NCBI GenBank assembly: GCA_022539475.1
Contig: VCMS01000090.1
Coordinates: forward strand, 62,001-126,000
Origin: Gracilaria domingensis
Lineage: Eukaryota; Rhodophyta; Florideophyceae; Gracilariales; Gracilariaceae
Reading direction: 5' to 3'
DNA: 64,000 bases
Part shown: positions 1 to 64,000 of the stretch, in pieces
Layout of the letters: each line of letters begins with the position of its first letter
How positions within the stretch are numbered: position 1 is the first letter of the stretch
The notes under the pieces: model-generated
The model's database searches: none
What the model saw: the letters and a program-made list of their open reading frames with translations, nothing else
Told to the model about the DNA's origin: nothing
Position numbers and translations under genes: made by a program

Positions 1-3000
1 TAGCCATACCAGCGTACCTGGTACTGAACATACCCCTTCGGGTTCCAACTGTGCCCCACTATGTGGTCGACAACGAACTCTTTCGAGTAAACTCCCCGCT
101 CGAGCTCTTCCTGCGGAGGGTCGTCAGCGTGCCGCGGCGGTGCCGTTACATAGTCACCAGCGGTGCTGTGAGTTTCTCCTGACGCCTTCGGCGGTAAGTG
201 TGTCCTCCGCTGAGTGGTCGCTTCCGGAATCCGGGTCTTCTCAAGCAGCTTCGCCGCTTCGGCGGGTCCGCGAACGGCTAGTTCATGCGGTAGTTCCCGT
301 CCTGACGGTGAAGGCGAACGCGGAGGCGGATTGTTCACCACGGCACGTGCCGGTTCACGTGACGACACGCGACGTTTCGCGGTGGTGGCACTGCCACGAG
401 CTGTGATTGGCCCATTGTGTGGCGCGCGCTGCGCACCCCAAGATTTGTGGTGCGCAAGCGCTCCTGCAGATGCAGTGTGCGTTTTCCCTAAATCAGGGCT
501 GTAATCTGTATCTCCAACGAGCGGTGCGCCGTCATGACTTGGTGAAACGTCATGACGTGCGACTTGCGACTTCCCCAAAGCTGGGTGCAACGGTACACTA
601 CCATTACCCGAACCGGGGTGCTTGATCTTCGCTTCAGCGAGCGTCTTCTCTTCTTCCTGCTCTGCAGTGTCAACGATACCGGGATCTGCCGTGACTACCC
701 TACAGCGCGCCTGCGAAGGCGGTTTGCGGCGGTCGTCAGCGGCGGAATGCGGCGACTGCGCGTCCGAAATACTCCGTGATACAGTATCCAGCTTCGCTGT
801 AGCCTTGCTCTGCCGAGAAGTCGGGTGTTCTTGATCAACTTCCGGCCTTGCCGTGGAAACTTCGCGAACGAGAGCATGCTCCGCGTCCTGCGTCCGTGCG
901 ACGATGGGCGCGTGTTCCTGTGACAATTCCCCAGATGGGTGAGCAATACCAGTATCCTGGGACAACCTTGAGTCCGTTCGTTGCGTGCGGTGTCCTTCCT
1001 GAAGGTCGCGATCCTTCGTGGAAGGTTGTGTATCCTCCGCAGAGTTCTGCGCGACAGCGGCCGACTGCGGCGCGTCCTTCGCGACTTCAACACGCGACAG
1101 CGGGTGATCCTTCCCACTGACAGTGGTGTCCGTAGCAACTACGTCTTCGACGGTGTCCTGAGGCGACTCTGCCTCTGCTTCATTACTTTCCCGTGAATCA
1201 CGGTGCTGCGACGGTAGCGACACCGGTGACTCACTCTCCGCGACAACGCGTGAATTCCCCTCCCCCTCCTTAGGTGGAGCGTTACGGGGAGCAGTCATCA
1301 CGTCAGTTGACGGTGTAACAGACGCTGTGAAACGCGATTTCACCAGCGGTGTATGTTCCGATACCTCGGCTTGCGACGATATAATCGGTACATCTGCGAG
1401 ACCCCGTGTTGGGTGACGGAGCCCCACAGTGGGTGTAGTGTTCTGCGACGAGGTTCCTCGGTTCTCTGTCTGTCCAGCTTCCTGCTGTGTGTCCGAAAGT
1501 ACTTCCGTGTGAACGGTTGGACCTCTTACCACGCGATCGCGGGAGAAACGCTCATGAGCGTCACCAACTTCCAGTACGGCTGTGTCCTTGTTCACGCTGA
1601 CAACGCGGTACGGACCATCAGCGATGGGTGAAAGCTTGTGGCGCCGCTCCTTTTCAGGGTTGTAGTACTCCTTCCTGACAAAGGCGAGGTTTCCCACTTT
1701 CAGTGGCGGTAGTGGTCTCCGTACCCGGGCATCAAAGTTCCGCTTGTAAGCGTGTTGTGCTTTCGCCATTGACGACCTGGCGACAGGTACCATTGCGGAT
1801 AACCACTGCTTCCATTGCAAGTAGTGATCCCGTATTGACGGTGACGTATCCAGCTTTGCTGATGGTTCAACCGCAACTGGCGGTGGTGTCCGTGAGAGCA
1901 CGAGCTCAAAGGGCGATAAACCAGTTACTCTGTGAACTTGCGTATTATACGCATACGTCACGGTATCCGTGTAGAGATCCCAAGTTTTCGGGTGTTCAAC
2001 TGTATAAGCCCGCAACGCGGAGAGCATTGTCCGGTTAAACCGTTCGACTTGCCCATTGCATTGGGGATGATACGTCGTCGTGAAGAGATTCTTCACGTCG
2101 AGTATCCGACAGACATCCTGGAAGAAACGTGCAGTAAACTGCGGACCATTATCTGAGAGGAGATTGACCGGGGGACCGTAGACCATAGCCCAATGGCGAA
2201 CGAATGCCTCCGCAACACTGCGTGCTGTAATCGACTTCAACGGAACTGTCCGGACTAGCTTACTGAATCTATCCGTAATAACGAGTAAGAACCGATTTCC
2301 TCGGGAAGTACGCAAGAACTCACCGAGTATATCGATGGCAATAAACTCCAACGGCGCCCTTGCGGGGAAAAGTGTTAGTTTCTTCGCATGGCGACGCTGT
2401 TTAACTCGCTCGCGAGCACAATGTGTACACGCCTTCACGGTGGTGTAGCAGTCCAACGCTAACGCGGGCCAGTAGAAATCCCGACGCAGTGTCGTGTATA
2501 ACCGCTTAGCACCCGGATGGGAAGCCATCCGCGAGTGATGGGAGAGATGCAATACCCTTGTTTGTAAGGAGTGAGGAACCACAATCTGTGGGGTAGAACG
2601 AACCACTCTGACGAGGTAACCTTGTGTGTTGACCCCGAACGGGATGTTAGCACCACCATTAATTTGGGAGCGTATCCTCGTACAGAACGGGTCAGATTGC
2701 TGTTCCCGCACCAGCTCTTCTGGAGTAATGGGGACGAATGTACCGGATTCCGGGTCTTCACCGTCTGCGACGAGCAAATCATCACAGATGTCGTCCGACA
2801 CGATGTCGTAGTCTTCATCACCCTCCTCCATGAGGAAACAGGGGATATCTTCATCCTCGTCATCGACGGGTAAAGCTTCACCTTCAGTTCCTAGACGTGA
2901 AAGAGCATCCGCTTGCGCGTTTAAACAACCCTTCTTATAGGTGACCTCGTAGTCAAACTCGGCAAGCCGAAGACGCCAACGCATTAAGCGTCCGGAAGGC

Positions 3001-5429
3001 TCCGTGACTGACATTAACCAACGCAAGGCGGAATGATCCGTATTGACGGTAAAATGCACATCCATAAGATATGGTCGTAGAGTCTGCAAAGCCCATACCA
3101 TGGCGAGACACTCCTTCTCGGATACCGAGTAATTGCGCTCGTGCACGTTGAGTGTACGAGACCAATAGCCAATTGGTTTGCGTTCCCCTTCGGGTGTAGT
3201 CTGAAAGAGAGCGCAGCCAATTTGGTAATCGCTCGAATCCGTATCCACGGTGTACGGCAACCCGTTCTTTGGTAACGCTAACACGGGTGCCGTGGTAACA
3301 GCCTCTTTAAGAGAGTTGAAGGCCTCCACTTGCGTGGGGGTAAGTGGTCCCAATTTGGGCGGTTGTCCCTTCTTCAGGAGTTCGTTGAGCGGTCCCGCGA
3401 TCTTCGCGAAGCGAGAAATGAACCGTCTATAAACGTTGCATAGCCCTAGAAAGGAGCGTAGCTCTGTCTGTGTAGTGGGGTGCTTCGCCTCTTTGAGGGA
3501 CTTCACGCGAGCTTCCTCGATCAGTAACCGTCCTGGACGTATGACATGGCCCAGATACTTCACTGAGTCAGTGAAAAACTCACACTTCCTCAATTTGAGA
3601 GTAATTCCAGCATCCCGCAAAGCGGTCATTATCTCCCGAACATGTTCGAGGTGATCGTCCAAACTGTTGGAAAACACGATGATGTCATCGAGGTATACCA
3701 AGCAACTCCGCCATTTGAAGCGAGCTAACAAAATGTCCAGAGCACGCTGAAACGTAGCGGGGGCGTTCGTTAACCCGAACGGCATACGCTTAAAGCGGTA
3801 TAGTCCTGAATGACAGGTAAACGCTGTCTTGTCACGGTCTTCCGGTCTAACTGGTACTTGCCAGTAACCCCAGTTTGCATCCAAAGTGGAGAAACCAGTA
3901 GCATCGCCAAGCGAGTCGATATACTCGTCCATACGAGGTATGGGGTACACGTCTTTGACGGTGACATCGTTCAAGCGACGATAGTCGATACAAAAGCGCC
4001 AGGACCCGTCGGGTTTCGGAGCCAGTACAACTGGAGATGCCCACGGCGACTGAGCCGGTTCTATCACGCCAGCGCGGAGCATTTTGTTGATCTGAAACTC
4101 TTCCTCTTCCCGTGCTTTCGGGCCTGCCCTGTAAGGGTGCTGAGCAATCGGCTTGGTCTCCGGCAGGAGGTCAATCCGGTGTTCCGTAGTTGAAACCTCT
4201 CCGAGGGAACCATCCCACATTGGTGTAAACTCTCGCAACATGTTGCGCAACTTCTCACGGTGTGAAACCGGTACATGACCAAGATTCAATTCTTCTAACT
4301 CCTTGATAGGGTCAATCTTGTCATAACTCGTAGGAACGGTCCTAGCTTCCGAGTCATTCGTGTGTTCAACCGTCTGGGACGGGTCCGACGCAGACGAGCG
4401 CGACGATTCTCCCTCCCCCTCCTTAGGGTGAAGCAAACCAGTGCGTTCTTCAGCGAGCCCGAGCATCTCGGCGGCAGTCACCTTTGTAGGGATAAGCGCC
4501 GTAGGGTGCGGTAAGACAGTACCAATTACTTGGTTCTTCACCAGATACTGGGGCTTCTTGCCAAAGTTGGCCAACATAACCCGAAAGGGGTGTTCGCTGT
4601 TGATTTGAACAACCCCGTTCGCCAACGCGACCTGATACTTCTCGTATAACGAGTTCAATGGTTGAACAACCCGCAAACCACGCGGTGCGGCAGTAACATC
4701 AACCCAAACCTGGGATTCTGGCGGAATAGAAATTGCACGCGCTACGCGGAGCTTCGGCGACTCCTTCAGAGGTGAGGAATCCTGTAGAGGAGCGGGTAGT
4801 GGTACCAGCTTAGCTGACGCTCGGCGTAATGAGCGACGAACAATCGGTACAACCGAACCATCTTCCATTTCCACTTCACGCGCACGCGGTCGTATGGCTT
4901 CGACATATCTGTCGCAGAAGTCACACCCTAGAATGACAGGGGCAGCGAGCGTCTTGCAGACGATGAATTCTACCTGCTCGATGCAGTTACCAATCCTGAC
5001 AATCAGTGAAACCATTCCAGCCGTTTGTAACGGGTTATTGTTAGCATCTGCCACGTCCATGACGGGTCCAGAGCGGACTCGACAACGGACTTCCGGCGGT
5101 AGTAACGACTCAACAATGAAGTTGGGGCCAGCACCTGTATCCAAGACAGAGAGATGACGCACCATATACTGGGTGGATAGGCCAAGGTCAGCAAATATCT
5201 TGTAGTTTCGCTTGGCCATTACCATGACTCGATCCGGGATCCGGTTGTTCCTGAACCGTATCCACGGGCGACGTAACACACCGATGGTGGTAGAGTCCAC
5301 GTCTAAGACGGTCTGTTTCCTCGAAAGGATTTTGACCTGGGAGCGAGGCGGTGACGCCTCGGGCGCCGTAGACCTCGACTCGGGCGCCTCTCCATTGGAG
5401 ACTCCCGTACTCAGTTTAACTGAGTTCCA
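1..5429 (-). CDS. pol: Element A pol (PR-RT-RNase H-IN-chromodomain), partial at the edge
   Basis: The minus-strand frame is open from the gag stop region to base 1. The protease has D-T-G-A-G at about 5,141-5,127 and an ILGCDF motif near 4,930. The reverse transcriptase has YLDD at 3,695-3,684 and FGLTNAP upstream of it. RNase H starts near 3,260 (TDSSDYQIG). The integrase has an HHCC zinc finger at about 2,560-2,420 and catalytic D, D, E codons at 2,333-2,331, 2,153-2,151 and 2,045-2,043, giving the expected 35-residue D-E spacing. A long polar stretch (about 1,400-120) leads into a chromodomain (VDHIVGH, then QVRWYG) cut by the edge. No separate start codon is needed if it is made by -1 frameshifting from gag. 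Confidence 0.9.
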
Positions 5430-7540
5430 TCCGTTCTAACGGGAACGGCGTCCTGTGCAGCAGGCATCTTCACAGATTCCTGTGGAACAGCGACAGAACT
5501 ACCCGCAGCAGCGGTTGCCGCCACGGCTTGAGCCGGTGAAACATTGACCTGGGTCGAACCAGAGTGCAGTAACGCAGCCAATTCTGCAGCAGACACCCTA
5601 CGGAGGTACTCAGCCTTCGCACGCAGATATGCGGTTACCGGCACTGACGCCTGTTCGGCGGGGGTCAGCGCTTCAAAATTCGCCACAACCGTGGGCATTT
5701 CCCTCATCGAGAGGTTGCAGTTCGGAGCTGCATGACCGTGGTTGTAACACGTGAAACAGATCAGGGGTGGTCTTCCGGAACTCCGTGGGTCTTGGAACTT
5801 CACCGTTCGCGGGTCTACCCAACCAGGTCGCTGGTAACGACTCCCTGAATAGGGTACTTGAGGACCGCGAACGCGTGGACGGTCTGCGTAAAGCAGCGCA
5901 TCTTCCGTCTTCGACGAGGCTTCTGAAGTAGAAGGCAACTCCGTAGTCGGAATAGAATCCAGGTCCACCTGTGCGAGATGTAAGTTATCCACATCGTGGC
6001 CAGAAAAGTCCTGCGGTAGCAGTGAAGCCGATGACGACCCTCCTTCGAGGTGCAACGCCTTGGTTGAAACCCGGTATCCGGTGCGTGCGCGCAAGGCGTC
6101 TCCCTCCGCCTTCGCGTACTGCACTAACTCCAGATAGGTAGTCTTTTTCCGGTCTTCCCGTCGCTGGGCAACCAGAGTGCGAATAGCCGGATTCAATCCG
6201 TTGATAAACAGCGTACAGCGCTCGTTTGAGGAGTAAACATTGCCACAACGGTGGAATGCCTTATTCAGGCGTACCGAGTACTCGGTTTCCGACTCCTTCG
6301 GGCGTTGTTTCGTCTCCCGCAACGCGGTGATTGCTTCCTCGATAGAGGTATTTGTCGCATACGAGCGCAACAAATACTGCACTGCTTCGGGCCAGCAGGT
6401 GACCCCTCCTTCAGAGGCGCGAGATGAACCTCTTACAGAGTTATACTGATCTTCAGCGAGTCCCCGTAGAAAATACGGTAAGGCAACATAAGCTTGCCCC
6501 TCACTCATGCCGAGGATGTCAGCTTCCGCTACAAAGCGTGAAAGAAAGTCAAGCACCAGAATGGGATCCTCCCCAGTGAACAACTGGTTGCGAAAGGTTA
6601 AGGACATGCGTTTGATGCAGTCCTTCACCTTACCCGTGCCACGGGGCGTCCGGTTCAGACTTGAATCTTCCAAACGGTAATACCGGTAAGATAACAACCT
6701 TTTGAACAAGGGATTCGTCGGCTCCAGTTCCCTCAAACCTGAGTGCTTTCGCCCCCGTTTCCGGGTACCAACAACACCATAGGTGGACGTAGAACTCCGC
6801 GAACGCGTAGAACGAGCGCGACGTTCACCGTCACTTGACGAGCTCGATGATAAGGAACCCGCCGAGCGGTTTGAAATACCAGAAGACTGTGACGAATCCG
6901 AGTCATACTCGTCGACATTCCTCTTCTTAGAGCGACTCTTCCCGGACTTCCGGTCACGTGTACCACGAGACACTCCCGCAGAGGCGGCAGCAGGGCCGTC
7001 ATCCTCACGGATGGTGGCCTCTAACGTCTCAAGACGGCCAAGGATCCGAATGAACTTCGTGTTAACCTCCTCGGTGAAACTGGGATATCCTTGAAGAACC
7101 TCCAAGAGGGCATTAACATCCTTCCGTAAAATACGTAGATCATCTGATACACCTCCGTTGAGGGCTGCGTCAACCTTCAAACGAAGTGTGTCGACCTCGG
7201 AAACGAGTGCTTCATGAGAACTCCTCATGACAGCAGTCTGAGCCTCAAGCACACGAACTTGAGTCTCCAACTCGTTTACGAGCGCATCCTTCGCCGCGAC
7301 AGCGGGTATAAGACCCTCCAAAGGAGCAGATGAGGGCCCAGCCACTGGGGCGTCAGACGACTTGACAGGCTGTTTCCGGTTTCCGGGTTTCTTTCCATCA
7401 CCCTGTAGGGGTTCAGGAACAGACCGCAGACGTGGGGGCAAGCCAGAGCCAACGGAGCGAGACTTCGTAGGGCTCGAGCGCTTGCCCGACACCATCGTCC
7501 ACGACGAGATACAACCAGAAAACTGGGACCAGAAAAGCAA
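5411..7540 (-). CDS. gag: Element A gag, 709 residues
   Basis: This is the structural protein of element A, and the frame looks whole. Residues about 65-185 are predicted coiled coil (heptad-like Leu/Val spacing). A Ser/Arg/Asp-rich linker follows. A gag core region (FTGEDPILVLDFLSRF, then W-P-E-A-V-Q-Y-L-L) lies around residues 315-500. A single zinc knuckle, CFTCYNHGHAAPNC (CX2CX4HX4C), lies near 5,755-5,715. The C-terminal tail is Ala-rich. The ATG at 7,540 is the first in frame, about 375 bases from the primer binding site, which is a normal leader length. Pol begins in the -1 frame at its stop codon. Confidence 0.88.
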   Translation of the reverse strand: MLFWSQFSGCISSWTMVSGKRSSPTKSRSVGSGLPPRLRSVPEPLQGDGKKPGNRKQPVKSSDAPVAGPSSAPLEGLIPAVAAKDALVNELETQVRVLEAQTAVMRSSHEALVSEVDTLRLKVDAALNGGVSDDLRILRKDVNALLEVLQGYPSFTEEVNTKFIRILGRLETLEATIREDDGPAAASAGVSRGTRDRKSGKSRSKKRNVDEYDSDSSQSSGISNRSAGSLSSSSSSDGERRARSTRSRSSTSTYGVVGTRKRGRKHSGLRELEPTNPLFKRLLSYRYYRLEDSSLNRTPRGTGKVKDCIKRMSLTFRNQLFTGEDPILVLDFLSRFVAEADILGMSEGQAYVALPYFLRGLAEDQYNSVRGSSRASEGGVTCWPEAVQYLLRSYATNTSIEEAITALRETKQRPKESETEYSVRLNKAFHRCGNVYSSNERCTLFINGLNPAIRTLVAQRREDRKKTTYLELVQYAKAEGDALRARTGYRVSTKALHLEGGSSSASLLPQDFSGHDVDNLHLAQVDLDSIPTTELPSTSEASSKTEDALLYADRPRVRGPQVPYSGSRYQRPGWVDPRTVKFQDPRSSGRPPLICFTCYNHGHAAPNCNLSMREMPTVVANFEALTPAEQASVPVTAYLRAKAEYLRRVSAAELAALLHSGSTQVNVSPAQAVAATAAAGSSVAVPQESVKMPAAQDAVPVRTDGTQLN
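5414..5420 (-). promoter_or_regulatory. Candidate -1 ribosomal frameshift heptamer at the gag stop of element A
   Basis: On the minus strand the gag frame ends CAG TTA AAC TGA, so G-TTA-AAC directly precedes the stop. The pol frame is -1 relative to gag and overlaps here. GUUAAAC is a known functional -1 slippery heptamer in some positive-strand RNA viruses, and -1 frameshifting between gag and pol is established for Ty3/gypsy relatives. No downstream pseudoknot was modelled. Confidence 0.55.
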
Positions 7541-7915
7541 AACAACAAATTAACCTCGAATGAGTGTAGCGTCCTCACACGAGTGACGATAACCGACAAA
7601 TCGGACGAACCAACCGTACCAACGGGAACAGCCGTATACGGAATTAGGGCTGATTCGACCAGATTGCTGGGAACAGTAGACAACCCAAACGGGGTGACAA
7701 CAACCGTACCGACGGGAATCACACACTACGGAAATAGGTAGTGCCACCGGTAGTAAACCGTGTCCAAACAACAACCCAAAATGAGGAAAGCAGTACCAAC
7801 ACGACGTCTGTCGGCAGAGCCTTCCAGTAGAAACTGTGTAGTGTATCTCCACGACCAGATACGAACCGGCAAACCGGAAATTGATCAGAGAACCAACTTG
7901 CTGGATCAACGCGAC
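7541..7915 (-). other. Element A 5' leader between primer binding site and gag
   Basis: This non-coding stretch lies between the primer binding site and the gag start codon. The 14-bp perfect palindrome CGACTTCTAAGTCG spans the primer-site edge at about 7,912-7,925. Short frames in this stretch have no family resemblance. Confidence 0.6.
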
Positions 7916-7933
7916 TTCTAAGTCGGGAGACCA
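7916..7933 (-). other. Primer binding site of element A, tRNA-Tyr type
   Basis: The minus strand reads TGGTCTCCCGACTTAGAA two bases after the LTR end. Its complement ends in ...TCGGGAG-A-CCA with C at the position expected for residue 61. It implies a C1-G72 acceptor pair with A73, the hallmark of eukaryotic tRNA-Tyr (yeast tRNA-Tyr also ends CGGGAGA-CCA). Exactly the same 18-mer occurs in element B. Confidence 0.75.
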
Positions 7934-7935
7934 AT

Positions 7936-8690
7936 TGTTGTGCAAAACCCAGCGATGGGGAAAGACACGCAAAGGCGGTTCAGACCCTCTCTCAAGAGGC
8001 GAGCACAGCAGTAGAGCGCTCCCACAGGTACGACACGGCAATGCCGGGTGTAAGACCGGGGTCGACCCTTCCCAAGTAATGGAGGGAGCGAAGCGGCGAA
8101 GAAGAAGCGTCCAGCGGTAGAGAACACACGACACAAGTCGGCAGTAGCGTCACGTGCGTAGCACGCGGTACCCACGAGTGTGGCGATGACACGCGAGAGC
8201 GGTAATAGCCCACGCGAGTGTGTCGAGCCACGAACGGTATGCACCGGTACACCAAGTAGTGCTACCTGTATAACAGGGACAGAAATAAAGAAAACACACA
8301 CAAAGTAAACACGCGAAAGCGGTAGTGGTGTTAATGATGCCGCGAGGCGGATGATGAGCCCTGCACAAGGTGCCGACTCTCCGGGAGGAGGATATCGGTC
8401 ACCAAGGGTGAAACATCAGAGCCGAACACTCGGTTAGTCCGTTTACTTCCCCGACAATGGGTGCAGCTCAACCTACTAAGTAGTGTAGAGTGCCAACCCA
8501 CTGTCAAGCGGTGTAGCGAAAATATCTAGAATAAACATCTAAAATACCCCAACTAATGGGTGCAAACTTCCCACACGTGTGTGACCCACCGGCTAAGCCG
8601 TGCGCCTCATAACACTAATTCTAATATTAAGTATACCCAAGAATGGGCTGATCTCACCAGTTACTCATACTGTGTGCCACCACCTCCCGG
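7936..8690 (-). repeat. Element A 5' LTR, outer end approximate
   Basis: The inner end is set by the primer binding site: GCACAACA, then a 2-base spacer, then TGG. The outer end must lie before the RNase H-type coding sequence of element C resumes near 8,690. No second copy is in the window, so the boundary is inferred. Confidence 0.55.
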
Positions 8691-9201
8691 CATCGCCGTG
8701 CATGTTATGAATCGCATCAGCGAAGGAGTCCCGCAATCGCGTTGCACTACATTCAAGTCTCTTTAATGTTTCTTCCGGAACATGAACTGTGGTAATTTTC
8801 ATTAGTTTTGTAATTGTGTTTGCTGGCACATGATGAACTTCTTTTTCTTTTCGAGACAGTGCGTTTGCTACTGTATTAAGGTTCCCTTTTATATAGTTAA
8901 TTTCGTAATCGAATTCTTGCATGAACTCAAACCATCGTGCTTGCTTCCTTGACTGTAGATTTTGACTTTCTAAAGACTTAAGCGGGTGATGGTCTGAGAG
9001 TATCTTAAATTTTGAGCCATGTAAATATGGTCTCCATATTTCCAATGCGTATATAATAGCGAGTAGTTCTCTTTCATGTGTCGAATATTTTTGTTCTGCG
9101 GGGTTTAGCTTTCTTGATGCATATGCAACAGGACGACATCCTTTTTCATCTGTTTGTGTAAGGACTGTGCCTATTCCAGTTCCAGATGCATCACATGTTA
9201 A
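8691..9201 (-). pseudogene. Element C RNase H segment
   Basis: The minus-strand coding stretch carries the Ty3/gypsy RNase H signature: TCDASGTGIG at its start, YSTHERELLAIIYALEIWR in the middle, then LSDHHPLK and ANALSRK. It begins exactly at the outer end of the left LTR of element B, and the matching RT side lies beyond B at 17,261. It ends against element A with no recognisable integrase. Confidence 0.88.
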
Positions 9202-9626
9202 TGTAGTGCAGTGGGATGCACCTCCCGATGGTGCATAGTAGTAGTTTGTAGTAGTTAGTGTGCACAGGGTGCACCTCGGGTCCCACACGTGTAGGGTTGT
9301 GACAGTTGTCGTGTCGCCCTTCGGGACCCCCCTTATAGGTAGATAGTTTATTATTTTCGACACGTGGCTACTGCCCGTGGGAGGTGCACTTAAGCATCTC
9401 CCGCCGGGCAGAGCTCACCGTGGTAAACCTCAAGCACCCCCTAGCCGATTCTTTCATCGTCTAGTTTCCCACAAGGGTCATTCTACCGTCACTACCGGTA
9501 CTGCGCGCCTATCTCGCGCCCCGTTGTTAGCGTCCGTTGAGTGCTCCTTCGTCCCCGCTTGGGTGCTGCGCAATTTGTTCCTTTATCAGGGCATAGTACG
9601 TTGTCACGGCCAGTGGCTGTACTACA
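9202..9626 (+). repeat. Element B left (5') LTR
   Basis: It is 425 bp and starts TGTAGTGCAGTGG and ends GGCTGTACTACA, with 6-bp inverted ends TGTAGT/ACTACA. It is followed after two bases by the primer binding site. It differs from the right LTR at three positions, and at all three the tandem array at 19-28 kb matches the right LTR instead. Confidence 0.95.
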
Positions 9627-9628
9627 AC

Positions 9629-9646
9629 TGGTCTCCCGACTTAGAA
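9629..9646 (+). other. Primer binding site of element B, tRNA-Tyr type
   Basis: TGGTCTCCCGACTTAGAA lies two bases after the LTR end. It is identical over 18 bases to the element A site, while the sequence on either side differs. This supports a shared primer tRNA and probably a shared reverse transcriptase source. Confidence 0.75.
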
Positions 9647-9860
9647 TAACCCTCTCGGGTCTTTTCTAGTTAATTCGACCCTTACGGGATTCGCTTCGTC
9701 GCTTTCGAATCATTTCTTCCCTCTCGGGCCTTTTTGACCCGTCGCGGATCATTTGGTTTCACCGCTCCGTCGCTTTTTCCCTCTAGGGTTTTCTCGAACT
9801 TGCCCGCATTTGGGTTCAACTTGTTGCAAGCCGGACGAAAAATCCTTTCCGCCTACCGTT

Positions 9861-10796
9861 ATGGCCACCCCACCGGGATCTTCCCATGGACACGCCGGTC
9901 CTGCTCCACCCCATCGGAATAACGGCACTGACGAAGTGCCGCCTGCTCCCGGTTCAGGGGCTCCGAGCACCTGAAGTACCCATGGAGGGATTCTACCACG
10001 TGTGGAGGACCCGGAGCGCATACTCCGTCAGTCCTCCCCGACCGACTTTCGGAACCGTCTCGAGGCCATGCGCCAGCATTCCTCTCGAGAAGCGACTCCG
10101 CAGCCGCAGACCCCCAGGGTAACAGCGCCCGAGACCCTCGTTGGGACTCCGCAACGACCCGCAGGGAGTGAGGTTCAACCCGTTACGGAAGAGCTACTCA
10201 TAGCCCTGAGGCCACTCGTGGAGTCTATGGTGACACTCGAGGTCGAGCGCCGTATTCCCCATAGGGTTAATGCAGAAGTGGAGGGCCTGCTGGATACCCT
10301 TGTCCAGCGGGTCGCTTCTAAGATGACCGTCACCGGAATTCCGGACGGCGCTATTGCCACCAGTGTGCACACTGAGGTACAGCGCCGTCTCCAGCTCGCT
10401 CCCATTGGGTATGAGCAACCTGTCAACCGTCAACCGGCCGTTTTGGTATGGCAACCGACCACTATCCCTGCCGAACATGAAGCAGATTCCAGACCCGGCA
10501 GGGACCCTAATACTGATAGACCCGACTTGGGCAGTCCCCTCCCAGGGAAGCAGAAGAGTACCGGTCGCGATTCCCACGTGGGTCGTGACAAAGGGAGGAA
10601 CCGGAAGTCCCCAAGCCGAAGTCGGAACCGGAGGAATTCATCCCTTTTGGGTCCTGACTTTTCCGACTCGGACGACTCTCACTCGAGCTCAGATATGCCC
10701 GAGTGGAGCGACTCGGATTGCTCCGACCCTGAGCGGGACGAATTGCGACTTGCGAAGCATTCTACCCACACACGGGAACTAATTGAAGGCGCTTAG
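9861..10796 (+). pseudogene. Element B gag remnant
   Basis: The main frame is 10,002-10,796 (264 residues), preceded by a short Pro/Gly-rich frame from an ATG at 9,861. The long frame is predicted helical in its middle (LRPLVESMVTLEVERR), then has an Arg/Ser-rich basic stretch and an acidic Ser/Asp tail. The layout resembles the N-terminal half of element A gag, with no zinc knuckle. Gag identity is inferred from position after the primer site and from composition. Confidence 0.6.
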
Positions 10797-11640
10797 CTCC
10801 AAGCTCTGCTCTTCGACACGCAGAAGTATCAAATGTATGCTTCTGTCTCTCCCCCTTAATCTAACTCCTGACAAATCTAACATGACCTAATCAGGACGTT
10901 GTCACCACCGTCCTGGAACATGGATCGGTTCGGAACCCATATGGGACAAGGACTGGTCCTACACCTCTCGACTTGTCTCGTGCAGGTACCCTCATGTGGG
11001 AATCAATTACACTCGTTCCGCAAGTTAATCGAATCCCCATGTCACTCTGGGATCACCCTGTACGGGATACTCGCCCATCACTAACTGCCTTATTATGTTC
11101 TCGACAACGTTTTCCGGTTGCGAGGAACACCCTTCTCTGTGAACGTGCTTGTCCACTACTTGTTCCTTAAAGGAGAACAATCCTGGCTGGGACAGTTTGT
11201 TTTGTTCGTTGGACAACGTACACGTTTTCAGAGTCTTGACTACCCAACGGGACTCTTTCTATGCTCTACTCCACTTCTATTGGAGTTGTGCAGGCTTTTG
11301 CGCACTGTTTCCTTTCCGGTGAATCCGCTCACGCAGTGCGCTCGCCCAAGAAGGGGAGGGGCTGGTTGAACATGCGTTACGGTCGTGAAATAACCGAAAC
11401 GGTTCAAGCCCCAGTTTGGGAATCGAACTAATCTCAACCTGTTTTTCGTTGGTTCTTCGCATTAGTTTCTGCTTGAAAAGGACACCCTTCTGGGATTTAA
11501 TCTCTTTCCCTTGACTTTCTTGTCGGGCAACGCGGTTATTCTTTTCCGTGCTCCCTGATGGGCTTTCCTTTCTTTTTATCTATGACGAACCTTTTAGAAT
11601 CTTTGATATTCATACCAGGTATTCGGTCTATCCACGAAGT
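10797..11640 (+). other. Element B interior without recognisable coding
   Basis: This is where the end of gag and protease to RNase H would be expected in a full-length relative. No reverse transcriptase or protease motif is seen in any frame. GGGA-type palindromic motifs occur here too. Confidence 0.5.
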
Positions 11641-12337
11641 GCACTCATCTGAGACGGATGTACTTCCAATCCCATCGGGGGAGTTCCTGGAAGAGCAATC
11701 CCAAGACCCGTGGTATGTGGGTGTTACCGAGTCTGTCGGAAGGCCACACTTCCGCTTTGAGTACGACCATTATGGATTACTCCCGAGAACGTCATCCCTC
11801 GACGGTGCGATCCAACGCCTGGTCCCGGACACCCCACGGGAGCGCGTACTCTACTTGTCGCATTGCCCAAGATTGGCTGGTCACCCTGGAGGGAGAAGGA
11901 TGTGCATTACCCTCAAACGGGAGTTTTATTGGTCTTCTATGGCCAATGATGCCTATCGCACGGAGAAAGAGTGTCCCTCGTGCGCGGACATATTCCCATA
12001 CAGGGCTACTCAGTATCTGCTGACAGACAACGGACCGCAGTTCGTCGCGAAATTCTTTGAAGCCCTTTGCGGGGATCTAGGTTTGCGCCATTTGCTGACG
12101 GCGGCCTACCACCCGCAGACTAACGAGCAGGCGGAGCGTTTTAATCGAACCCTTGTGGGACGCCTTAGGCATTACGTGTCTGAGCACTGGCAAGACTGGA
12201 ATGATTTCGTCCAGCCCTTGGTCTTCGCGTACAACTCCCAGGTTCATAGAACCACGGGGACGACACCTTTTGACTTGGTGTTAACGCGACACCCACCTGG
12301 GATCGTCGTTGACACCCTGACCACCGCTATGGAGTAA
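11641..12337 (+). pseudogene. Element B integrase remnant
   Basis: The frame covering 11,558-12,337 carries the integrase zinc-finger region (LSHCPRLAGHPGGRR, then CPSCAD) and the distal core (LLTDNGPQF, YHPQTNEQAERFNRTL). It ends with the GPF-like region typical of chromovirus integrases (VHRTTGTTPFDLVLTR). It is a shortened relative of the element A integrase. Confidence 0.85.
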
Positions 12338-12397
12338 GAAGGTATCTCCCGCAAGCTCCTTCCTAGGACAACTGGTCCCTTTCGGGATGTCAGAGCT

Positions 12398-12903
12398 TTG
12401 GACACAACCGTGACCATTTTGGACGGCGACCTGCACGACACGGTCTCCATCGACCGTATCACGAAAGCCCCATGTGGTCCTGACGCAGCCGAGTCACCGA
12501 CGACACAGTCGAAGTCATCTCAGCCCGCATCAGCCCCACAGGGAACGCCGACGCCGGTTTCCGAGGCATCTGACCCCACTGGGGACGCTCCTTCTGAGCC
12601 ACAGTCTACTGGCCCTAAACAGGTCTCGGTCGATCCTACGACCTTGCCTGAACCCTCTGGGACACCTCTCCCAGACGTGGAAATGCCGCTTGAACTCCTC
12701 GAAGAGGAAGGCGCCGATTCCCCCGAATGAGTTGTAGACAAGGTCCTCGACGAGGGTGTGGCCCCTGATGGGTCTGCAGTGGTCAAGGTCCGGTGGTATG
12801 GTTACCCGCCCTCGAGAGACTCCTGGGAGCCTCTCAGAAACATTCCTTTTACCTTTATCGCTCGCTTTCGCGCGCGACGTGACCGCGCACGCTCGCGCAA
12901 CTG
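12398..12903 (+). pseudogene. Element B Pro/Ser linker and chromodomain remnant
   Basis: An acidic Pro/Ser/Thr-rich linker (12,398-12,730) is followed by chromodomain-like coding at about 12,731-12,900 (VVDKVLDEG, then VKVRWYGYPPS, then SWEPL). The chromodomain matches the aromatic-cage layout of chromovirus integrase tails and pairs B with element A as a chromovirus. Confidence 0.75.
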
Positions 12904-15900
12904 AACGCAACCTCTTTCGAGGACTTTGGAGTGCTTTTTCCCTTTCGGGCAAGAAAAATTTTGGCATACTCTCCACCCGGCCATGGCGGCCACAATTTTT
13001 CCCGGCGGGATAGCGCGCTTCTGAAGTCCCCATGGGTTTCGCGAAGGCCTTGGGAAGGCTTCGCAACGTTCTCGGAGAACTTTGGACCCCTTGGGGACGA
13101 TCTACGACGACTTAGAACATCCGCAGTACCGAGCGGCCGACCTTTTGAGGACTGTGCACCTCTGCGCAGCCTCCGGCATTGCTGGCATGCGCCGTTGCAC
13201 ACACGGGACGGCCAAGTTGGACACGCGCGCCCCATTGCACGCTCGAATCACCCACGTGGGACACGCGCGGGCCATGCACAAGCACGCGCGTCGCTATGCG
13301 CCGTTGCAAGCGTGCCAAACGCCACGTGGCCCACGCCTGTGGGTAGCCGATTGGGTATACAGTATTGCCCGTAGGGACGCGGTCTGGCACGATCAAAAAA
13401 TCCTAAGTATTTTGATGTGCCGCGCACCCCAAATCGGGCATTGCGAGCCGCTGAAACGCCCGCGTTTCCGAGCTACGGGCAAAACAAAGAATCGCGCTTT
13501 TCGACCCCATCTGGGAGGGTAATTTCCGGCACGAATTTTTTGATTCGCCTTGCAAGTAACCCTTTGGGAAATCAGCCGGTTTTGGCCTATTTACCTATCG
13601 AGGACATTCCTATCTGGCCGCCGCGCGTAGTGTGCACTCCGCCGCCTTGCTGGCACGTGCTGCGCGCACGCGCGCAGCGCCGTGCACGCGCGTGCGTGCC
13701 ACCACCGTCGCTCCAGCTCACCCAGCCGGGAACTCTCGGCGCTTGGAGTCCAAGCGCACCCCAAGAAGGGGAGGGGACCCAAGCAGCGCTCAATTTGCGA
13801 CAAACGCGCAGTGCCGCACGCTGCGCACCCGGCGCGCACCGCTGAGGTGCACGCGCTGGCCCTTGAAAGGGATGAACGCACAGCAACCGCGCCGCGCACA
13901 CGCGTCCTGCAAAGGCAAAATGGAGAAGCTGAAGCTCTTTATTGACTCAAACGAGCCGAAGCGCGCTACGCATTCCCACCACGGGTACGAAGAGAGTGAC
14001 GAACCGCGCTGGCGGGAACGTCCATGTTCGATTCGGAAGACGCCTTAGAGGACTCATCCTCCGCAGGCGCAGGCAGCGAGCGAACCCCACCCGGACCACC
14101 AACCCCCAGGGAACTTGGAGCCTTCTCGAAATGCCGCTCCCCAGGGTTCTACGCGTTAAGAAGAGTACCCGTTGCGGGATTAGCAACCGTTGGAAGGCGG
14201 AAAGGATACGACCCGTCCGGGTCATGTGAGAAGTCCTTCGACCGCCGCTAGCAGGTGGCCGGACGCCTGCGATTCGTAGCTCCCAGCAGGGTCAAAAGTT
14301 GTCCGTCCGTCCAACGCGATTGGTTTCGAAGCACAGCGTCCCCATGGGATGCCGTAGCTTGGAGAGTACAGAAAGCGAACGCGTGTAACTAGGAAATGTG
14401 TCCCCTTCGGAAAGCAACTTCGGGGCCCTCTCTCTTTCATGTTGTACGACCCTGGGAAGGAAACTATACCCATCGGGAACAAACGTTTTTCGTTGACGCG
14501 CGTCGTTTCAACACAATGCGTAATCGGAACGAACCCTACGGGAGGATACAGTAGAAACTGAAGCGCCTGCAGAGGAATGTCGTTGAGTGAAACGGACCCA
14601 TACGGGATTGAATGTACAATTATTCGTACTATGTCTCAGACCCTCCCCGGGATCGGAGAGCTTCTCAGCTCGAACCGTGTACTGGTCACAGGTGCGTCAA
14701 CCCTCCATGGAGTACAGCGAGACCCATTCTAATTTCGATAGATCAATCCCATGATGGGCTATATGAAATAATGGAGATGGTATCCATGCTACATGAACGC
14801 CCTGTTGGGACTGCCTTTCTACAGATACATGACAAGTGCGCTGCGTGACATCTGCGCAGGATAAGCAGCGGTCCCATGGGATAACTGGACAAGGCGACGC
14901 TTGCCCTTTGGGGAGTTGACTCCTCTACAGAAGCTAAGCAGCTCAGCCGTCATTACGGACCCAGCTGGGAATCACTGCCTCGCTGCATCGAAGCGTGTTC
15001 CTCGTACCTTCACTGACCTAACAGGAAGGTGCTGCGCCCAGTAATGCGGTATGCGTCTAGTAGCTTCTCCTCGAAAGGACAGTCTGCTACCTAACCACGG
15101 GCTCTACTCATGATTCCGTGCATGGCGTATCACCCCCTCTGGGACGCTCGAGTTTGGTTAAATCTTGTTCTTTCTCGCATGGCGTCGCTGGACTCCGCGT
15201 GGGATCCTCGCGTTAGGGAAGGACTGAAAACCCGGTTTCGGCCGTATTGTGCCCAAATAAGATCCTGGGTGGCTTGGAGCTAGCTTCTGGCGACGGTTAT
15301 CGGACTGTCGACCCAAATGGGATTTCCGCGTTCTGGGGCTCGCCATGGCGCATCGCTCGCTCGCGTTGTGCAGGTATCGTAGAAGTTGAGACTCCAGCAC
15401 TCCCATGTGTGAGCAGCCGGTTCCGAATCGGTCGAACGGCCCGCCATGGGACTGCTGTAATCTCTACCTCGCTGTTTCACGGTCGCACTTGTTCGTGACC
15501 CTCTCGGGATTTCTTCCTTCGGTAATTCGTCTCACGCCGTGTCGGTCAGCCGCAGCGCTCGTGCGCTCGTGTGTCACCCGGCTGGGACTTCGAGGAAGGC
15601 AAAACGTGGTTCGCCCTGTTGATTTCGTGTGCTGGTCTTGTTCCCATCTGGGTACTTCGTGGCGCTCATTCACGCGTCTTTTCGCTTGTGATGTTCACCC
15701 GCGTGGGATTCTTTCGAGAACTACACCGTTGCGAACGGTTTCGTTTCCGCCGCTTCCAACCCTTACGGGATTCTTGGCGATTTGAACCTCGTCATTTCGC
15801 CGTGTCTGTTGATAGGCACTGAAGAACGGACCCCCCCATCTAGTGGGATTCGCGCATTGCTCCCACCGTTGCCGTTTTGGTGCACTCGCTCGTTGCCCAA

Positions 15901-16834
15901 GTGGGATTGTGCTGGTATGGAATTGAGTGCTTCTCCGTGCTACGCTCGCGTTTGCTTTCCGCATGGGACTTGGCCAACCTCGGAGGTCAGGCCTAAGGAG
16001 GAGAGTTGGTACGGTAATTGGATGCACTGCACTGAGGGATACCAACAACTGACCATGGAGAGCAATCTAAACGACTACTCTCAGGAGCCTAGAGCCCACG
16101 CGTGCGCAATGGACAGTGACCCGTTGGGGAAGTGGAAACGTCATCGGGGCGTCGCCACGCGCGTGCTTATTATCGCGCTGGTTGCCCCATTCGGGATTTG
16201 ATGCTTGGGAAAGCACTGTGCCTTCTTGGTCTTGGTATTTTCGTACCCGCAGAGGATGCTTCCGCAGTTTACGCTTCTGTGGCCGGGTTTAGTGGTGTTA
16301 CTTCCTACCCTCGGGTTTATGGTCGTGCAACGCACGCGCGCGCTATCTCAGACCCGATTGGGGACATTCGCGTGTTGGAACATGGTTTATCCGCCGCGTG
16401 TGGCTTGACCTGTTCGGTCGACGCTGGGCCCGTCAGTGGGGACCCCGCGACACGCATTCGCCGTCATCGCCTACTGCCCAACAGGGATTCTTCTTACGTG
16501 TAATCCTTTCATGCGCCGCAGGATCACTGTTTCACCCGCCGTGGGAGAATGGCAAAATCGTAAGTTCGTTAACTTCTCGCGCTCACTCTTCGCCCAATTG
16601 GGATGGGTGACAAACGATGCCTCACCGTGTAGGCTGGACCATGTTGGTCGGTTCGTAACGCAGGTTGCCTGAGAGGAGTGGTCGTTGGAGCATCCCATCG
16701 CGCTCGTTGGTCACCCCAACGGGATCTTGGAGGATTGGAAGTTGGTGCTTCGCTGCGTTTCCGTTCGCGTTCGCTCCCTGCATGGGAAATGTTTGGCCAG
16801 CCTCGGGACGAGGCCAGGCCCAAGAAGGGGAGTC
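12904..16834 (+). other. Element B long 3' non-coding region with quasi-periodic CCC-N-GGGA motifs
   Basis: This is about 3.9 kb between the chromodomain and the 3' LTR with no supportable gene. It holds a long series of imperfect palindromes of the form CCC-N2..5-GGGA, mostly about 50-66 bases apart. Clear examples start their GGGA at 14,346, 14,540, 14,604, 15,141, 15,201, 15,506, 15,584, 15,705, 15,767, 15,845, 15,903 and 15,965. The last 313 bases (from 16,522) are the part copied into the tandem array. Confidence 0.7.
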
Positions 16835-17594
16835 TGTAGTGCAGTGGGATGCACCTCCCGATGGGTGCATAGTAGTAGTTTGTAGTAGTTAGTGTGCACA
16901 GGGTGCACCTCGGGTCCCACACGTGTAGGGTTGTGACAGTTGTCGTGTCGCCCTTCGGGACCCCCCTTATAGGTAGATAGTTTATTATTTTCGACACGTG
17001 GCTACTGCCCGTGGGAGGTGCACTTAAGCATCTCCCGCCGGGCAGAGCTCACCGTGGTAAACCTCAAGCACCCCCTAGCCGATTCTTTCATCGTCTAGTT
17101 TCCCACAAGGGTCATCCTACCGTCACTACCGGTACTGCGCGCCTATCTCGCGCCCCGTTGTTAGCGTCCGTTGAGTGCTCCTTCGTCCCCGCTTGGGTGC
17201 TGCGCAATTTGTTCCTTTATCAGGGCATAGTACGTTGTCACGGCCTGTGGCTGTACTACACTTAATTTATATGGTAACGATATATCAGCACATCTAAGTA
17301 TAGGTGTGTTGCTTAATTCTTTCTTTAATGTTTCAAATGCATTCTTTTCTTTCCCTTCCACTGAAAAGGTTTACTTTTCTTGGTTAGGTCAGTTAATGGG
17401 GCTGCTATTTTAGCAAAGTTTTTACAAATCTTCTGTAATAATTAGATATTCCTAGGAAGCTTTGTATTTCCGTGACGTTAGTCGGTTCTCCCCAGTTTTG
17501 TATAGCCATAGTCTTCTTTGGGTCAATTTTTATCCCATCTACTGTGATGATGCGTCCCAAATAATCGATCGACTGTTTTAAAAACTTACATTTT
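16522..17594 (+). other. Donor interval of the tandem array (1,073 bp)
   Basis: The interval comprises the last 313 bases of element B's interior, the right LTR (426) and the adjoining 334 bases of element C. Its length equals the short array unit exactly. Both ends carry GA (16,522-16,523 and 17,595-17,596), and the array joint reads ACATTTT-GA-TCACTG. That is the C sequence up to GA followed by the B sequence from GA. Confidence 0.9.
16835..17260 (+). repeat. Element B right (3') LTR
   Basis: It is 426 bp, TGTAGT...ACTACA. The element C sequence resumes immediately after it at 17,261. This copy, not the left LTR, is the one represented nine times in the array. Confidence 0.95.
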
Positions 17595-18562
17595 GAAAGC
17601 TTTCCGTATAACCTGTGTTCTCTTAGTATTTGAAAAACAATTCTCAATTGTTTCAAATGTTCCTCTTTTGTTCTACTATATATTAGTATATCATCTAGAT
17701 AGACTAATACAAACTTATCTAGATATTTCCTGAATATGATGTTCATTAATGTTTGAGAACATCCTGGAGCTCCTGTTAATCTAAATGGTGTAACCATATA
17801 CTCGAACTGGCCGTAGCGAGTTCGGAACGCTGTTTTCTTTACATCATATTCTCTTATTCTTTTTTGATGGTACCCTTGTCTCAGATCTATTGCTGAGAAG
17901 TACTTTGCTCCTTGTACTTGATCCCAGACTTCATCAATACGAGGAAATGGCATTTGATTCTTTATTGTTTGTTTATTCAGTGCCCTATAGTCTACACACA
18001 TTCGTAGACTAACGTCTCTCTTCTTTGCAAATAATACAGGGCTACCCTATGGACTTATACTAGGCCTAATAAATCCATGTTCCATGAGCTCATTAACCTG
18101 GCATCTCATTTCTTCTAACTCAGGTTTTGACAATTTATACATGGGTCCCATTTTTGGTCTTGCTTCTGGTACTAAGTCTATCTTCATTTCCACCTCTCTA
18201 TGAGGGGGTAACATTTTTGGTAATTCTTCAGGGAATACGTCTTGGAACTCTTCCAAGAGTGACTTCAATTTTGGATCCAACATCTCTTCTTCATATTTCT
18301 TTTCTTTCTCACCGGTACCGGGTGACTTAATACTTATTTGGTATACCTTACACTTCTTTTTTCTCACAAGCCGTGAAAGTTGCTTACTAGATAACATAAA
18401 AGATAAAAATGAGCTGTATTTATGCTTACCTGTTCCTTCCTCTGCGTCCAGAGTAACTAAACTTTCTTCTTGACGTATGGTGATACTTCTCTTCCTCCAA
18501 TCTATCATTGGGTTTTCGCTTACTAACCACGTCATTCCTAGTATAATATCGTAGGTGATCAA
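17261..18562 (-). pseudogene. Element C reverse transcriptase segment
   Basis: Minus-strand coding carries LVPEARPKMGPMYKLS, then MCVDYRALNKQTIKN and DLRQGYHQ, then the catalytic VYLDDILIYS and FLGISNYYRRF. This is the standard order of a Ty3/gypsy reverse transcriptase. The distal 334 bases (17,261-17,594) occur eight more times, inverted, in the array. The segment is broken in several places and ends at element B. Confidence 0.9.
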
Positions 18563-19183
18563 GTCTACAATAAACGGTTTAATTTTAAAAGAAGCATTTC
18601 CAATACTAGTGGGAGGCTATTAATACTCGCACAGATAGGAACAAGAATTTTGTCCCACAACTCGGCTTGGTACTGGCTTTTTCGATACTTCAATCCTAAT
18701 CGAACGGCAAAGCTTTGGACATGACTATGCCCTCGCAGCCACTGTCTATTAATACTTTACAGTGCTGGTACTCTTTCTGACTTAGTACCCTTTCCTGAAG
18801 TTCTAGTAAAAGCGTTTTTCGCTTTCCTACTCTTCTTGAGTTCCATATCTTGACGATATTTTCTTCTTTCTTTCGATTTCTACCTCGTATATCCTTTTTA
18901 AATAATGTCGTAAATTCAATTCCTTTACTTCTCTCCTGAGGATGCGCTAATGTCTCCTTCGGCACCAGCGCCATACCTAGTTTTCTGTTCCATTACTACT
19001 CACGTTTTGACCAATTCTCCGTTGATCATGATTTCTAGCCATACAGTTCTTTCTTTTACATATAAAACACAATTTTTCTCTTAAACATCTTCTCTTCTCA
19101 GGAGGACTCATACATTTTTGATTTCCGAAATTAAAAGTCCCAATCTGCATAGGCGTTGGCCCTTGCCTTGTATTATTATTACT
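18563..19183 (-). pseudogene. Element C protease region and distal gag with zinc knuckle remnant
   Basis: The frame at 18,696-18,974 ends in a retropepsin-like LIDSGCEG near 18,760-18,735. Above it, 19,183-18,990 encodes a gag tail with a Cys/His cluster (CFICKRKNC, then ARNH) that looks like a zinc knuckle. It begins at the left edge of the tandem array, next to the target duplication TTACT (19,179-19,183). Confidence 0.75.
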
Positions 19184-19609
19184 TGTAGTACAGCCACAGG
19201 CCGTGACAACGTACTATGCCCTGATAAAGGAACAAATTGCGCAGCACCCAAGCGGGGACGAAGGAGCACTCAACGGACGCTAACAACGGGGCGCGAGATA
19301 GGCGCGCAGTACCGGTAGTGACGGTAGGATGACCCTTGTGGGAAACTAGACGATGAAAGAATCGGCTAGGGGGTGCTTGAGGTTTACCACGGTGAGCTCT
19401 GCCCGGCGGGAGATGCTTAAGTGCACCTCCCACGGGCAGTAGCCACGTGTCGAAAATAATAAACTATCTACCTATAAGGGGGGTCCCGAAGGGCGACACG
19501 ACAACTGTCACAACCCTACACGTGTGGGACCCGAGGTGCACCCTGTGCACACTAACTACTACAAACTACTACTATGCACCCATCGGGAGGTGCATCCCAC
19601 TGCACTACA
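19184..19609 (-). repeat. Left terminal LTR of the array
   Basis: It is 426 bp, TGTAGT...ACTACA in inverted orientation relative to element B, starting right after TTACT. The first unit alone keeps the donor base at one position in the B-interior part (CTCAGGCA versus CTCGGGCA in later units). Confidence 0.92.
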
Positions 19610-22600
19610 GACTCCCCTTCTTGGGCCTGGCCTCGTCCCGAGGCTGGCCAAACATTTCCCATGCAGGGAGCGAACGCGAACGGAAACGCAGCGAAGCACC
19701 AACTTCCAATCCTCCAAGATCCCGTTGGGGTGACCAACGAGCGCGATGGGATGCTCCAACGACCACTCCTCTCAGGCAACCTGCGTTACGAACCGACCAA
19801 CATGGTCCAGCCTACACGGTGAGGCATCGTTTGTCACCCATCCCAATTGGGCGAAGAGTGAGCGCGAGAAGTTAACGAACTTACGATTTTGCCATTCTCC
19901 CACGGCGGGTGAAACAGTGATCAAAATGTAAGTTTTTAAAACAGTCGATCGATTATTTGGGACGCATCATCACAGTAGATGGGATAAAAATTGACCCAAA
20001 GAAGACTATGGCTATACAAAACTGGGGAGAACCGACTAACGTCACGGAAATACAAAGCTTCCTAGGAATATCTAATTATTACAGAAGATTTGTAAAAACT
20101 TTGCTAAAATAGCAGCCCCATTAACTGACCTAACCAAGAAAAGTAAACCTTTTCAGTGGAAGGGAAAGAAAAGAATGCATTTGAAACATTAAAGAAAGAA
20201 TTAAGCAACACACCTATACTTAGATGTGCTGATATATCGTTACCATATAAATTAAGTGTAGTACAGCCACAGGCCGTGACAACGTACTATGCCCTGATAA
20301 AGGAACAAATTGCGCAGCACCCAAGCGGGGACGAAGGAGCACTCAACGGACGCTAACAACGGGGCGCGAGATAGGCGCGCAGTACCGGTAGTGACGGTAG
20401 GATGACCCTTGTGGGAAACTAGACGATGAAAGAATCGGCTAGGGGGTGCTTGAGGTTTACCACGGTGAGCTCTGCCCGGCGGGAGATGCTTAAGTGCACC
20501 TCCCACGGGCAGTAGCCACGTGTCGAAAATAATAAACTATCTACCTATAAGGGGGGTCCCGAAGGGCGACACGACAACTGTCACAACCCTACACGTGTGG
20601 GACCCGAGGTGCACCCTGTGCACACTAACTACTACAAACTACTACTATGCACCCATCGGGAGGTGCATCCCACTGCACTACAGACTCCCCTTCTTGGGCC
20701 TGGCCTCGTCCCGAGGCTGGCCAAACATTTCCCATGCAGGGAGCGAACGCGAACGGAAACGCAGCGAAGCACCAACTTCCAATCCTCCAAGATCCCGTTG
20801 GGGTGACCAACGAGCGCGATGGGATGCTCCAACGACCACTCCTCTCGGGCAACCTGCGTTACGAACCGACCAACATGGTCCAGCCTACACGGTGAGGCAT
20901 CGTTTGTCACCCATCCCAATTGGGCGAAGAGTGAGCGCGAGAAGTTAACGAACTTACGATTTTGCCATTCTCCCACGGCGGGTGAAACAGTGATCAAAAT
21001 GTAAGTTTTTAAAACAGTCGATCGATTATTTGGGACGCATCATCACAGTAGATGGGATAAAAATTGACCCAAAGAAGACTATGGCTATACAAAACTGGGG
21101 AGAACCGACTAACGTCACGGAAATACAAAGCTTCCTAGGAATATCTAATTATTACAGAAGATTTGTAAAAACTTTGCTAAAATAGCAGCCCCATTAACTG
21201 ACCTAACCAAGAAAAGTAAACCTTTTCAGTGGAAGGGAAAGAAAAGAATGCATTTGAAACATTAAAGAAAGAATTAAGCAACACACCTATAACCTATACT
21301 TAGATGTGCTTATATATCGTTACCATATAAATTAAGTGTAGTACAGCCACAGGCCGTGACAACGTACTATGCCCTGATAAAGGAACAAATTGCGCAGCAC
21401 CCAAGCGGGGACGAAGGAGCACTCAACGGACGCTAACAACGGGGCGCGAGATAGGCGCGCAGTACCGGTAGTGACGGTAGGATGACCCTTGTGGGAAACT
21501 AGACGATGAAAGAATCGGCTAGGGGGTGCTTGAGGTTTACCACGGTGAGCTCTGCCCGGCGGGAGATGCTTAAGTGCACCTCCCACGGGCAGTAGCCACG
21601 TGTCGAAAATAATAAACTATCTACCTATAAGGGGGGTCCCGAAGGGCGACACGACAACTGTCACAACCCTACACGTGTGGGACCCGAGGTGCACCCTGTG
21701 CACACTAACTACTACAAACTACTACTATGCACCCATCGGGAGGTGCATCCCACTGCACTACAGACTCCCCTTCTTGGGCCTGGCCTCGTCCCGAGGCTGG
21801 CCAAACATTTCCCATGCAGGGAGCGAACGCGAACGGAAACGCAGCGAAGCACCAACTTCCAATCCTCCAAGATCCCGTTGGGGTGACCAACGAGCGCGAT
21901 GGGATGCTCCAACGACCACTCCTCTCGGGCAACCTGCGTTACGAACCGACCAACATGGTCCAGCCTACACGGTGAGGCATCGTTTGTCACCCATCCCAAT
22001 TGGGCGAAGAGTGAGCGCGAGAAGTTAACGAACTTACGATTTTGCCATTCTCCCACGGCGGGTGAAACAGTGATCAAAATGTAAGTTTTTAAAACAGTCG
22101 ATCGATTATTTGGGACGCATCATCACAGTAGATGGGATAAAAATTGACCCAAAGAAGACTATGGCTATACAAAACTGGGGAGAACCGACTAACGTCACGG
22201 AAATACAAAGCTTCCTAGGAATATCTAATTATTACAGAAGATTTGTAAAAACTTTGCTAAAATAGCAGCCCCATTAACTGACCTAACCAAGAAAAGTAAA
22301 CCTTTTCAGTGGAAGGGAAAGAAAAGAATGCATTTGAAACATTAAAGAAAGAATTAAGCAACACACCTATAACCTATACTTAGATGTGCTTATATATCGT
22401 TACCATATAAATTAAGTGTAGTACAGCCACAGGCCGTGACAACGTACTATGCCCTGATAAAGGAACAAATTGCGCAGCACCCAAGCGGGGACGAAGGAGC
22501 ACTCAACGGACGCTAACAACGGGGCGCGAGATAGGCGCGCAGTACCGGTAGTGACGGTAGGATGACCCTTGTGGGAAACTAGACGATGAAAGAATCGGCT

Positions 22601-25600
22601 AGGGGGTGCTTGAGGTTTACCACGGTGAGCTCTGCCCGGCGGGAGATGCTTAAGTGCACCTCCCACGGGCAGTAGCCACGTGTCGAAAATAATAAACTAT
22701 CTACCTATAAGGGGGGTCCCGAAGGGCGACACGACAACTGTCACAACCCTACACGTGTGGGACCCGAGGTGCACCCTGTGCACACTAACTACTACAAACT
22801 ACTACTATGCACCCATCGGGAGGTGCATCCCACTGCACTACAGACTCCCCTTCTTGGGCCTGGCCTCGTCCCGAGGCTGGCCAAACATTTCCCATGCAGG
22901 GAGCGAACGCGAACGGAAACGCAGCGAAGCACCAACTTCCAATCCTCCAAGATCCCGTTGGGGTGACCAACGAGCGCGATGGGATGCTCCAACGACCACT
23001 CCTCTCGGGCAACCTGCGTTACGAACCGACCAACATGGTCCAGCCTACACGGTGAGGCATCGTTTGTCACCCATCCCAATTGGGCGAAGAGTGAGCGCGA
23101 GAAGTTAACGAACTTACGATTTTGCCATTCTCCCACGGCGGGTGAAACAGTGATCAAAATGTAAGTTTTTAAAACAGTCGATCGATTATTTGGGACGCAT
23201 CATCACAGTAGATGGGATAAAAATTGACCCAAAGAAGACTATGGCTATACAAAACTGGGGAGAACCGACTAACGTCACGGAAATACAAAGCTTCCTAGGA
23301 ATATCTAATTATTACAGAAGATTTGTAAAAACTTTGCTAAAATAGCAGCCCCATTAACTGACCTAACCAAGAAAAGTAAACCTTTTCAGTGGAAGGGAAA
23401 GAAAAGAATGCATTTGAAACATTAAAGAAAGAATTAAGCAACACACCTATAACCTATACTTAGATGTGCTTATATATCGTTACCATATAAATTAAGTGTA
23501 GTACAGCCACAGGCCGTGACAACGTACTATGCCCTGATAAAGGAACAAATTGCGCAGCACCCAAGCGGGGACGAAGGAGCACTCAACGGACGCTAACAAC
23601 GGGGCGCGAGATAGGCGCGCAGTACCGGTAGTGACGGTAGGATGACCCTTGTGGGAAACTAGACGATGAAAGAATCGGCTAGGGGGTGCTTGAGGTTTAC
23701 CACGGTGAGCTCTGCCCGGCGGGAGATGCTTAAGTGCACCTCCCACGGGCAGTAGCCACGTGTCGAAAATAATAAACTATCTACCTATAAGGGGGGTCCC
23801 GAAGGGCGACACGACAACTGTCACAACCCTACACGTGTGGGACCCGAGGTGCACCCTGTGCACACTAACTACTACAAACTACTACTATGCACCCATCGGG
23901 AGGTGCATCCCACTGCACTACAGACTCCCCTTCTTGGGCCTGGCCTCGTCCCGAGGCTGGCCAAACATTTCCCATGCAGGGAGCGAACGCGAACGGAAAC
24001 GCAGCGAAGCACCAACTTCCAATCCTCCAAGATCCCGTTGGGGTGACCAACGAGCGCGATGGGATGCTCCAACGACCACTCCTCTCGGGCAACCTGCGTT
24101 ACGAACCGACCAACATGGTCCAGCCTACACGGTGAGGCATCGTTTGTCACCCATCCCAATTGGGCGAAGAGTGAGCGCGAGAAGTTAACGAACTTACGAT
24201 TTTGCCATTCTCCCACGGCGGGTGAAACAGTGATCAAAATGTAAGTTTTTAAAACAGTCGATCGATTATTTGGGACGCATCATCACAGTAGATGGGATAA
24301 AAATTGACCCAAAGAAGACTATGGCTATACAAAACTGGGGAGAACCGACTAACGTCACGGAAATACAAAGCTTCCTAGGAATATCTAATTATTACAGAAG
24401 ATTTGTAAAAACTTTGCTAAAATAGCAGCCCCATTAACTGACCTAACCAAGAAAAGTAAACCTTTTCAGTGGAAGGGAAAGAAAAGAATGCATTTGAAAC
24501 ATTAAAGAAAGAATTAAGCAACACACTTATACTTAGATGTGCTGATATATCGTTACCATATAAATTAAGTGTAGTACAGCCACAGGCCGTGACAACGTAC
24601 TATGCCCTGATAAAGGAACAAATTGCGCAGCACCCAAGCGGGGACGAAGGAGCACTCAACGGACGCTAACAACGGGGCGCGAGATAGGCGCGCAGTACCG
24701 GTAGTGACGGTAGGATGACCCTTGTGGGAAACTAGACGATGAAAGAATCGGCTAGGGGGTGCTTGAGGTTTACCACGGTGAGCTCTGCCCGGCGGGAGAT
24801 GCTTAAGTGCACCTCCCACGGGCAGTAGCCACGTGTCGAAAATAATAAACTATCTACCTATAAGGGGGGTCCCGAAGGGCGACACGACAACTGTCACAAC
24901 CCTACACGTGTGGGACCCGAGGTGCACCCTGTGCACACTAACTACTACAAACTACTACTATGCACCCATCGGGAGGTGCATCCCACTGCACTACAGACTC
25001 CCCTTCTTGGGCCTGGCCTCGTCCCGAGGCTGGCCAAACATTTCCCATGCAGGGAGCGAACGCGAACGGAAACGCAGCGAAGCACCAACTTCCAATCCTC
25101 CAAGATCCCGTTGGGGTGACCAACGAGCGCGATGGGATGCTCCAACGACCACTCCTCTCGGGCAACCTGCGTTACGAACCGACCAACATGGTCCAGCCTA
25201 CACGGTGAGGCATCGTTTGTCACCCATCCCAATTGGGCGAAGAGTGAGCGCGAGAAGTTAACGAACTTACGATTTTGCCATTCTCCCACGGCGGGTGAAA
25301 CAGTGATCAAAATGTAAGTTTTTAAAACAGTCGATCGATTATTTGGGACGCATCATCACAGTAGATGGGATAAAAATTGACCCAAAGAAGACTATGGCTA
25401 TACAAAACTGGGGAGAACCGACTAACGTCACGGAAATACAAAGCTTCCTAGGAATATCTAATTATTACAGAAGATTTGTAAAAACTTTGCTAAAATAGCA
25501 GCCCCATTAACTGACCTAACCAAGAAAAGTAAACCTTTTCAGTGGAAGGGAAAGAAAAGAATGCATTTGAAACATTAAAGAAAGAATTAAGCAACACACC

Positions 25601-27802
25601 TATAACCTATACTTAGATGTGCTTATATATCGTTACCATATAAATTAAGTGTAGTACAGCCACAGGCCGTGACAACGTACTATGCCCTGATAAAGGAACA
25701 AATTGCGCAGCACCCAAGCGGGGACGAAGGAGCACTCAACGGACGCTAACAACGGGGCGCGAGATAGGCGCGCAGTACCGGTAGTGACGGTAGGATGACC
25801 CTTGTGGGAAACTAGACGATGAAAGAATCGGCTAGGGGGTGCTTGAGGTTTACCACGGTGAGCTCTGCCCGGCGGGAGATGCTTAAGTGCACCTCCCACG
25901 GGCAGTAGCCACGTGTCGAAAATAATAAACTATCTACCTATAAGGGGGGTCCCGAAGGGCGACACGACAACTGTCACAACCCTACACGTGTGGGACCCGA
26001 GGTGCACCCTGTGCACACTAACTACTACAAACTACTACTATGCACCCATCGGGAGGTGCATCCCACTGCACTACAGACTCCCCTTCTTGGGCCTGGCCTC
26101 GTCCCGAGGCTGGCCAAACATTTCCCATGCAGGGAGCGAACGCGAACGGAAACGCAGCGAAGCACCAACTTCCAATCCTCCAAGATCCCGTTGGGGTGAC
26201 CAACGAGCGCGATGGGATGCTCCAACGACCACTCCTCTCGGGCAACCTGCGTTACGAACCGACCAACATGGTCCAGCCTACACGGTGAGGCATCGTTTGT
26301 CACCCATCCCAATTGGGCGAAGAGTGAGCGCGAGAAGTTAACGAACTTACGATTTTGCCATTCTCCCACGGCGGGTGAAACAGTGATCAAAATGTAAGTT
26401 TTTAAAACAGTCGATCGATTATTTGGGACGCATCATCACAGTAGATGGGATAAAAATTGACCCAAAGAAGACTATGGCTATACAAAACTGGGGAGAACCG
26501 ACTAACGTCACGGAAATACAAAGCTTCCTAGGAATATCTAATTATTACAGAAGATTTGTAAAAACTTTGCTAAAATAGCAGCCCCATTAACTGACCTAAC
26601 CAAGAAAAGTAAACCTTTTCAGTGGAAGGGAAAGAAAAGAATGCATTTGAAACATTAAAGAAAGAATTAAGCAACACACCTATAACCTATACTTAGATGT
26701 GCTTATATATCGTTACCATATAAATTAAGTGTAGTACAGCCACAGGCCGTGACAACGTACTATGCCCTGATAAAGGAACAAATTGCGCAGCACCCAAGCG
26801 GGGACGAAGGAGCACTCAACGGACGCTAACAACGGGGCGCGAGATAGGCGCGCAGTACCGGTAGTGACGGTAGGATGACCCTTGTGGGAAACTAGACGAT
26901 GAAAGAATCGGCTAGGGGGTGCTTGAGGTTTACCACGGTGAGCTCTGCCCGGCGGGAGATGCTTAAGTGCACCTCCCACGGGCAGTAGCCACGTGTCGAA
27001 AATAATAAACTATCTACCTATAAGGGGGGTCCCGAAGGGCGACACGACAACTGTCACAACCCTACACGTGTGGGACCCGAGGTGCACCCTGTGCACACTA
27101 ACTACTACAAACTACTACTATGCACCCATCGGGAGGTGCATCCCACTGCACTACAGACTCCCCTTCTTGGGCCTGGCCTCGTCCCGAGGCTGGCCAAACA
27201 TTTCCCATGCAGGGAGCGAACGCGAACGGAAACGCAGCGAAGCACCAACTTCCAATCCTCCAAGATCCCGTTGGGGTGACCAACGAGCGCGATGGGATGC
27301 TCCAACGACCACTCCTCTCGGGCAACCTGCGTTACGAACCGACCAACATGGTCCAGCCTACACGGTGAGGCATCGTTTGTCACCCATCCCAATTGGGCGA
27401 AGAGTGAGCGCGAGAAGTTAACGAACTTACGATTTTGCCATTCTCCCACGGCGGGTGAAACAGTGATCAAAATGTAAGTTTTTAAAACAGTCGATCGATT
27501 ATTTGGGACGCATCATCACAGTAGATGGGATAAAAATTGACCCAAAGAAGACTATGGCTATACAAAACTGGGGAGAACCGACTAACGTCACGGAAATACA
27601 AAGCTTCCTAAGAATATCTAATTATTACAGAAGATTTGTAAAAACTTTGCTAAAATAGCAGCCCCATTAACTGACCTAACCAAGAAAAGTAAACCTTTTC
27701 AGTGGAAGGGAAAGAAAAGAATGCATTTGAAACATTAAAGAAAGAATTAAGCAACACACCTATACTTAGATGTGCTGATATATCGTTACCATATAAATTA
27801 AG

Positions 27803-28228
27803 TGTAGTACAGCCACAGGCCGTGACAACGTACTATGCCCTGATAAAGGAACAAATTGCGCAGCACCCAAGCGGGGACGAAGGAGCACTCAACGGACGCT
27901 AACAACGGGGCGCGAGATAGGCGCGCAGTACCGGTAGTGACGGTAGGATGACCCTTGTGGGAAACTAGACGATGAAAGAATCGGCTAGGGGGTGCTTGAG
28001 GTTTACCACGGTGAGCTCTGCCCGGCGGGAGATGCTTAAGTGCACCTCCCACGGGCAGTAGCCACGTGTCGAAAATAGTAAACTATCTATCTATAAGGGG
28101 GGTCCCGAAGGGCGACACGACAACTGTCACAACCCTACACGTGTGGGACCCGAGGTGCACCCTGTGCACACTAACTACTACAAACTACTACTATGCACCC
28201 ATCGGGAGGTGCATCCCACTGCACTACA
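27803..28228 (-). repeat. Right terminal LTR of the array, with private variants
   Basis: It is 426 bp and ends at the second TTACT. Near 28,070-28,090 it has two substitutions absent from the other eight array LTRs and from both LTRs of element B. This suggests that this end derives from a different LTR copy already present at the site. Confidence 0.9.
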
Positions 28229-28899
28229 TTACTATTGTAAGGTTTTGAACGAAATTGGCTTCCACTCCAACTTTGTTCATTTCTGAATAAACAATCTATT
28301 TTATCGGCAATTTTCATTGCTTCTTTAACCGTAACTGGTTCAGATCTTTCAACTTTGATTCTTGTTCTCATCCTTAAACCTTGGCTATAATGGAAGATTT
28401 GTTCAGCTTCCGTCATAGTCGGAACTTGTAGCCACCATTTCGTGAACTCCTGGTTATACGACCGTACAGTGATTAATTTACCAATATGCTTTATCGTGCT
28501 TAACATTTTTCTAGCTGTTAATTCTCTGTTAACAGGTTCGAAGTAGTCCAATAATTTTCTAGAGAACTCTTCAAAAGACATAATTATACTTTCATTAATT
28601 GAGATCAATTCCCACCATTGGAGAGCATCTCCTGTCATATAGCTTACTGCATATTTTATTTTACTTTGGTCATCTGGTGCAGGATTGATTCCTCTAAAAA
28701 AATTGTCTAAACTTTTTATCCAACTTCGAGCAAATTTCCCGGAGAATTTATCTGGTTTTCCGGTTTTCAGGAAAGATTTCGTTTGTGAATCTCTGTAATT
28801 TACTAATGCTTGGTTAGTTACTTGCAGCTGTTGCTGTAATGAACCAACTTGTTGCTGAAGCTGTTGGATAATTTGGACTTGCTGGGAGTCAGTGTTCAT
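28229..28899 (-). pseudogene. gag: Element C gag, N-terminal part
   Basis: The minus-strand frame starts at an ATG at 28,899. It has a Gln-rich coiled-coil start (QQLQQQVGSLQQQLQ), then the gag core KFSGKFARSWIKSLDNFF, DALQWWELIS and FEEFSRKLLDYFEP. This is the Ty3/gypsy retrotransposon gag fold. It breaks off at the array edge, and the gag tail continues beyond the array at 19,183. Confidence 0.88.
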
Positions 28900-29120
28900 T
28901 TTTCCTTTCTCTTTTTTTGGGAATTACATTTACGCAATAATCAATTGGTTCTTTATTTCTTTTTGTATTGTTCTTTTTTCTTTTTTTTGAGTTTTTCAAT
29001 TTTCTCAGTACTATATAGTTGTAATATTTTGCTCACTCTTAATTATTACTGCTTTCCTTTGAGACTACGGACTACCTTGCTAATGGTGGAGGCCTTTTCC
29101 TTCTCTGGCTTTACAACAAT
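28900..29120 (-). other. Element C leader remnant
   Basis: AT-rich and A-rich on the coding (minus) strand. An ACTATATAGT motif lies at about 29,010-29,019. No LTR end or primer binding site was recognised. Confidence 0.4.
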
Positions 29121-30188
29121 CTAGAGGTCTTTTCCTTCAATGAGTCCAATGGCTTCGTCGTACTCGAGAAAGGCACCCTTGCGTCTACCGTGCTCCTCAC
29201 TCAAGAAATGATGACGGTAAACGAGAGCGTCGGAACACAACAGAGTGCAAACTGGGCAATGAACCTTAAGTTGGTCCGCGTACAACTTCAAGATCCCTTT
29301 ACTGGCCGGTGCAAAGCCGTATTTTAGAATGAGGTTATAAATATGCGTTGTGGGACAATTATGATTGTCCCAAGAAGTAGTAGGTGCTTTGTATGCTTCG
29401 CAGACGTTACACCTATCGCTCCCTCTCACCGGGGCTTCTACTGCTCTTGAAGCAGGCCTCAATCCTCGACGACCAATTGGTTCACCCTGTGATTTCGAAT
29501 AAGCAATCTGTGCCAGAAGGCGTTCCGTTCGATTCTCGACTTCGATACAGAACGGTCGTTGACGATGATAATAGTTGTTTCCGGCTATCGCCTTCTCCTG
29601 TTGAAGTCGTAAGGGTGGCATTGGACGTTCCAAGGGTTTGGTTAATCCCAAGTGAGGGGTTGTTACCGGCCGATATGCCTCGTAATTTGGCACGGGAATA
29701 ACCGTTACGGCTGGTTTCTTTGTACGGTCTCCTTTAGTTACTAGACGACGGATTGGTTTCGGAAGCGGCGGAGGATCGTTGATAATGGGGAGCAACGGGG
29801 TCTTTATCCAAGGGGACAAAGGATGATGGATGTATTTCTGGTGAGGGCATGAAGGAGGAGATCGTGGTTTGCTTTGAAGCGGAATTGACCTTTGCGCCAG
29901 TTGTGAACTTGGTTTAATGCTAGACGCCGATGCGGATGCAGATTCGGTTGATGATCCAGAAGCAGAAGATGATGATTTACTTCGTTGCAGTTGCATAAGA
30001 GATTCTGATCTGGTTCCGGTATCCGTTGGTGGGTTGAGTTTGGATTTAGTAGAGCTAGAACTAGCCGGCGACGAGTTCGGCTTTGACGGAGCAGCAGAGC
30101 TGTTTTGCTTGCCGCTAGATTCGCTTTCTGATCCTGTTTTATTCGGCACTACCCAAATGGATTTAACACTGGTTAGCGATGCTACCAC
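29121..30188 (-). CDS. Hypothetical zinc-finger protein, 355 residues
   Basis: I do not recognise the family. The first about 110 residues are Ser-rich low complexity, residues about 110-200 are Pro-rich and basic, and the C-terminal third is folded. It holds two Cys/His clusters: C260-x2-C263-x12-H276-x-C278-x3-H282, and C311-x2-C314 with H326/H327 and H333, close to a C2H2 finger (CPVC...YRHHFLSEEH). A nucleic-acid-binding role is an inference from these clusters. The start ATG at 30,188 is the first in frame. The gene sits between the leader of element C and the Mutator-like element, so it could be a host gene or cargo of a mobile element. The codon pattern looks coding throughout. Confidence 0.6.
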   Translation of the reverse strand: MVASLTSVKSIWVVPNKTGSESESSGKQNSSAAPSKPNSSPASSSSTKSKLNPPTDTGTRSESLMQLQRSKSSSSASGSSTESASASASSIKPSSQLAQRSIPLQSKPRSPPSCPHQKYIHHPLSPWIKTPLLPIINDPPPLPKPIRRLVTKGDRTKKPAVTVIPVPNYEAYRPVTTPHLGLTKPLERPMPPLRLQQEKAIAGNNYYHRQRPFCIEVENRTERLLAQIAYSKSQGEPIGRRGLRPASRAVEAPVRGSDRCNVCEAYKAPTTSWDNHNCPTTHIYNLILKYGFAPASKGILKLYADQLKVHCPVCTLLCSDALVYRHHFLSEEHGRRKGAFLEYDEAIGLIEGKDL

Positions 30189-30600
30189 TGTAATGGTAGC
30201 TATAAGTTTATTGGTTAAGGTTTAAATTAACTAGAGAATTTTTTAAGAACTATAAGCTTACTGCTGGTTTTGGACCTAGTGGTTTTTGGTTTGGTTTTGT
30301 AGTAATGTGATCTTTATTAGCTAGTCGAAGGCACGTTAGACACTTCTACTTGTGTTTTGAGTCTTACCCAGAGGAGAGACGAAGTGAGAAGCAATTCGCG
30401 GACGGCGGAACTGCTTTTATACTAGTTTGAACTCCCCTGGAAGGGCTCAAAAACGTAGGTGTAACTCGCTAGACTACTTTTTAGACTTCCAATAAATAAA
30501 TAAAGGCTCTATCTACTTAAATCGCAATTTCTGGAACTGTCTCTGGCACTCCACGTTTGTTACACGGATGCACCACAGCGGCAGCCAGCGTTCCTCTTGT
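30189..30600. other. Intergenic upstream of the zinc-finger gene
   Basis: AT-rich; presumably holds the minus-strand promoter of the gene at 29,121-30,188. TATACTAG occurs near 30,418 but is not a convincing core promoter. Nothing else is recognised. Confidence 0.4.
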
Positions 30601-30923
30601 TACAATGTACGTCACGATGCACCGTGTACAACGACGACGTGGCTATTATTGAACACGCGGCGCGGCACAGGTGGGCAGCAAAAAGGTAGCCCGCTGTATC
30701 GAGGCGCCGGCCAGCGCGAGCGCCGTTCAAATCGCGAGCGCCGGTCAAATCGCGAGCGCCGGTCAAATCGCGGCGCCGGCCACGTACCAGCACCCACGCC
30801 GTCAGCGATCAGAGCCCTTGGCGTCGTTCCTGGCTTGCCTCTCCTTATTCGTCGCTAGCCCTTTGGCATCCACGCCGCCGTCGTTCATGGCTCGCACCGT
30901 TCTCAGTCGCACTGCACATTGCG
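30601..30923 (+). repeat. Left terminal inverted repeat of the MULE
   Basis: It is the inverted copy of 46,549-46,871, with scattered substitutions. It contains a short internal run of the unit GCGAGCGCCGGTCAAATC (three copies here), which differs slightly in the right repeat. Confidence 0.88.
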
Positions 30924-32133
30924 TTGGCAACGCTTGCGGTCTCGATGCAGACTCGCCGAAAACGATCGCAATGCACATTGTGCCGAAGATGCTCTCGTTA
31001 GTGCTGCGCATCTGCTCGCAACGCTCTTAATTGCGTTGTATTGCCCCGCTGATAAAGTACGATCAAATCAAACAGCAAGAAATTTTCGTGATCGCGCCAC
31101 GCCGCTCGTAGCCTCCGGTCAAATCGAACAGCCCGCAAATCTCGCTATCGCGCCGCTCCGTGCCAGGTAGCGCCCGGCGCATTTCCCAGCGCAGTTGAAA
31201 CGCTTTGAGCCCCCGTCTGTTTGCGACCCAAACAACGATGGCTTGCAACCGTCACATTGCCGTGCTGTCGACGCTAGTTTGCACTATTAACAGCGTTGGC
31301 AGCAATCGGAGCCGTTATCGTCGTTCTTGGCTCGCATCGCCCGCAATCGGAGCCAGTGGCATCACTCGCCACGGATTCTGGCTTGCGCGACCAGGCACAC
31401 TGTCAAGAAAAACGCTCCAGGCGTCGCTTCGCCCGGGGTTTCAAACAACCTTCACTGCGATTCTGACGATGGTATAATGGCAACCACGGTATGATGGCAA
31501 CCTTGAACTTTCGCGCTCTCGCGTCACCAACTATGGAACAATGGAAGAATTCATCGTCGTTCCGCCGCTTTATCTACTAGCCGTTGTTCTTTCGTTAGAC
31601 GTGCCACCATAATTCGCCCAATTTTCGACGATGGCGTACTCTACCGTCATCAAGTTTTCAATGCCAAAAATGCTACAGATCATCGACGGACCATTAGAGT
31701 CTCCACCAACCACCGAGCTAGCCGCCGCCTGTCTTGCTCCCAAATCGCCTTCTCATCCGAGCATCAGTGATTTGGCTTTCTAGAAACAGCCTACGCTTTA
31801 CCGATAACATCGCATCGCAGCTCTGTACAGTTTTCGCTAATCTCCGAACATACTGTTTAATCGTAAATATGCAGAAGAGATATCTAAAGTTTATGTCCGC
31901 CGTCGAGCTGACTGTGTGCATTATCTGCGCATTTCTGTATCGCAAAGCGTAAAAAGTACCTAGGGTAAGTTGAGGGTGTTTTTGTTGTTCCAAGTCGTGG
32001 GTAACTGACGGGATCGCAAGTTCTTCTGCACGTCCGCACGGTATTCAAAGAGTCGATGAAGTATATTACGCAAATTTTGGGTCTGTCTTGCCAAGGCTGA
32101 TGTCGAACGGAGCTCTTCAACATGTTCCAAGGT
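30924..32133. other. MULE interior, left, non-coding
   Basis: No supportable gene. Short direct repeats such as two copies of ATGGCAACC near 31,475-31,500 are present. Confidence 0.5.
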
Positions 32134-32599
32134 CTAATTGAGAACACTAAGAATCTCAGCTAAAACTGTCGGATGGTTATCTACGACAAATTCGACACTG
32201 TCGTCGAGAGCCAACAGTGAAGACAAACCCGGATTTGATGCTTCTGTGTTCACCACCGGTCGATCTTGAACAATTGCAGGACCAGCCCTAACTGAAGCGT
32301 TATTTGAAGCGGAGGGTAGTTTCAAGTCATAATGATTAGACTGCTCTTGCGTGAAGGTTGGCGTGTGCACGTTGTCAAGGTGACGGAAGTGAAGAAATGG
32401 AGGTCGGCGGCTTCGGATTATATCTTGGTACATGGGGCACTCCATGCTGCTCACCAAATGTTTGCGAAACATGAACCTACTCATCATGAAAGAAATGCAG
32501 GAACAGTGCCAGAGTTCCCTACTTGTGATATAAACGTTATTGTGTGGGGCAGCTGCACATCTTCGCCATTCCTTTAGAAATTCTTTCCACCCTGAGGGC
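32134..32599 (-). pseudogene. MULE transposase, C-terminal part with SWIM-like zinc finger
   Basis: Minus-strand coding that continues the transposase across the copia insertion. It starts at the target duplication with W-K-E-F-L-K-E-W, then has WHCSCISFMMSRFMFRKHL, which aligns with the C-x-C-xn-C-x-H SWIM finger of MULE transposases (with F in place of the third Cys). A low-complexity tail follows and ends at a stop at 32,134. The reading frame joins the right-hand part if the copia and one target-site copy are removed, which shows the copia landed inside the gene. Confidence 0.78.
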
Positions 32600-32858
32600 T
32601 GATAAGAAGGACATATAACGTATCATGTAAGTGTTGTGAATTTGGTATCTCACGTTGATACAGTAGGGCAAATCTCCCAAATAGGTATTGTTGTGGAAGC
32701 TACATGCGTGGGGTACAAGATGAAGTAGGTGATAGACTCCCTGTGATAGTGGTCTACTTAGGGTATCGGTTTAGCAGGGTTTACGATCCCCATATATATC
32801 AGGAGAACCAACTCAGAGTTGGGAGTAAAAGTCTCGGCGCTTAGCCGTCTTGCGATCA
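32600..32858 (+). repeat. Outer copia left LTR
   Basis: 259 bp, with a TATATAT box near 32,793 followed by the short 3' portion. It abuts AGGGC on its outer side. Confidence 0.94.
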
Positions 32859-32859
32859 G

Positions 32860-32873
32860 TGGTAGCATCGCGC
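32860..32873 (+). other. Primer binding site of the outer copia, initiator tRNA-Met type
   Basis: TGGTAGCATCGCGC lies one base after the LTR. The complement ends CGATGCT-A-CCA, implying an A1-U72 acceptor pair with A73, the hallmark of eukaryotic initiator tRNA-Met, the usual copia primer. Confidence 0.65.
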
Positions 32874-32912
32874 TCCCTGATTCAGCCAGCCTCGTCAACC
32901 CAATCTCCGAAG

Positions 32913-33839
32913 ATGGAAGAAGACGGCCAGAGACGCATTCCTCGCTTCTACGCGAAACGAGGGGAACATTTCATTCTTTGGCAAATGCGCTTTGAGGCGC
33001 TACTGGAGTCAAAGGAATTACTTGAAATGGTAACAAAATACCAATTGCAGGATCGTGAAACATCTGCGCTCGGAGATGAGCAACAACTCAAACTTTCTAA
33101 GGCAAGAATGTTTCTAGTACAAGCGCTAGGTGAAAAACCGCTTCGTACGATTGCAACAGATCGCCGCAACCCGTACATAATGTACTCGAAGTTGAAGGAA
33201 AGGTGTGCAACAGTTAAAAAATCAACTCGTGTGCAACTCCAAACGGAATTGCATCAGAAGAGGTTCACAAACTCTTCTACGATGTCCGAGTACATTGATG
33301 GAATGGAATCTATCTTTAATCGTCTAAATGCCATGGATTCTGCCGTTCAGGAATCAATGCAGGTAGCTATATTACTTCCAAGCTTTGGGAGTGCAGCAGA
33401 ATCTCCCTACGGAGCAGTAATTAGCGCACTGCAGACGCTTAAAGATTCTGAACTAACATGGGAGTCTGCAACAGCCCGTTTACTTCAAGAGTATTCTATT
33501 CGGCACTCTTCATCAGCAATGCAGACGGACGAGGGCAATGACAGGACTGAGCGAGCCTTGAGAACAAAATCCAGCATCAAATGCTTTAATTGCGGAAAGT
33601 TTGGACATTATAAGAGAGAATGTCGTAAGAGTAAGGAGAGAAACAGAGACCGCAACGGCGTGCAACAGTTTGCCCTGGTGACAAGAAGCAGTGAACAGAA
33701 TTCAGTGTTCATTATCGACTCAGGAGCTATCCGACACATGGTGAACAACCCTACTTTGGCCAGGAACTTCCGTCCAGCAACCCCTAGGACCATTACATTA
33801 GGTGATGGAAGGAGTGTTGTTTCAACTACGGTCGGAAAC
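32913..33839 (+). CDS. gag: Outer copia gag and start of protease
   Basis: The start is set at the ATG at 32,913; the upstream in-frame ATG at 32,850 lies inside the LTR. The gag core contains FILWQMRFEALLESKELLEMV and later TMSEYIDGMESIFNRL. A zinc knuckle CFNCGKFGHYKREC starts near residue 224. The protease active site FIIDSGAIRHM follows near 33,712. The coding stretch is interrupted at 33,839 by the inner copia, and its pol part resumes after 40,083. Confidence 0.88.
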
Positions 33840-34428
33840 TGTAGATTTTTCTATGATTACATGGGAGGATTTGTATGGACATGCAATACTTATATATGCA
33901 TAAGCAGCAATGCATATCAGATATTGATTTTGTAATGTTGGAGAGATGTCGATTGCATGGCGGATTGGAAAGTGAACAAGAAATAAGTTAGGCAGTAATC
34001 GGTATACAAATCAGAAGAGTACATGAAAGAGATAATATATAGAACAGTAGAGTTGTCTTAGAAAGTAGTATAAATAGGGTGGGTGCGGATACTACATGAT
34101 TGACCTCCTCGGACAATCATCAAGTAAAAGCAAATAACATCCAACTATCAGGAACCATCTCCGATGCGGGAGACCGCGCAACTGAGTTGCAACTACTTGT
34201 AGTAAGTTAACGAACCACGAAGCGTTATACACTAACCTTGCGTTTGTATCGACCTCTACTGCGTGTGGAATCGACAGGTCCGTTCTACCGCAGCACCATT
34301 GGGTGCCGCATACCGTTCGCATCTGTGAGAATAAAGGACGTACGAAAACAGCCTCACTGGGGGCCGTGGATACTGATCTTTATTGAATTGTCACCGGCTT
34401 CGAGCCGATTGAAGCCCAGGTTTCGACA
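33840..34428 (+). repeat. Inner copia left LTR
   Basis: 589 bp; TATAAATAGGGTGGG near 34,069-34,083 is a good TATA box. No conventional TGG primer site follows; the interior begins GTTATAACTGTGCAGC. Confidence 0.94.
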
Positions 34429-34487
34429 GTTATAACTGTGCAGCTGTTAAGGTTAACCGCAATTGTAACATTTACCTGGACTACGTA

Positions 34488-37400
34488 ATGACAGACGAGG
34501 TATCCGGAATAGCACACGGTGAACTTAGCGAGGCTCACCAAGTCCAAGCGCTAAACGCAGATGCGTTGAGAGATTTTAGCAATGCACTGTACAACGCAAT
34601 CGGGGATCCAGATCTCCCGCCACCGGATGCATCAGAAGAAGAAATGAGAAAGTATAGAGATGAAGTAGAAGCATACGGAAAAGAAATGTTGGCAACATTC
34701 GAAAGTACCAAGCTCCAGAATGAAGCATTGTGGTTTGAGTTTACCTCTGTCTTTAGGCCAGCAAGTATTCCCAATATGTCTCGATTTTTGGTAATCAAAT
34801 GGATCGATTTCCTTACGAACCGAGGAGTATGGGTGAAACGAAAGCAAGGGTACCCGCGAAAGCGCGCACTCGGCGAATGCCTTATGCAGAATAGATTTGT
34901 ACCTACAGGTACTGGAGAACCAGCATCTCATGGAAACATTGTTGCTAATCAAACCGGCCATCAGTATGGACAAGACAGAAACGATAATGCTGAAGCCGTA
35001 GTTCTACATCCGCAGAACCCACGAAGCACTTGTAATGAACAACATGAGGAAGTTTTTGTAGAACCTGCGAACCGAAGTGTAAGAGACGAAGTGCCACAAA
35101 TCATTCGTCAAGAACCCACGGAACTCAGCCGTGAGGCTCAGAGAAGCAGATTGCAAGATGTTCTCCCCAACATCTGCTCAAACCTGCCGGACAGGATTAC
35201 TCAATCGAAGGGTTACAATTCAGGTCAACCTCCTGATGAGAACGAGAAGAACTCTGGAAAGGGAACGCATAGTCTTTTGAAGCTCTGTCAAGGCCGCCCC
35301 CGATTCTCTGGACGTCTTCAAGACGATTTACAAGGTACGCTCGAATTCTACGATGCAATGGCAAAGAGATGCCGTCTTACAGACATTGAGAAGGCTGAAT
35401 ATCTCCCAACCATGCTTGATGGTGCCGCATTGAAATTCTACCTCAGGAACTACAGAGATGGAGATCCATACGAAGGAATACTTCAAAAATTTATCGACAA
35501 CTACATGAATCCCGAAGAGAAGAACAGGGCATTACTTGTCTGGCAATCGATGCGTCTTTCTCAAGCGATGCGCGAGAGTCCGGAGAAGAGCGAACTAGCA
35601 GTTTTCATGTCCTTCTATGAGAAGCTTGTCAATCTCCAACAGCAATTGGACCCAGCATACCGCAACGACAATTTTCTTCGCGACCAACTCATCGTTTCTA
35701 TCGATATGAAAAAAATTACTCAAGCGTTGCGAGAGAGAATCCCCTCTACTTCTCAAGAAGCCCGAAGTCGGATCGCCACCTTCCTATCAAGTGACCCAAG
35801 ATCGGCTGACAGCTTTGTTGTTTCCTCAGATAGGAGAAAGACCCGTGACCACTTTGCAAATTACAGTTTAGGACACAAATATGGAGGCGATGCTAGGAAA
35901 CATTTGAAAGGCCACCACAGGAAAAGAATGGACTCAAATTCCAGGAAACTGTCGTCCAGATGGATTTCAGGGAAACGAGGTTGCTACGTTTGTGGCGAAA
36001 ATCATCTTGCACGCACAAGACACAGCCCACAGGAGGTCAAGGCTGCCATAGACAGGCTGAAAAGCAAGAGACCATCGGCTTACATCACTATCGAGGACCT
36101 AGCATATATCGTTGATGAAGTCACCGGAGATGAGGACAGTAATGTTGATGAACACGACGCCAACGTCGTTTACTCAAGCGATAGCGATTCAGACAGCGAA
36201 TGGTCAGAAGAAGACGCAGCCTATATCATCGAAGACGACATGAACCTGCATGAAACGGACGAAGTACTTCTGGCAAATGCGTCTCTGGTCCATGGTATCG
36301 GATTTCACAGAGATATGAACCAAGCCCTAGCCACAATGGAAGCAGAACTCCGAGAAGGTGAGCGAGATGAATTCAAAGGACTCTACATCGACACCTGTGC
36401 AAACCGTTCCAGCGTTATGTCATATGCTCAATACAAGGCGTACTGTGAACAATTCGACGTACCCTGCCAGATTGACCGAAATAACGTCAAGCGCTTACGA
36501 GGAATTGGCGGTAGTAGCCAACCACTTGGTACTGCGACAATACCTGTACCGTTTAAGGATCTAAACCTGGTGATAGATATTACCTTTCAGATAGTTCAGG
36601 ACAAGGTACCATCTCTTCTGAGCATGAAGGATATGATTGAAAATGGTTTGGAGATCAGTTTGCAGCGAAGGGAGGTAATGTACAAGCATTTGCGTCAAGA
36701 CCTTACGTTTCGGAACTATTTTCTCATACACAATTGGAAACGAGAGGACCTGACGTACTCACTGTACACGGAAACAGAACTGCGCAAACTTCACAGAGTG
36801 TTTGGTCATCCCAGCGTGAACGCATTTACAAACCTTCTGAAGAGAGCGCGACCAGATGAGATGGATGCCAAAGTCCGAGAAGCTATAGAAGATCTGACAA
36901 AATCCTGTGCTACTTGTGCTGTGAACGCCCCAAGGCCAAGAAGATTCAAGCTCACAGTTGGTACCGACGATCTGAGATTCAACCACATCGTAGCAGTGGA
37001 TATCATGTATGTCAACAACAAACCAGTATTCCATGCCGTCGACGAAGCTACTCATTTCAATTCCGCCCTATTTCTGAAGCGAGTGACATCTTCTGAAGTC
37101 TGGAAGGCTTCTCTACGTTGCTGGTCCCGTCTATACCTTGGTCCACCTGATTTTTTACGCATTGATCAAGGCAGCAACTTTATTTCCAAAGAGTTTCATG
37201 AGCTATCGGAAGCAGAAGGCATAACAGTTCTTGAGGCCCCAATTGAGTCACCTTCAACAATGACACATGTCGAGCGCTACCACGGGCCACTACGTGTAGC
37301 ATATACTAAGATACGTGAATCACTCCCTCGCGCAGAAAGAGACGCCGACTGTCTACAAATGGCGGTTAAATCTATCAACGATACTCTCGGACCAGAAGGA

Positions 37401-39452
37401 TTATGCCCAACTCTACTGGTATTCGGCTCAATTCCACGACCTGCACGCAGCACGCCCGCCACAGTACAGTTGGAAAGATCCAAGGCAGTTGAAACTGCTA
37501 CAAAGGCCGTTCAGAAGGAACACGCAAAACGGAAAGTAGCATTCGGGCTCAAATCGTACAATGGACCAAAGGGAAAGGAATATAGCGAGAAGCTGCAAAG
37601 ACTGCCTGCAGGTGCTCAGGTCTATGTTTACCGAGAGAAATCGAAGAAGTGGGAAGGACCTCACACGTTCATCAACATCGATGGTGAGACGGTTGTTGTA
37701 CAGCTTCCTCATGGTCGCCGAATTTTTCGCTCTTGTGTAGTGAAACCCGTCATTGAATCTACTCTGGAACAACCCCGAGTAGAGACAGAACAGATCGAAG
37801 ATACTGTACAGAACAATCTACCCGAACCCAACCTTCATGAATCAGAAAACGTGCAAGGGAATAATGATGTTTTGTTATCAGACGCGATTCTTTCTGAGAT
37901 GTTTGGTGAGGACACAGCTATGAGCACTTTATCCACAGCGAGTGAAGAACACGATTTCATTCAGTCAAGGAAAGACGAGCTAGAGGGGCTGAAGAGACGA
38001 GGCACTTTCGAAGTAGTTGACATTGAGACCGTACCAGAAGGGACAAGAATTTATGGATCGAGGTGGGTGGATATATTGAAGACCGCTAATGGCCGTACGA
38101 TTGAAAAGTCTCGACTAGTTGCTCAGAATTACAAGGACCGCGGCGCATTGAATATAGAGACAAGGTCACCAACTGTCAGCAGATTAGGACAAAGATTGGC
38201 CATCGCCCTAGCAGCCATGTTTGAGACACACGATACATATGTACGAGATATCTCCCAGGCTTACATACAATCGCAGTCGAAAATCGAACGAGACATATTT
38301 CTTCGTCCGCAACCCGAGATGAAACTAGGAAGGAACAAGGTATTGAAGGTTCTAAAACCACTCTATGGTATCCCGGAGAGCGGACTACACTGGTTTCTTA
38401 CCTACCAAGAGCACCACAAGAAACGCCTTAATATGAGACCAACCAATGTAGATCCATGTGTGTTGTATCGACGTAGCGGTTCTAAAGTGGACGGGATGAC
38501 AATATTACAGGTAGATGACTCTTTTGGGCATGGGAACGATAACTTTCTAGAAGACGAGGAAAACGAATCCGTTATTTTTCAGTCAAAACCACGAAAAAAA
38601 CTTACAGCAGGAGAATCTACGACCTTCAATGGCATGAACATAAGGAAAGAAGTGGGTAACATTATGACTGTCACACAGACGGAGAAACTGAAGTCGCTGA
38701 AATATCCTGAGAACGCAGCAGACTTTGCCAGTGTAAGAGCTCAAGTTCAGTATATTGGTTGCTGCACCAGACCAGATATGTGTGCACCTTCTCAAATCTT
38801 GGCAAGCGCTGTCAGCAAACCTCAAGCTGCCGATCTGAAGCAAATGAAGAAGATCGTTGACCGATGCCGCAGCACAGCAGAAGTAGGGTTAAAGTTTGTT
38901 CCATTGGATTTGAATTCGACTCGTATCATGCTATTTACGGATTCCTCTTTCGCAAATGTATCTGATCTGAAGTCTCAACTTGGTTTTGTTATTTTACTGG
39001 TGGATAAGGATAACAGAGCAAACATAATACACTACGGCAGCATGAGATGCAAGCGAGTGGCTCGTTCAGTTCTTGCGGCAGAGATCCAAGGATTGGTTTA
39101 TGGATTTGACAATTGTTACGTTGCTCAGAGTATGATACAAGAAGTAACAGGACGGAAGATACCAATCGATGCCTATGTTGATTCTCGTACGCTCTTTAAT
39201 GTTATAGCCAAGAGTGGCTCTACTCTGGAAAAGAGACTTCAAATTGATGTCGCGGCATTGAAGGAAAGCCATTCAAAAGGAGAGCTTCGTTACTTAGCCT
39301 GGATACCAGGACTCGAAAACGTATCAGACGGTCTGACCAAGGGACTGATTGGGAATACTCATCCGCTATGGAACGTAATGTTGACGAACTCAATCACACT
39401 GACACCGACCGGATGGATTGAGCGTAAGAAATTATCAAGAATGGATAACTAA
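34488..39452 (+). CDS. Inner copia gag-pol polyprotein, 1,654 residues
   Basis: One open frame. Gag occupies about residues 1-480. A Cys/His cluster CYVCGENHLART lies near residue 499. A protease-like site LYIDTCANRS lies near 630. The GAG-pre-integrase domain (H-x3-H...C-x2-C; LHRVFGHP, then CATC) is at about 765-815. The integrase catalytic residues lie near 835 (VAVDIMYV), 893 (DQGSNF) and 928 (HVERYHGP). The RT spans about 1,190-1,400 with DISQAYIQS near 1,253 and LQVDDSFG near 1,341, where most copias have YVDD. RNase H follows from about 1,483 (LFTDSSF) to GLENVSDGLTKGL near 1,602. The PLYGIPESG-type RT resembles a copia lineage known from fungi and some protists. Confidence 0.92.
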   Translation: MTDEVSGIAHGELSEAHQVQALNADALRDFSNALYNAIGDPDLPPPDASEEEMRKYRDEVEAYGKEMLATFESTKLQNEALWFEFTSVFRPASIPNMSRFLVIKWIDFLTNRGVWVKRKQGYPRKRALGECLMQNRFVPTGTGEPASHGNIVANQTGHQYGQDRNDNAEAVVLHPQNPRSTCNEQHEEVFVEPANRSVRDEVPQIIRQEPTELSREAQRSRLQDVLPNICSNLPDRITQSKGYNSGQPPDENEKNSGKGTHSLLKLCQGRPRFSGRLQDDLQGTLEFYDAMAKRCRLTDIEKAEYLPTMLDGAALKFYLRNYRDGDPYEGILQKFIDNYMNPEEKNRALLVWQSMRLSQAMRESPEKSELAVFMSFYEKLVNLQQQLDPAYRNDNFLRDQLIVSIDMKKITQALRERIPSTSQEARSRIATFLSSDPRSADSFVVSSDRRKTRDHFANYSLGHKYGGDARKHLKGHHRKRMDSNSRKLSSRWISGKRGCYVCGENHLARTRHSPQEVKAAIDRLKSKRPSAYITIEDLAYIVDEVTGDEDSNVDEHDANVVYSSDSDSDSEWSEEDAAYIIEDDMNLHETDEVLLANASLVHGIGFHRDMNQALATMEAELREGERDEFKGLYIDTCANRSSVMSYAQYKAYCEQFDVPCQIDRNNVKRLRGIGGSSQPLGTATIPVPFKDLNLVIDITFQIVQDKVPSLLSMKDMIENGLEISLQRREVMYKHLRQDLTFRNYFLIHNWKREDLTYSLYTETELRKLHRVFGHPSVNAFTNLLKRARPDEMDAKVREAIEDLTKSCATCAVNAPRPRRFKLTVGTDDLRFNHIVAVDIMYVNNKPVFHAVDEATHFNSALFLKRVTSSEVWKASLRCWSRLYLGPPDFLRIDQGSNFISKEFHELSEAEGITVLEAPIESPSTMTHVERYHGPLRVAYTKIRESLPRAERDADCLQMAVKSINDTLGPEGLCPTLLVFGSIPRPARSTPATVQLERSKAVETATKAVQKEHAKRKVAFGLKSYNGPKGKEYSEKLQRLPAGAQVYVYREKSKKWEGPHTFINIDGETVVVQLPHGRRIFRSCVVKPVIESTLEQPRVETEQIEDTVQNNLPEPNLHESENVQGNNDVLLSDAILSEMFGEDTAMSTLSTASEEHDFIQSRKDELEGLKRRGTFEVVDIETVPEGTRIYGSRWVDILKTANGRTIEKSRLVAQNYKDRGALNIETRSPTVSRLGQRLAIALAAMFETHDTYVRDISQAYIQSQSKIERDIFLRPQPEMKLGRNKVLKVLKPLYGIPESGLHWFLTYQEHHKKRLNMRPTNVDPCVLYRRSGSKVDGMTILQVDDSFGHGNDNFLEDEENESVIFQSKPRKKLTAGESTTFNGMNIRKEVGNIMTVTQTEKLKSLKYPENAADFASVRAQVQYIGCCTRPDMCAPSQILASAVSKPQAADLKQMKKIVDRCRSTAEVGLKFVPLDLNSTRIMLFTDSSFANVSDLKSQLGFVILLVDKDNRANIIHYGSMRCKRVARSVLAAEIQGLVYGFDNCYVAQSMIQEVTGRKIPIDAYVDSRTLFNVIAKSGSTLEKRLQIDVAALKESHSKGELRYLAWIPGLENVSDGLTKGLIGNTHPLWNVMLTNSITLTPTGWIERKKLSRMDN

Positions 39453-39494
39453 GACTATGTTTGACAAATTTTGTCAAAAGAAAAGTTTTTGGAG

Positions 39495-40083
39495 TGTAGA
39501 TTTTTCTATGATTACATGGGAGGATTTGTATGGACATGCAATACTTATATATGCATAAGCAGCAATGCATATCAGATATTGATTTTGTAATGTTGGAGAG
39601 ATGTCGATTGCATGGCGGATTGGAAAGTGAACAAGAAATAAGTTAGGCAGTAATCGGTATACAAATCAGAAGAGTACATGAAAGAGATAATATATAGAAC
39701 AGTAGAGTTGTCTTAGAAAGTAGTATAAATAGGGTGGGTGCGGATACTACATGATTGACCTCCTCGGACAATCATCAAGTAAAAGCAAATAACATCCAAC
39801 TATCAGGAACCATCTCCGATGCGGGAGACCGCGCAACTGAGTTGCAACTACTTGTAGTAAGTTAACGAACCACGAAGCGTTATACACTAACCTTGCGTTT
39901 GTATCGACCTCTACTGCGTGTGGAATCGACAGGTCCGTTCTACCGCAGCACCATTGGGTGCCGCATACCGTTCGCATCTGTGAGAATAAAGGACGTACGA
40001 AAACAGCCTCACTGGGGGCCGTGGATACTGATCTTTATTGAATTGTCACCGGCTTCGAGCCGATTGAAGCCCAGGTTTCGACA
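39495..40083 (+). repeat. Inner copia right LTR
   Basis: 589 bp, the same as the left LTR by eye, preceded by the purine-rich tract CAAAAGAAAAG near 39,475-39,485. Confidence 0.94.
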
Positions 40084-40088
40084 GAAAC

Positions 40089-43000
40089 CTCCTGGTAAAA
40101 GAGATGAACCCAAGGCCACTAGGGGTTTCCCTTCCACTTAAGAACGTCATGTTGGTACCTGAGCTTGACTGCAATCTAATTTCCTGTCGGGCACTGGCTG
40201 GTGATGGAATTGGAACGATCATCAAGAATAAAGAGTGCAAATTGATAGGCCAGGGCATCCGCATTACTCTCCAGAACAATGATGATGGACTCTACAAATT
40301 GAGAGGGTATGTAACGCCACTTGTCTCTCCGGAGCAAGCTAGAGCAGCCACCACAACAAAAGAAACTGGTGTAGAGCTTTGGCATTGTAGATTTGGTCAT
40401 TTGGACCGCAACCGGATCCAAAAGATGGAAAAGGAGGGCGCAGTTACTGGCTTGGACCTATTGGTGAAAGCCGACGAAGGCCTGAAATGCATCCCCTGCA
40501 TCGAGGGAAAGATGTCTAGGCTGTCATTGAATGAAAGAGCCTCTGAACCTTTGGAAGTCGGAGAGATAATTTACTCCGACATATGTGGTCCACTGAATCA
40601 ACAAAGCATTGGAGGTAATAGGTATTTTATAACCTTCACTGACGGGCGCTCGGGTTACAAGTCTGTCACGCTTATGAAACGGAAAAGCGAGGCCCAGGAA
40701 GCATTCGTGGCATTCCACAGATCCTTTGAGAGAAAGTATAGTTGTAATTTGCAATCCCTATATTCTGATAACGGTTCAGAATATGTTGGCATGCAAAGGT
40801 ACCTTAGGAAACTCGGAATCCAGTGGATAACTTCTGAACCCTACACCCCGCAACAAAACGGGGTTGCAGAGCGCCTCAAGAGGACATTGATGGATATGGC
40901 TCGATCCATGTTACGACATGCTGGTTTACCCCCCAGATTTTGGGGCGAAGCCCTAATCACAGCAGTTAATCTTCGAAATGTCATTGGCACAGTCCAAAAT
41001 GATGGCAAGACCCCAATTGAAGTCCTGACGGGGAGAAAGCCTTTTGTAGGAAACTTAAGAATCTTCGGATGCGAGATATGGATGCACAAGCCTTTGAGGA
41101 AGAAACTTGAACCGAAAGCAACTAGAGGCATTCTCCTCAGATGTCTATTCTATAGAAACTACAGGGTGTATGACATCAACTGCAGAAGGATCCTTAAGGT
41201 GCGCCACATACGTTTGAATGAGATGGTCTTTCCAGGGTTTGAAGTATTTAATAGCCCGAGAAAGATCCTCAGTGAAACTAACAACGATGAAGATGGAGTC
41301 AGTGAGATTATGATTATCGAAGAAGGAGATAACGGCCGCGAAACTGGCATGGCGAAAGCTGGTAGCGGTAATTCTTCGGCACCTAATGAGGATACATCTG
41401 AAGACAGTAACCAAGAAGTTACCGCTGGAACACATGAAAGTAACTCACCGGATCATTCTACAGCAAGGCAGTTCACTGAAGAAGAATTGGAACTACTCAC
41501 TCATTACCCAATACGCCGATATCCGGATAGAGAAAGACGACCACTATCTCGTGTCGATGCATCTAGAGTAGCACGTACTGAGGATAATCAAGCGCACAAA
41601 CTGCAAACAATTCCGAAGAATATATCTGAAGCTCTATCTCTACCCGCCGCAGCCCACTGGAAAAAGGCCATTGAAGATGAACTGAATACATTTGAAGGTG
41701 TACCAACCTGGCGACGGGCACAAGTTCCAGCTGGACAACGCGTAATCCAATCGCGGTTCGTGTTTGTGAACAAGAAACTTGCCGATGGCAGCCTGGATAA
41801 GTATAAAGCCAGACTAGTGGCTAAGGGTTGTCAACAAGGCGATGTTGATGATCTATATGCGCCAGTAGTGGACTATGGAAGTGTGAGTCGTAATCGCTCT
41901 TGTTGCCATGCTGGGATACGAAGTGCATCAGATGGACGTAAAGTCGGCCTTCTTGAATGGTTCATTAGCCGCAGAAGAGCCCGTGTACATCTATCCGCCC
42001 CAGGGTTTGGACATGGGACTCAGAGAAGGCGAAGCTTTACAGCTCCTACGCGGTCTGTATGGTCTGAAGAACTCGAACAAAATTTGGGCCAAGACTTGGA
42101 AGGATGCATTAATGAAGATGGGCTACAAACCCGTCCTTTCGGAGGAATGTATCTTCGTTAAACAAGCAGAATCTGGTCTTATCTGGGTACTTGTTTATGT
42201 GGACGATGTGCTTATTGTTTCACCGGAAAGAAAGGCAATTACCGAAGCAAAGGCTGAGTTGCAAACAGCTTTTGAGATGAAGGACTTAGGCCGTGTGAAC
42301 TCATTCTTGGGTGTGGAATTCATACACCACGAGTATGAGATAATGCTTCGGCAAACGGCTTTCACGGACTCATTGCTCCATTCTTTTGGTATGAGTGGAT
42401 GCAAGACCGTTAACACGCCGTTGACACCGTCCAAAGAAACTGATGATAATATTTTGGTTGGTGAAGCTGAGCAAACCCAGTTCAGAGAGATTGTTGGATC
42501 ACTGCTCTACTTGGCATGCCGAACCAGACCAGATATATCAGTAGCGGTGAACGCCTTAAGCCGAAAACAGATGCAAGCCACTGGAATGGATATGATTGCA
42601 ATGAAGCGCGTTCTTCGTTACCTGCAGGGAACGAAAGATTTTGCTCTACAATATCCAGCTGCAACCACTACTCTAATTCGACTAACCGCATATTCAGATA
42701 GCGACTGGGCTGGGTCGGGAAACGACCAAAAATCTGTTTCTGGCTTTATTATCTTTCTAGGACCCTGCTTGGTGGCGTGGAGGACGATGAAACAAAAGTG
42801 CGTTGCATTATCGTCCTCTGAAGCAGAGTTTGTTGCATTATCTGAGTGTGTAAAAGAAGCGAAGTGGCTTCGTTCGTTGCTCGGAGAGCTTGGGTTTCCT
42901 CAGAACGAACCCACTGTCTTCCACGAACACAACTCAGGAGCCATTGCTTGGGCAAACAGTCAAAAGCTCCGAAAACACATTGATATTCGATATCATTTTG

Positions 43001-43154
43001 TTAAGGACGCTGTCGATGAAGGCATTATTGTTGTGGACTACTGCCCAACCGATCGTATGCTTGGCGATATTATGACAAAGACGTTACAGAAGGCTCGATT
43101 TGAAAGGTTAAGGAACAACTTAGGACTAGTGAACACTAACATGATGGGAGGGGA
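40089..43154 (+). pseudogene. pol: Outer copia pol part (protease end, integrase, RT, RNase H)
   Basis: It resumes right after the inner element. GAG-pre-integrase (ELWHCRFGHLDRN, CIPCIEGK) and an integrase core (YSDICGPL, LYSDNGSEY, TPQQNGVAERLKRTL) are followed by a linker. The RT has VYIYPPQGLD, LRGLYGLKNS and the catalytic VYVDDVLIVS near 42,200. RNase H has AYSDSDWAG and SSSEAEFVALSE. It ends just before the 3' LTR. The element is not whole (see the element entry). Confidence 0.9.
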
Positions 43155-43413
43155 TGATAAGAAGGACATATAACGTATCATGTAAGTGTTGTGAATTTGG
43201 TATCTCACGTTGATACAGTAGGGCAAATCTCCCAAATAGGTATTGTTGTGGAAGCTACATGCGTGGGGTACAAGATGAAGTAGGTGATAGACTCCCTGTG
43301 ATAGTGGTCTACTTAGGGTATCGGTTTAGCAGGGTCTACGATCCCCATATATATCAGGAGAACCAACTCAGAGTTGGGAGTAAAAGTCTCGGCGCTTAGC
43401 CGTCTTGCGATCA
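43155..43413 (+). repeat. Outer copia right LTR
   Basis: 259 bp; one substitution from the left LTR; abuts AGGGC at 43,414-43,418. Confidence 0.94.
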
Positions 43414-45305
43414 AGGGCTTTCGTCTCCCTGCAAGAATAGCTTCAAAGTCAAGTTTGAACTTTGAAATAAATATCTTGTCAATGATATAAACCAAGAAGT
43501 CTACTCTAGGCCTGTTGTATTTTCTAAGATATAAATAATAATCTTTCAAAACCCTCCAATGGCTTTCCACCAGCATTGTCGTCTTAGCAATGGAAATAAA
43601 GTCGGATCTCCTGCGTCCCCCATCTCGAGAACCATTCCACAGTATATCAATTGTCATAGAGATACTTCTGTAAAATTGGAACGTGCTCACATACCAATTG
43701 CATTTCAGTGGTACATGTTTCGCGAACATTGTTCAAAGTCTGCCCCACAAAAAACGGATGCATATGATAATGTTCGCTTATCATCTTCATAACATAGTGC
43801 TGAAATTTCTCATCACACAGACTTCCTTCGGCTTTTCGTAACTCAGAAATCTTCTTCTTAACGGCTCTTTTGATATGCCATAGGAACACAGAAGCCTCTA
43901 TTTGGTACACATTTCTAATTGAAACCAACTGAGCCTTTTCCTTGTCCGAAAAGAAGAAAAGTGGAGGCGCGGACGGAACCGCTTCTCTAAGTGCACTCAA
44001 GAACCCTGTAATAGTTCTGATTGTGTAGCCATCTTGGTTTTGTCCAGGTCTAGATTCTTCCAGAAGCAAATATGCCAAAGGAAAGCCAGCCCTTAAAACG
44101 GATCCAATCACAGCAAACAGTTCCATTTTTCCACGATTTGTCTTGTACGTAGAGTCAATAAGCACCTCCACCATATTTCGCTTCTTTGACATCTCTACAC
44201 CGCTTTTGACAGTAAAGGCAATGCAGACTGGTTTCTCCTGGTTGTAAAGGAGATTGATGTAATCGGACTGTGCTATCATTTCCAAAGCAGACGTAATCGG
44301 ATTTAAAGGTTTTCTGGTAATGGCTTCCATCTTCTTATTCCAGTAGTAGTAGACCTCACTATACTGAACCTCAATGTGAAAGCGACGACGAATGTGCTCC
44401 GAAATCTGAAAGGGGGACATGCCACTACCCACGCAGGAATTGATTTCTTCGATTGCTTCTGGTGCACGGTCCAAGAGTGGCGGTAACTTGTGGGCATGTT
44501 CATGGTGAACCTCATGTTTGATTCTCGCTATCGGAAAGTAGTTCTTGCCCTAACAAAATGATAGCATTCCACCACAATCTATCTGCTTCTTCGATACCCT
44601 TCTCCGTTTCAGAGGTCGGTCAGCTTCTGTTTTTTTCGTTTTTCGTTGACTGCAGATGTAGGAACTCGAACTACGGAAGGAAGAAGGTTTCTGATGAACA
44701 ATGTACATGTACTTTTCAGTCTCCTGTACGATAGAACGAAATTCTTGTTCAGCAGTTCCCGTAGTTTCCAATGTTGTACTGTTGCTTTAAAAAATAGTTA
44801 CATCAAAAAGAGCTTAGAAGTTTAAGCAAAGAAATTCAATAGGGTACATCAGATGCCTCGAAGCATCTAGAATTCCTTTGTAGAGAGCGTCAAATACGTC
44901 CGCGGCACTTCCGAGACCTGAATGCTTCATGTAAATTATTGCAGGCACCTCCCGCAGTTTTGTCTGTTTGCGGCATCTGTAACATCGTTGGGTAAGAGAA
45001 AATGTTTCGCTGGAAATGAAACAATCCATTGAGAACCACTTGGAACATGCGCTACAGTTTGACCTGGCTACAGTTCGAAGCATTCCTGACTACCAGTCTC
45101 TTCGATGGTCGACAAGCCCCAAATACAAGGCATAGAAAACGTTCTCGTCGAAGTAGTACTCATCGCTTTCTTGTACTATTTGCGAAAGGACTTCATCAAT
45201 CTTCTCAGTCGATACCTGCAGAACGCACACTAGAGACTCGACCACTTCGTCGTATGGTGGAATTGTCTCGAACAAATGGTGATAGAGTACTTTTGGGTTA
45301 CTCAT
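43414..45305 (-). pseudogene. MULE transposase, N-terminal and catalytic parts
   Basis: The minus-strand catalytic core (43,647-44,474) has VLIDSTYKTN (first Asp), FFSDKEKA (second Asp) and FLWHIKRAV, then TTMLVESHWRVLK with the catalytic Glu in the next frame near 43,580-43,550. Upstream, a zinc-ribbon-like CGGMLSFC and HEVHHEH (44,590-44,490) match the N-terminal DNA-binding part of MULE transposases. Decay is visible: a TAG at 44,550-44,552 in the otherwise continuous N-terminal frame, and a stop and frame change between about 43,700 and 43,600. A Cys-rich stretch (CSAC...CYRC) at 44,970-45,060 and a helical frame up to 45,305 may be further N-terminal coding or a separate exon. The C-terminal end is cut off by the copia and continues at 32,599. 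Confidence 0.8.
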
Positions 45306-46548
45306 AATTTCTTCTCGCTTGATTGCGAAGAGATAGATAGAACGCGAAAAGCAAAAACGTCAAGAAGGAAACGATTTGAGAAGAAACGTACGCCTTTACT
45401 GTTGTGGACACGAGCTATGTTTTTCTTTCAAGATAAACAAATTTTTCTCGTTTCTTTTCGCACTTGTGAGCACCAAATTCTCGTCCCAAAAGTTTGAGAC
45501 CATTTCAGATCCAGCGTAGCAATTAGTACTCCCATACTTCATTACTGATAAAATACGCAAACTCTCTGCTCTGTTCAGTACCTCTCATATCCCAAAGATG
45601 CGACCAAGACCCATTTCATATGAAACAAGAACGAAAACCAAACACAGAATTGCAATGAAGCGCGCTGCAATGTGTGGAACCAATCAGTACTCGAAAAGTC
45701 ACAGCAACATGCCTAGAGGTGCTTTTTTGCAAAGGATTGACGGTAATCGCGGAAACATCGTTGGAGAAGTATAAAGAAAGGTTGTGCAAAACCAAGTTTG
45801 TCAGGCAACATGCTAGAATGGATTCTTCTAAGCAGTTGTATGTTCGGTGATTGACGAAAGTGGTACGAAGCTTTGATGTTAACGGTCAAGCGTGGGGCCT
45901 TTTGAAGAAGCTCAATCACTGCTGCTTAAAGGAGAAAAAAATTATTGAGCACGGCAAGAGGTGAAGAGCGCAATGGGATGGAGTCAAAATCAAAAGCGCT
46001 GCAATGAGAGAGCGATTAGAAAGCAGAGTCATTAGCGGTTAGCTCAATTCGTGAAAGGGAATCATGCAAAACGCGATGATTAGTAGATTATTTGACAATC
46101 GGAAACCTGGTGATTGTTTAGTTTGCTATCGAATGATTGATCCTCATGCGATCTTCGGCAAATGCACGCTTTCTGTGGCGCAGATCTGGCTTCTAAACAA
46201 CGTCAAAGCTGCCATCGTGGTTTTATTCTTGACGCCGTGGCACGGTTGTTGGAAACGCCAGGATGCTCATAAAGGCCAGGAACAAATTGCGCGCTGACGC
46301 AGGCACGTAGTAGTTGAGAATGGTAGGGGAAATGATGCCAATGGTTCTGATCGCTTTCGGCGTAAGTACAGCCACGAGTCAAAAACGATAGCGCGTGAAT
46401 GCTACAGGTCAATCAATCCCAGAACGTTGACAACAATTTTGAAGGCTTTGGTGGCCGCCAGTTTTGGGTGCTGGTCGTAAGCCAAGGACGACTCCGGTCG
46501 CAATCGTGGGCGTCGCCGGCGTTGCGATTTGTTAGACGCTTTTGGGCG
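45306..46548. other. MULE interior, right, non-coding
   Basis: No gene supported. It would contain the transposase promoter on the minus strand; nothing specific is recognised. Confidence 0.4.
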
Positions 46549-46871
46549 GCGCAATGCGCAGTGCGACTGAGAACGGTGCGAGCCATGAACGACGGCGGCG
46601 TGGATGCTAAAGGGCTAGCGACAAATAATGAGAGGCAAGCCAAGAACGACGCCAAGGGCTCTGATCGCTGACGGCGTGGGTGCTGATACGTCGCCGGCGG
46701 CGGGATTTGACCGGCGCTCGCGATTGACGGGCGCTCGCGATTTGAACGGCGCTCGCGCTGGCCGGTGGCGCGATACAGCGGGCTACACTTGTGCTGCCCA
46801 CCTGTGCCGCGCCGCGTGTTCAATAATAGCCACATCGTCGCTGTACACGGTGCATCGTGACGTACATTGTA
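46549..46871 (-). repeat. Right terminal inverted repeat of the MULE
   Basis: Inverted copy of 30,601-30,923. It carries the same GGTCAAATC-type short tandem with small differences. Homology stops at GGGCGTTTAA on the outer side. Confidence 0.88.
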
Positions 46872-47841
46872 GGGCGTTTAAAGTCATTTGAATGATCCCT
46901 TTTTTTGCAAACAATCATTCATATTCTAATAAAATTATTTAAAAATATGCGCCGTGTCACACGGCTCATTTAACGCCTTTTCTGGAACATTGCTGTGGTT
47001 GGATCACTGCCATGTCAACAAATGAGATTCTAAAGAAAACATTTTTTTCATGCACACATTTGGGAATTGTATCTTACGTCATATCCAAAAAGAACGGTTT
47101 TGTACAAGCCAAATGTAGACAGTTCTTTTGGCATTGCATGCAAATATCTAAGCATCACTGGATATAGTTTAAAAACAGTCATAACAAAAACATTAACCTG
47201 CTTTGTATTGTTTTTGTTTTTTTACCTTTCTCCAGCTCTACCTGTTACGATACAACATTTAAATTCAAATTTGTGAAAAAGTTTGTTTTGTAATATTTCA
47301 TGTTAAGTACGAAAACTTCTGTTCTTTTTTTTAAGTTACAAATACCTAGTTCAAACCAAAGGGGTCAAAGTATTGATTCTTCATCAGATTTATCACTTTG
47401 TACTGAGTACTTTACACTAATACTCTATCTATCTTTCAATAATTTTCACGTGTCGTTACCAGACTATCAAGTTTGTGAGAGCTTTACAATAGCTCTTATA
47501 ACCAACTGGGTCCGTTCGAGAGGACCAACAATATGTAACTAAATTAAAATATATATGAAGCAGAATTTCTTCATGCTACACGGAATGTAAAGGAGAGCTC
47601 CAGTTCTTACACTCGCGAAACAAAAACTCAATATCCTAATTATAATTTGTAAAATCAAGAAGATCTTTATGCTGAATGGAGCGCTTAAACCAAAAATAAT
47701 TATGTATTAAAAGATAATTTCTAGAAAGCATTTGCGTCTTTTACTTTGAAAGGTATACTTCTTAAACCGGTGATCAACAGTTCCCTCCTTGTTGCCCATT
47801 CCACAACGGGTACCTGTAATAGATCATCGCCGCATATATCT
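46872..47841. other. AT-rich intergenic DNA
   Basis: No supportable gene. It contains a 15-base interrupted palindrome GCCGTGTCACACGGC at 46,951-46,965, related to one at 49,652-49,670. Confidence 0.5.
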
Positions 47842-48393
47842 CAGGGCCGTATTTGTGACTAGAATTTTAACCATGTCGAAAAGTCAAAGTCACTTAAAAA
47901 CTTTCGTAGTCAGTCAGATTTAGTCACACTTTTTTCTTTGCCCTTCTTCTAAGCCTGTTTGCTTAGAAATTAATCTGCGCTACTCTTGGTTTGAGATATG
48001 CAGATATACATGCAACTTGCTTAGGCTTTAACCATGTTTACTCGTTTTAAACAATGTTAATATCAAACTTTAAAGTTTTTAAAACGTTTTTAAAAATGAG
48101 GAAAATATTGAAAATAAAAACAAAATTAATCGAAAGGCGATATCTTAACGATTAGTTAACTATTTATACTATTTCTAGTGAAAATAAAACTTAAACTTAA
48201 TTTGAAAACCATTTAAGCTATTATGTTACACACGTGTAGGATTATGAGTGGTTATGAAAGTGACACACTTGTCGTTGTGGCCACGTGTACTTTAAATGAC
48301 TACATATGACTAGAATTTTACTGCATGTGCTACTCAGTCAGTCAATAGTCATTTATATATCTATCAAGTCAGTCAGTCACCAATACGGGCCTG
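47842..48393. mobile_element. hAT-type non-autonomous element (552 bp), 8-bp target duplication ATATATCT
   Basis: The ends are CAGGGCCGTATTTGTGACT on the left and, inverted, CAGGCCCGTATTGGTGACT on the right. Exact 8-bp duplications ATATATCT lie at 47,834-47,841 and 48,394-48,401. CAGGG-type ends and 8-bp duplications define the hAT superfamily. No coding is present. Internally, GTCAGTCAGTCA repeats and two copies of GACTAGAATTTTA occur near the ends, a usual subterminal repeat layout for transposase binding. Confidence 0.88.
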
Positions 48394-48595
48394 ATATATC
48401 TCAAAGATTTCCATAAACATATATAATATTTGCAACAACTACAATAAGAAAAAACAAACAAATTCTATTTAGTTCGTACGAGAATAATCATTTACTAAAA
48501 GCAGATGTCTCGATTCGTCTTATTGCAATCAAATTCTTTCGTAAGTATTAAAGAAAAGATCCAATCAGTTGTAATTCTTTGGCTCTTTAGAATCG

Positions 48596-49356
48596 TTATC
48601 TGATTGTAGACAACTGTAATTGGAGTCGAAATATCTTTTTTTGGGCTCTGTATTTGCACTGAGACAGTTTCCTTTTCACAACTTGTTCTCCAATAAACGA
48701 TAAATGGTTCAACCATTGGTTATAATATTCTCCATCTGCGGCACGGAGAGCATGCTTCAAAATATCAGCGTTTGTTAGAGCGACACATAATAAATATATA
48801 TCGTTATAAAATTTCTCTCGCCAACGATATTTAGATTCCATAACGCTCAATAATTGCGTCAAGCGTCGAAAAAGGTTCTTTACCATTATTTTGTCTGAAG
48901 AAATCTTTAATTTTTTTCTTCCTCATCAAACGATAAACACCCGCGCTAGGGTTTTTCCTTTGGAGTGATCGCCCTCATATGCTCTGCAGCACCCTGATAT
49001 CCTTTGTCCATTAACAAACCCCAGGATTTCTCATACTCTGAAAGTAAATACCCGGCATCAAAAGTAAAACTGATTTGTTCGGTTTCCCGTTTCTTCAGTG
49101 CAGTTTTATGTTCCGCTATATTTTCGACAAAAATATCGATATCGGCTTTGGAGCCTGGATAATGCAGAAATGCATGTGTTGCAAGGCCATTAGGCAGAAC
49201 TGAAATTTCTGATTTGAATCCATAAAACATATGTTTGCCGATGACATATTGCTTTCCCTCTTCTAAATTTCTGGATGATCTATAGTAAAAATCTTTTGCG
49301 TGAATGAAGCCAGTCAAAAAAAATAGTAGTTTGAAAATGTTTCGAGAACTAGACAT
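48596..49356 (-). pseudogene. Decayed DDE transposase (DDE_Tnp_4 / Harbinger-like), copy 1
   Basis: Two minus-strand frames form one decayed gene. 49,356-48,946 has GKHMFYGFKSEISVLPNGLA, HYPGSKADIDIF and LLMDKGYQGA. 48,886-48,596 has IMVKNLFRRL, SKYRW, LCVALTNADILKHALRAADG. This is the order seen in the DDE_Tnp_4 family, with D in the HYPGS-x-D and LLMDKGY motifs. A frame change separates the pieces, and the N-terminal DNA-binding part is not recognised. Function is lost. Confidence 0.75.
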
Positions 49357-51621
49357 TCTTTGGAAAACGGTACTAATTTTAAAACAAACATTATTTTAAA
49401 CGAATGCTTAGAAACTATCAAAGTTTTGAGAATTATTTTTGCCATTGCTTTTAGAATCTTATTTTAATTAGTACCATAGTTTTGGGAGAAGTGATGAGAA
49501 AGCTTTTCAAAGGATGCTGATAACTTACGATCTAGGATATGTATAGAGATTGTCTTCAAAAGCATGTGATGACAGAAATGTTTTGCTGAATTTTAATTTG
49601 TTGCCATTAGTCGATCTAATGTAAGGGGGTTCTTCAAAATCGAATGAAAATGCGCCGTGTGACACAGCGCAGTTTTTTAATTTTTTTCATTTTCTAATGG
49701 TACTGTTTGTGAGGAACTTTGTCTTTTTCTAATAATGATCCGTAACATTTGAGGGTGTGCCAAACAGTAGGTTCAGACTACCCGAAACAAGCTTTTTACT
49801 GCTTTCAAATGTGTTTTGCTTTGAGCAAAGTGCTGGATTCGCTCAACTTTAGCTCTGCACGTTTGTAAGTAAGAGTTTTGCTATGATTGACAGATGTCTT
49901 CGAAGTCACCACAGTTATAACAATGTTAACATTCAGCATATTATGAAAATGTCGAAACGTATTATGCCGTAAATTTTGTCCTGACTGTTTACTTGACTGT
50001 GATACAGAAATAAGTTTGACGTTCTCGGACTGCCGTGTAGAAGTATAGAGAGTAAAATGAACAACGTCAGATAACTTAGATTTTTATGTCTATGTAAGTG
50101 AGGCAAAATAGTACTTTTTCGGTGCTTTTTTGCATTATTAAGAATTTTATTTGTTAGAAGAATGTGGGGGGTCTCACAAAGGTTGTCAAGCTCGTGGCTC
50201 GATCACAGTTTACTTTCGGTCGAGCTACTACTACTTATCTATCCTTAGCTTCCAGCAACCAAGGCACACAAATATCAACTTGCTTGTAGTTTGTGTGCTT
50301 GCTCACAGTCCGTTTGGAACGCAAGTATTCACTTTCGTGACTGTCCGTGCTGCATAGAGTGCAGCACAACGTCTTGCAGTACAGTGTTCCATGCAGACGT
50401 TTCAATCTCTCAACATTATTATGGCATAAATTTTTATTATGCTTACAACATTCAGAATTTTAATACTATACTACTATGGTACTTCCTCCCAACTACGAAT
50501 TTATGCTTGGACTTTGCAATCAACGCAATCTCTCTTTGGTTTTAAGGCGATATGACATTCTTCAATAGTCTTCATCGTAGTATACCAAAAATGGAAATCT
50601 AAGGAACTTTGTTTGAAATAACTGACAATGCTTACAGGGCGATGCAGGAAAAGTGGGGAAGAAAGTTGCTTTCTGTATACATAGGATTTGTTTCTTTTAG
50701 GCACGTGCGAAAATAAAAGTGCTACAACATAGCGTCAGCCATGCTTGAGATGCTTATTTAATTTAAAATGTACTGTTTTGTCAGCAAAAGCACTGAAAAA
50801 AGTAACCGATGCGTAACAAAAACGAATCAAACTTCAACTGGGCCCCAATCCACTTACAGAGGTCAAGTTGAGTTTTTTTGAAAGAAAAGATAACTTCAAT
50901 ATTGCAGACGACGCTAACTTGTATATCGAAAAATTACGTATGCAAGATTCTGTACATGATAAAGATTTTTAATCCAAAATAAATTAGAGCTGTAATTTAA
51001 GACGTTTTCATGGGTTAAAAAAAGTCTGAATCTAAAGAAAACCTGCGTTTTTAAGCTGAATAGTTAGGTAAGTGTGCGACACTGTTTATTACTATATTTG
51101 GGTGCTGTAAAAACTACAAAATTGATTTGGAATATCTTTTTACAGGCGTTTGTTCTTGAACTACGATTGTTACAAGAAGTGTGCTAAAGTATAAAAATTT
51201 TACTCAAAGTGTGCTGTGGCACAGTTAGAAAAACTGCCACGATGTTACGCGTCCTACAACTTTCACACATACTGAAATATTGTCGAAAATTAATGGTCGC
51301 GCCCAAAACACTGTGCGGTACACGTTGCTTAGGAGCTGCAGGTGCTTTAAAGCTTTAATATTTTCTTGAGAAATTGTAACTTTTTGACGCTCAAAAGAGA
51401 GTGAATTTCCTGTTTTCCCGCGTCTCCCAGGGAGATCTGGGAAGACCATGCATCCGACCATACTGATGGTATTAACGGCATGGGGATTTGAAGTTTGATG
51501 AAGTGCAGAGAAACATATATTGTCAATTTATATTTGTTTTGAAGTAAACCATTTATCACGTTTCATATAGAAAATTCATCCTGTAATGTTTTTGAGATTT
51601 CCATTCGGGCAAGCAGACCTC
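49357..51621. other. AT-rich intergenic DNA
   Basis: No gene supported over about 2.2 kb. It holds the near-palindrome GCGCCGTGTGACACAGCGC at 49,652-49,670. Short frames in this stretch have no family features. Confidence 0.5.
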
Positions 51622-52230
51622 CTAAATTACTGGGAACAATTTGCTCCCATTTTGCAAAGAAAACTGTACTACGTTTGCCACTGCGAAGAAGCAAACTGAA
51701 TGTAGGGAACAATTGTGACGAAATTTTTGTCGGAGAACGTTGAATTTCTTCAAGAGATGATTCACAGCTTCATGCGGAGCTCTAATTCGAGAATGAGTTG
51801 TTTGAAGACTAGACGGTACACTTTGAGAACATAAGCATCTTTCATCATTATAACCATCATCCGTCAAAATCTTTTCGTAGGGCAAAAGTTTTGACTTCAA
51901 CGTCGCCTGAAATATCTTAATATCAGGATGAGACCCACAAAGATAGCCTCCATTCACCCATACCAAAAACCCATTATCCAATCGTAGAGCAATCTCATAT
52001 CGCAGTCCGGCTCCTTAAAATTTATGCGAAAACCAGACTGATGAAAAAGGACTGGGTTCACTAATAGAGCAGTCAGTACAGTCCAAAGACGTGTAACAGG
52101 ACCTGAATTTAGTCGAGAGAGGACGATCAGACAATTTTATCTCAAGAAGAAACGTTAGTATTAGTGTTCTCTTTGGACAGAATTTGGCTTTGGCTTACAA
52201 TTTTCATATCTGCAATCAATCTTACAAATA
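51622..52230 (-). pseudogene. Decayed DDE transposase, copy 2 (different subfamily)
   Basis: The open minus-strand part 51,981-51,622 carries VWVNGGYLCGSHPDIKIF, ILTDDGYNDERC and a distal R-A-P-H-E-A-V-N...FNVLRQKFRHN, followed by a helical end. Upstream in the same frame (about 52,110-51,985) are CTDCSISEPSPF and WFSHKF, then a stop, then GAGLRYEIAL. These match the core of a DDE transposase family (catalytic D in CTDC, GSHPD and LTDDGY regions). It is broken by at least one stop. No terminal repeats were found. Confidence 0.7.
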
Positions 52231-52879
52231 TCCAGCACCATTTTCAGAATGTCTTCTCGTCGACTCCAAAAATAATGTGGTTCACAGATTAGGCGTTGTA
52301 CTGTTTAAGAAATAAGAGTGCCCAGAGCAAATGCTTTGGTTGCGCTCGTTTCGGCAAATTTGATCTTAAATGATTCCATATCTTGGAGCATACAATATAA
52401 TCCGTTCCAAATAAACTAATAAATCTTCGACTGACGTTTTCGCTTCTTCGGTATGAACAGGGACGACGTAATGAAAGAAATGCTCTCTTAAATGTTCAAA
52501 CGTTGGCCAGATTACTAGCCATCTTCAGTAACTGGCAACGAAGCAAGTGAGCTGGATTGCTTCTCCGCAACAATTTATAGTAGAGTATCAATGCCATTTA
52601 AACCAGCTCAGCTCTGCGTTGAGATGCTTGTTTAGATCGTTTCTGCACAAATTCATTCCATACATTCATTGCCCTGCTAAACAATACAAGTTCACACTAA
52701 CCCTAGTTTGAGGCAGTAGTTGCTGTGACAAGAACCTGTATGATTCAGGGAACATACAGGAGTATTGCTCGGTTGCAGATTAGCAGGAACGTTTTTAAAA
52801 GAAGGGAATGTCCCGAAGGAAAGGGCTTCTTCTATAACTCGTTGTTTGCTTGAACAACTGACAACATTATTGTGGACGC

Positions 52880-53590
52880 CATTTTTGGGAGAAACGACGC
52901 GGGTGGTGACAAACCCAGGGAGGGCACAAGAAATGCTCGAGAGTACCAGCCCAAAAGGGCAACAGATATCAACGTAGCTCACACGTCTGCAGGAGCAGAC
53001 AGTACAACCACAAGATAGATAGGAATTCTTTCGCAGACTGAAAGCAGGGGTAAGATTCCAACGAGAATATGGCTCGGCATTCGATACCGAGAGTCAACAC
53101 AACAACAGAATGCAGGACCAACAGACTAAGACACACAAAGGTTGTGGGCAGGAGGATAGATTGACAGGACTGAAGCGGAGGAGTCTGTAGTCGATGCCAC
53201 CACAAACCTAACAACCAGGCGAGGTGGCGACAGAAAGAGAACCAGTGCGATGCGTAACACTGCCAACGTCCGCCCGGGAGGATGGAGACGTAGGGATGGT
53301 CGCAATGTGCGGATGAGCCCAATGGAGGGCAACACAGGCGACTGCGTAGGGAACGGCGGGAGACCGGGCCGCCGCGAACAAGGGAATGTAGGGGGAAAGG
53401 TTGGTTGCAGGGGGGCGCGGACGGCGCTAAGGAAAGATGGTGGGAGAAAGAAAGAGAGAGAGGGAAAAGAGGAACTTTTGAAGAGCGGGTGGGGGAGGTT
53501 GTCGAGAGGGAAAGTGGTCTATCCCAGCCGAGTTGGCTGAGAAGCCTCGAACTCGGGGGTTTATATCTACAATTATGATGCTGCGGATGC
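52880..53590 (-). promoter_or_regulatory. Promoter/leader module, copy 1 (retroelement-like 5' end)
   Basis: Read on the minus strand: a TATA-type box GATATAAACCCC near 53,577, a pyrimidine-rich tract (about 53,520-53,400), GCCCTCCATTGGGCTCATCC near 53,320, then GGGCTGGTACTCTCGA (about 52,958-52,943), TGGGTTTGTCACCACCCGCG (about 52,920-52,901) and an ATG at 52,882 after AAAA. The same blocks, in the same order and spacing class, occur on the plus strand at 61,941-62,921. Only a short frame follows the ATG here, so this copy is truncated or broken. Confidence 0.65.
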
Positions 53591-53998
53591 CCAAAGTATA
53601 GTCTGATTTTCGTCTCCTGACAAATACCCTAGCACTTCTCACCATATCCATAGTAGGGAGTGATGTCACTCTACGGTTCTTCATTATGTAGGTCGGTGGT
53701 TGGCCAGATTTCATCTGGCTATTTAGGTTCTCAATTAGTTCTTCGGGTAATATCCGTCTTCCACATGATACCCTAGTATTGGTTCTACTCGTTTCGTTAT
53801 GTTCATTTCTAACTGGTCATTGCTCATCTGGCGTGGGAACGTCTGCCGCTTCTTCTGGTATTATCCATGTGGACTTGTTAACATGCTGTCTTTCCGGTTA
53901 CCTCTTGTCGTATGTCACATGCCAAAACAGACCTTTCTTAACCTCGTCGTCAGACCTCCCAAATTCATCTTCGACTTCTTTCCCCATCATTGTTACAA

Positions 53999-54402
53999 TG
54001 TCGACAACGAAAGAAGTGCTAGCTACTGTTACAGACGAAGATACGGACCGTTCTGACGTTCCGGTTGCAAACTCGACATGCGTTATTGAACATGAGGCAA
54101 AAGAGGTAACCGCAGATACAATCCAGTGTGAAGAGGACGCCGCGCTCGCCGGCGAGGACGACGACGAAGAACGTACCGAAGCCCAGCTATTCGCGTGTGA
54201 GGAGGCCCCGTATTACTTTCTTTTCAAGCGTGGAGTGTCGATGGATGAGCTGCAGGAAAACCTTAGCGAGCTCCCCGAACCATTCGTGCGCGGGATTGGC
54301 GTTGGGCTCGCGCTTTCGATGATGGCGCTGCGCTCTCCCTCCCGCGTCCGTGCGCTAAATCTCGTTCATGCCGCTGTCAAAGCGATGTTGTCGACTTTTT
54401 GA
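53999..54402 (+). CDS. Small acidic protein, 134 residues
   Basis: I do not recognise it. The start is set at ATG 53,999 (MSTTKEVLATV), downstream of a pyrimidine-rich run. The frame extends upstream to 53,779, but that part reads like leader sequence. Residues 1-65 are acidic (EDDDEERTEAQ). Residues about 70-134 look folded, with YYFLFKRGVSMDELQENL, a Gly/Ala/Leu helix GIGVGLALSMMAL and a basic C-terminal helix. It is more GC-rich than the flanks. The GC-rich hairpin minisatellite begins about 90 bases after its stop and could lie in its 3' UTR. Confidence 0.5.
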
Positions 54403-54488
54403 TACTCCCTCACCCTTTCTTGCTCTTGCATTAAACTGAGTTTGGCATTATACTGATTCTTACGACGCGGCGCATGACGTCCACTTCT

Positions 54489-55077
54489 CTCTGCGTTGTC
54501 GCGCCACGGCGGCGCGACGCGTAACATGCTGCATTTGCGTCGTCGCGCCGCGTCGGCGCGACGCGCAACACCCCGTCCTGCGCCGACGCGTCACAGCGGC
54601 AGGACGCGCAACATCCTGATTTTACGCCGTCGCGCCTGGCCGCGGTGCGACGTGTGCGTCATTCAGTTTCTGCGCCGCCGCACCTCGCCGAGGCGCGAGG
54701 CGCGCAGCATTTAGTTCCAGCGCCGTCGCGCTTCGGCGGCCCGACGCACGCATCATTCAGCTTCCGCGCCGTCACGCCAGCGCGGCGCGACGCGCTCTTC
54801 ATTCAGCTTCATCGTTGCCGCGCCACCGCGGCGCGACGTGTGCGGCAACCAGCTTCCGCGCCGTCGGGCCTCGGCGGCGCGACGCAGGCAATGTTCAGCT
54901 TCCGCGCCGTCGCGCCTCGGCGGCGCGACGCGGGCAATGTTCAGCTTCCGCGCCGTCGCGCCTTGGCGGCGCGACGCGCGCAACAATCAGCTTCTGCGCC
55001 GTCACGCCCTGGCGGCGCGACGCGCGCAACGTCCAGCTTCCGCGGCGTGGCGCCTCGGCGGCGCGGCACGCGCAACG
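54489..55077. repeat. 46-bp GC-rich hairpin minisatellite, about 13 units
   Basis: Each unit carries an inverted repeat of the type CGTCGCGCC-(3-4 nt)-GGCGCGACG followed by CGCAACNTTCAGCTTCCGCG. AGCTTC starts at 54,759, 54,805, 54,851, 54,897, 54,943, 54,989 and 55,035, each exactly 46 bases apart; the first units are more diverged. Long frames in several phases across the array are by-products of the repeat. Confidence 0.92.
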
Positions 55078-56103
55078 TGAGGCTGGGAAGAAGGAGGGGG
55101 AAAGCGCAGCTTCCACGCTGCACTTTCCTTATCTCCTTGGCGAGATATGGAAAAAGTCCTGGCGGGGTGTCCTGGGAAGTTTCAGAACAAAAAAAATCCC
55201 TTTGGGGGTGTCCCAAGGACGGGAGGTCACCTCCTAAGAAACTCTACCTCAATTATCGAAAGCCTTGCAAAGAAAGTGTGAAGATGCTGCTTCTTCTTGT
55301 CTTCCATTTACCGATTTGTAAAATAACATCCTTTTCTTCGTGTGTGAGTCTTTGACATGGCAATGATTTCCAGCTTCCAAGGTTAGTCTCATGAATATAT
55401 CGCGTAGAGCTGATTCGTGAATTCAAAGCTTTTACAGATCTGGTAAGCAGTAATGAAAATTTTGGGTTTTCAAATCCGTTTTATTTTAAGTTTCATTTGT
55501 AAAGTTGCAACTTCGCCTCACTATAAACTCGTAACTTGGAATCCTTGTTTTGCTTTTAATCTGCTGGTGTATTAGAACTTGTATTTCTCTTTCACGAAAA
55601 TCAAGTCTAAAAAGACAGGTATGTACTGCTTTGCATTCAAGAGATATATATTGTTCTTTCTAGAACTTGTTTACGGGAAGTAACAGTTGCAATGCGTTAA
55701 CTTTGGTCTTCACGAAAGGTTCGATGTCAGCTACTGTATCTTGAGTTAAGGATACAATCTAATTCTATCTTAACGTGTCTTTTCAGATGTAGATAGATTC
55801 GCAATATAAACTCGTGGTGCCTCATGTATGTTGAGATTGATTTCAGATCGATATAGGTTATAAATCCTGGATGTGTCCAACTCGTTTGGAAATTGATAGT
55901 TCTTCAACAGTATGAACACGTATGTGAAATCTGGCGTTAAAAAACGTTCTCTCCGTCGTAATTTGCAACATGCCAAAGTAGAATCACTTTCTCTATATAT
56001 ATGTGAAAGTCACAATGAACCAAGAGATTGTTCGGATCACCGCTCAACCTCTGTTCAATTTCCGAGTTGAAATCCCATTTTTCTCCTCCGTCGAACACAC
56101 ATT
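55078..56103. other. Intergenic DNA
   Basis: AT-rich apart from the first 150 bases. No gene or repeat recognised. Confidence 0.45.
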
Positions 56104-56983
56104 ATGCCTCTTAAGCGACCAGTACCACGCCTTACCGAAAACTCAGAAGTGGTAAAACGTCTTCGAACAATGTTCCGAAATGGAGAGTTGACGGGCGAAG
56201 AGAATGCAACTGAAGTGTACCATATGGATCTCATTTTTAAACCATTCAAGATCACAACATTTCGCTTACGGTTTAAAAGAATTCTTGATGAAATGGTGAA
56301 CTTCTTTCAAACGTACTCCAACAGTTTTTCTGTAACGAAATCCATTTGTTGCTTACCATTCGACAGAGAATAATGTTTCTCAGGTTATACCAAGAACAAC
56401 GGATGACATCGATACTGTTACAGCTGTTTCTGGTAGTATTGAATGTAATACGGGAGATGCGGATCAATCAGTGCTTGTCACTGAAGGAATGGAGAATAAT
56501 ATTATAGAAGACCCGAAGGAATTTAAACAAATTATACTAACGTCTCTCTCGGTACACGAGAAAACTACGGTACAATACCTTTCACTTGCCATTTTATTTC
56601 CCCCCTGTATCCAAGAGGAACATCTCGTTTCTCGGGTTGTCGAAGACGGGATTGTGTTTGAACTCACTGTACAATGGCCGGAACCAATGGTCGATATGAG
56701 TATGTTACACAAGAAGTGGCTTTCGAGGCATTTTCAAGCAATGTTATCATATCATCCGATGATACTTGGCTTTAAAAGGTCTTTGAAATTGCTTCGCGAA
56801 TCAGCAAAAGATCCAGTGTACTCTGTTTGCAGGATTTCTCTCCCTATCATAGTAGAAACATATATACCAAGAACAAAACTTCTGGACTTCTCAGATGGAT
56901 CAAGCGTCTTCCATGTTGACATGAAGGCTCCCGATGATTCGTATACAAGGTCTGGAAAAATTGTTCGCACTAAAGTTCTCTAA
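56104..56983 (+). CDS. Hypothetical two-exon gene, 275 residues
   Basis: Exon 1 is 56,104-56,331 (76 codons, starts MPLKRPVPRLTENSEVV). Exon 2 is 56,384-56,983 (199 codons plus stop, starts VIPRTTDDIDTV). They are joined by removing a 52-nt intron that begins GTAACG and ends TTTCTCAG, in phase 0; without splicing exon 1 runs into a stop shortly after. I do not recognise the family. The N-terminal part is basic and helical (EVVKRLRTMFRNGEL), the middle is acidic and Ser/Thr-rich, and the C-terminal part is mixed alpha/beta with HKKWLSRHFQAML and RISLPIIVETYIPRTKLL. No membrane segment or signal peptide is seen. Splicing is predicted from sequence only. Confidence 0.6.
56332..56383 (+). other. 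Predicted 52-nt GT-AG intron
   Basis: GTAACG donor, pyrimidine-containing acceptor TGTTTCTCAG. Removing it restores one 275-codon frame. Such short introns are typical of some fungi, oomycete-like protists and certain algae. Confidence 0.6.
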
Positions 56984-57601
56984 GGAGTTTAGAAAAATTG
57001 TTCTGGGTCTTTTGGACGCCTTGTTTGTGTGTTATCGTACATTTTGCGTTTATAAAAAAATTTCTTCTTGTCCAATCGCTATTTCCATATAACAGACTTT
57101 CTAGTTGCAGCATTTGGAATTCTATACATACATTTCTTTTCTATTTCTTTTCCCGCATCCCCCAGAAAAACGGGACACTTTGAAATGTCAGAAAAGTCTT
57201 TAATGGCAATTCATTGCTGGAATGGGACAACGCCCAATTAGAAGGATGCAATAGAAACGTTCTGGCGTATTTCTTTCACATATGTTTTGCGTCAAGCGCA
57301 AACATTGACAAAACAGCTTTTTCCTGCATCTTCCGGTCAACGACCATCCTGAGCAATTTTGTTTTTGCGTTGTTTTTGTCCGTTTGTCCGCGCAAGGAAC
57401 CGTCCGTTGCAGATGCCATGATCGACCCCAAGCAACGACTTGAAGTACGAAGGTACACGTACCCACTTAAAGAATCTGCATCGCCGTCGCTGATCTGGCT
57501 TGGATGCCGTGTTCCAGCCCCATCTGTGTCCAACACTAACGTGAAGACGTGATTGGTGCAGGTAGGATTGAAACGAGGGTCAAGTTCGAAGCAAATCCTT
57601 T
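56984..57601. other. Intergenic; small minus-strand frame at 57,276-57,536
   Basis: An 86-codon minus-strand frame (MLDTDGAGTRHPSQISDGD...) lies downstream of the membrane-protein gene with a plausible composition but no family feature. It could be a distal exon or chance. The rest shows nothing. Confidence 0.25.
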
Positions 57602-58936
57602 CTAATCATAAACGTCCTGTTCGGGGACATTAGCTAGTTCCCGTCGAAGAGATGGACGCGGCGTATCAACGACGGAAAACTTGGTATTTGGGCAATCTAG
57701 TAATGAAGTTTCCGAGGGGCACCCAAGCACTGTTGCCACAATGCGATCAACTTCTCCGTCCAAATCATACGTAAGCCGACTGATGATGAAGTTGATGAAA
57801 CCAAGCACAGCAAGGGCAATCCATAGTATCAACCCGCTCACTCTCTTCACCCTCCCCACACTCATTTCGAGCAGACCCTGCTTACTCTCATCCCGTGCTT
57901 CATCGCCAAAGAAGTCGTCGATCTTAAGCTGTCTGGTTGATAAGCGAAACATTGATTGCACTTGGTCTGTGAATAGAATGCTCACGTCACGGTTTCGCTC
58001 TTTTCCAGTGATCGGGTTGATATCGGAGCGAATAATAGAAAATTTTGGGCCAATGTACTCAGTTTCGATCTTGCAAGAAGGACAAATTCCCTGTATCTTG
58101 TTTGACAACCATTGCAGTTTGGATGGGGTCATTACGAAGCCCAGACGAGTCATATTCGCATAGTAAACCGCCGAACGCGATGGATCTTTGATTTCTAGAG
58201 CAACTCTACTATGCGCAGTCGCCGGGTAAGGCAATTTGAAATGCCATTCATAGATTTCGAAGAATCGCGGATCGGACGACGTGAATTGAAAGTGAAAGCC
58301 AGAGCGCTGGAGAGTGGTGAAGTTGCCGAAGTCCTGAAAGATGCATAACGAGAAAACAAGACTGCTAAGTGCACCATCTCTCGTTAACAGCGGTAGGCAT
58401 CCCTCAAAATAACCTATTGTTCCGCTCTCGTTTTGAGGAATCCGGAAGGTGGGACTTCGCAGATTCATATCATCAAGACTCCTGGTCTCCAGTCTATATG
58501 TTTGAGAAAATATGACAAGCACCTCCACCCCGATAAGGACCGCAAAGAATATCGTTACAATGGCTCTAGACAGCACGCTAGAGAACGTAAATGACCGATA
58601 ATGGTTGCTAGATTTGGCTTTGAAACGGCAACATGAGGCGAAGCTGAGATTCATAAGACGATCAAACATACGTTTCAGCACAATAGATCTTGTACTTCGT
58701 CCGTATGGGATTATGAGTAGACGACCAATGATCGCCGACGTAGTCCATAGAATGAGAACTGAAGCGATTGTATCAAGAATCTCTGCGGATGAGGTTGAAA
58801 CGTAGTCGATTTTTGGAAAAGCTGAAGACGGATGCAGCGATGGGATAGCTTGAAAGATATTTTCAGCCGGATGCTGCTCCATGCTAGACGTAGAACACCT
58901 AAGGCCAAGGAATCTTACTGTACACAAGGAGGGCAA
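57602..58936 (-). CDS. Hypothetical three-pass membrane protein, up to 444 residues
   Basis: I do not recognise the family. Numbered from the ATG at 58,936, hydrophobic segments lie at about 53-77, 119-143 and 366-387. Between the second and third is a folded domain of about 220 residues with possible N-glycosylation sites at N169, N205 and N261 and a CPSC motif at 285-288, consistent with a lumenal or extracellular domain. The tail after the last segment is about 57 residues. A second in-frame ATG at 58,882 (MEQHPAENIF) is an equally good start and would remove 18 residues. The frame is clean over 1.3 kb, and composition is unlike the nearby transposon remnants, so it is probably a host gene. 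Confidence 0.6.
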   Translation of the reverse strand: MPSLCTVRFLGLRCSTSSMEQHPAENIFQAIPSLHPSSAFPKIDYVSTSSAEILDTIASVLILWTTSAIIGRLLIIPYGRSTRSIVLKRMFDRLMNLSFASCCRFKAKSSNHYRSFTFSSVLSRAIVTIFFAVLIGVEVLVIFSQTYRLETRSLDDMNLRSPTFRIPQNESGTIGYFEGCLPLLTRDGALSSLVFSLCIFQDFGNFTTLQRSGFHFQFTSSDPRFFEIYEWHFKLPYPATAHSRVALEIKDPSRSAVYYANMTRLGFVMTPSKLQWLSNKIQGICPSCKIETEYIGPKFSIIRSDINPITGKERNRDVSILFTDQVQSMFRLSTRQLKIDDFFGDEARDESKQGLLEMSVGRVKRVSGLILWIALAVLGFINFIISRLTYDLDGEVDRIVATVLGCPSETSLLDCPNTKFSVVDTPRPSLRRELANVPEQDVYD

Positions 58937-61900
58937 TGAAGTTAAGTTGCTTTATCTCACGTTGAGGGATGAAGATGTGCAAAACTTTGAGCATCGGAAA
59001 CCTGGCTGCGACCCGTGCTTGTACAGACGGTACTCTTGTGACCAAAAGAATTGCAGAGCTGAGGGAAAAAGACCTAATTGGTGCTCTATAATATATAGTG
59101 GAAAAAACTTCTTCGGGGCTACAAAGTGCGCTTGCACATAGACAAACAACCTCTAGAAATCTGGATTCTAGTGGTTGTTCTCTACCTGAGAGTGCAAGAG
59201 CCTGTGTGGCCCCATGCAGCTGAATTCAGCGGCTTGGAGAGAAGGGGTATTACTTACCGTAAGTGGGGTTATTATTGGCATCATGACAGATCATGACTAT
59301 CGTTTGCCAAGCCTTACGGAAAACTACCGGTCTCTGTCGGAACTATGATATGTTGGCAGCAACGTCTCCAAACGCAAAGAGAAGCGTTTTTGAGCGAGTG
59401 ACGTTGATAATTCGTATAAGCTACATATAACTAGGCTGACAGCTCTTGTTGGCTTAGATACAATAGAGCTCCTGGTTAGCACACGGCAATTTATGACTAC
59501 CTATTTTGCTAAATTATGGACACTGACTGACTACTCCGGCCAAACGAGTAGTCATTATCTTATTTATTTGATACTTTTTCGGCGGTCCGGCTAATAGATT
59601 TGGAGCTCTTGTGACTATTTGACTATTTACTCGGCTATTTTGGTAGTCATAAATACGCCCTTGGAATCTGCGTCCAACTTTTAAACAGCTTCTTCATAGA
59701 ATGATGCTTGCCAGAATAATGGGCCGGACAAAAATGCCACCAATACAAAAACTTGGTCACAGGGGTCACACGAACACAAAGCCCTCCTGGCAGACCACTT
59801 CTAACCCTTCCAACCCACTAATGCAAAGCACTGCAACCAGATTACTCTCGTGCACGTACGTTTCGAAATGTACAACATCATAAGATTCTACCATTCATCG
59901 AAGAAAGACGTGCCCAAAACCTCTTTCAAACTTAGACTGGGATCGCATACATACCCCCCCGTATATAAAAGACCAGTCGGCTCTTGTTGGCACGAGAATA
60001 ATCGTTTTCATCGTGCATACAGAAAAAAAAATATTGTACGAGACATATGTGGCTGTAGTGGTACCAGGTACCATCGTACACAAGACTTGAGAACAATTGA
60101 TGCCGCAGGCCTTCGAACGAAGCTACAAGAGTACACTTAAAAGTTACACATGTACTCCAAGCTATAATACCGGAGCTTGGATTAACCGTTCAACATCAAA
60201 CCTGTTGCAAAATGGCCAAAGGCGCCAATCACGCCTATTACAATTGGTTCTTTTTGCGTTCTACTACCCCGATTTACTTGCTTCAGAGCTCGTATAAAAT
60301 CTCTCTCTTTCTTCTTCAGAGAGATACTTATCTGAATAAGAAGGGTTTCGGAATATAATTTTAATATGTCGCGCGTGTCTTGCACACTTCTCTACCAAAA
60401 GAGACTCATAGAAGCCACTCTCAGCCACGACCTCGTGAATAATGAGCGCACAAGCAACACTTCTAGCGGCGAGACCACGGCGCTCGACTTTATCTAACAC
60501 GGAGCTCAATATCCTTAAAACAAAATGCTCTATCTCTGGAAGGTCTCATACGTTTCTGATGAAACTTAAAAGTGGGTTTCATACGTTCTTCAGTAGAAGA
60601 TGTAGGAGGTTGGGAGCTGCTCGCAGAATGTGCAGTAACGACAAATCGCCCCAGACACTTTTTTTTCTGAAACGACGCATTTGAGTTATTGCGACAGGTT
60701 TGCTAGTGAACGATTAGCTTACCTCAGGTCTGAAAGATCCTTTCGGGTTATAAGTTATAACGAATAATAGTATAATACGGTTGACAAAGGTGTAGCTTTA
60801 ATATTATGCTTGGCCATTGGCCAAAAGGGCCCTTTTTGTGCCACGATTTGCGGCTCGTTCTGTTGGAAGCAGCTCACACCGTGTACCCAAGGGTATAGGA
60901 AGGCATACAGAACATTAGCATTAGGCCTTAAATTTGGCTGGCCAATTTGGCTCGGAGTTGAGCGTCTTGTAAAGGCGGATTCGTCAGTACCACAAATGAC
61001 ACGAAAGAGGCGGAACGGCGTACATCAAAGTGCACTGCTGGAACTAGGGTTTGCAGGGTTGGTTGCTTATTTAGCACAACCAGACAGCGCAGAGGCTCAC
61101 CATCGCTCCCTCCGTCGTCTCGAAGCGACCCGAACAGGCCGCCGCACAGTGACCGCGGTGCTTCAGCTGCGCTCATCGCCGACCGCGCAGCACTGTGTCA
61201 TCTCTCTTTCCGCACGCCTCACACACAACCACCGCCTCGAAGATTGTTGCAATTGGTGCCGCCACTCGTTGCTCACTTTCCGCCCATCGCCGCACCCCTG
61301 GACACCGTACTACAGCGCACCCGCCCCGCTGCCGTTACGCTATGATTTCGCTGCTTGGTGCTGTTCTGGAGCTTGCCCTTTCTGGCTTTGCTGCTACACT
61401 CGTATCAGACAGAGACTGTCATTATGACCGTGTGCAAAGTGCATGGTGATGCGGCTACCTATACACCGCATATGATGCTGTGTCACCACGATCTACTAGT
61501 GAAGTGCTACGAATGCTGCCACTGCCGCGACACGTCCGCAACAACATCAATCTCGCGCGTGGTTCCACGCGACACAATTGATCTCTCGTTAATTTCTATC
61601 ATAGACGGCGCCGATGCGCGCAGGACAGCGCCGCTGAGAGACAGCGTGGCTATGACAAGATGATGTATTCAACCTAGTCTATCTCCATGGAGCCTGGCTG
61701 CTTCCACCTCAACGCATAATGTGTGACGCAACATGCTACTAGTATCAGCAATGACTCCGGCATGCATCCCGCACCCAATAAGAAGGGCGAGTACAACTTC
61801 TTGGCTTAGGGTTTCGGCAACTAGAACATTCGTCTGCCATGAATACTTGGAATGGAACTTCGTGTCTAATATTCGTGTATCACACGACCGATGGTGACAT

Positions 61901-61940
61901 GTCATATTGAATGTTGGAAGCTGCCGCAGCATGTGGCTGT
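58937..61940. other. Intergenic DNA with no supportable gene
   Basis: It contains a hAT-like repeat fragment (about 59,484-59,663) and several chance frames. A plus-strand frame at 60,810-61,427 has no family features. The last 250 bases may belong to the upstream part of the promoter module that follows. Confidence 0.4.
59484..59663. repeat. Possible hAT-like miniature element fragment
   Basis: The right end, inverted, reads CAAGGGCGTATTTATGACTACC, close to the CAGGGCCGTATTTGTGACTA end of the element at 47,842. The left end CACGGCAATTTATGACTACC is its imperfect mate. GACTGACTGACT repeats occur inside. No target duplication was found. Confidence 0.4.
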
Positions 61941-62920
61941 CTATATAGACCCTCATCTTCTCACTCTCGCCGTCATCTCATCTCAGTGAGACCACACGAT
62001 CAAGACCAGATCATCAAGTCCAGACCACCTACATTATTCGTCCCCACACTCCCGTTCTTCGTGAAGCCCATCTTTTCCCCTTGGCATCCCCAACTTCCTT
62101 CAGCACAGTCAGTGCTTTCTCTGCCACCAACTTTCCTCCTTTGGTTCCCTTTCGTTCTCTTCGGGTGGCTTGGTCTCCCACCCCGACACCGTTGTATCGC
62201 ACAGTGCTGCCCTACGATGGGCCCGTATTGCACTGCTGCGGCTATTGTTGTTTGCCCTCGCTACTCTTCAGTTGTTTGTTGATGATTGCTTTCTTGTTTG
62301 TTTATTCTGGTCATTTGCTTTGCTGATTTGCCTTTCTCTCTATCATCGTATTTGGTTTGCTTGAGTTGCTTTACTTGTTCTTGGTCTCCGTCTATCTGGA
62401 AAATCCGTACTATCTACCAGGTTGTTCCTCCCGTTCTGAACATCACCGTCTCTTCAGTGTTTATGTAACAGTGCCCTAAGATTGGGCTTGTGTTCTGTCT
62501 TTCAGTTGGGTTGGCGCCGCGTATTTGACCGAGAGAGTGATCGTACGTGTTGGTGCTAATCTAGTTGTCTGTCAAGTTGTTGGAGCTCATTGCTTAGGCC
62601 TCGAGTTGTAGGCGCTTTGAAGCTCTACTTATTGTATTGATTGTTGGTTTTTTCATCTAGAAGTGTTCAGTGCTGTTGGTACGCTGGTACTATTTGGTTT
62701 CTTTGTTCGTGCAGATCGGTCGTTTGGTTTATCGTTCGTTGTTGCTTGTTTGCCATTGTCATTGAATCTTGCAGGCATAGGCCTGTTGGTTGTCAGTTTG
62801 TTTTCTTTTACAAACCACTGAGCTACATTTATCGGTTTGTTTCGCCTTTCTAGGCTGGTACTCTCGACCTCCTCCTTGGGTTTGTCACCACCCGCGTCAT
62901 TCTGCGCATTCGGTACAAAA
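61941..62920 (+). promoter_or_regulatory. Promoter/leader module, copy 2, upstream of the gag-like frame
   Basis: TATA box CTATATAGACCC at 61,941, a pyrimidine-rich tract after it, GCCCTACGATGGGCCCGTATT near 62,211 and GAGCTACATTTATCGG near 62,820. Then TTTCTAG-GCTGGTACTCTCGA at 62,847-62,866, TGGGTTTGTCACCACCCGCG near 62,878 and ATG at 62,921. All have counterparts in the inverted copy at 52,880-53,590. GGTTTGTTTCGCCTTTCTAG could be a 3' splice site, or TGGTACTCTCGA could be a primer binding site after an LTR. The two readings are not separable here. Confidence 0.6.
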
Positions 62921-64000
62921 ATGACGTTTACATGGTACTCTCGAGGAGGGCCTGTTCTTTCGTCTGCTTCCTCCAGAATCATGTATTTCGATGGGTCTTC
63001 TTGTGATGTTAAGAAGTTCTTCCTACACTTTGAGAATGTGTTGGCACCTGAGGTCAAGAATGTTGATCGGGCTGCCAAATTGTTGCGATACCTACGGAGA
63101 GAAGCGTTTGACTTCTTCTACGATTGGTATGTTATTGATGGTTCCCTATCTGATGAAGCAGAGGACTATGAAGAAGTTAAGGCTGCCTTCATCGACCACT
63201 TTGGGGTTGTTGAAGAGCCAAAAAAAATTGCGCACGAAACAGTGTCGGTGCGACTCGATAGTGCCGACATGTTAGGATCCTTGAAGAAGATGGAATTGTT
63301 GCTCGAAGAAGCAGGTCTCGACAGTGAAGCTAAGTTTGCATTGCTCGGCAATGCTGTTGGTGAACATATCGAGCTTGCTGAGTTTGTTTTCTATCGTGGT
63401 GCCGATGACTATGAGGCTTTGAAGAGACTAGTGAAAGCTTTCGTAGTCGGGAAGAACTCTTGGGAATCACGCAGCATTCCGAGTGGCCTTCCCTCGCCAC
63501 AGATTTCGCAGCAGTCGGAACAGGTTTCTTCCACAAACACTGTGCCGACTGATGATAAAATTGATTCGCTGGTGGCTGAAGTTGAAGAGCCTCATATACT
63601 GGTTACGAAGTCACAACCAGCAGTGGTTGACCAAGATGAAGAGAGACTTTCTTCACACATTCAACTGCCTGCTGGTCATTCGAGAAGCTTTGGGTCGAAA
63701 ACAGCCCATGACACTCAAGTTGATGGGTGTGGAAAAGTTTTTCATGTTCTTGAGACGTGTCGAAAGTGGTCGGCGTCGACGGAGGACCCCAGCCGCAATT
63801 GTTCTCCGGAAGAAATGACATCTGTATCAGAGACTCCAAGGGACAGTGATGCTCACCAGAAGTCACAAGAAGGTGCTTTGTCAGCCATTGCTACTGGATC
63901 TTTCGACGAGCATCACCCAGATCTCACCACGAAGCGAGATGTCGATGAGATACTTTTACCTGAGCAGCTTCGTGGACCTCAGGTTTCCAGTGCTTCTCCA
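62921..64000 (+). CDS. Gag-like open frame, at least 360 codons, runs off the right edge
   Basis: Open from ATG 62,921 (MTFTWYSRGG) to the last base; a second ATG at 62,981 (MYFDGSSCDVKKFF) is an alternative start. The first about 150 residues have the layout of a retrotransposon gag core: FFLHFENVL, AAKLLRYLRREAFDFFYDW, DYEEVKAAFIDHFG. The rest is acidic and Ser/Gln-rich with no visible zinc knuckle. Context (promoter/leader module shared with an inverted copy 9 kb away) supports a mobile element. A domesticated gag gene is the alternative. The element cannot be called whole or broken from this part. Confidence 0.55.
   Translation, partial: MTFTWYSRGGPVLSSASSRIMYFDGSSCDVKKFFLHFENVLAPEVKNVDRAAKLLRYLRREAFDFFYDWYVIDGSLSDEAEDYEEVKAAFIDHFGVVEEPKKIAHETVSVRLDSADMLGSLKKMELLLEEAGLDSEAKFALLGNAVGEHIELAEFVFYRGADDYEALKRLVKAFVVGKNSWESRSIPSGLPSPQISQQSEQVSSTNTVPTDDKIDSLVAEVEEPHILVTKSQPAVVDQDEERLSSHIQLPAGHSRSFGSKTAHDTQVDGCGKVFHVLETCRKWSASTEDPSRNCSPEEMTSVSETPRDSDAHQKSQEGALSAIATGSFDEHHPDLTTKRDVDEILLPEQLRGPQVSSASP

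What the first reader, a model, noticed from the sequence alone, without database searches (positions are those of the whole stretch)
19184..28228. Tandem array whose unit is a DNA circle cut from the B/C junction
Seen: eight units of 1,073 or 1,080 bp, each B LTR + 313 bp of B interior + 334/341 bp of C. The donor interval 16,522-17,594 is contiguous in the genome and exactly 1,073 bp. In the array its two ends are joined on a 2-bp GA match. The LTR variants are those of B's right LTR, which is the LTR inside the donor interval. Inference: end-joining made a circle of one LTR plus flanking host and element DNA, and it was amplified by rolling-circle copying or repeated recombination. Known retrotransposon circles are usually one-LTR or two-LTR forms of the element itself. 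A circle carrying LTR, element 3' end and flanking host DNA that then forms an LTR-bounded array is unusual.
Basis: partly seen in the sequence, partly recalled or inferred. Interest (0 to 1): 0.95.

Follow-up and report, generated by a model that had tools for sequence, protein, structure and literature searches.

The report
Tandem array grown in an LTR
A one-kilobase piece of DNA spanning the edge of a jumping gene was joined head to tail, apparently captured at a second copy of that jumping gene's terminal repeat, and multiplied to eight units, showing in unusually readable form how mobile elements can seed new tandem repeats.

Summary
The array is real. Window 19184-28228 holds nine LTRs and eight spacers (spacing 1073 or 1080 bp), with the same joint in 8 of 8 spacers. 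It copies the interval 16522-17594, 1.9 kb away: one spacer is identical to it, while the best other C copy is 90% identical. The joint was found nowhere else in the 77.9-Mb assembly.

It therefore occupies an LTR insertion site, in opposite orientation to B. I read it as a head-to-tail copy of the B/C junction captured by LTR homology into a second, older LTR (inferred), then expanded stepwise by recombination.

A circle is a plausible vehicle but is not shown: in-place duplication plus two LTR-LTR flips gives the same product. The 2-bp match at the joint is near chance (P = 0.15). Canonical retrotransposition is disfavoured: no primer-site motif, unexpected LTR variants. TSD-flanked tandem LTR arrays and LTR-derived satellites are known; a unit of LTR plus host flank, with its donor intact beside it, is a new variant.

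The parts
16522..17594 (+). Donor interval: 313 bp of the 3' end of element A/B, its right LTR, 334 bp of flanking element C
   Evidence: 1073 bp; one array spacer identical to it; contiguous in other B and C copies
9202..9626 (+). Left LTR (A) of the nested element A/B; three private changes
   Evidence: followed by ACTGGTCTCCCGACT, probably the primer-binding site (inference)
16835..17260 (+). Right LTR (B) of element A/B; the LTR inside the donor
   Evidence: flanks GTTAA / CTTAA, one mismatch; empty site in 4 of 4 C copies examined
19179..19183 (+). Target-site duplication TTACT, left copy
   Evidence: 9 of 9 C relatives examined align across the site without the array
19184..19609 (-). 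Array LTR at the left end (3' end of the array in LTR orientation), identical to B
19610..20256 (-). Founder-like spacer: C334 joined to B313, identical to the donor at every position
20257..27155 (-). Seven inner LTRs, all identical to B, and six spacers (five with a 7-bp duplication plus 17286A, one with 17303A), all six with derived C at donor position 16670
27156..27802 (-). Spacer next to the outer LTR: private change at 17452, no 7-bp duplication, derived C at 16670
27803..28228 (-). Outer LTR (5' end of the array in LTR orientation) with two differences from B, at LTR positions 139 and 151; candidate remnant of the older target LTR
28229..28233 (+). Target-site duplication TTACT, right copy
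19922..19923 (-). C|B joint of the first unit (also at 20995, 22075, 23155, 24235, 25308, 26388 and 27468)
28171..28920 (-). gag ORF of host element C (Ty3_capsid, Retrotrans_gag); its low-coordinate end reads into the array
17405..18616 (-). Protease and reverse transcriptase ORFs of C, between the two insertions
   Evidence: RVP_2, RVT_1
8668..9201 (-). RNase H part of C on the far side of A/B, showing that A/B split C
   Evidence: RT_RNaseH

Best explanation
The array is the product of DNA-level recombination at an LTR. Steps: (1) element A/B inserted into the Ty3-like element C (shown). (2) A second insertion of the same LTR sub-lineage entered C 1.9 kb away in opposite orientation, making the TTACT duplication, and was present as a solo LTR (inferred). 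(3) One end-to-end joint was made between 17594 and 16522, giving a head-to-tail copy of B313-LTR-C334 (the joint is shown; how it was made is not). (4) This copy was taken up at the second LTR through homology of the 426-bp LTR, giving LTR-C334|B313-LTR inside the old target-site duplication (inferred). (5) Units were added stepwise by unequal exchange or gene conversion between LTR-bearing units, reaching eight (inferred from nested variants). The confidence is for this shared core; of it I give about 0.36 to a small circle as vehicle of steps 3-4, 0.27 to gap repair or break-induced replication with a template switch, and 0.09 to in-place duplication with LTR-LTR flips.
For: Perfect 5-bp TSD and exact LTR ends at both borders; 9 of 9 C relatives examined align across the site without the array. 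One spacer is identical to the local donor, while the best other C copy is 90%, so the copy came from this locus. LTR position 300A is in A, B and nine of nine array LTRs and in 0 of 19 others. The only two LTR differences in the array both lie in the outer LTR, as expected if it keeps part of an older target. The spacer variants are absent from the donor, from 7 of 7 other B copies (position 16670) and from 4 of 4 other C copies (the rest), so they arose inside the array, and they are nested. The family leaves TSD-flanked solo LTRs: the C26 copy has GGGTC on both sides. The circle version of the model reproduces the observed order. Precedents: speculation that circular DNA can recombine with a genomic solo LTR (PMC4751563, section 16 read); a micro-homology circle that became a chromosomal tandem array in yeast (PMC4352087, passages).
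Against: No allele with only the target LTR was seen; the target is inferred. Apart from two positions in the outer LTR all array LTRs equal B, so the target must have been a near-identical sister or have been converted. 139A occurs in 2 of 19 other LTRs, so it may be recurrent, and both outer changes could post-date the array. No circle was observed. A 2025 survey argues that its plant tandem LTR arrays came from single insertions (PMC11899658, abstract). Copy number is untested by reads.
Confidence: 0.72

Rival explanations
1. A 1073-bp DNA circle was cut or copied from the B/C junction by end-joining, amplified in one go by rolling-circle copying, and integrated as a ready-made array.
For: One contiguous donor, one joint repeated 8 of 8 times, host flank included. 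A circle recombining into an LTR gives the observed order. A yeast precedent exists (PMC4352087, passages).
Against: Variants are nested rather than scattered on identical units: one donor-identical spacer, seven sharing 16670C, five of these sharing 17286A plus a 7-bp duplication, so copying went on after founding. The TSD calls for an LTR target or an integrase step. Joint microhomology is uninformative (P = 0.149). The donor is intact, so simple excision without a remaining copy is excluded.
Confidence: 0.1
2. In-place tandem duplication of 16522-17594 at the B/C junction, expansion there, then two recombination flips between B's LTR and the inverted LTR 1.9 kb away moved the units to the other LTR. 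No circle. (A sub-case of the core explanation; its odds lie inside the 0.72.)
For: Gives exactly the observed order and target-site duplications. B's LTR and the array LTRs are inverted and 1.9 kb apart.
Against: Needs two flips and transfer of all units, leaving none at the donor; simpler only if the transfer happened with one unit.
Confidence: 0.09
3. A chimeric RNA (read-through from B's right LTR into C, joined by template switching to the 3' end of A/B RNA) was reverse-transcribed and integrated as a small LTR element, which then expanded.
For: Perfect 5-bp TSD, exact LTR ends, and the B 3' end directly before the LTR. Plant tandem LTR arrays have been read as single insertions (PMC11899658, abstract and passages).
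Against: ACTGGTCTCCCGACT follows the LTR in A and, with one change in five of them, in 7 of 19 other copies; the other 12 look like right-hand LTRs (11) or a solo LTR (1). It is absent here: the array LTRs run into CTTAATTTATATGG. A's RNA would give the 3' LTR A's 412A if the event post-dates A's changes, and the array has T; other family RNAs would give 300G, and the array has A.
Confidence: 0.1
4. Assembly artefact: wrong unit number or a misplaced repeat.
For: Arrays of near-identical 1-kb units are hard to assemble; no reads could be examined.
Against: Unit-specific variants, perfect TSD and sensible borders on both sides; no N in the window; no second, near-identical contig of this C region appeared (best other copies 90%).
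Confidence: 0.08

Closest known systems
Tandem LTR-retrotransposon structures of rice and other plants (PMC11899658; outline with abstract, passages and section 10 seen)
   Same: LTRs alternate with internal segments, the array starts and ends with an LTR, and 10 of the 28 clear rice cases have perfect 5-bp TSDs.
   Different: All 28 contain regions encoding retrotransposon domains, and the two loci described in the passages have two internal regions. Here the spacer is a chimera of host flank and element 3' end, and there are eight.
CRM1TR / CRM4TR tandem repeats of maize (PMC3648361; abstract and discussion read)
   Same: Tandem repeats born from an LTR plus neighbouring DNA through an illegitimate joint; growth by recombination at the LTR (their model: LTR-UTR~LTR, then gene conversion).
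   Different: Entirely derived from the element, and in or near centromeres. Here about half of each spacer is flanking DNA and the donor lies intact beside the array.
Cassandra TRIM arrays (PMC7215508; abstract and discussion read)
   Same: Long arrays of LTR plus short internal domain, up to 12 repeats.
   Different: The internal domain belongs to the element; formation is ascribed to LTR-LTR recombination or template switching.
Sobo satellite of wild potato (seen only as cited in the discussion of PMC3648361)
   Same: Monomer combines LTR-like sequence with other genomic DNA.
   Different: 4.7-kb monomer over about 360 kb; the citing passage mentions no intact donor.
Recombination of Ty circles with a solo LTR in yeast (PMC4751563; passages and section 16 read)
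   Same: LTR as a homology dock for circular DNA.
   Different: A speculation in that paper; most circles it reports are whole Ty elements.

Membership tests
Tandem LTR-retrotransposon structure | Alternating LTRs and internal segments, starting and ending with an LTR | tested here: met
   Nine LTRs, eight spacers, exact LTR ends
Tandem LTR-retrotransposon structure | 5-bp TSD around the whole array | tested here: met
   TTACT on both sides; array absent from 9 of 9 C relatives examined
Tandem LTR-retrotransposon structure | Internal segments are element interior with coding domains | tested here: not met
   Each spacer is 334/341 bp of C flank + 313 bp of the B 3' end; so it is built like one but is not a plain member
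LTR-retrotransposon insertion made in one step by reverse transcription | Primer-binding site after the 5' LTR | tested here: not met
   The motif that follows the LTR in A and 7 of 19 other copies is absent from the array; that this motif is the primer site is inference
Circle-derived tandem array | Head-to-tail joint of a contiguous donor | tested here: met
Circle-derived tandem array | Circular intermediate exists | not testable with these tools
   No reads; a non-circular route gives the same product
Ty3/gypsy (host element C) | Ty3-type gag, then protease, RT and RNase H | tested here: met
   Pfam Ty3_capsid, RVP_2, RVT_1, RT_RNaseH in that order on the minus strand
Ty3/gypsy (host element C) | Integrase after RNase H | tested here: inconclusive
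   Three ORFs beyond RNase H (5411-7549, 7550-8149, 7918-8415) gave no Pfam match

The most novel reading that the evidence does not exclude
Solo LTRs act as homology docks that capture small circles or template-switched copies carrying LTR plus host DNA, turning retrotransposon insertion sites into nurseries of new satellites made partly of host DNA, without any RNA step.
Probability: 0.35. Interest if true: 0.62.

Novelty: new variant of a known kind. Interest (0 to 1): 0.47.

Why it matters
A survey of TSD-flanked tandem LTR arrays favours single insertion in its abstract, but its discussion leaves complex insertion and recombination both open (PMC11899658). Because this array's spacer carries traceable host flank and lacks the family's post-LTR motif, it points to DNA-level recombination for at least one such array. 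The donor lies intact beside it, so the birth of a satellite-like repeat can be read base by base and tested in related strains.

Tried and rejected
Chance: rejected; kilobase repeats at 99-100% identity. Donor elsewhere: rejected; full-length joint matches lie only here and the next C copy is 90%. Microhomology as proof of end-joining: weak. Other arrays of this LTR with short units: no second LTR within 1.5 kb in 19 of 19 other copies examined; only 40 of 109 candidates were scored, and I read loci for 19 of the 29 scored hits outside C90. mis-oriented minus-strand loci; its table was discarded and redone. In one search the B313 comparison dropped rows below a score cut-off: 7 other copies were kept (two of them, L036 and L037, near-identical duplicates), the rest being left LTRs, a solo LTR, or right-hand LTRs too diverged. 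For C variants 4 of the 22 hits outside donor and array were compared. The first empty-site test was uninformative for 2 of 4 loci; it was repeated with 9 of the 14 other hits, and 9 of 9 align across the site, several with gaps or low identity there. Organism: not identified; 78 Mb would fit the red alga Gracilaria domingensis (size seen in a passage of PMC10388701), but no call tests this. A protein search with C's gag gave 19 unnamed matches and no organism. Literature searches for a similar array; one search returned nothing, and none of the titles and abstract openings listed by the others described this case, but I did not read most of those papers and the open library lacks most subscription journals. 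Odds mended after rechecking: the vehicle shares had summed to more than the core, and the one-shot circle rival overlapped it; they are now 0.36, 0.27 and 0.09 inside 0.72, and 0.1 for the one-shot rival.
Full report
What is there. The window lies in contig 90 of an unnamed assembly of 77.9 Mb in 680 contigs, taken to be a eukaryote from its retroelements. A Ty3-like element, here C, runs on the minus strand: gag at 28171-28920, protease and reverse transcriptase at 18616-17405, RNase H at 9201-8668; no integrase was recognised in three further ORFs. C is split twice. Element A/B (LTRs 9202-9626 and 16835-17260; an integrase-like ORF at 11501-12337) sits between reverse transcriptase and RNase H. 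The array 19184-28228 sits between gag and protease.

The array. It has nine LTRs of 426 bp and eight spacers of 647 or 654 bp. Each spacer is 334 or 341 bp of C, starting exactly at the B insertion point, joined to the last 313 bp of B. The order reproduces the contiguous interval 16522-17594 head to tail, on the opposite strand. The joint is the same in 8 of 8 spacers. A 131-bp probe across it gave 23 hits in the genome, of which 8 are full length and all 8 lie in this array. One spacer is identical to the donor and the best other C copy is 90%. The donor is therefore this locus.

The overlooked feature. The array begins and ends at exact LTR ends and is flanked by TTACT on both sides. Nine of 9 C relatives examined align across the site without the array (several have small gaps or low identity there). 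The array thus occupies an LTR insertion site. A/B itself has flanks GTTAA/CTTAA and an empty site in 4 of 4 C copies examined.

LTR variants. A differs from B at three positions (29, 282, 412); B has the states of 18, 19 and 17 of the 19 other LTRs, so A is the changed one. Position 300A is shared by A, B and nine of nine array LTRs; 19 of 19 others have G. Eight of nine array LTRs are identical to B; the outer one has two differences. One of these (151C) is in 0 of 19 other LTRs, the other (139A) in 2 of 19. This fits an outer LTR that keeps part of an older target, but it could also be later mutation.

Spacer variants. The spacer at 19610-20256 equals the donor at every position. Seven of 8 have C at donor position 16670, where the donor and 7 of 7 other B copies have T. 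Five of 8 also have 17286A and a 7-bp duplication; one has 17303A and one 17452T. Four of 4 other C copies compared have the donor state at these sites and no duplication. So the array was founded from donor-state DNA and grew in more than one round. The donor and the founder-like spacer still match perfectly while A's LTR has three private changes, so the event is probably younger than the A/B insertion; but B's LTR has no private change either, numbers are small, and gene conversion could distort this.

How it arose. Three DNA routes would give the same product: a circle recombining into an LTR; gap repair or break-induced replication with one template switch; and in-place duplication followed by two flips between inverted LTRs. 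The first and third were checked with tokens; the second is argued, not simulated. All need one illegitimate joint and homology of the LTR. The 2-bp match at the joint arises by chance with P = 0.149. Canonical reverse transcription is disfavoured because the motif ACTGGTCTCCCGACT, which follows the LTR in A and (with one change in five of them) in 7 of 19 other copies, is absent, and because the expected LTR states are not found. I therefore favour LTR docking with stepwise growth (0.72), with the circle as the likeliest single vehicle (about half of that).

Comparison. TSD-flanked tandem LTR arrays are reported as frequent in rice; the abstract favours single insertion, the discussion leaves insertion and recombination both open (PMC11899658, outline, passages and section 10 seen). 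LTR-derived tandem repeats in maize were ascribed to an illegitimate joint followed by gene conversion (PMC3648361, abstract and discussion read). Cassandra arrays reach 12 repeats (PMC7215508, abstract and discussion read). Recombination of circular DNA with a solo LTR was speculated on for yeast (PMC4751563, section 16 read), and a yeast circle probably formed on an 8-nucleotide micro-homology became a chromosomal array (PMC4352087, passages seen). The present array differs in that about half of each spacer is host flank and the intact donor lies 1.9 kb away. It is a new variant of a known kind.

Limits. No reads, no other strains, no named organism. Genome searches scored only part of the LTR candidates (40 of 109). 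The target LTR is inferred, not seen.

Noticed in passing
33840-40083: Copia-like element with terminal repeats of about 589 bp that are 100% identical, apparent TSD GAAAC (33835-33839, 40084-40088; read by eye) and one open 1679-aa frame (RVT_2, rve): probably a very recent insertion.
   Followed up: partly
32600-43413: Second copia-like element that hosts the first: terminal repeats of about 260 bp at 99.2%, apparent TSD AGGGC on both sides (by eye), gag on one side of the inner insertion and integrase and RVT_2 on the other.
   Followed up: partly
30601-30923 and 46550-46871: Inverted repeats of about 323 bp, 94% identical, each holding three to four copies of a 17-18-bp tandem motif.
   Followed up: no
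54498-55076: GC-rich 46-bp tandem repeat, 12.7 copies, overlapping open frames.
   Followed up: no
L036 and L037 (contigs 309 and 96): Two LTR-family copies that are 99.9% identical over 3426 bp including host flanks: segmental duplication or uncollapsed haplotypes.
   Followed up: no
L042 (contig 26, 346075-346499): Solo LTR of the same family with GGGTC on both sides, showing that this family leaves TSD-flanked solo LTRs.
   Followed up: partly
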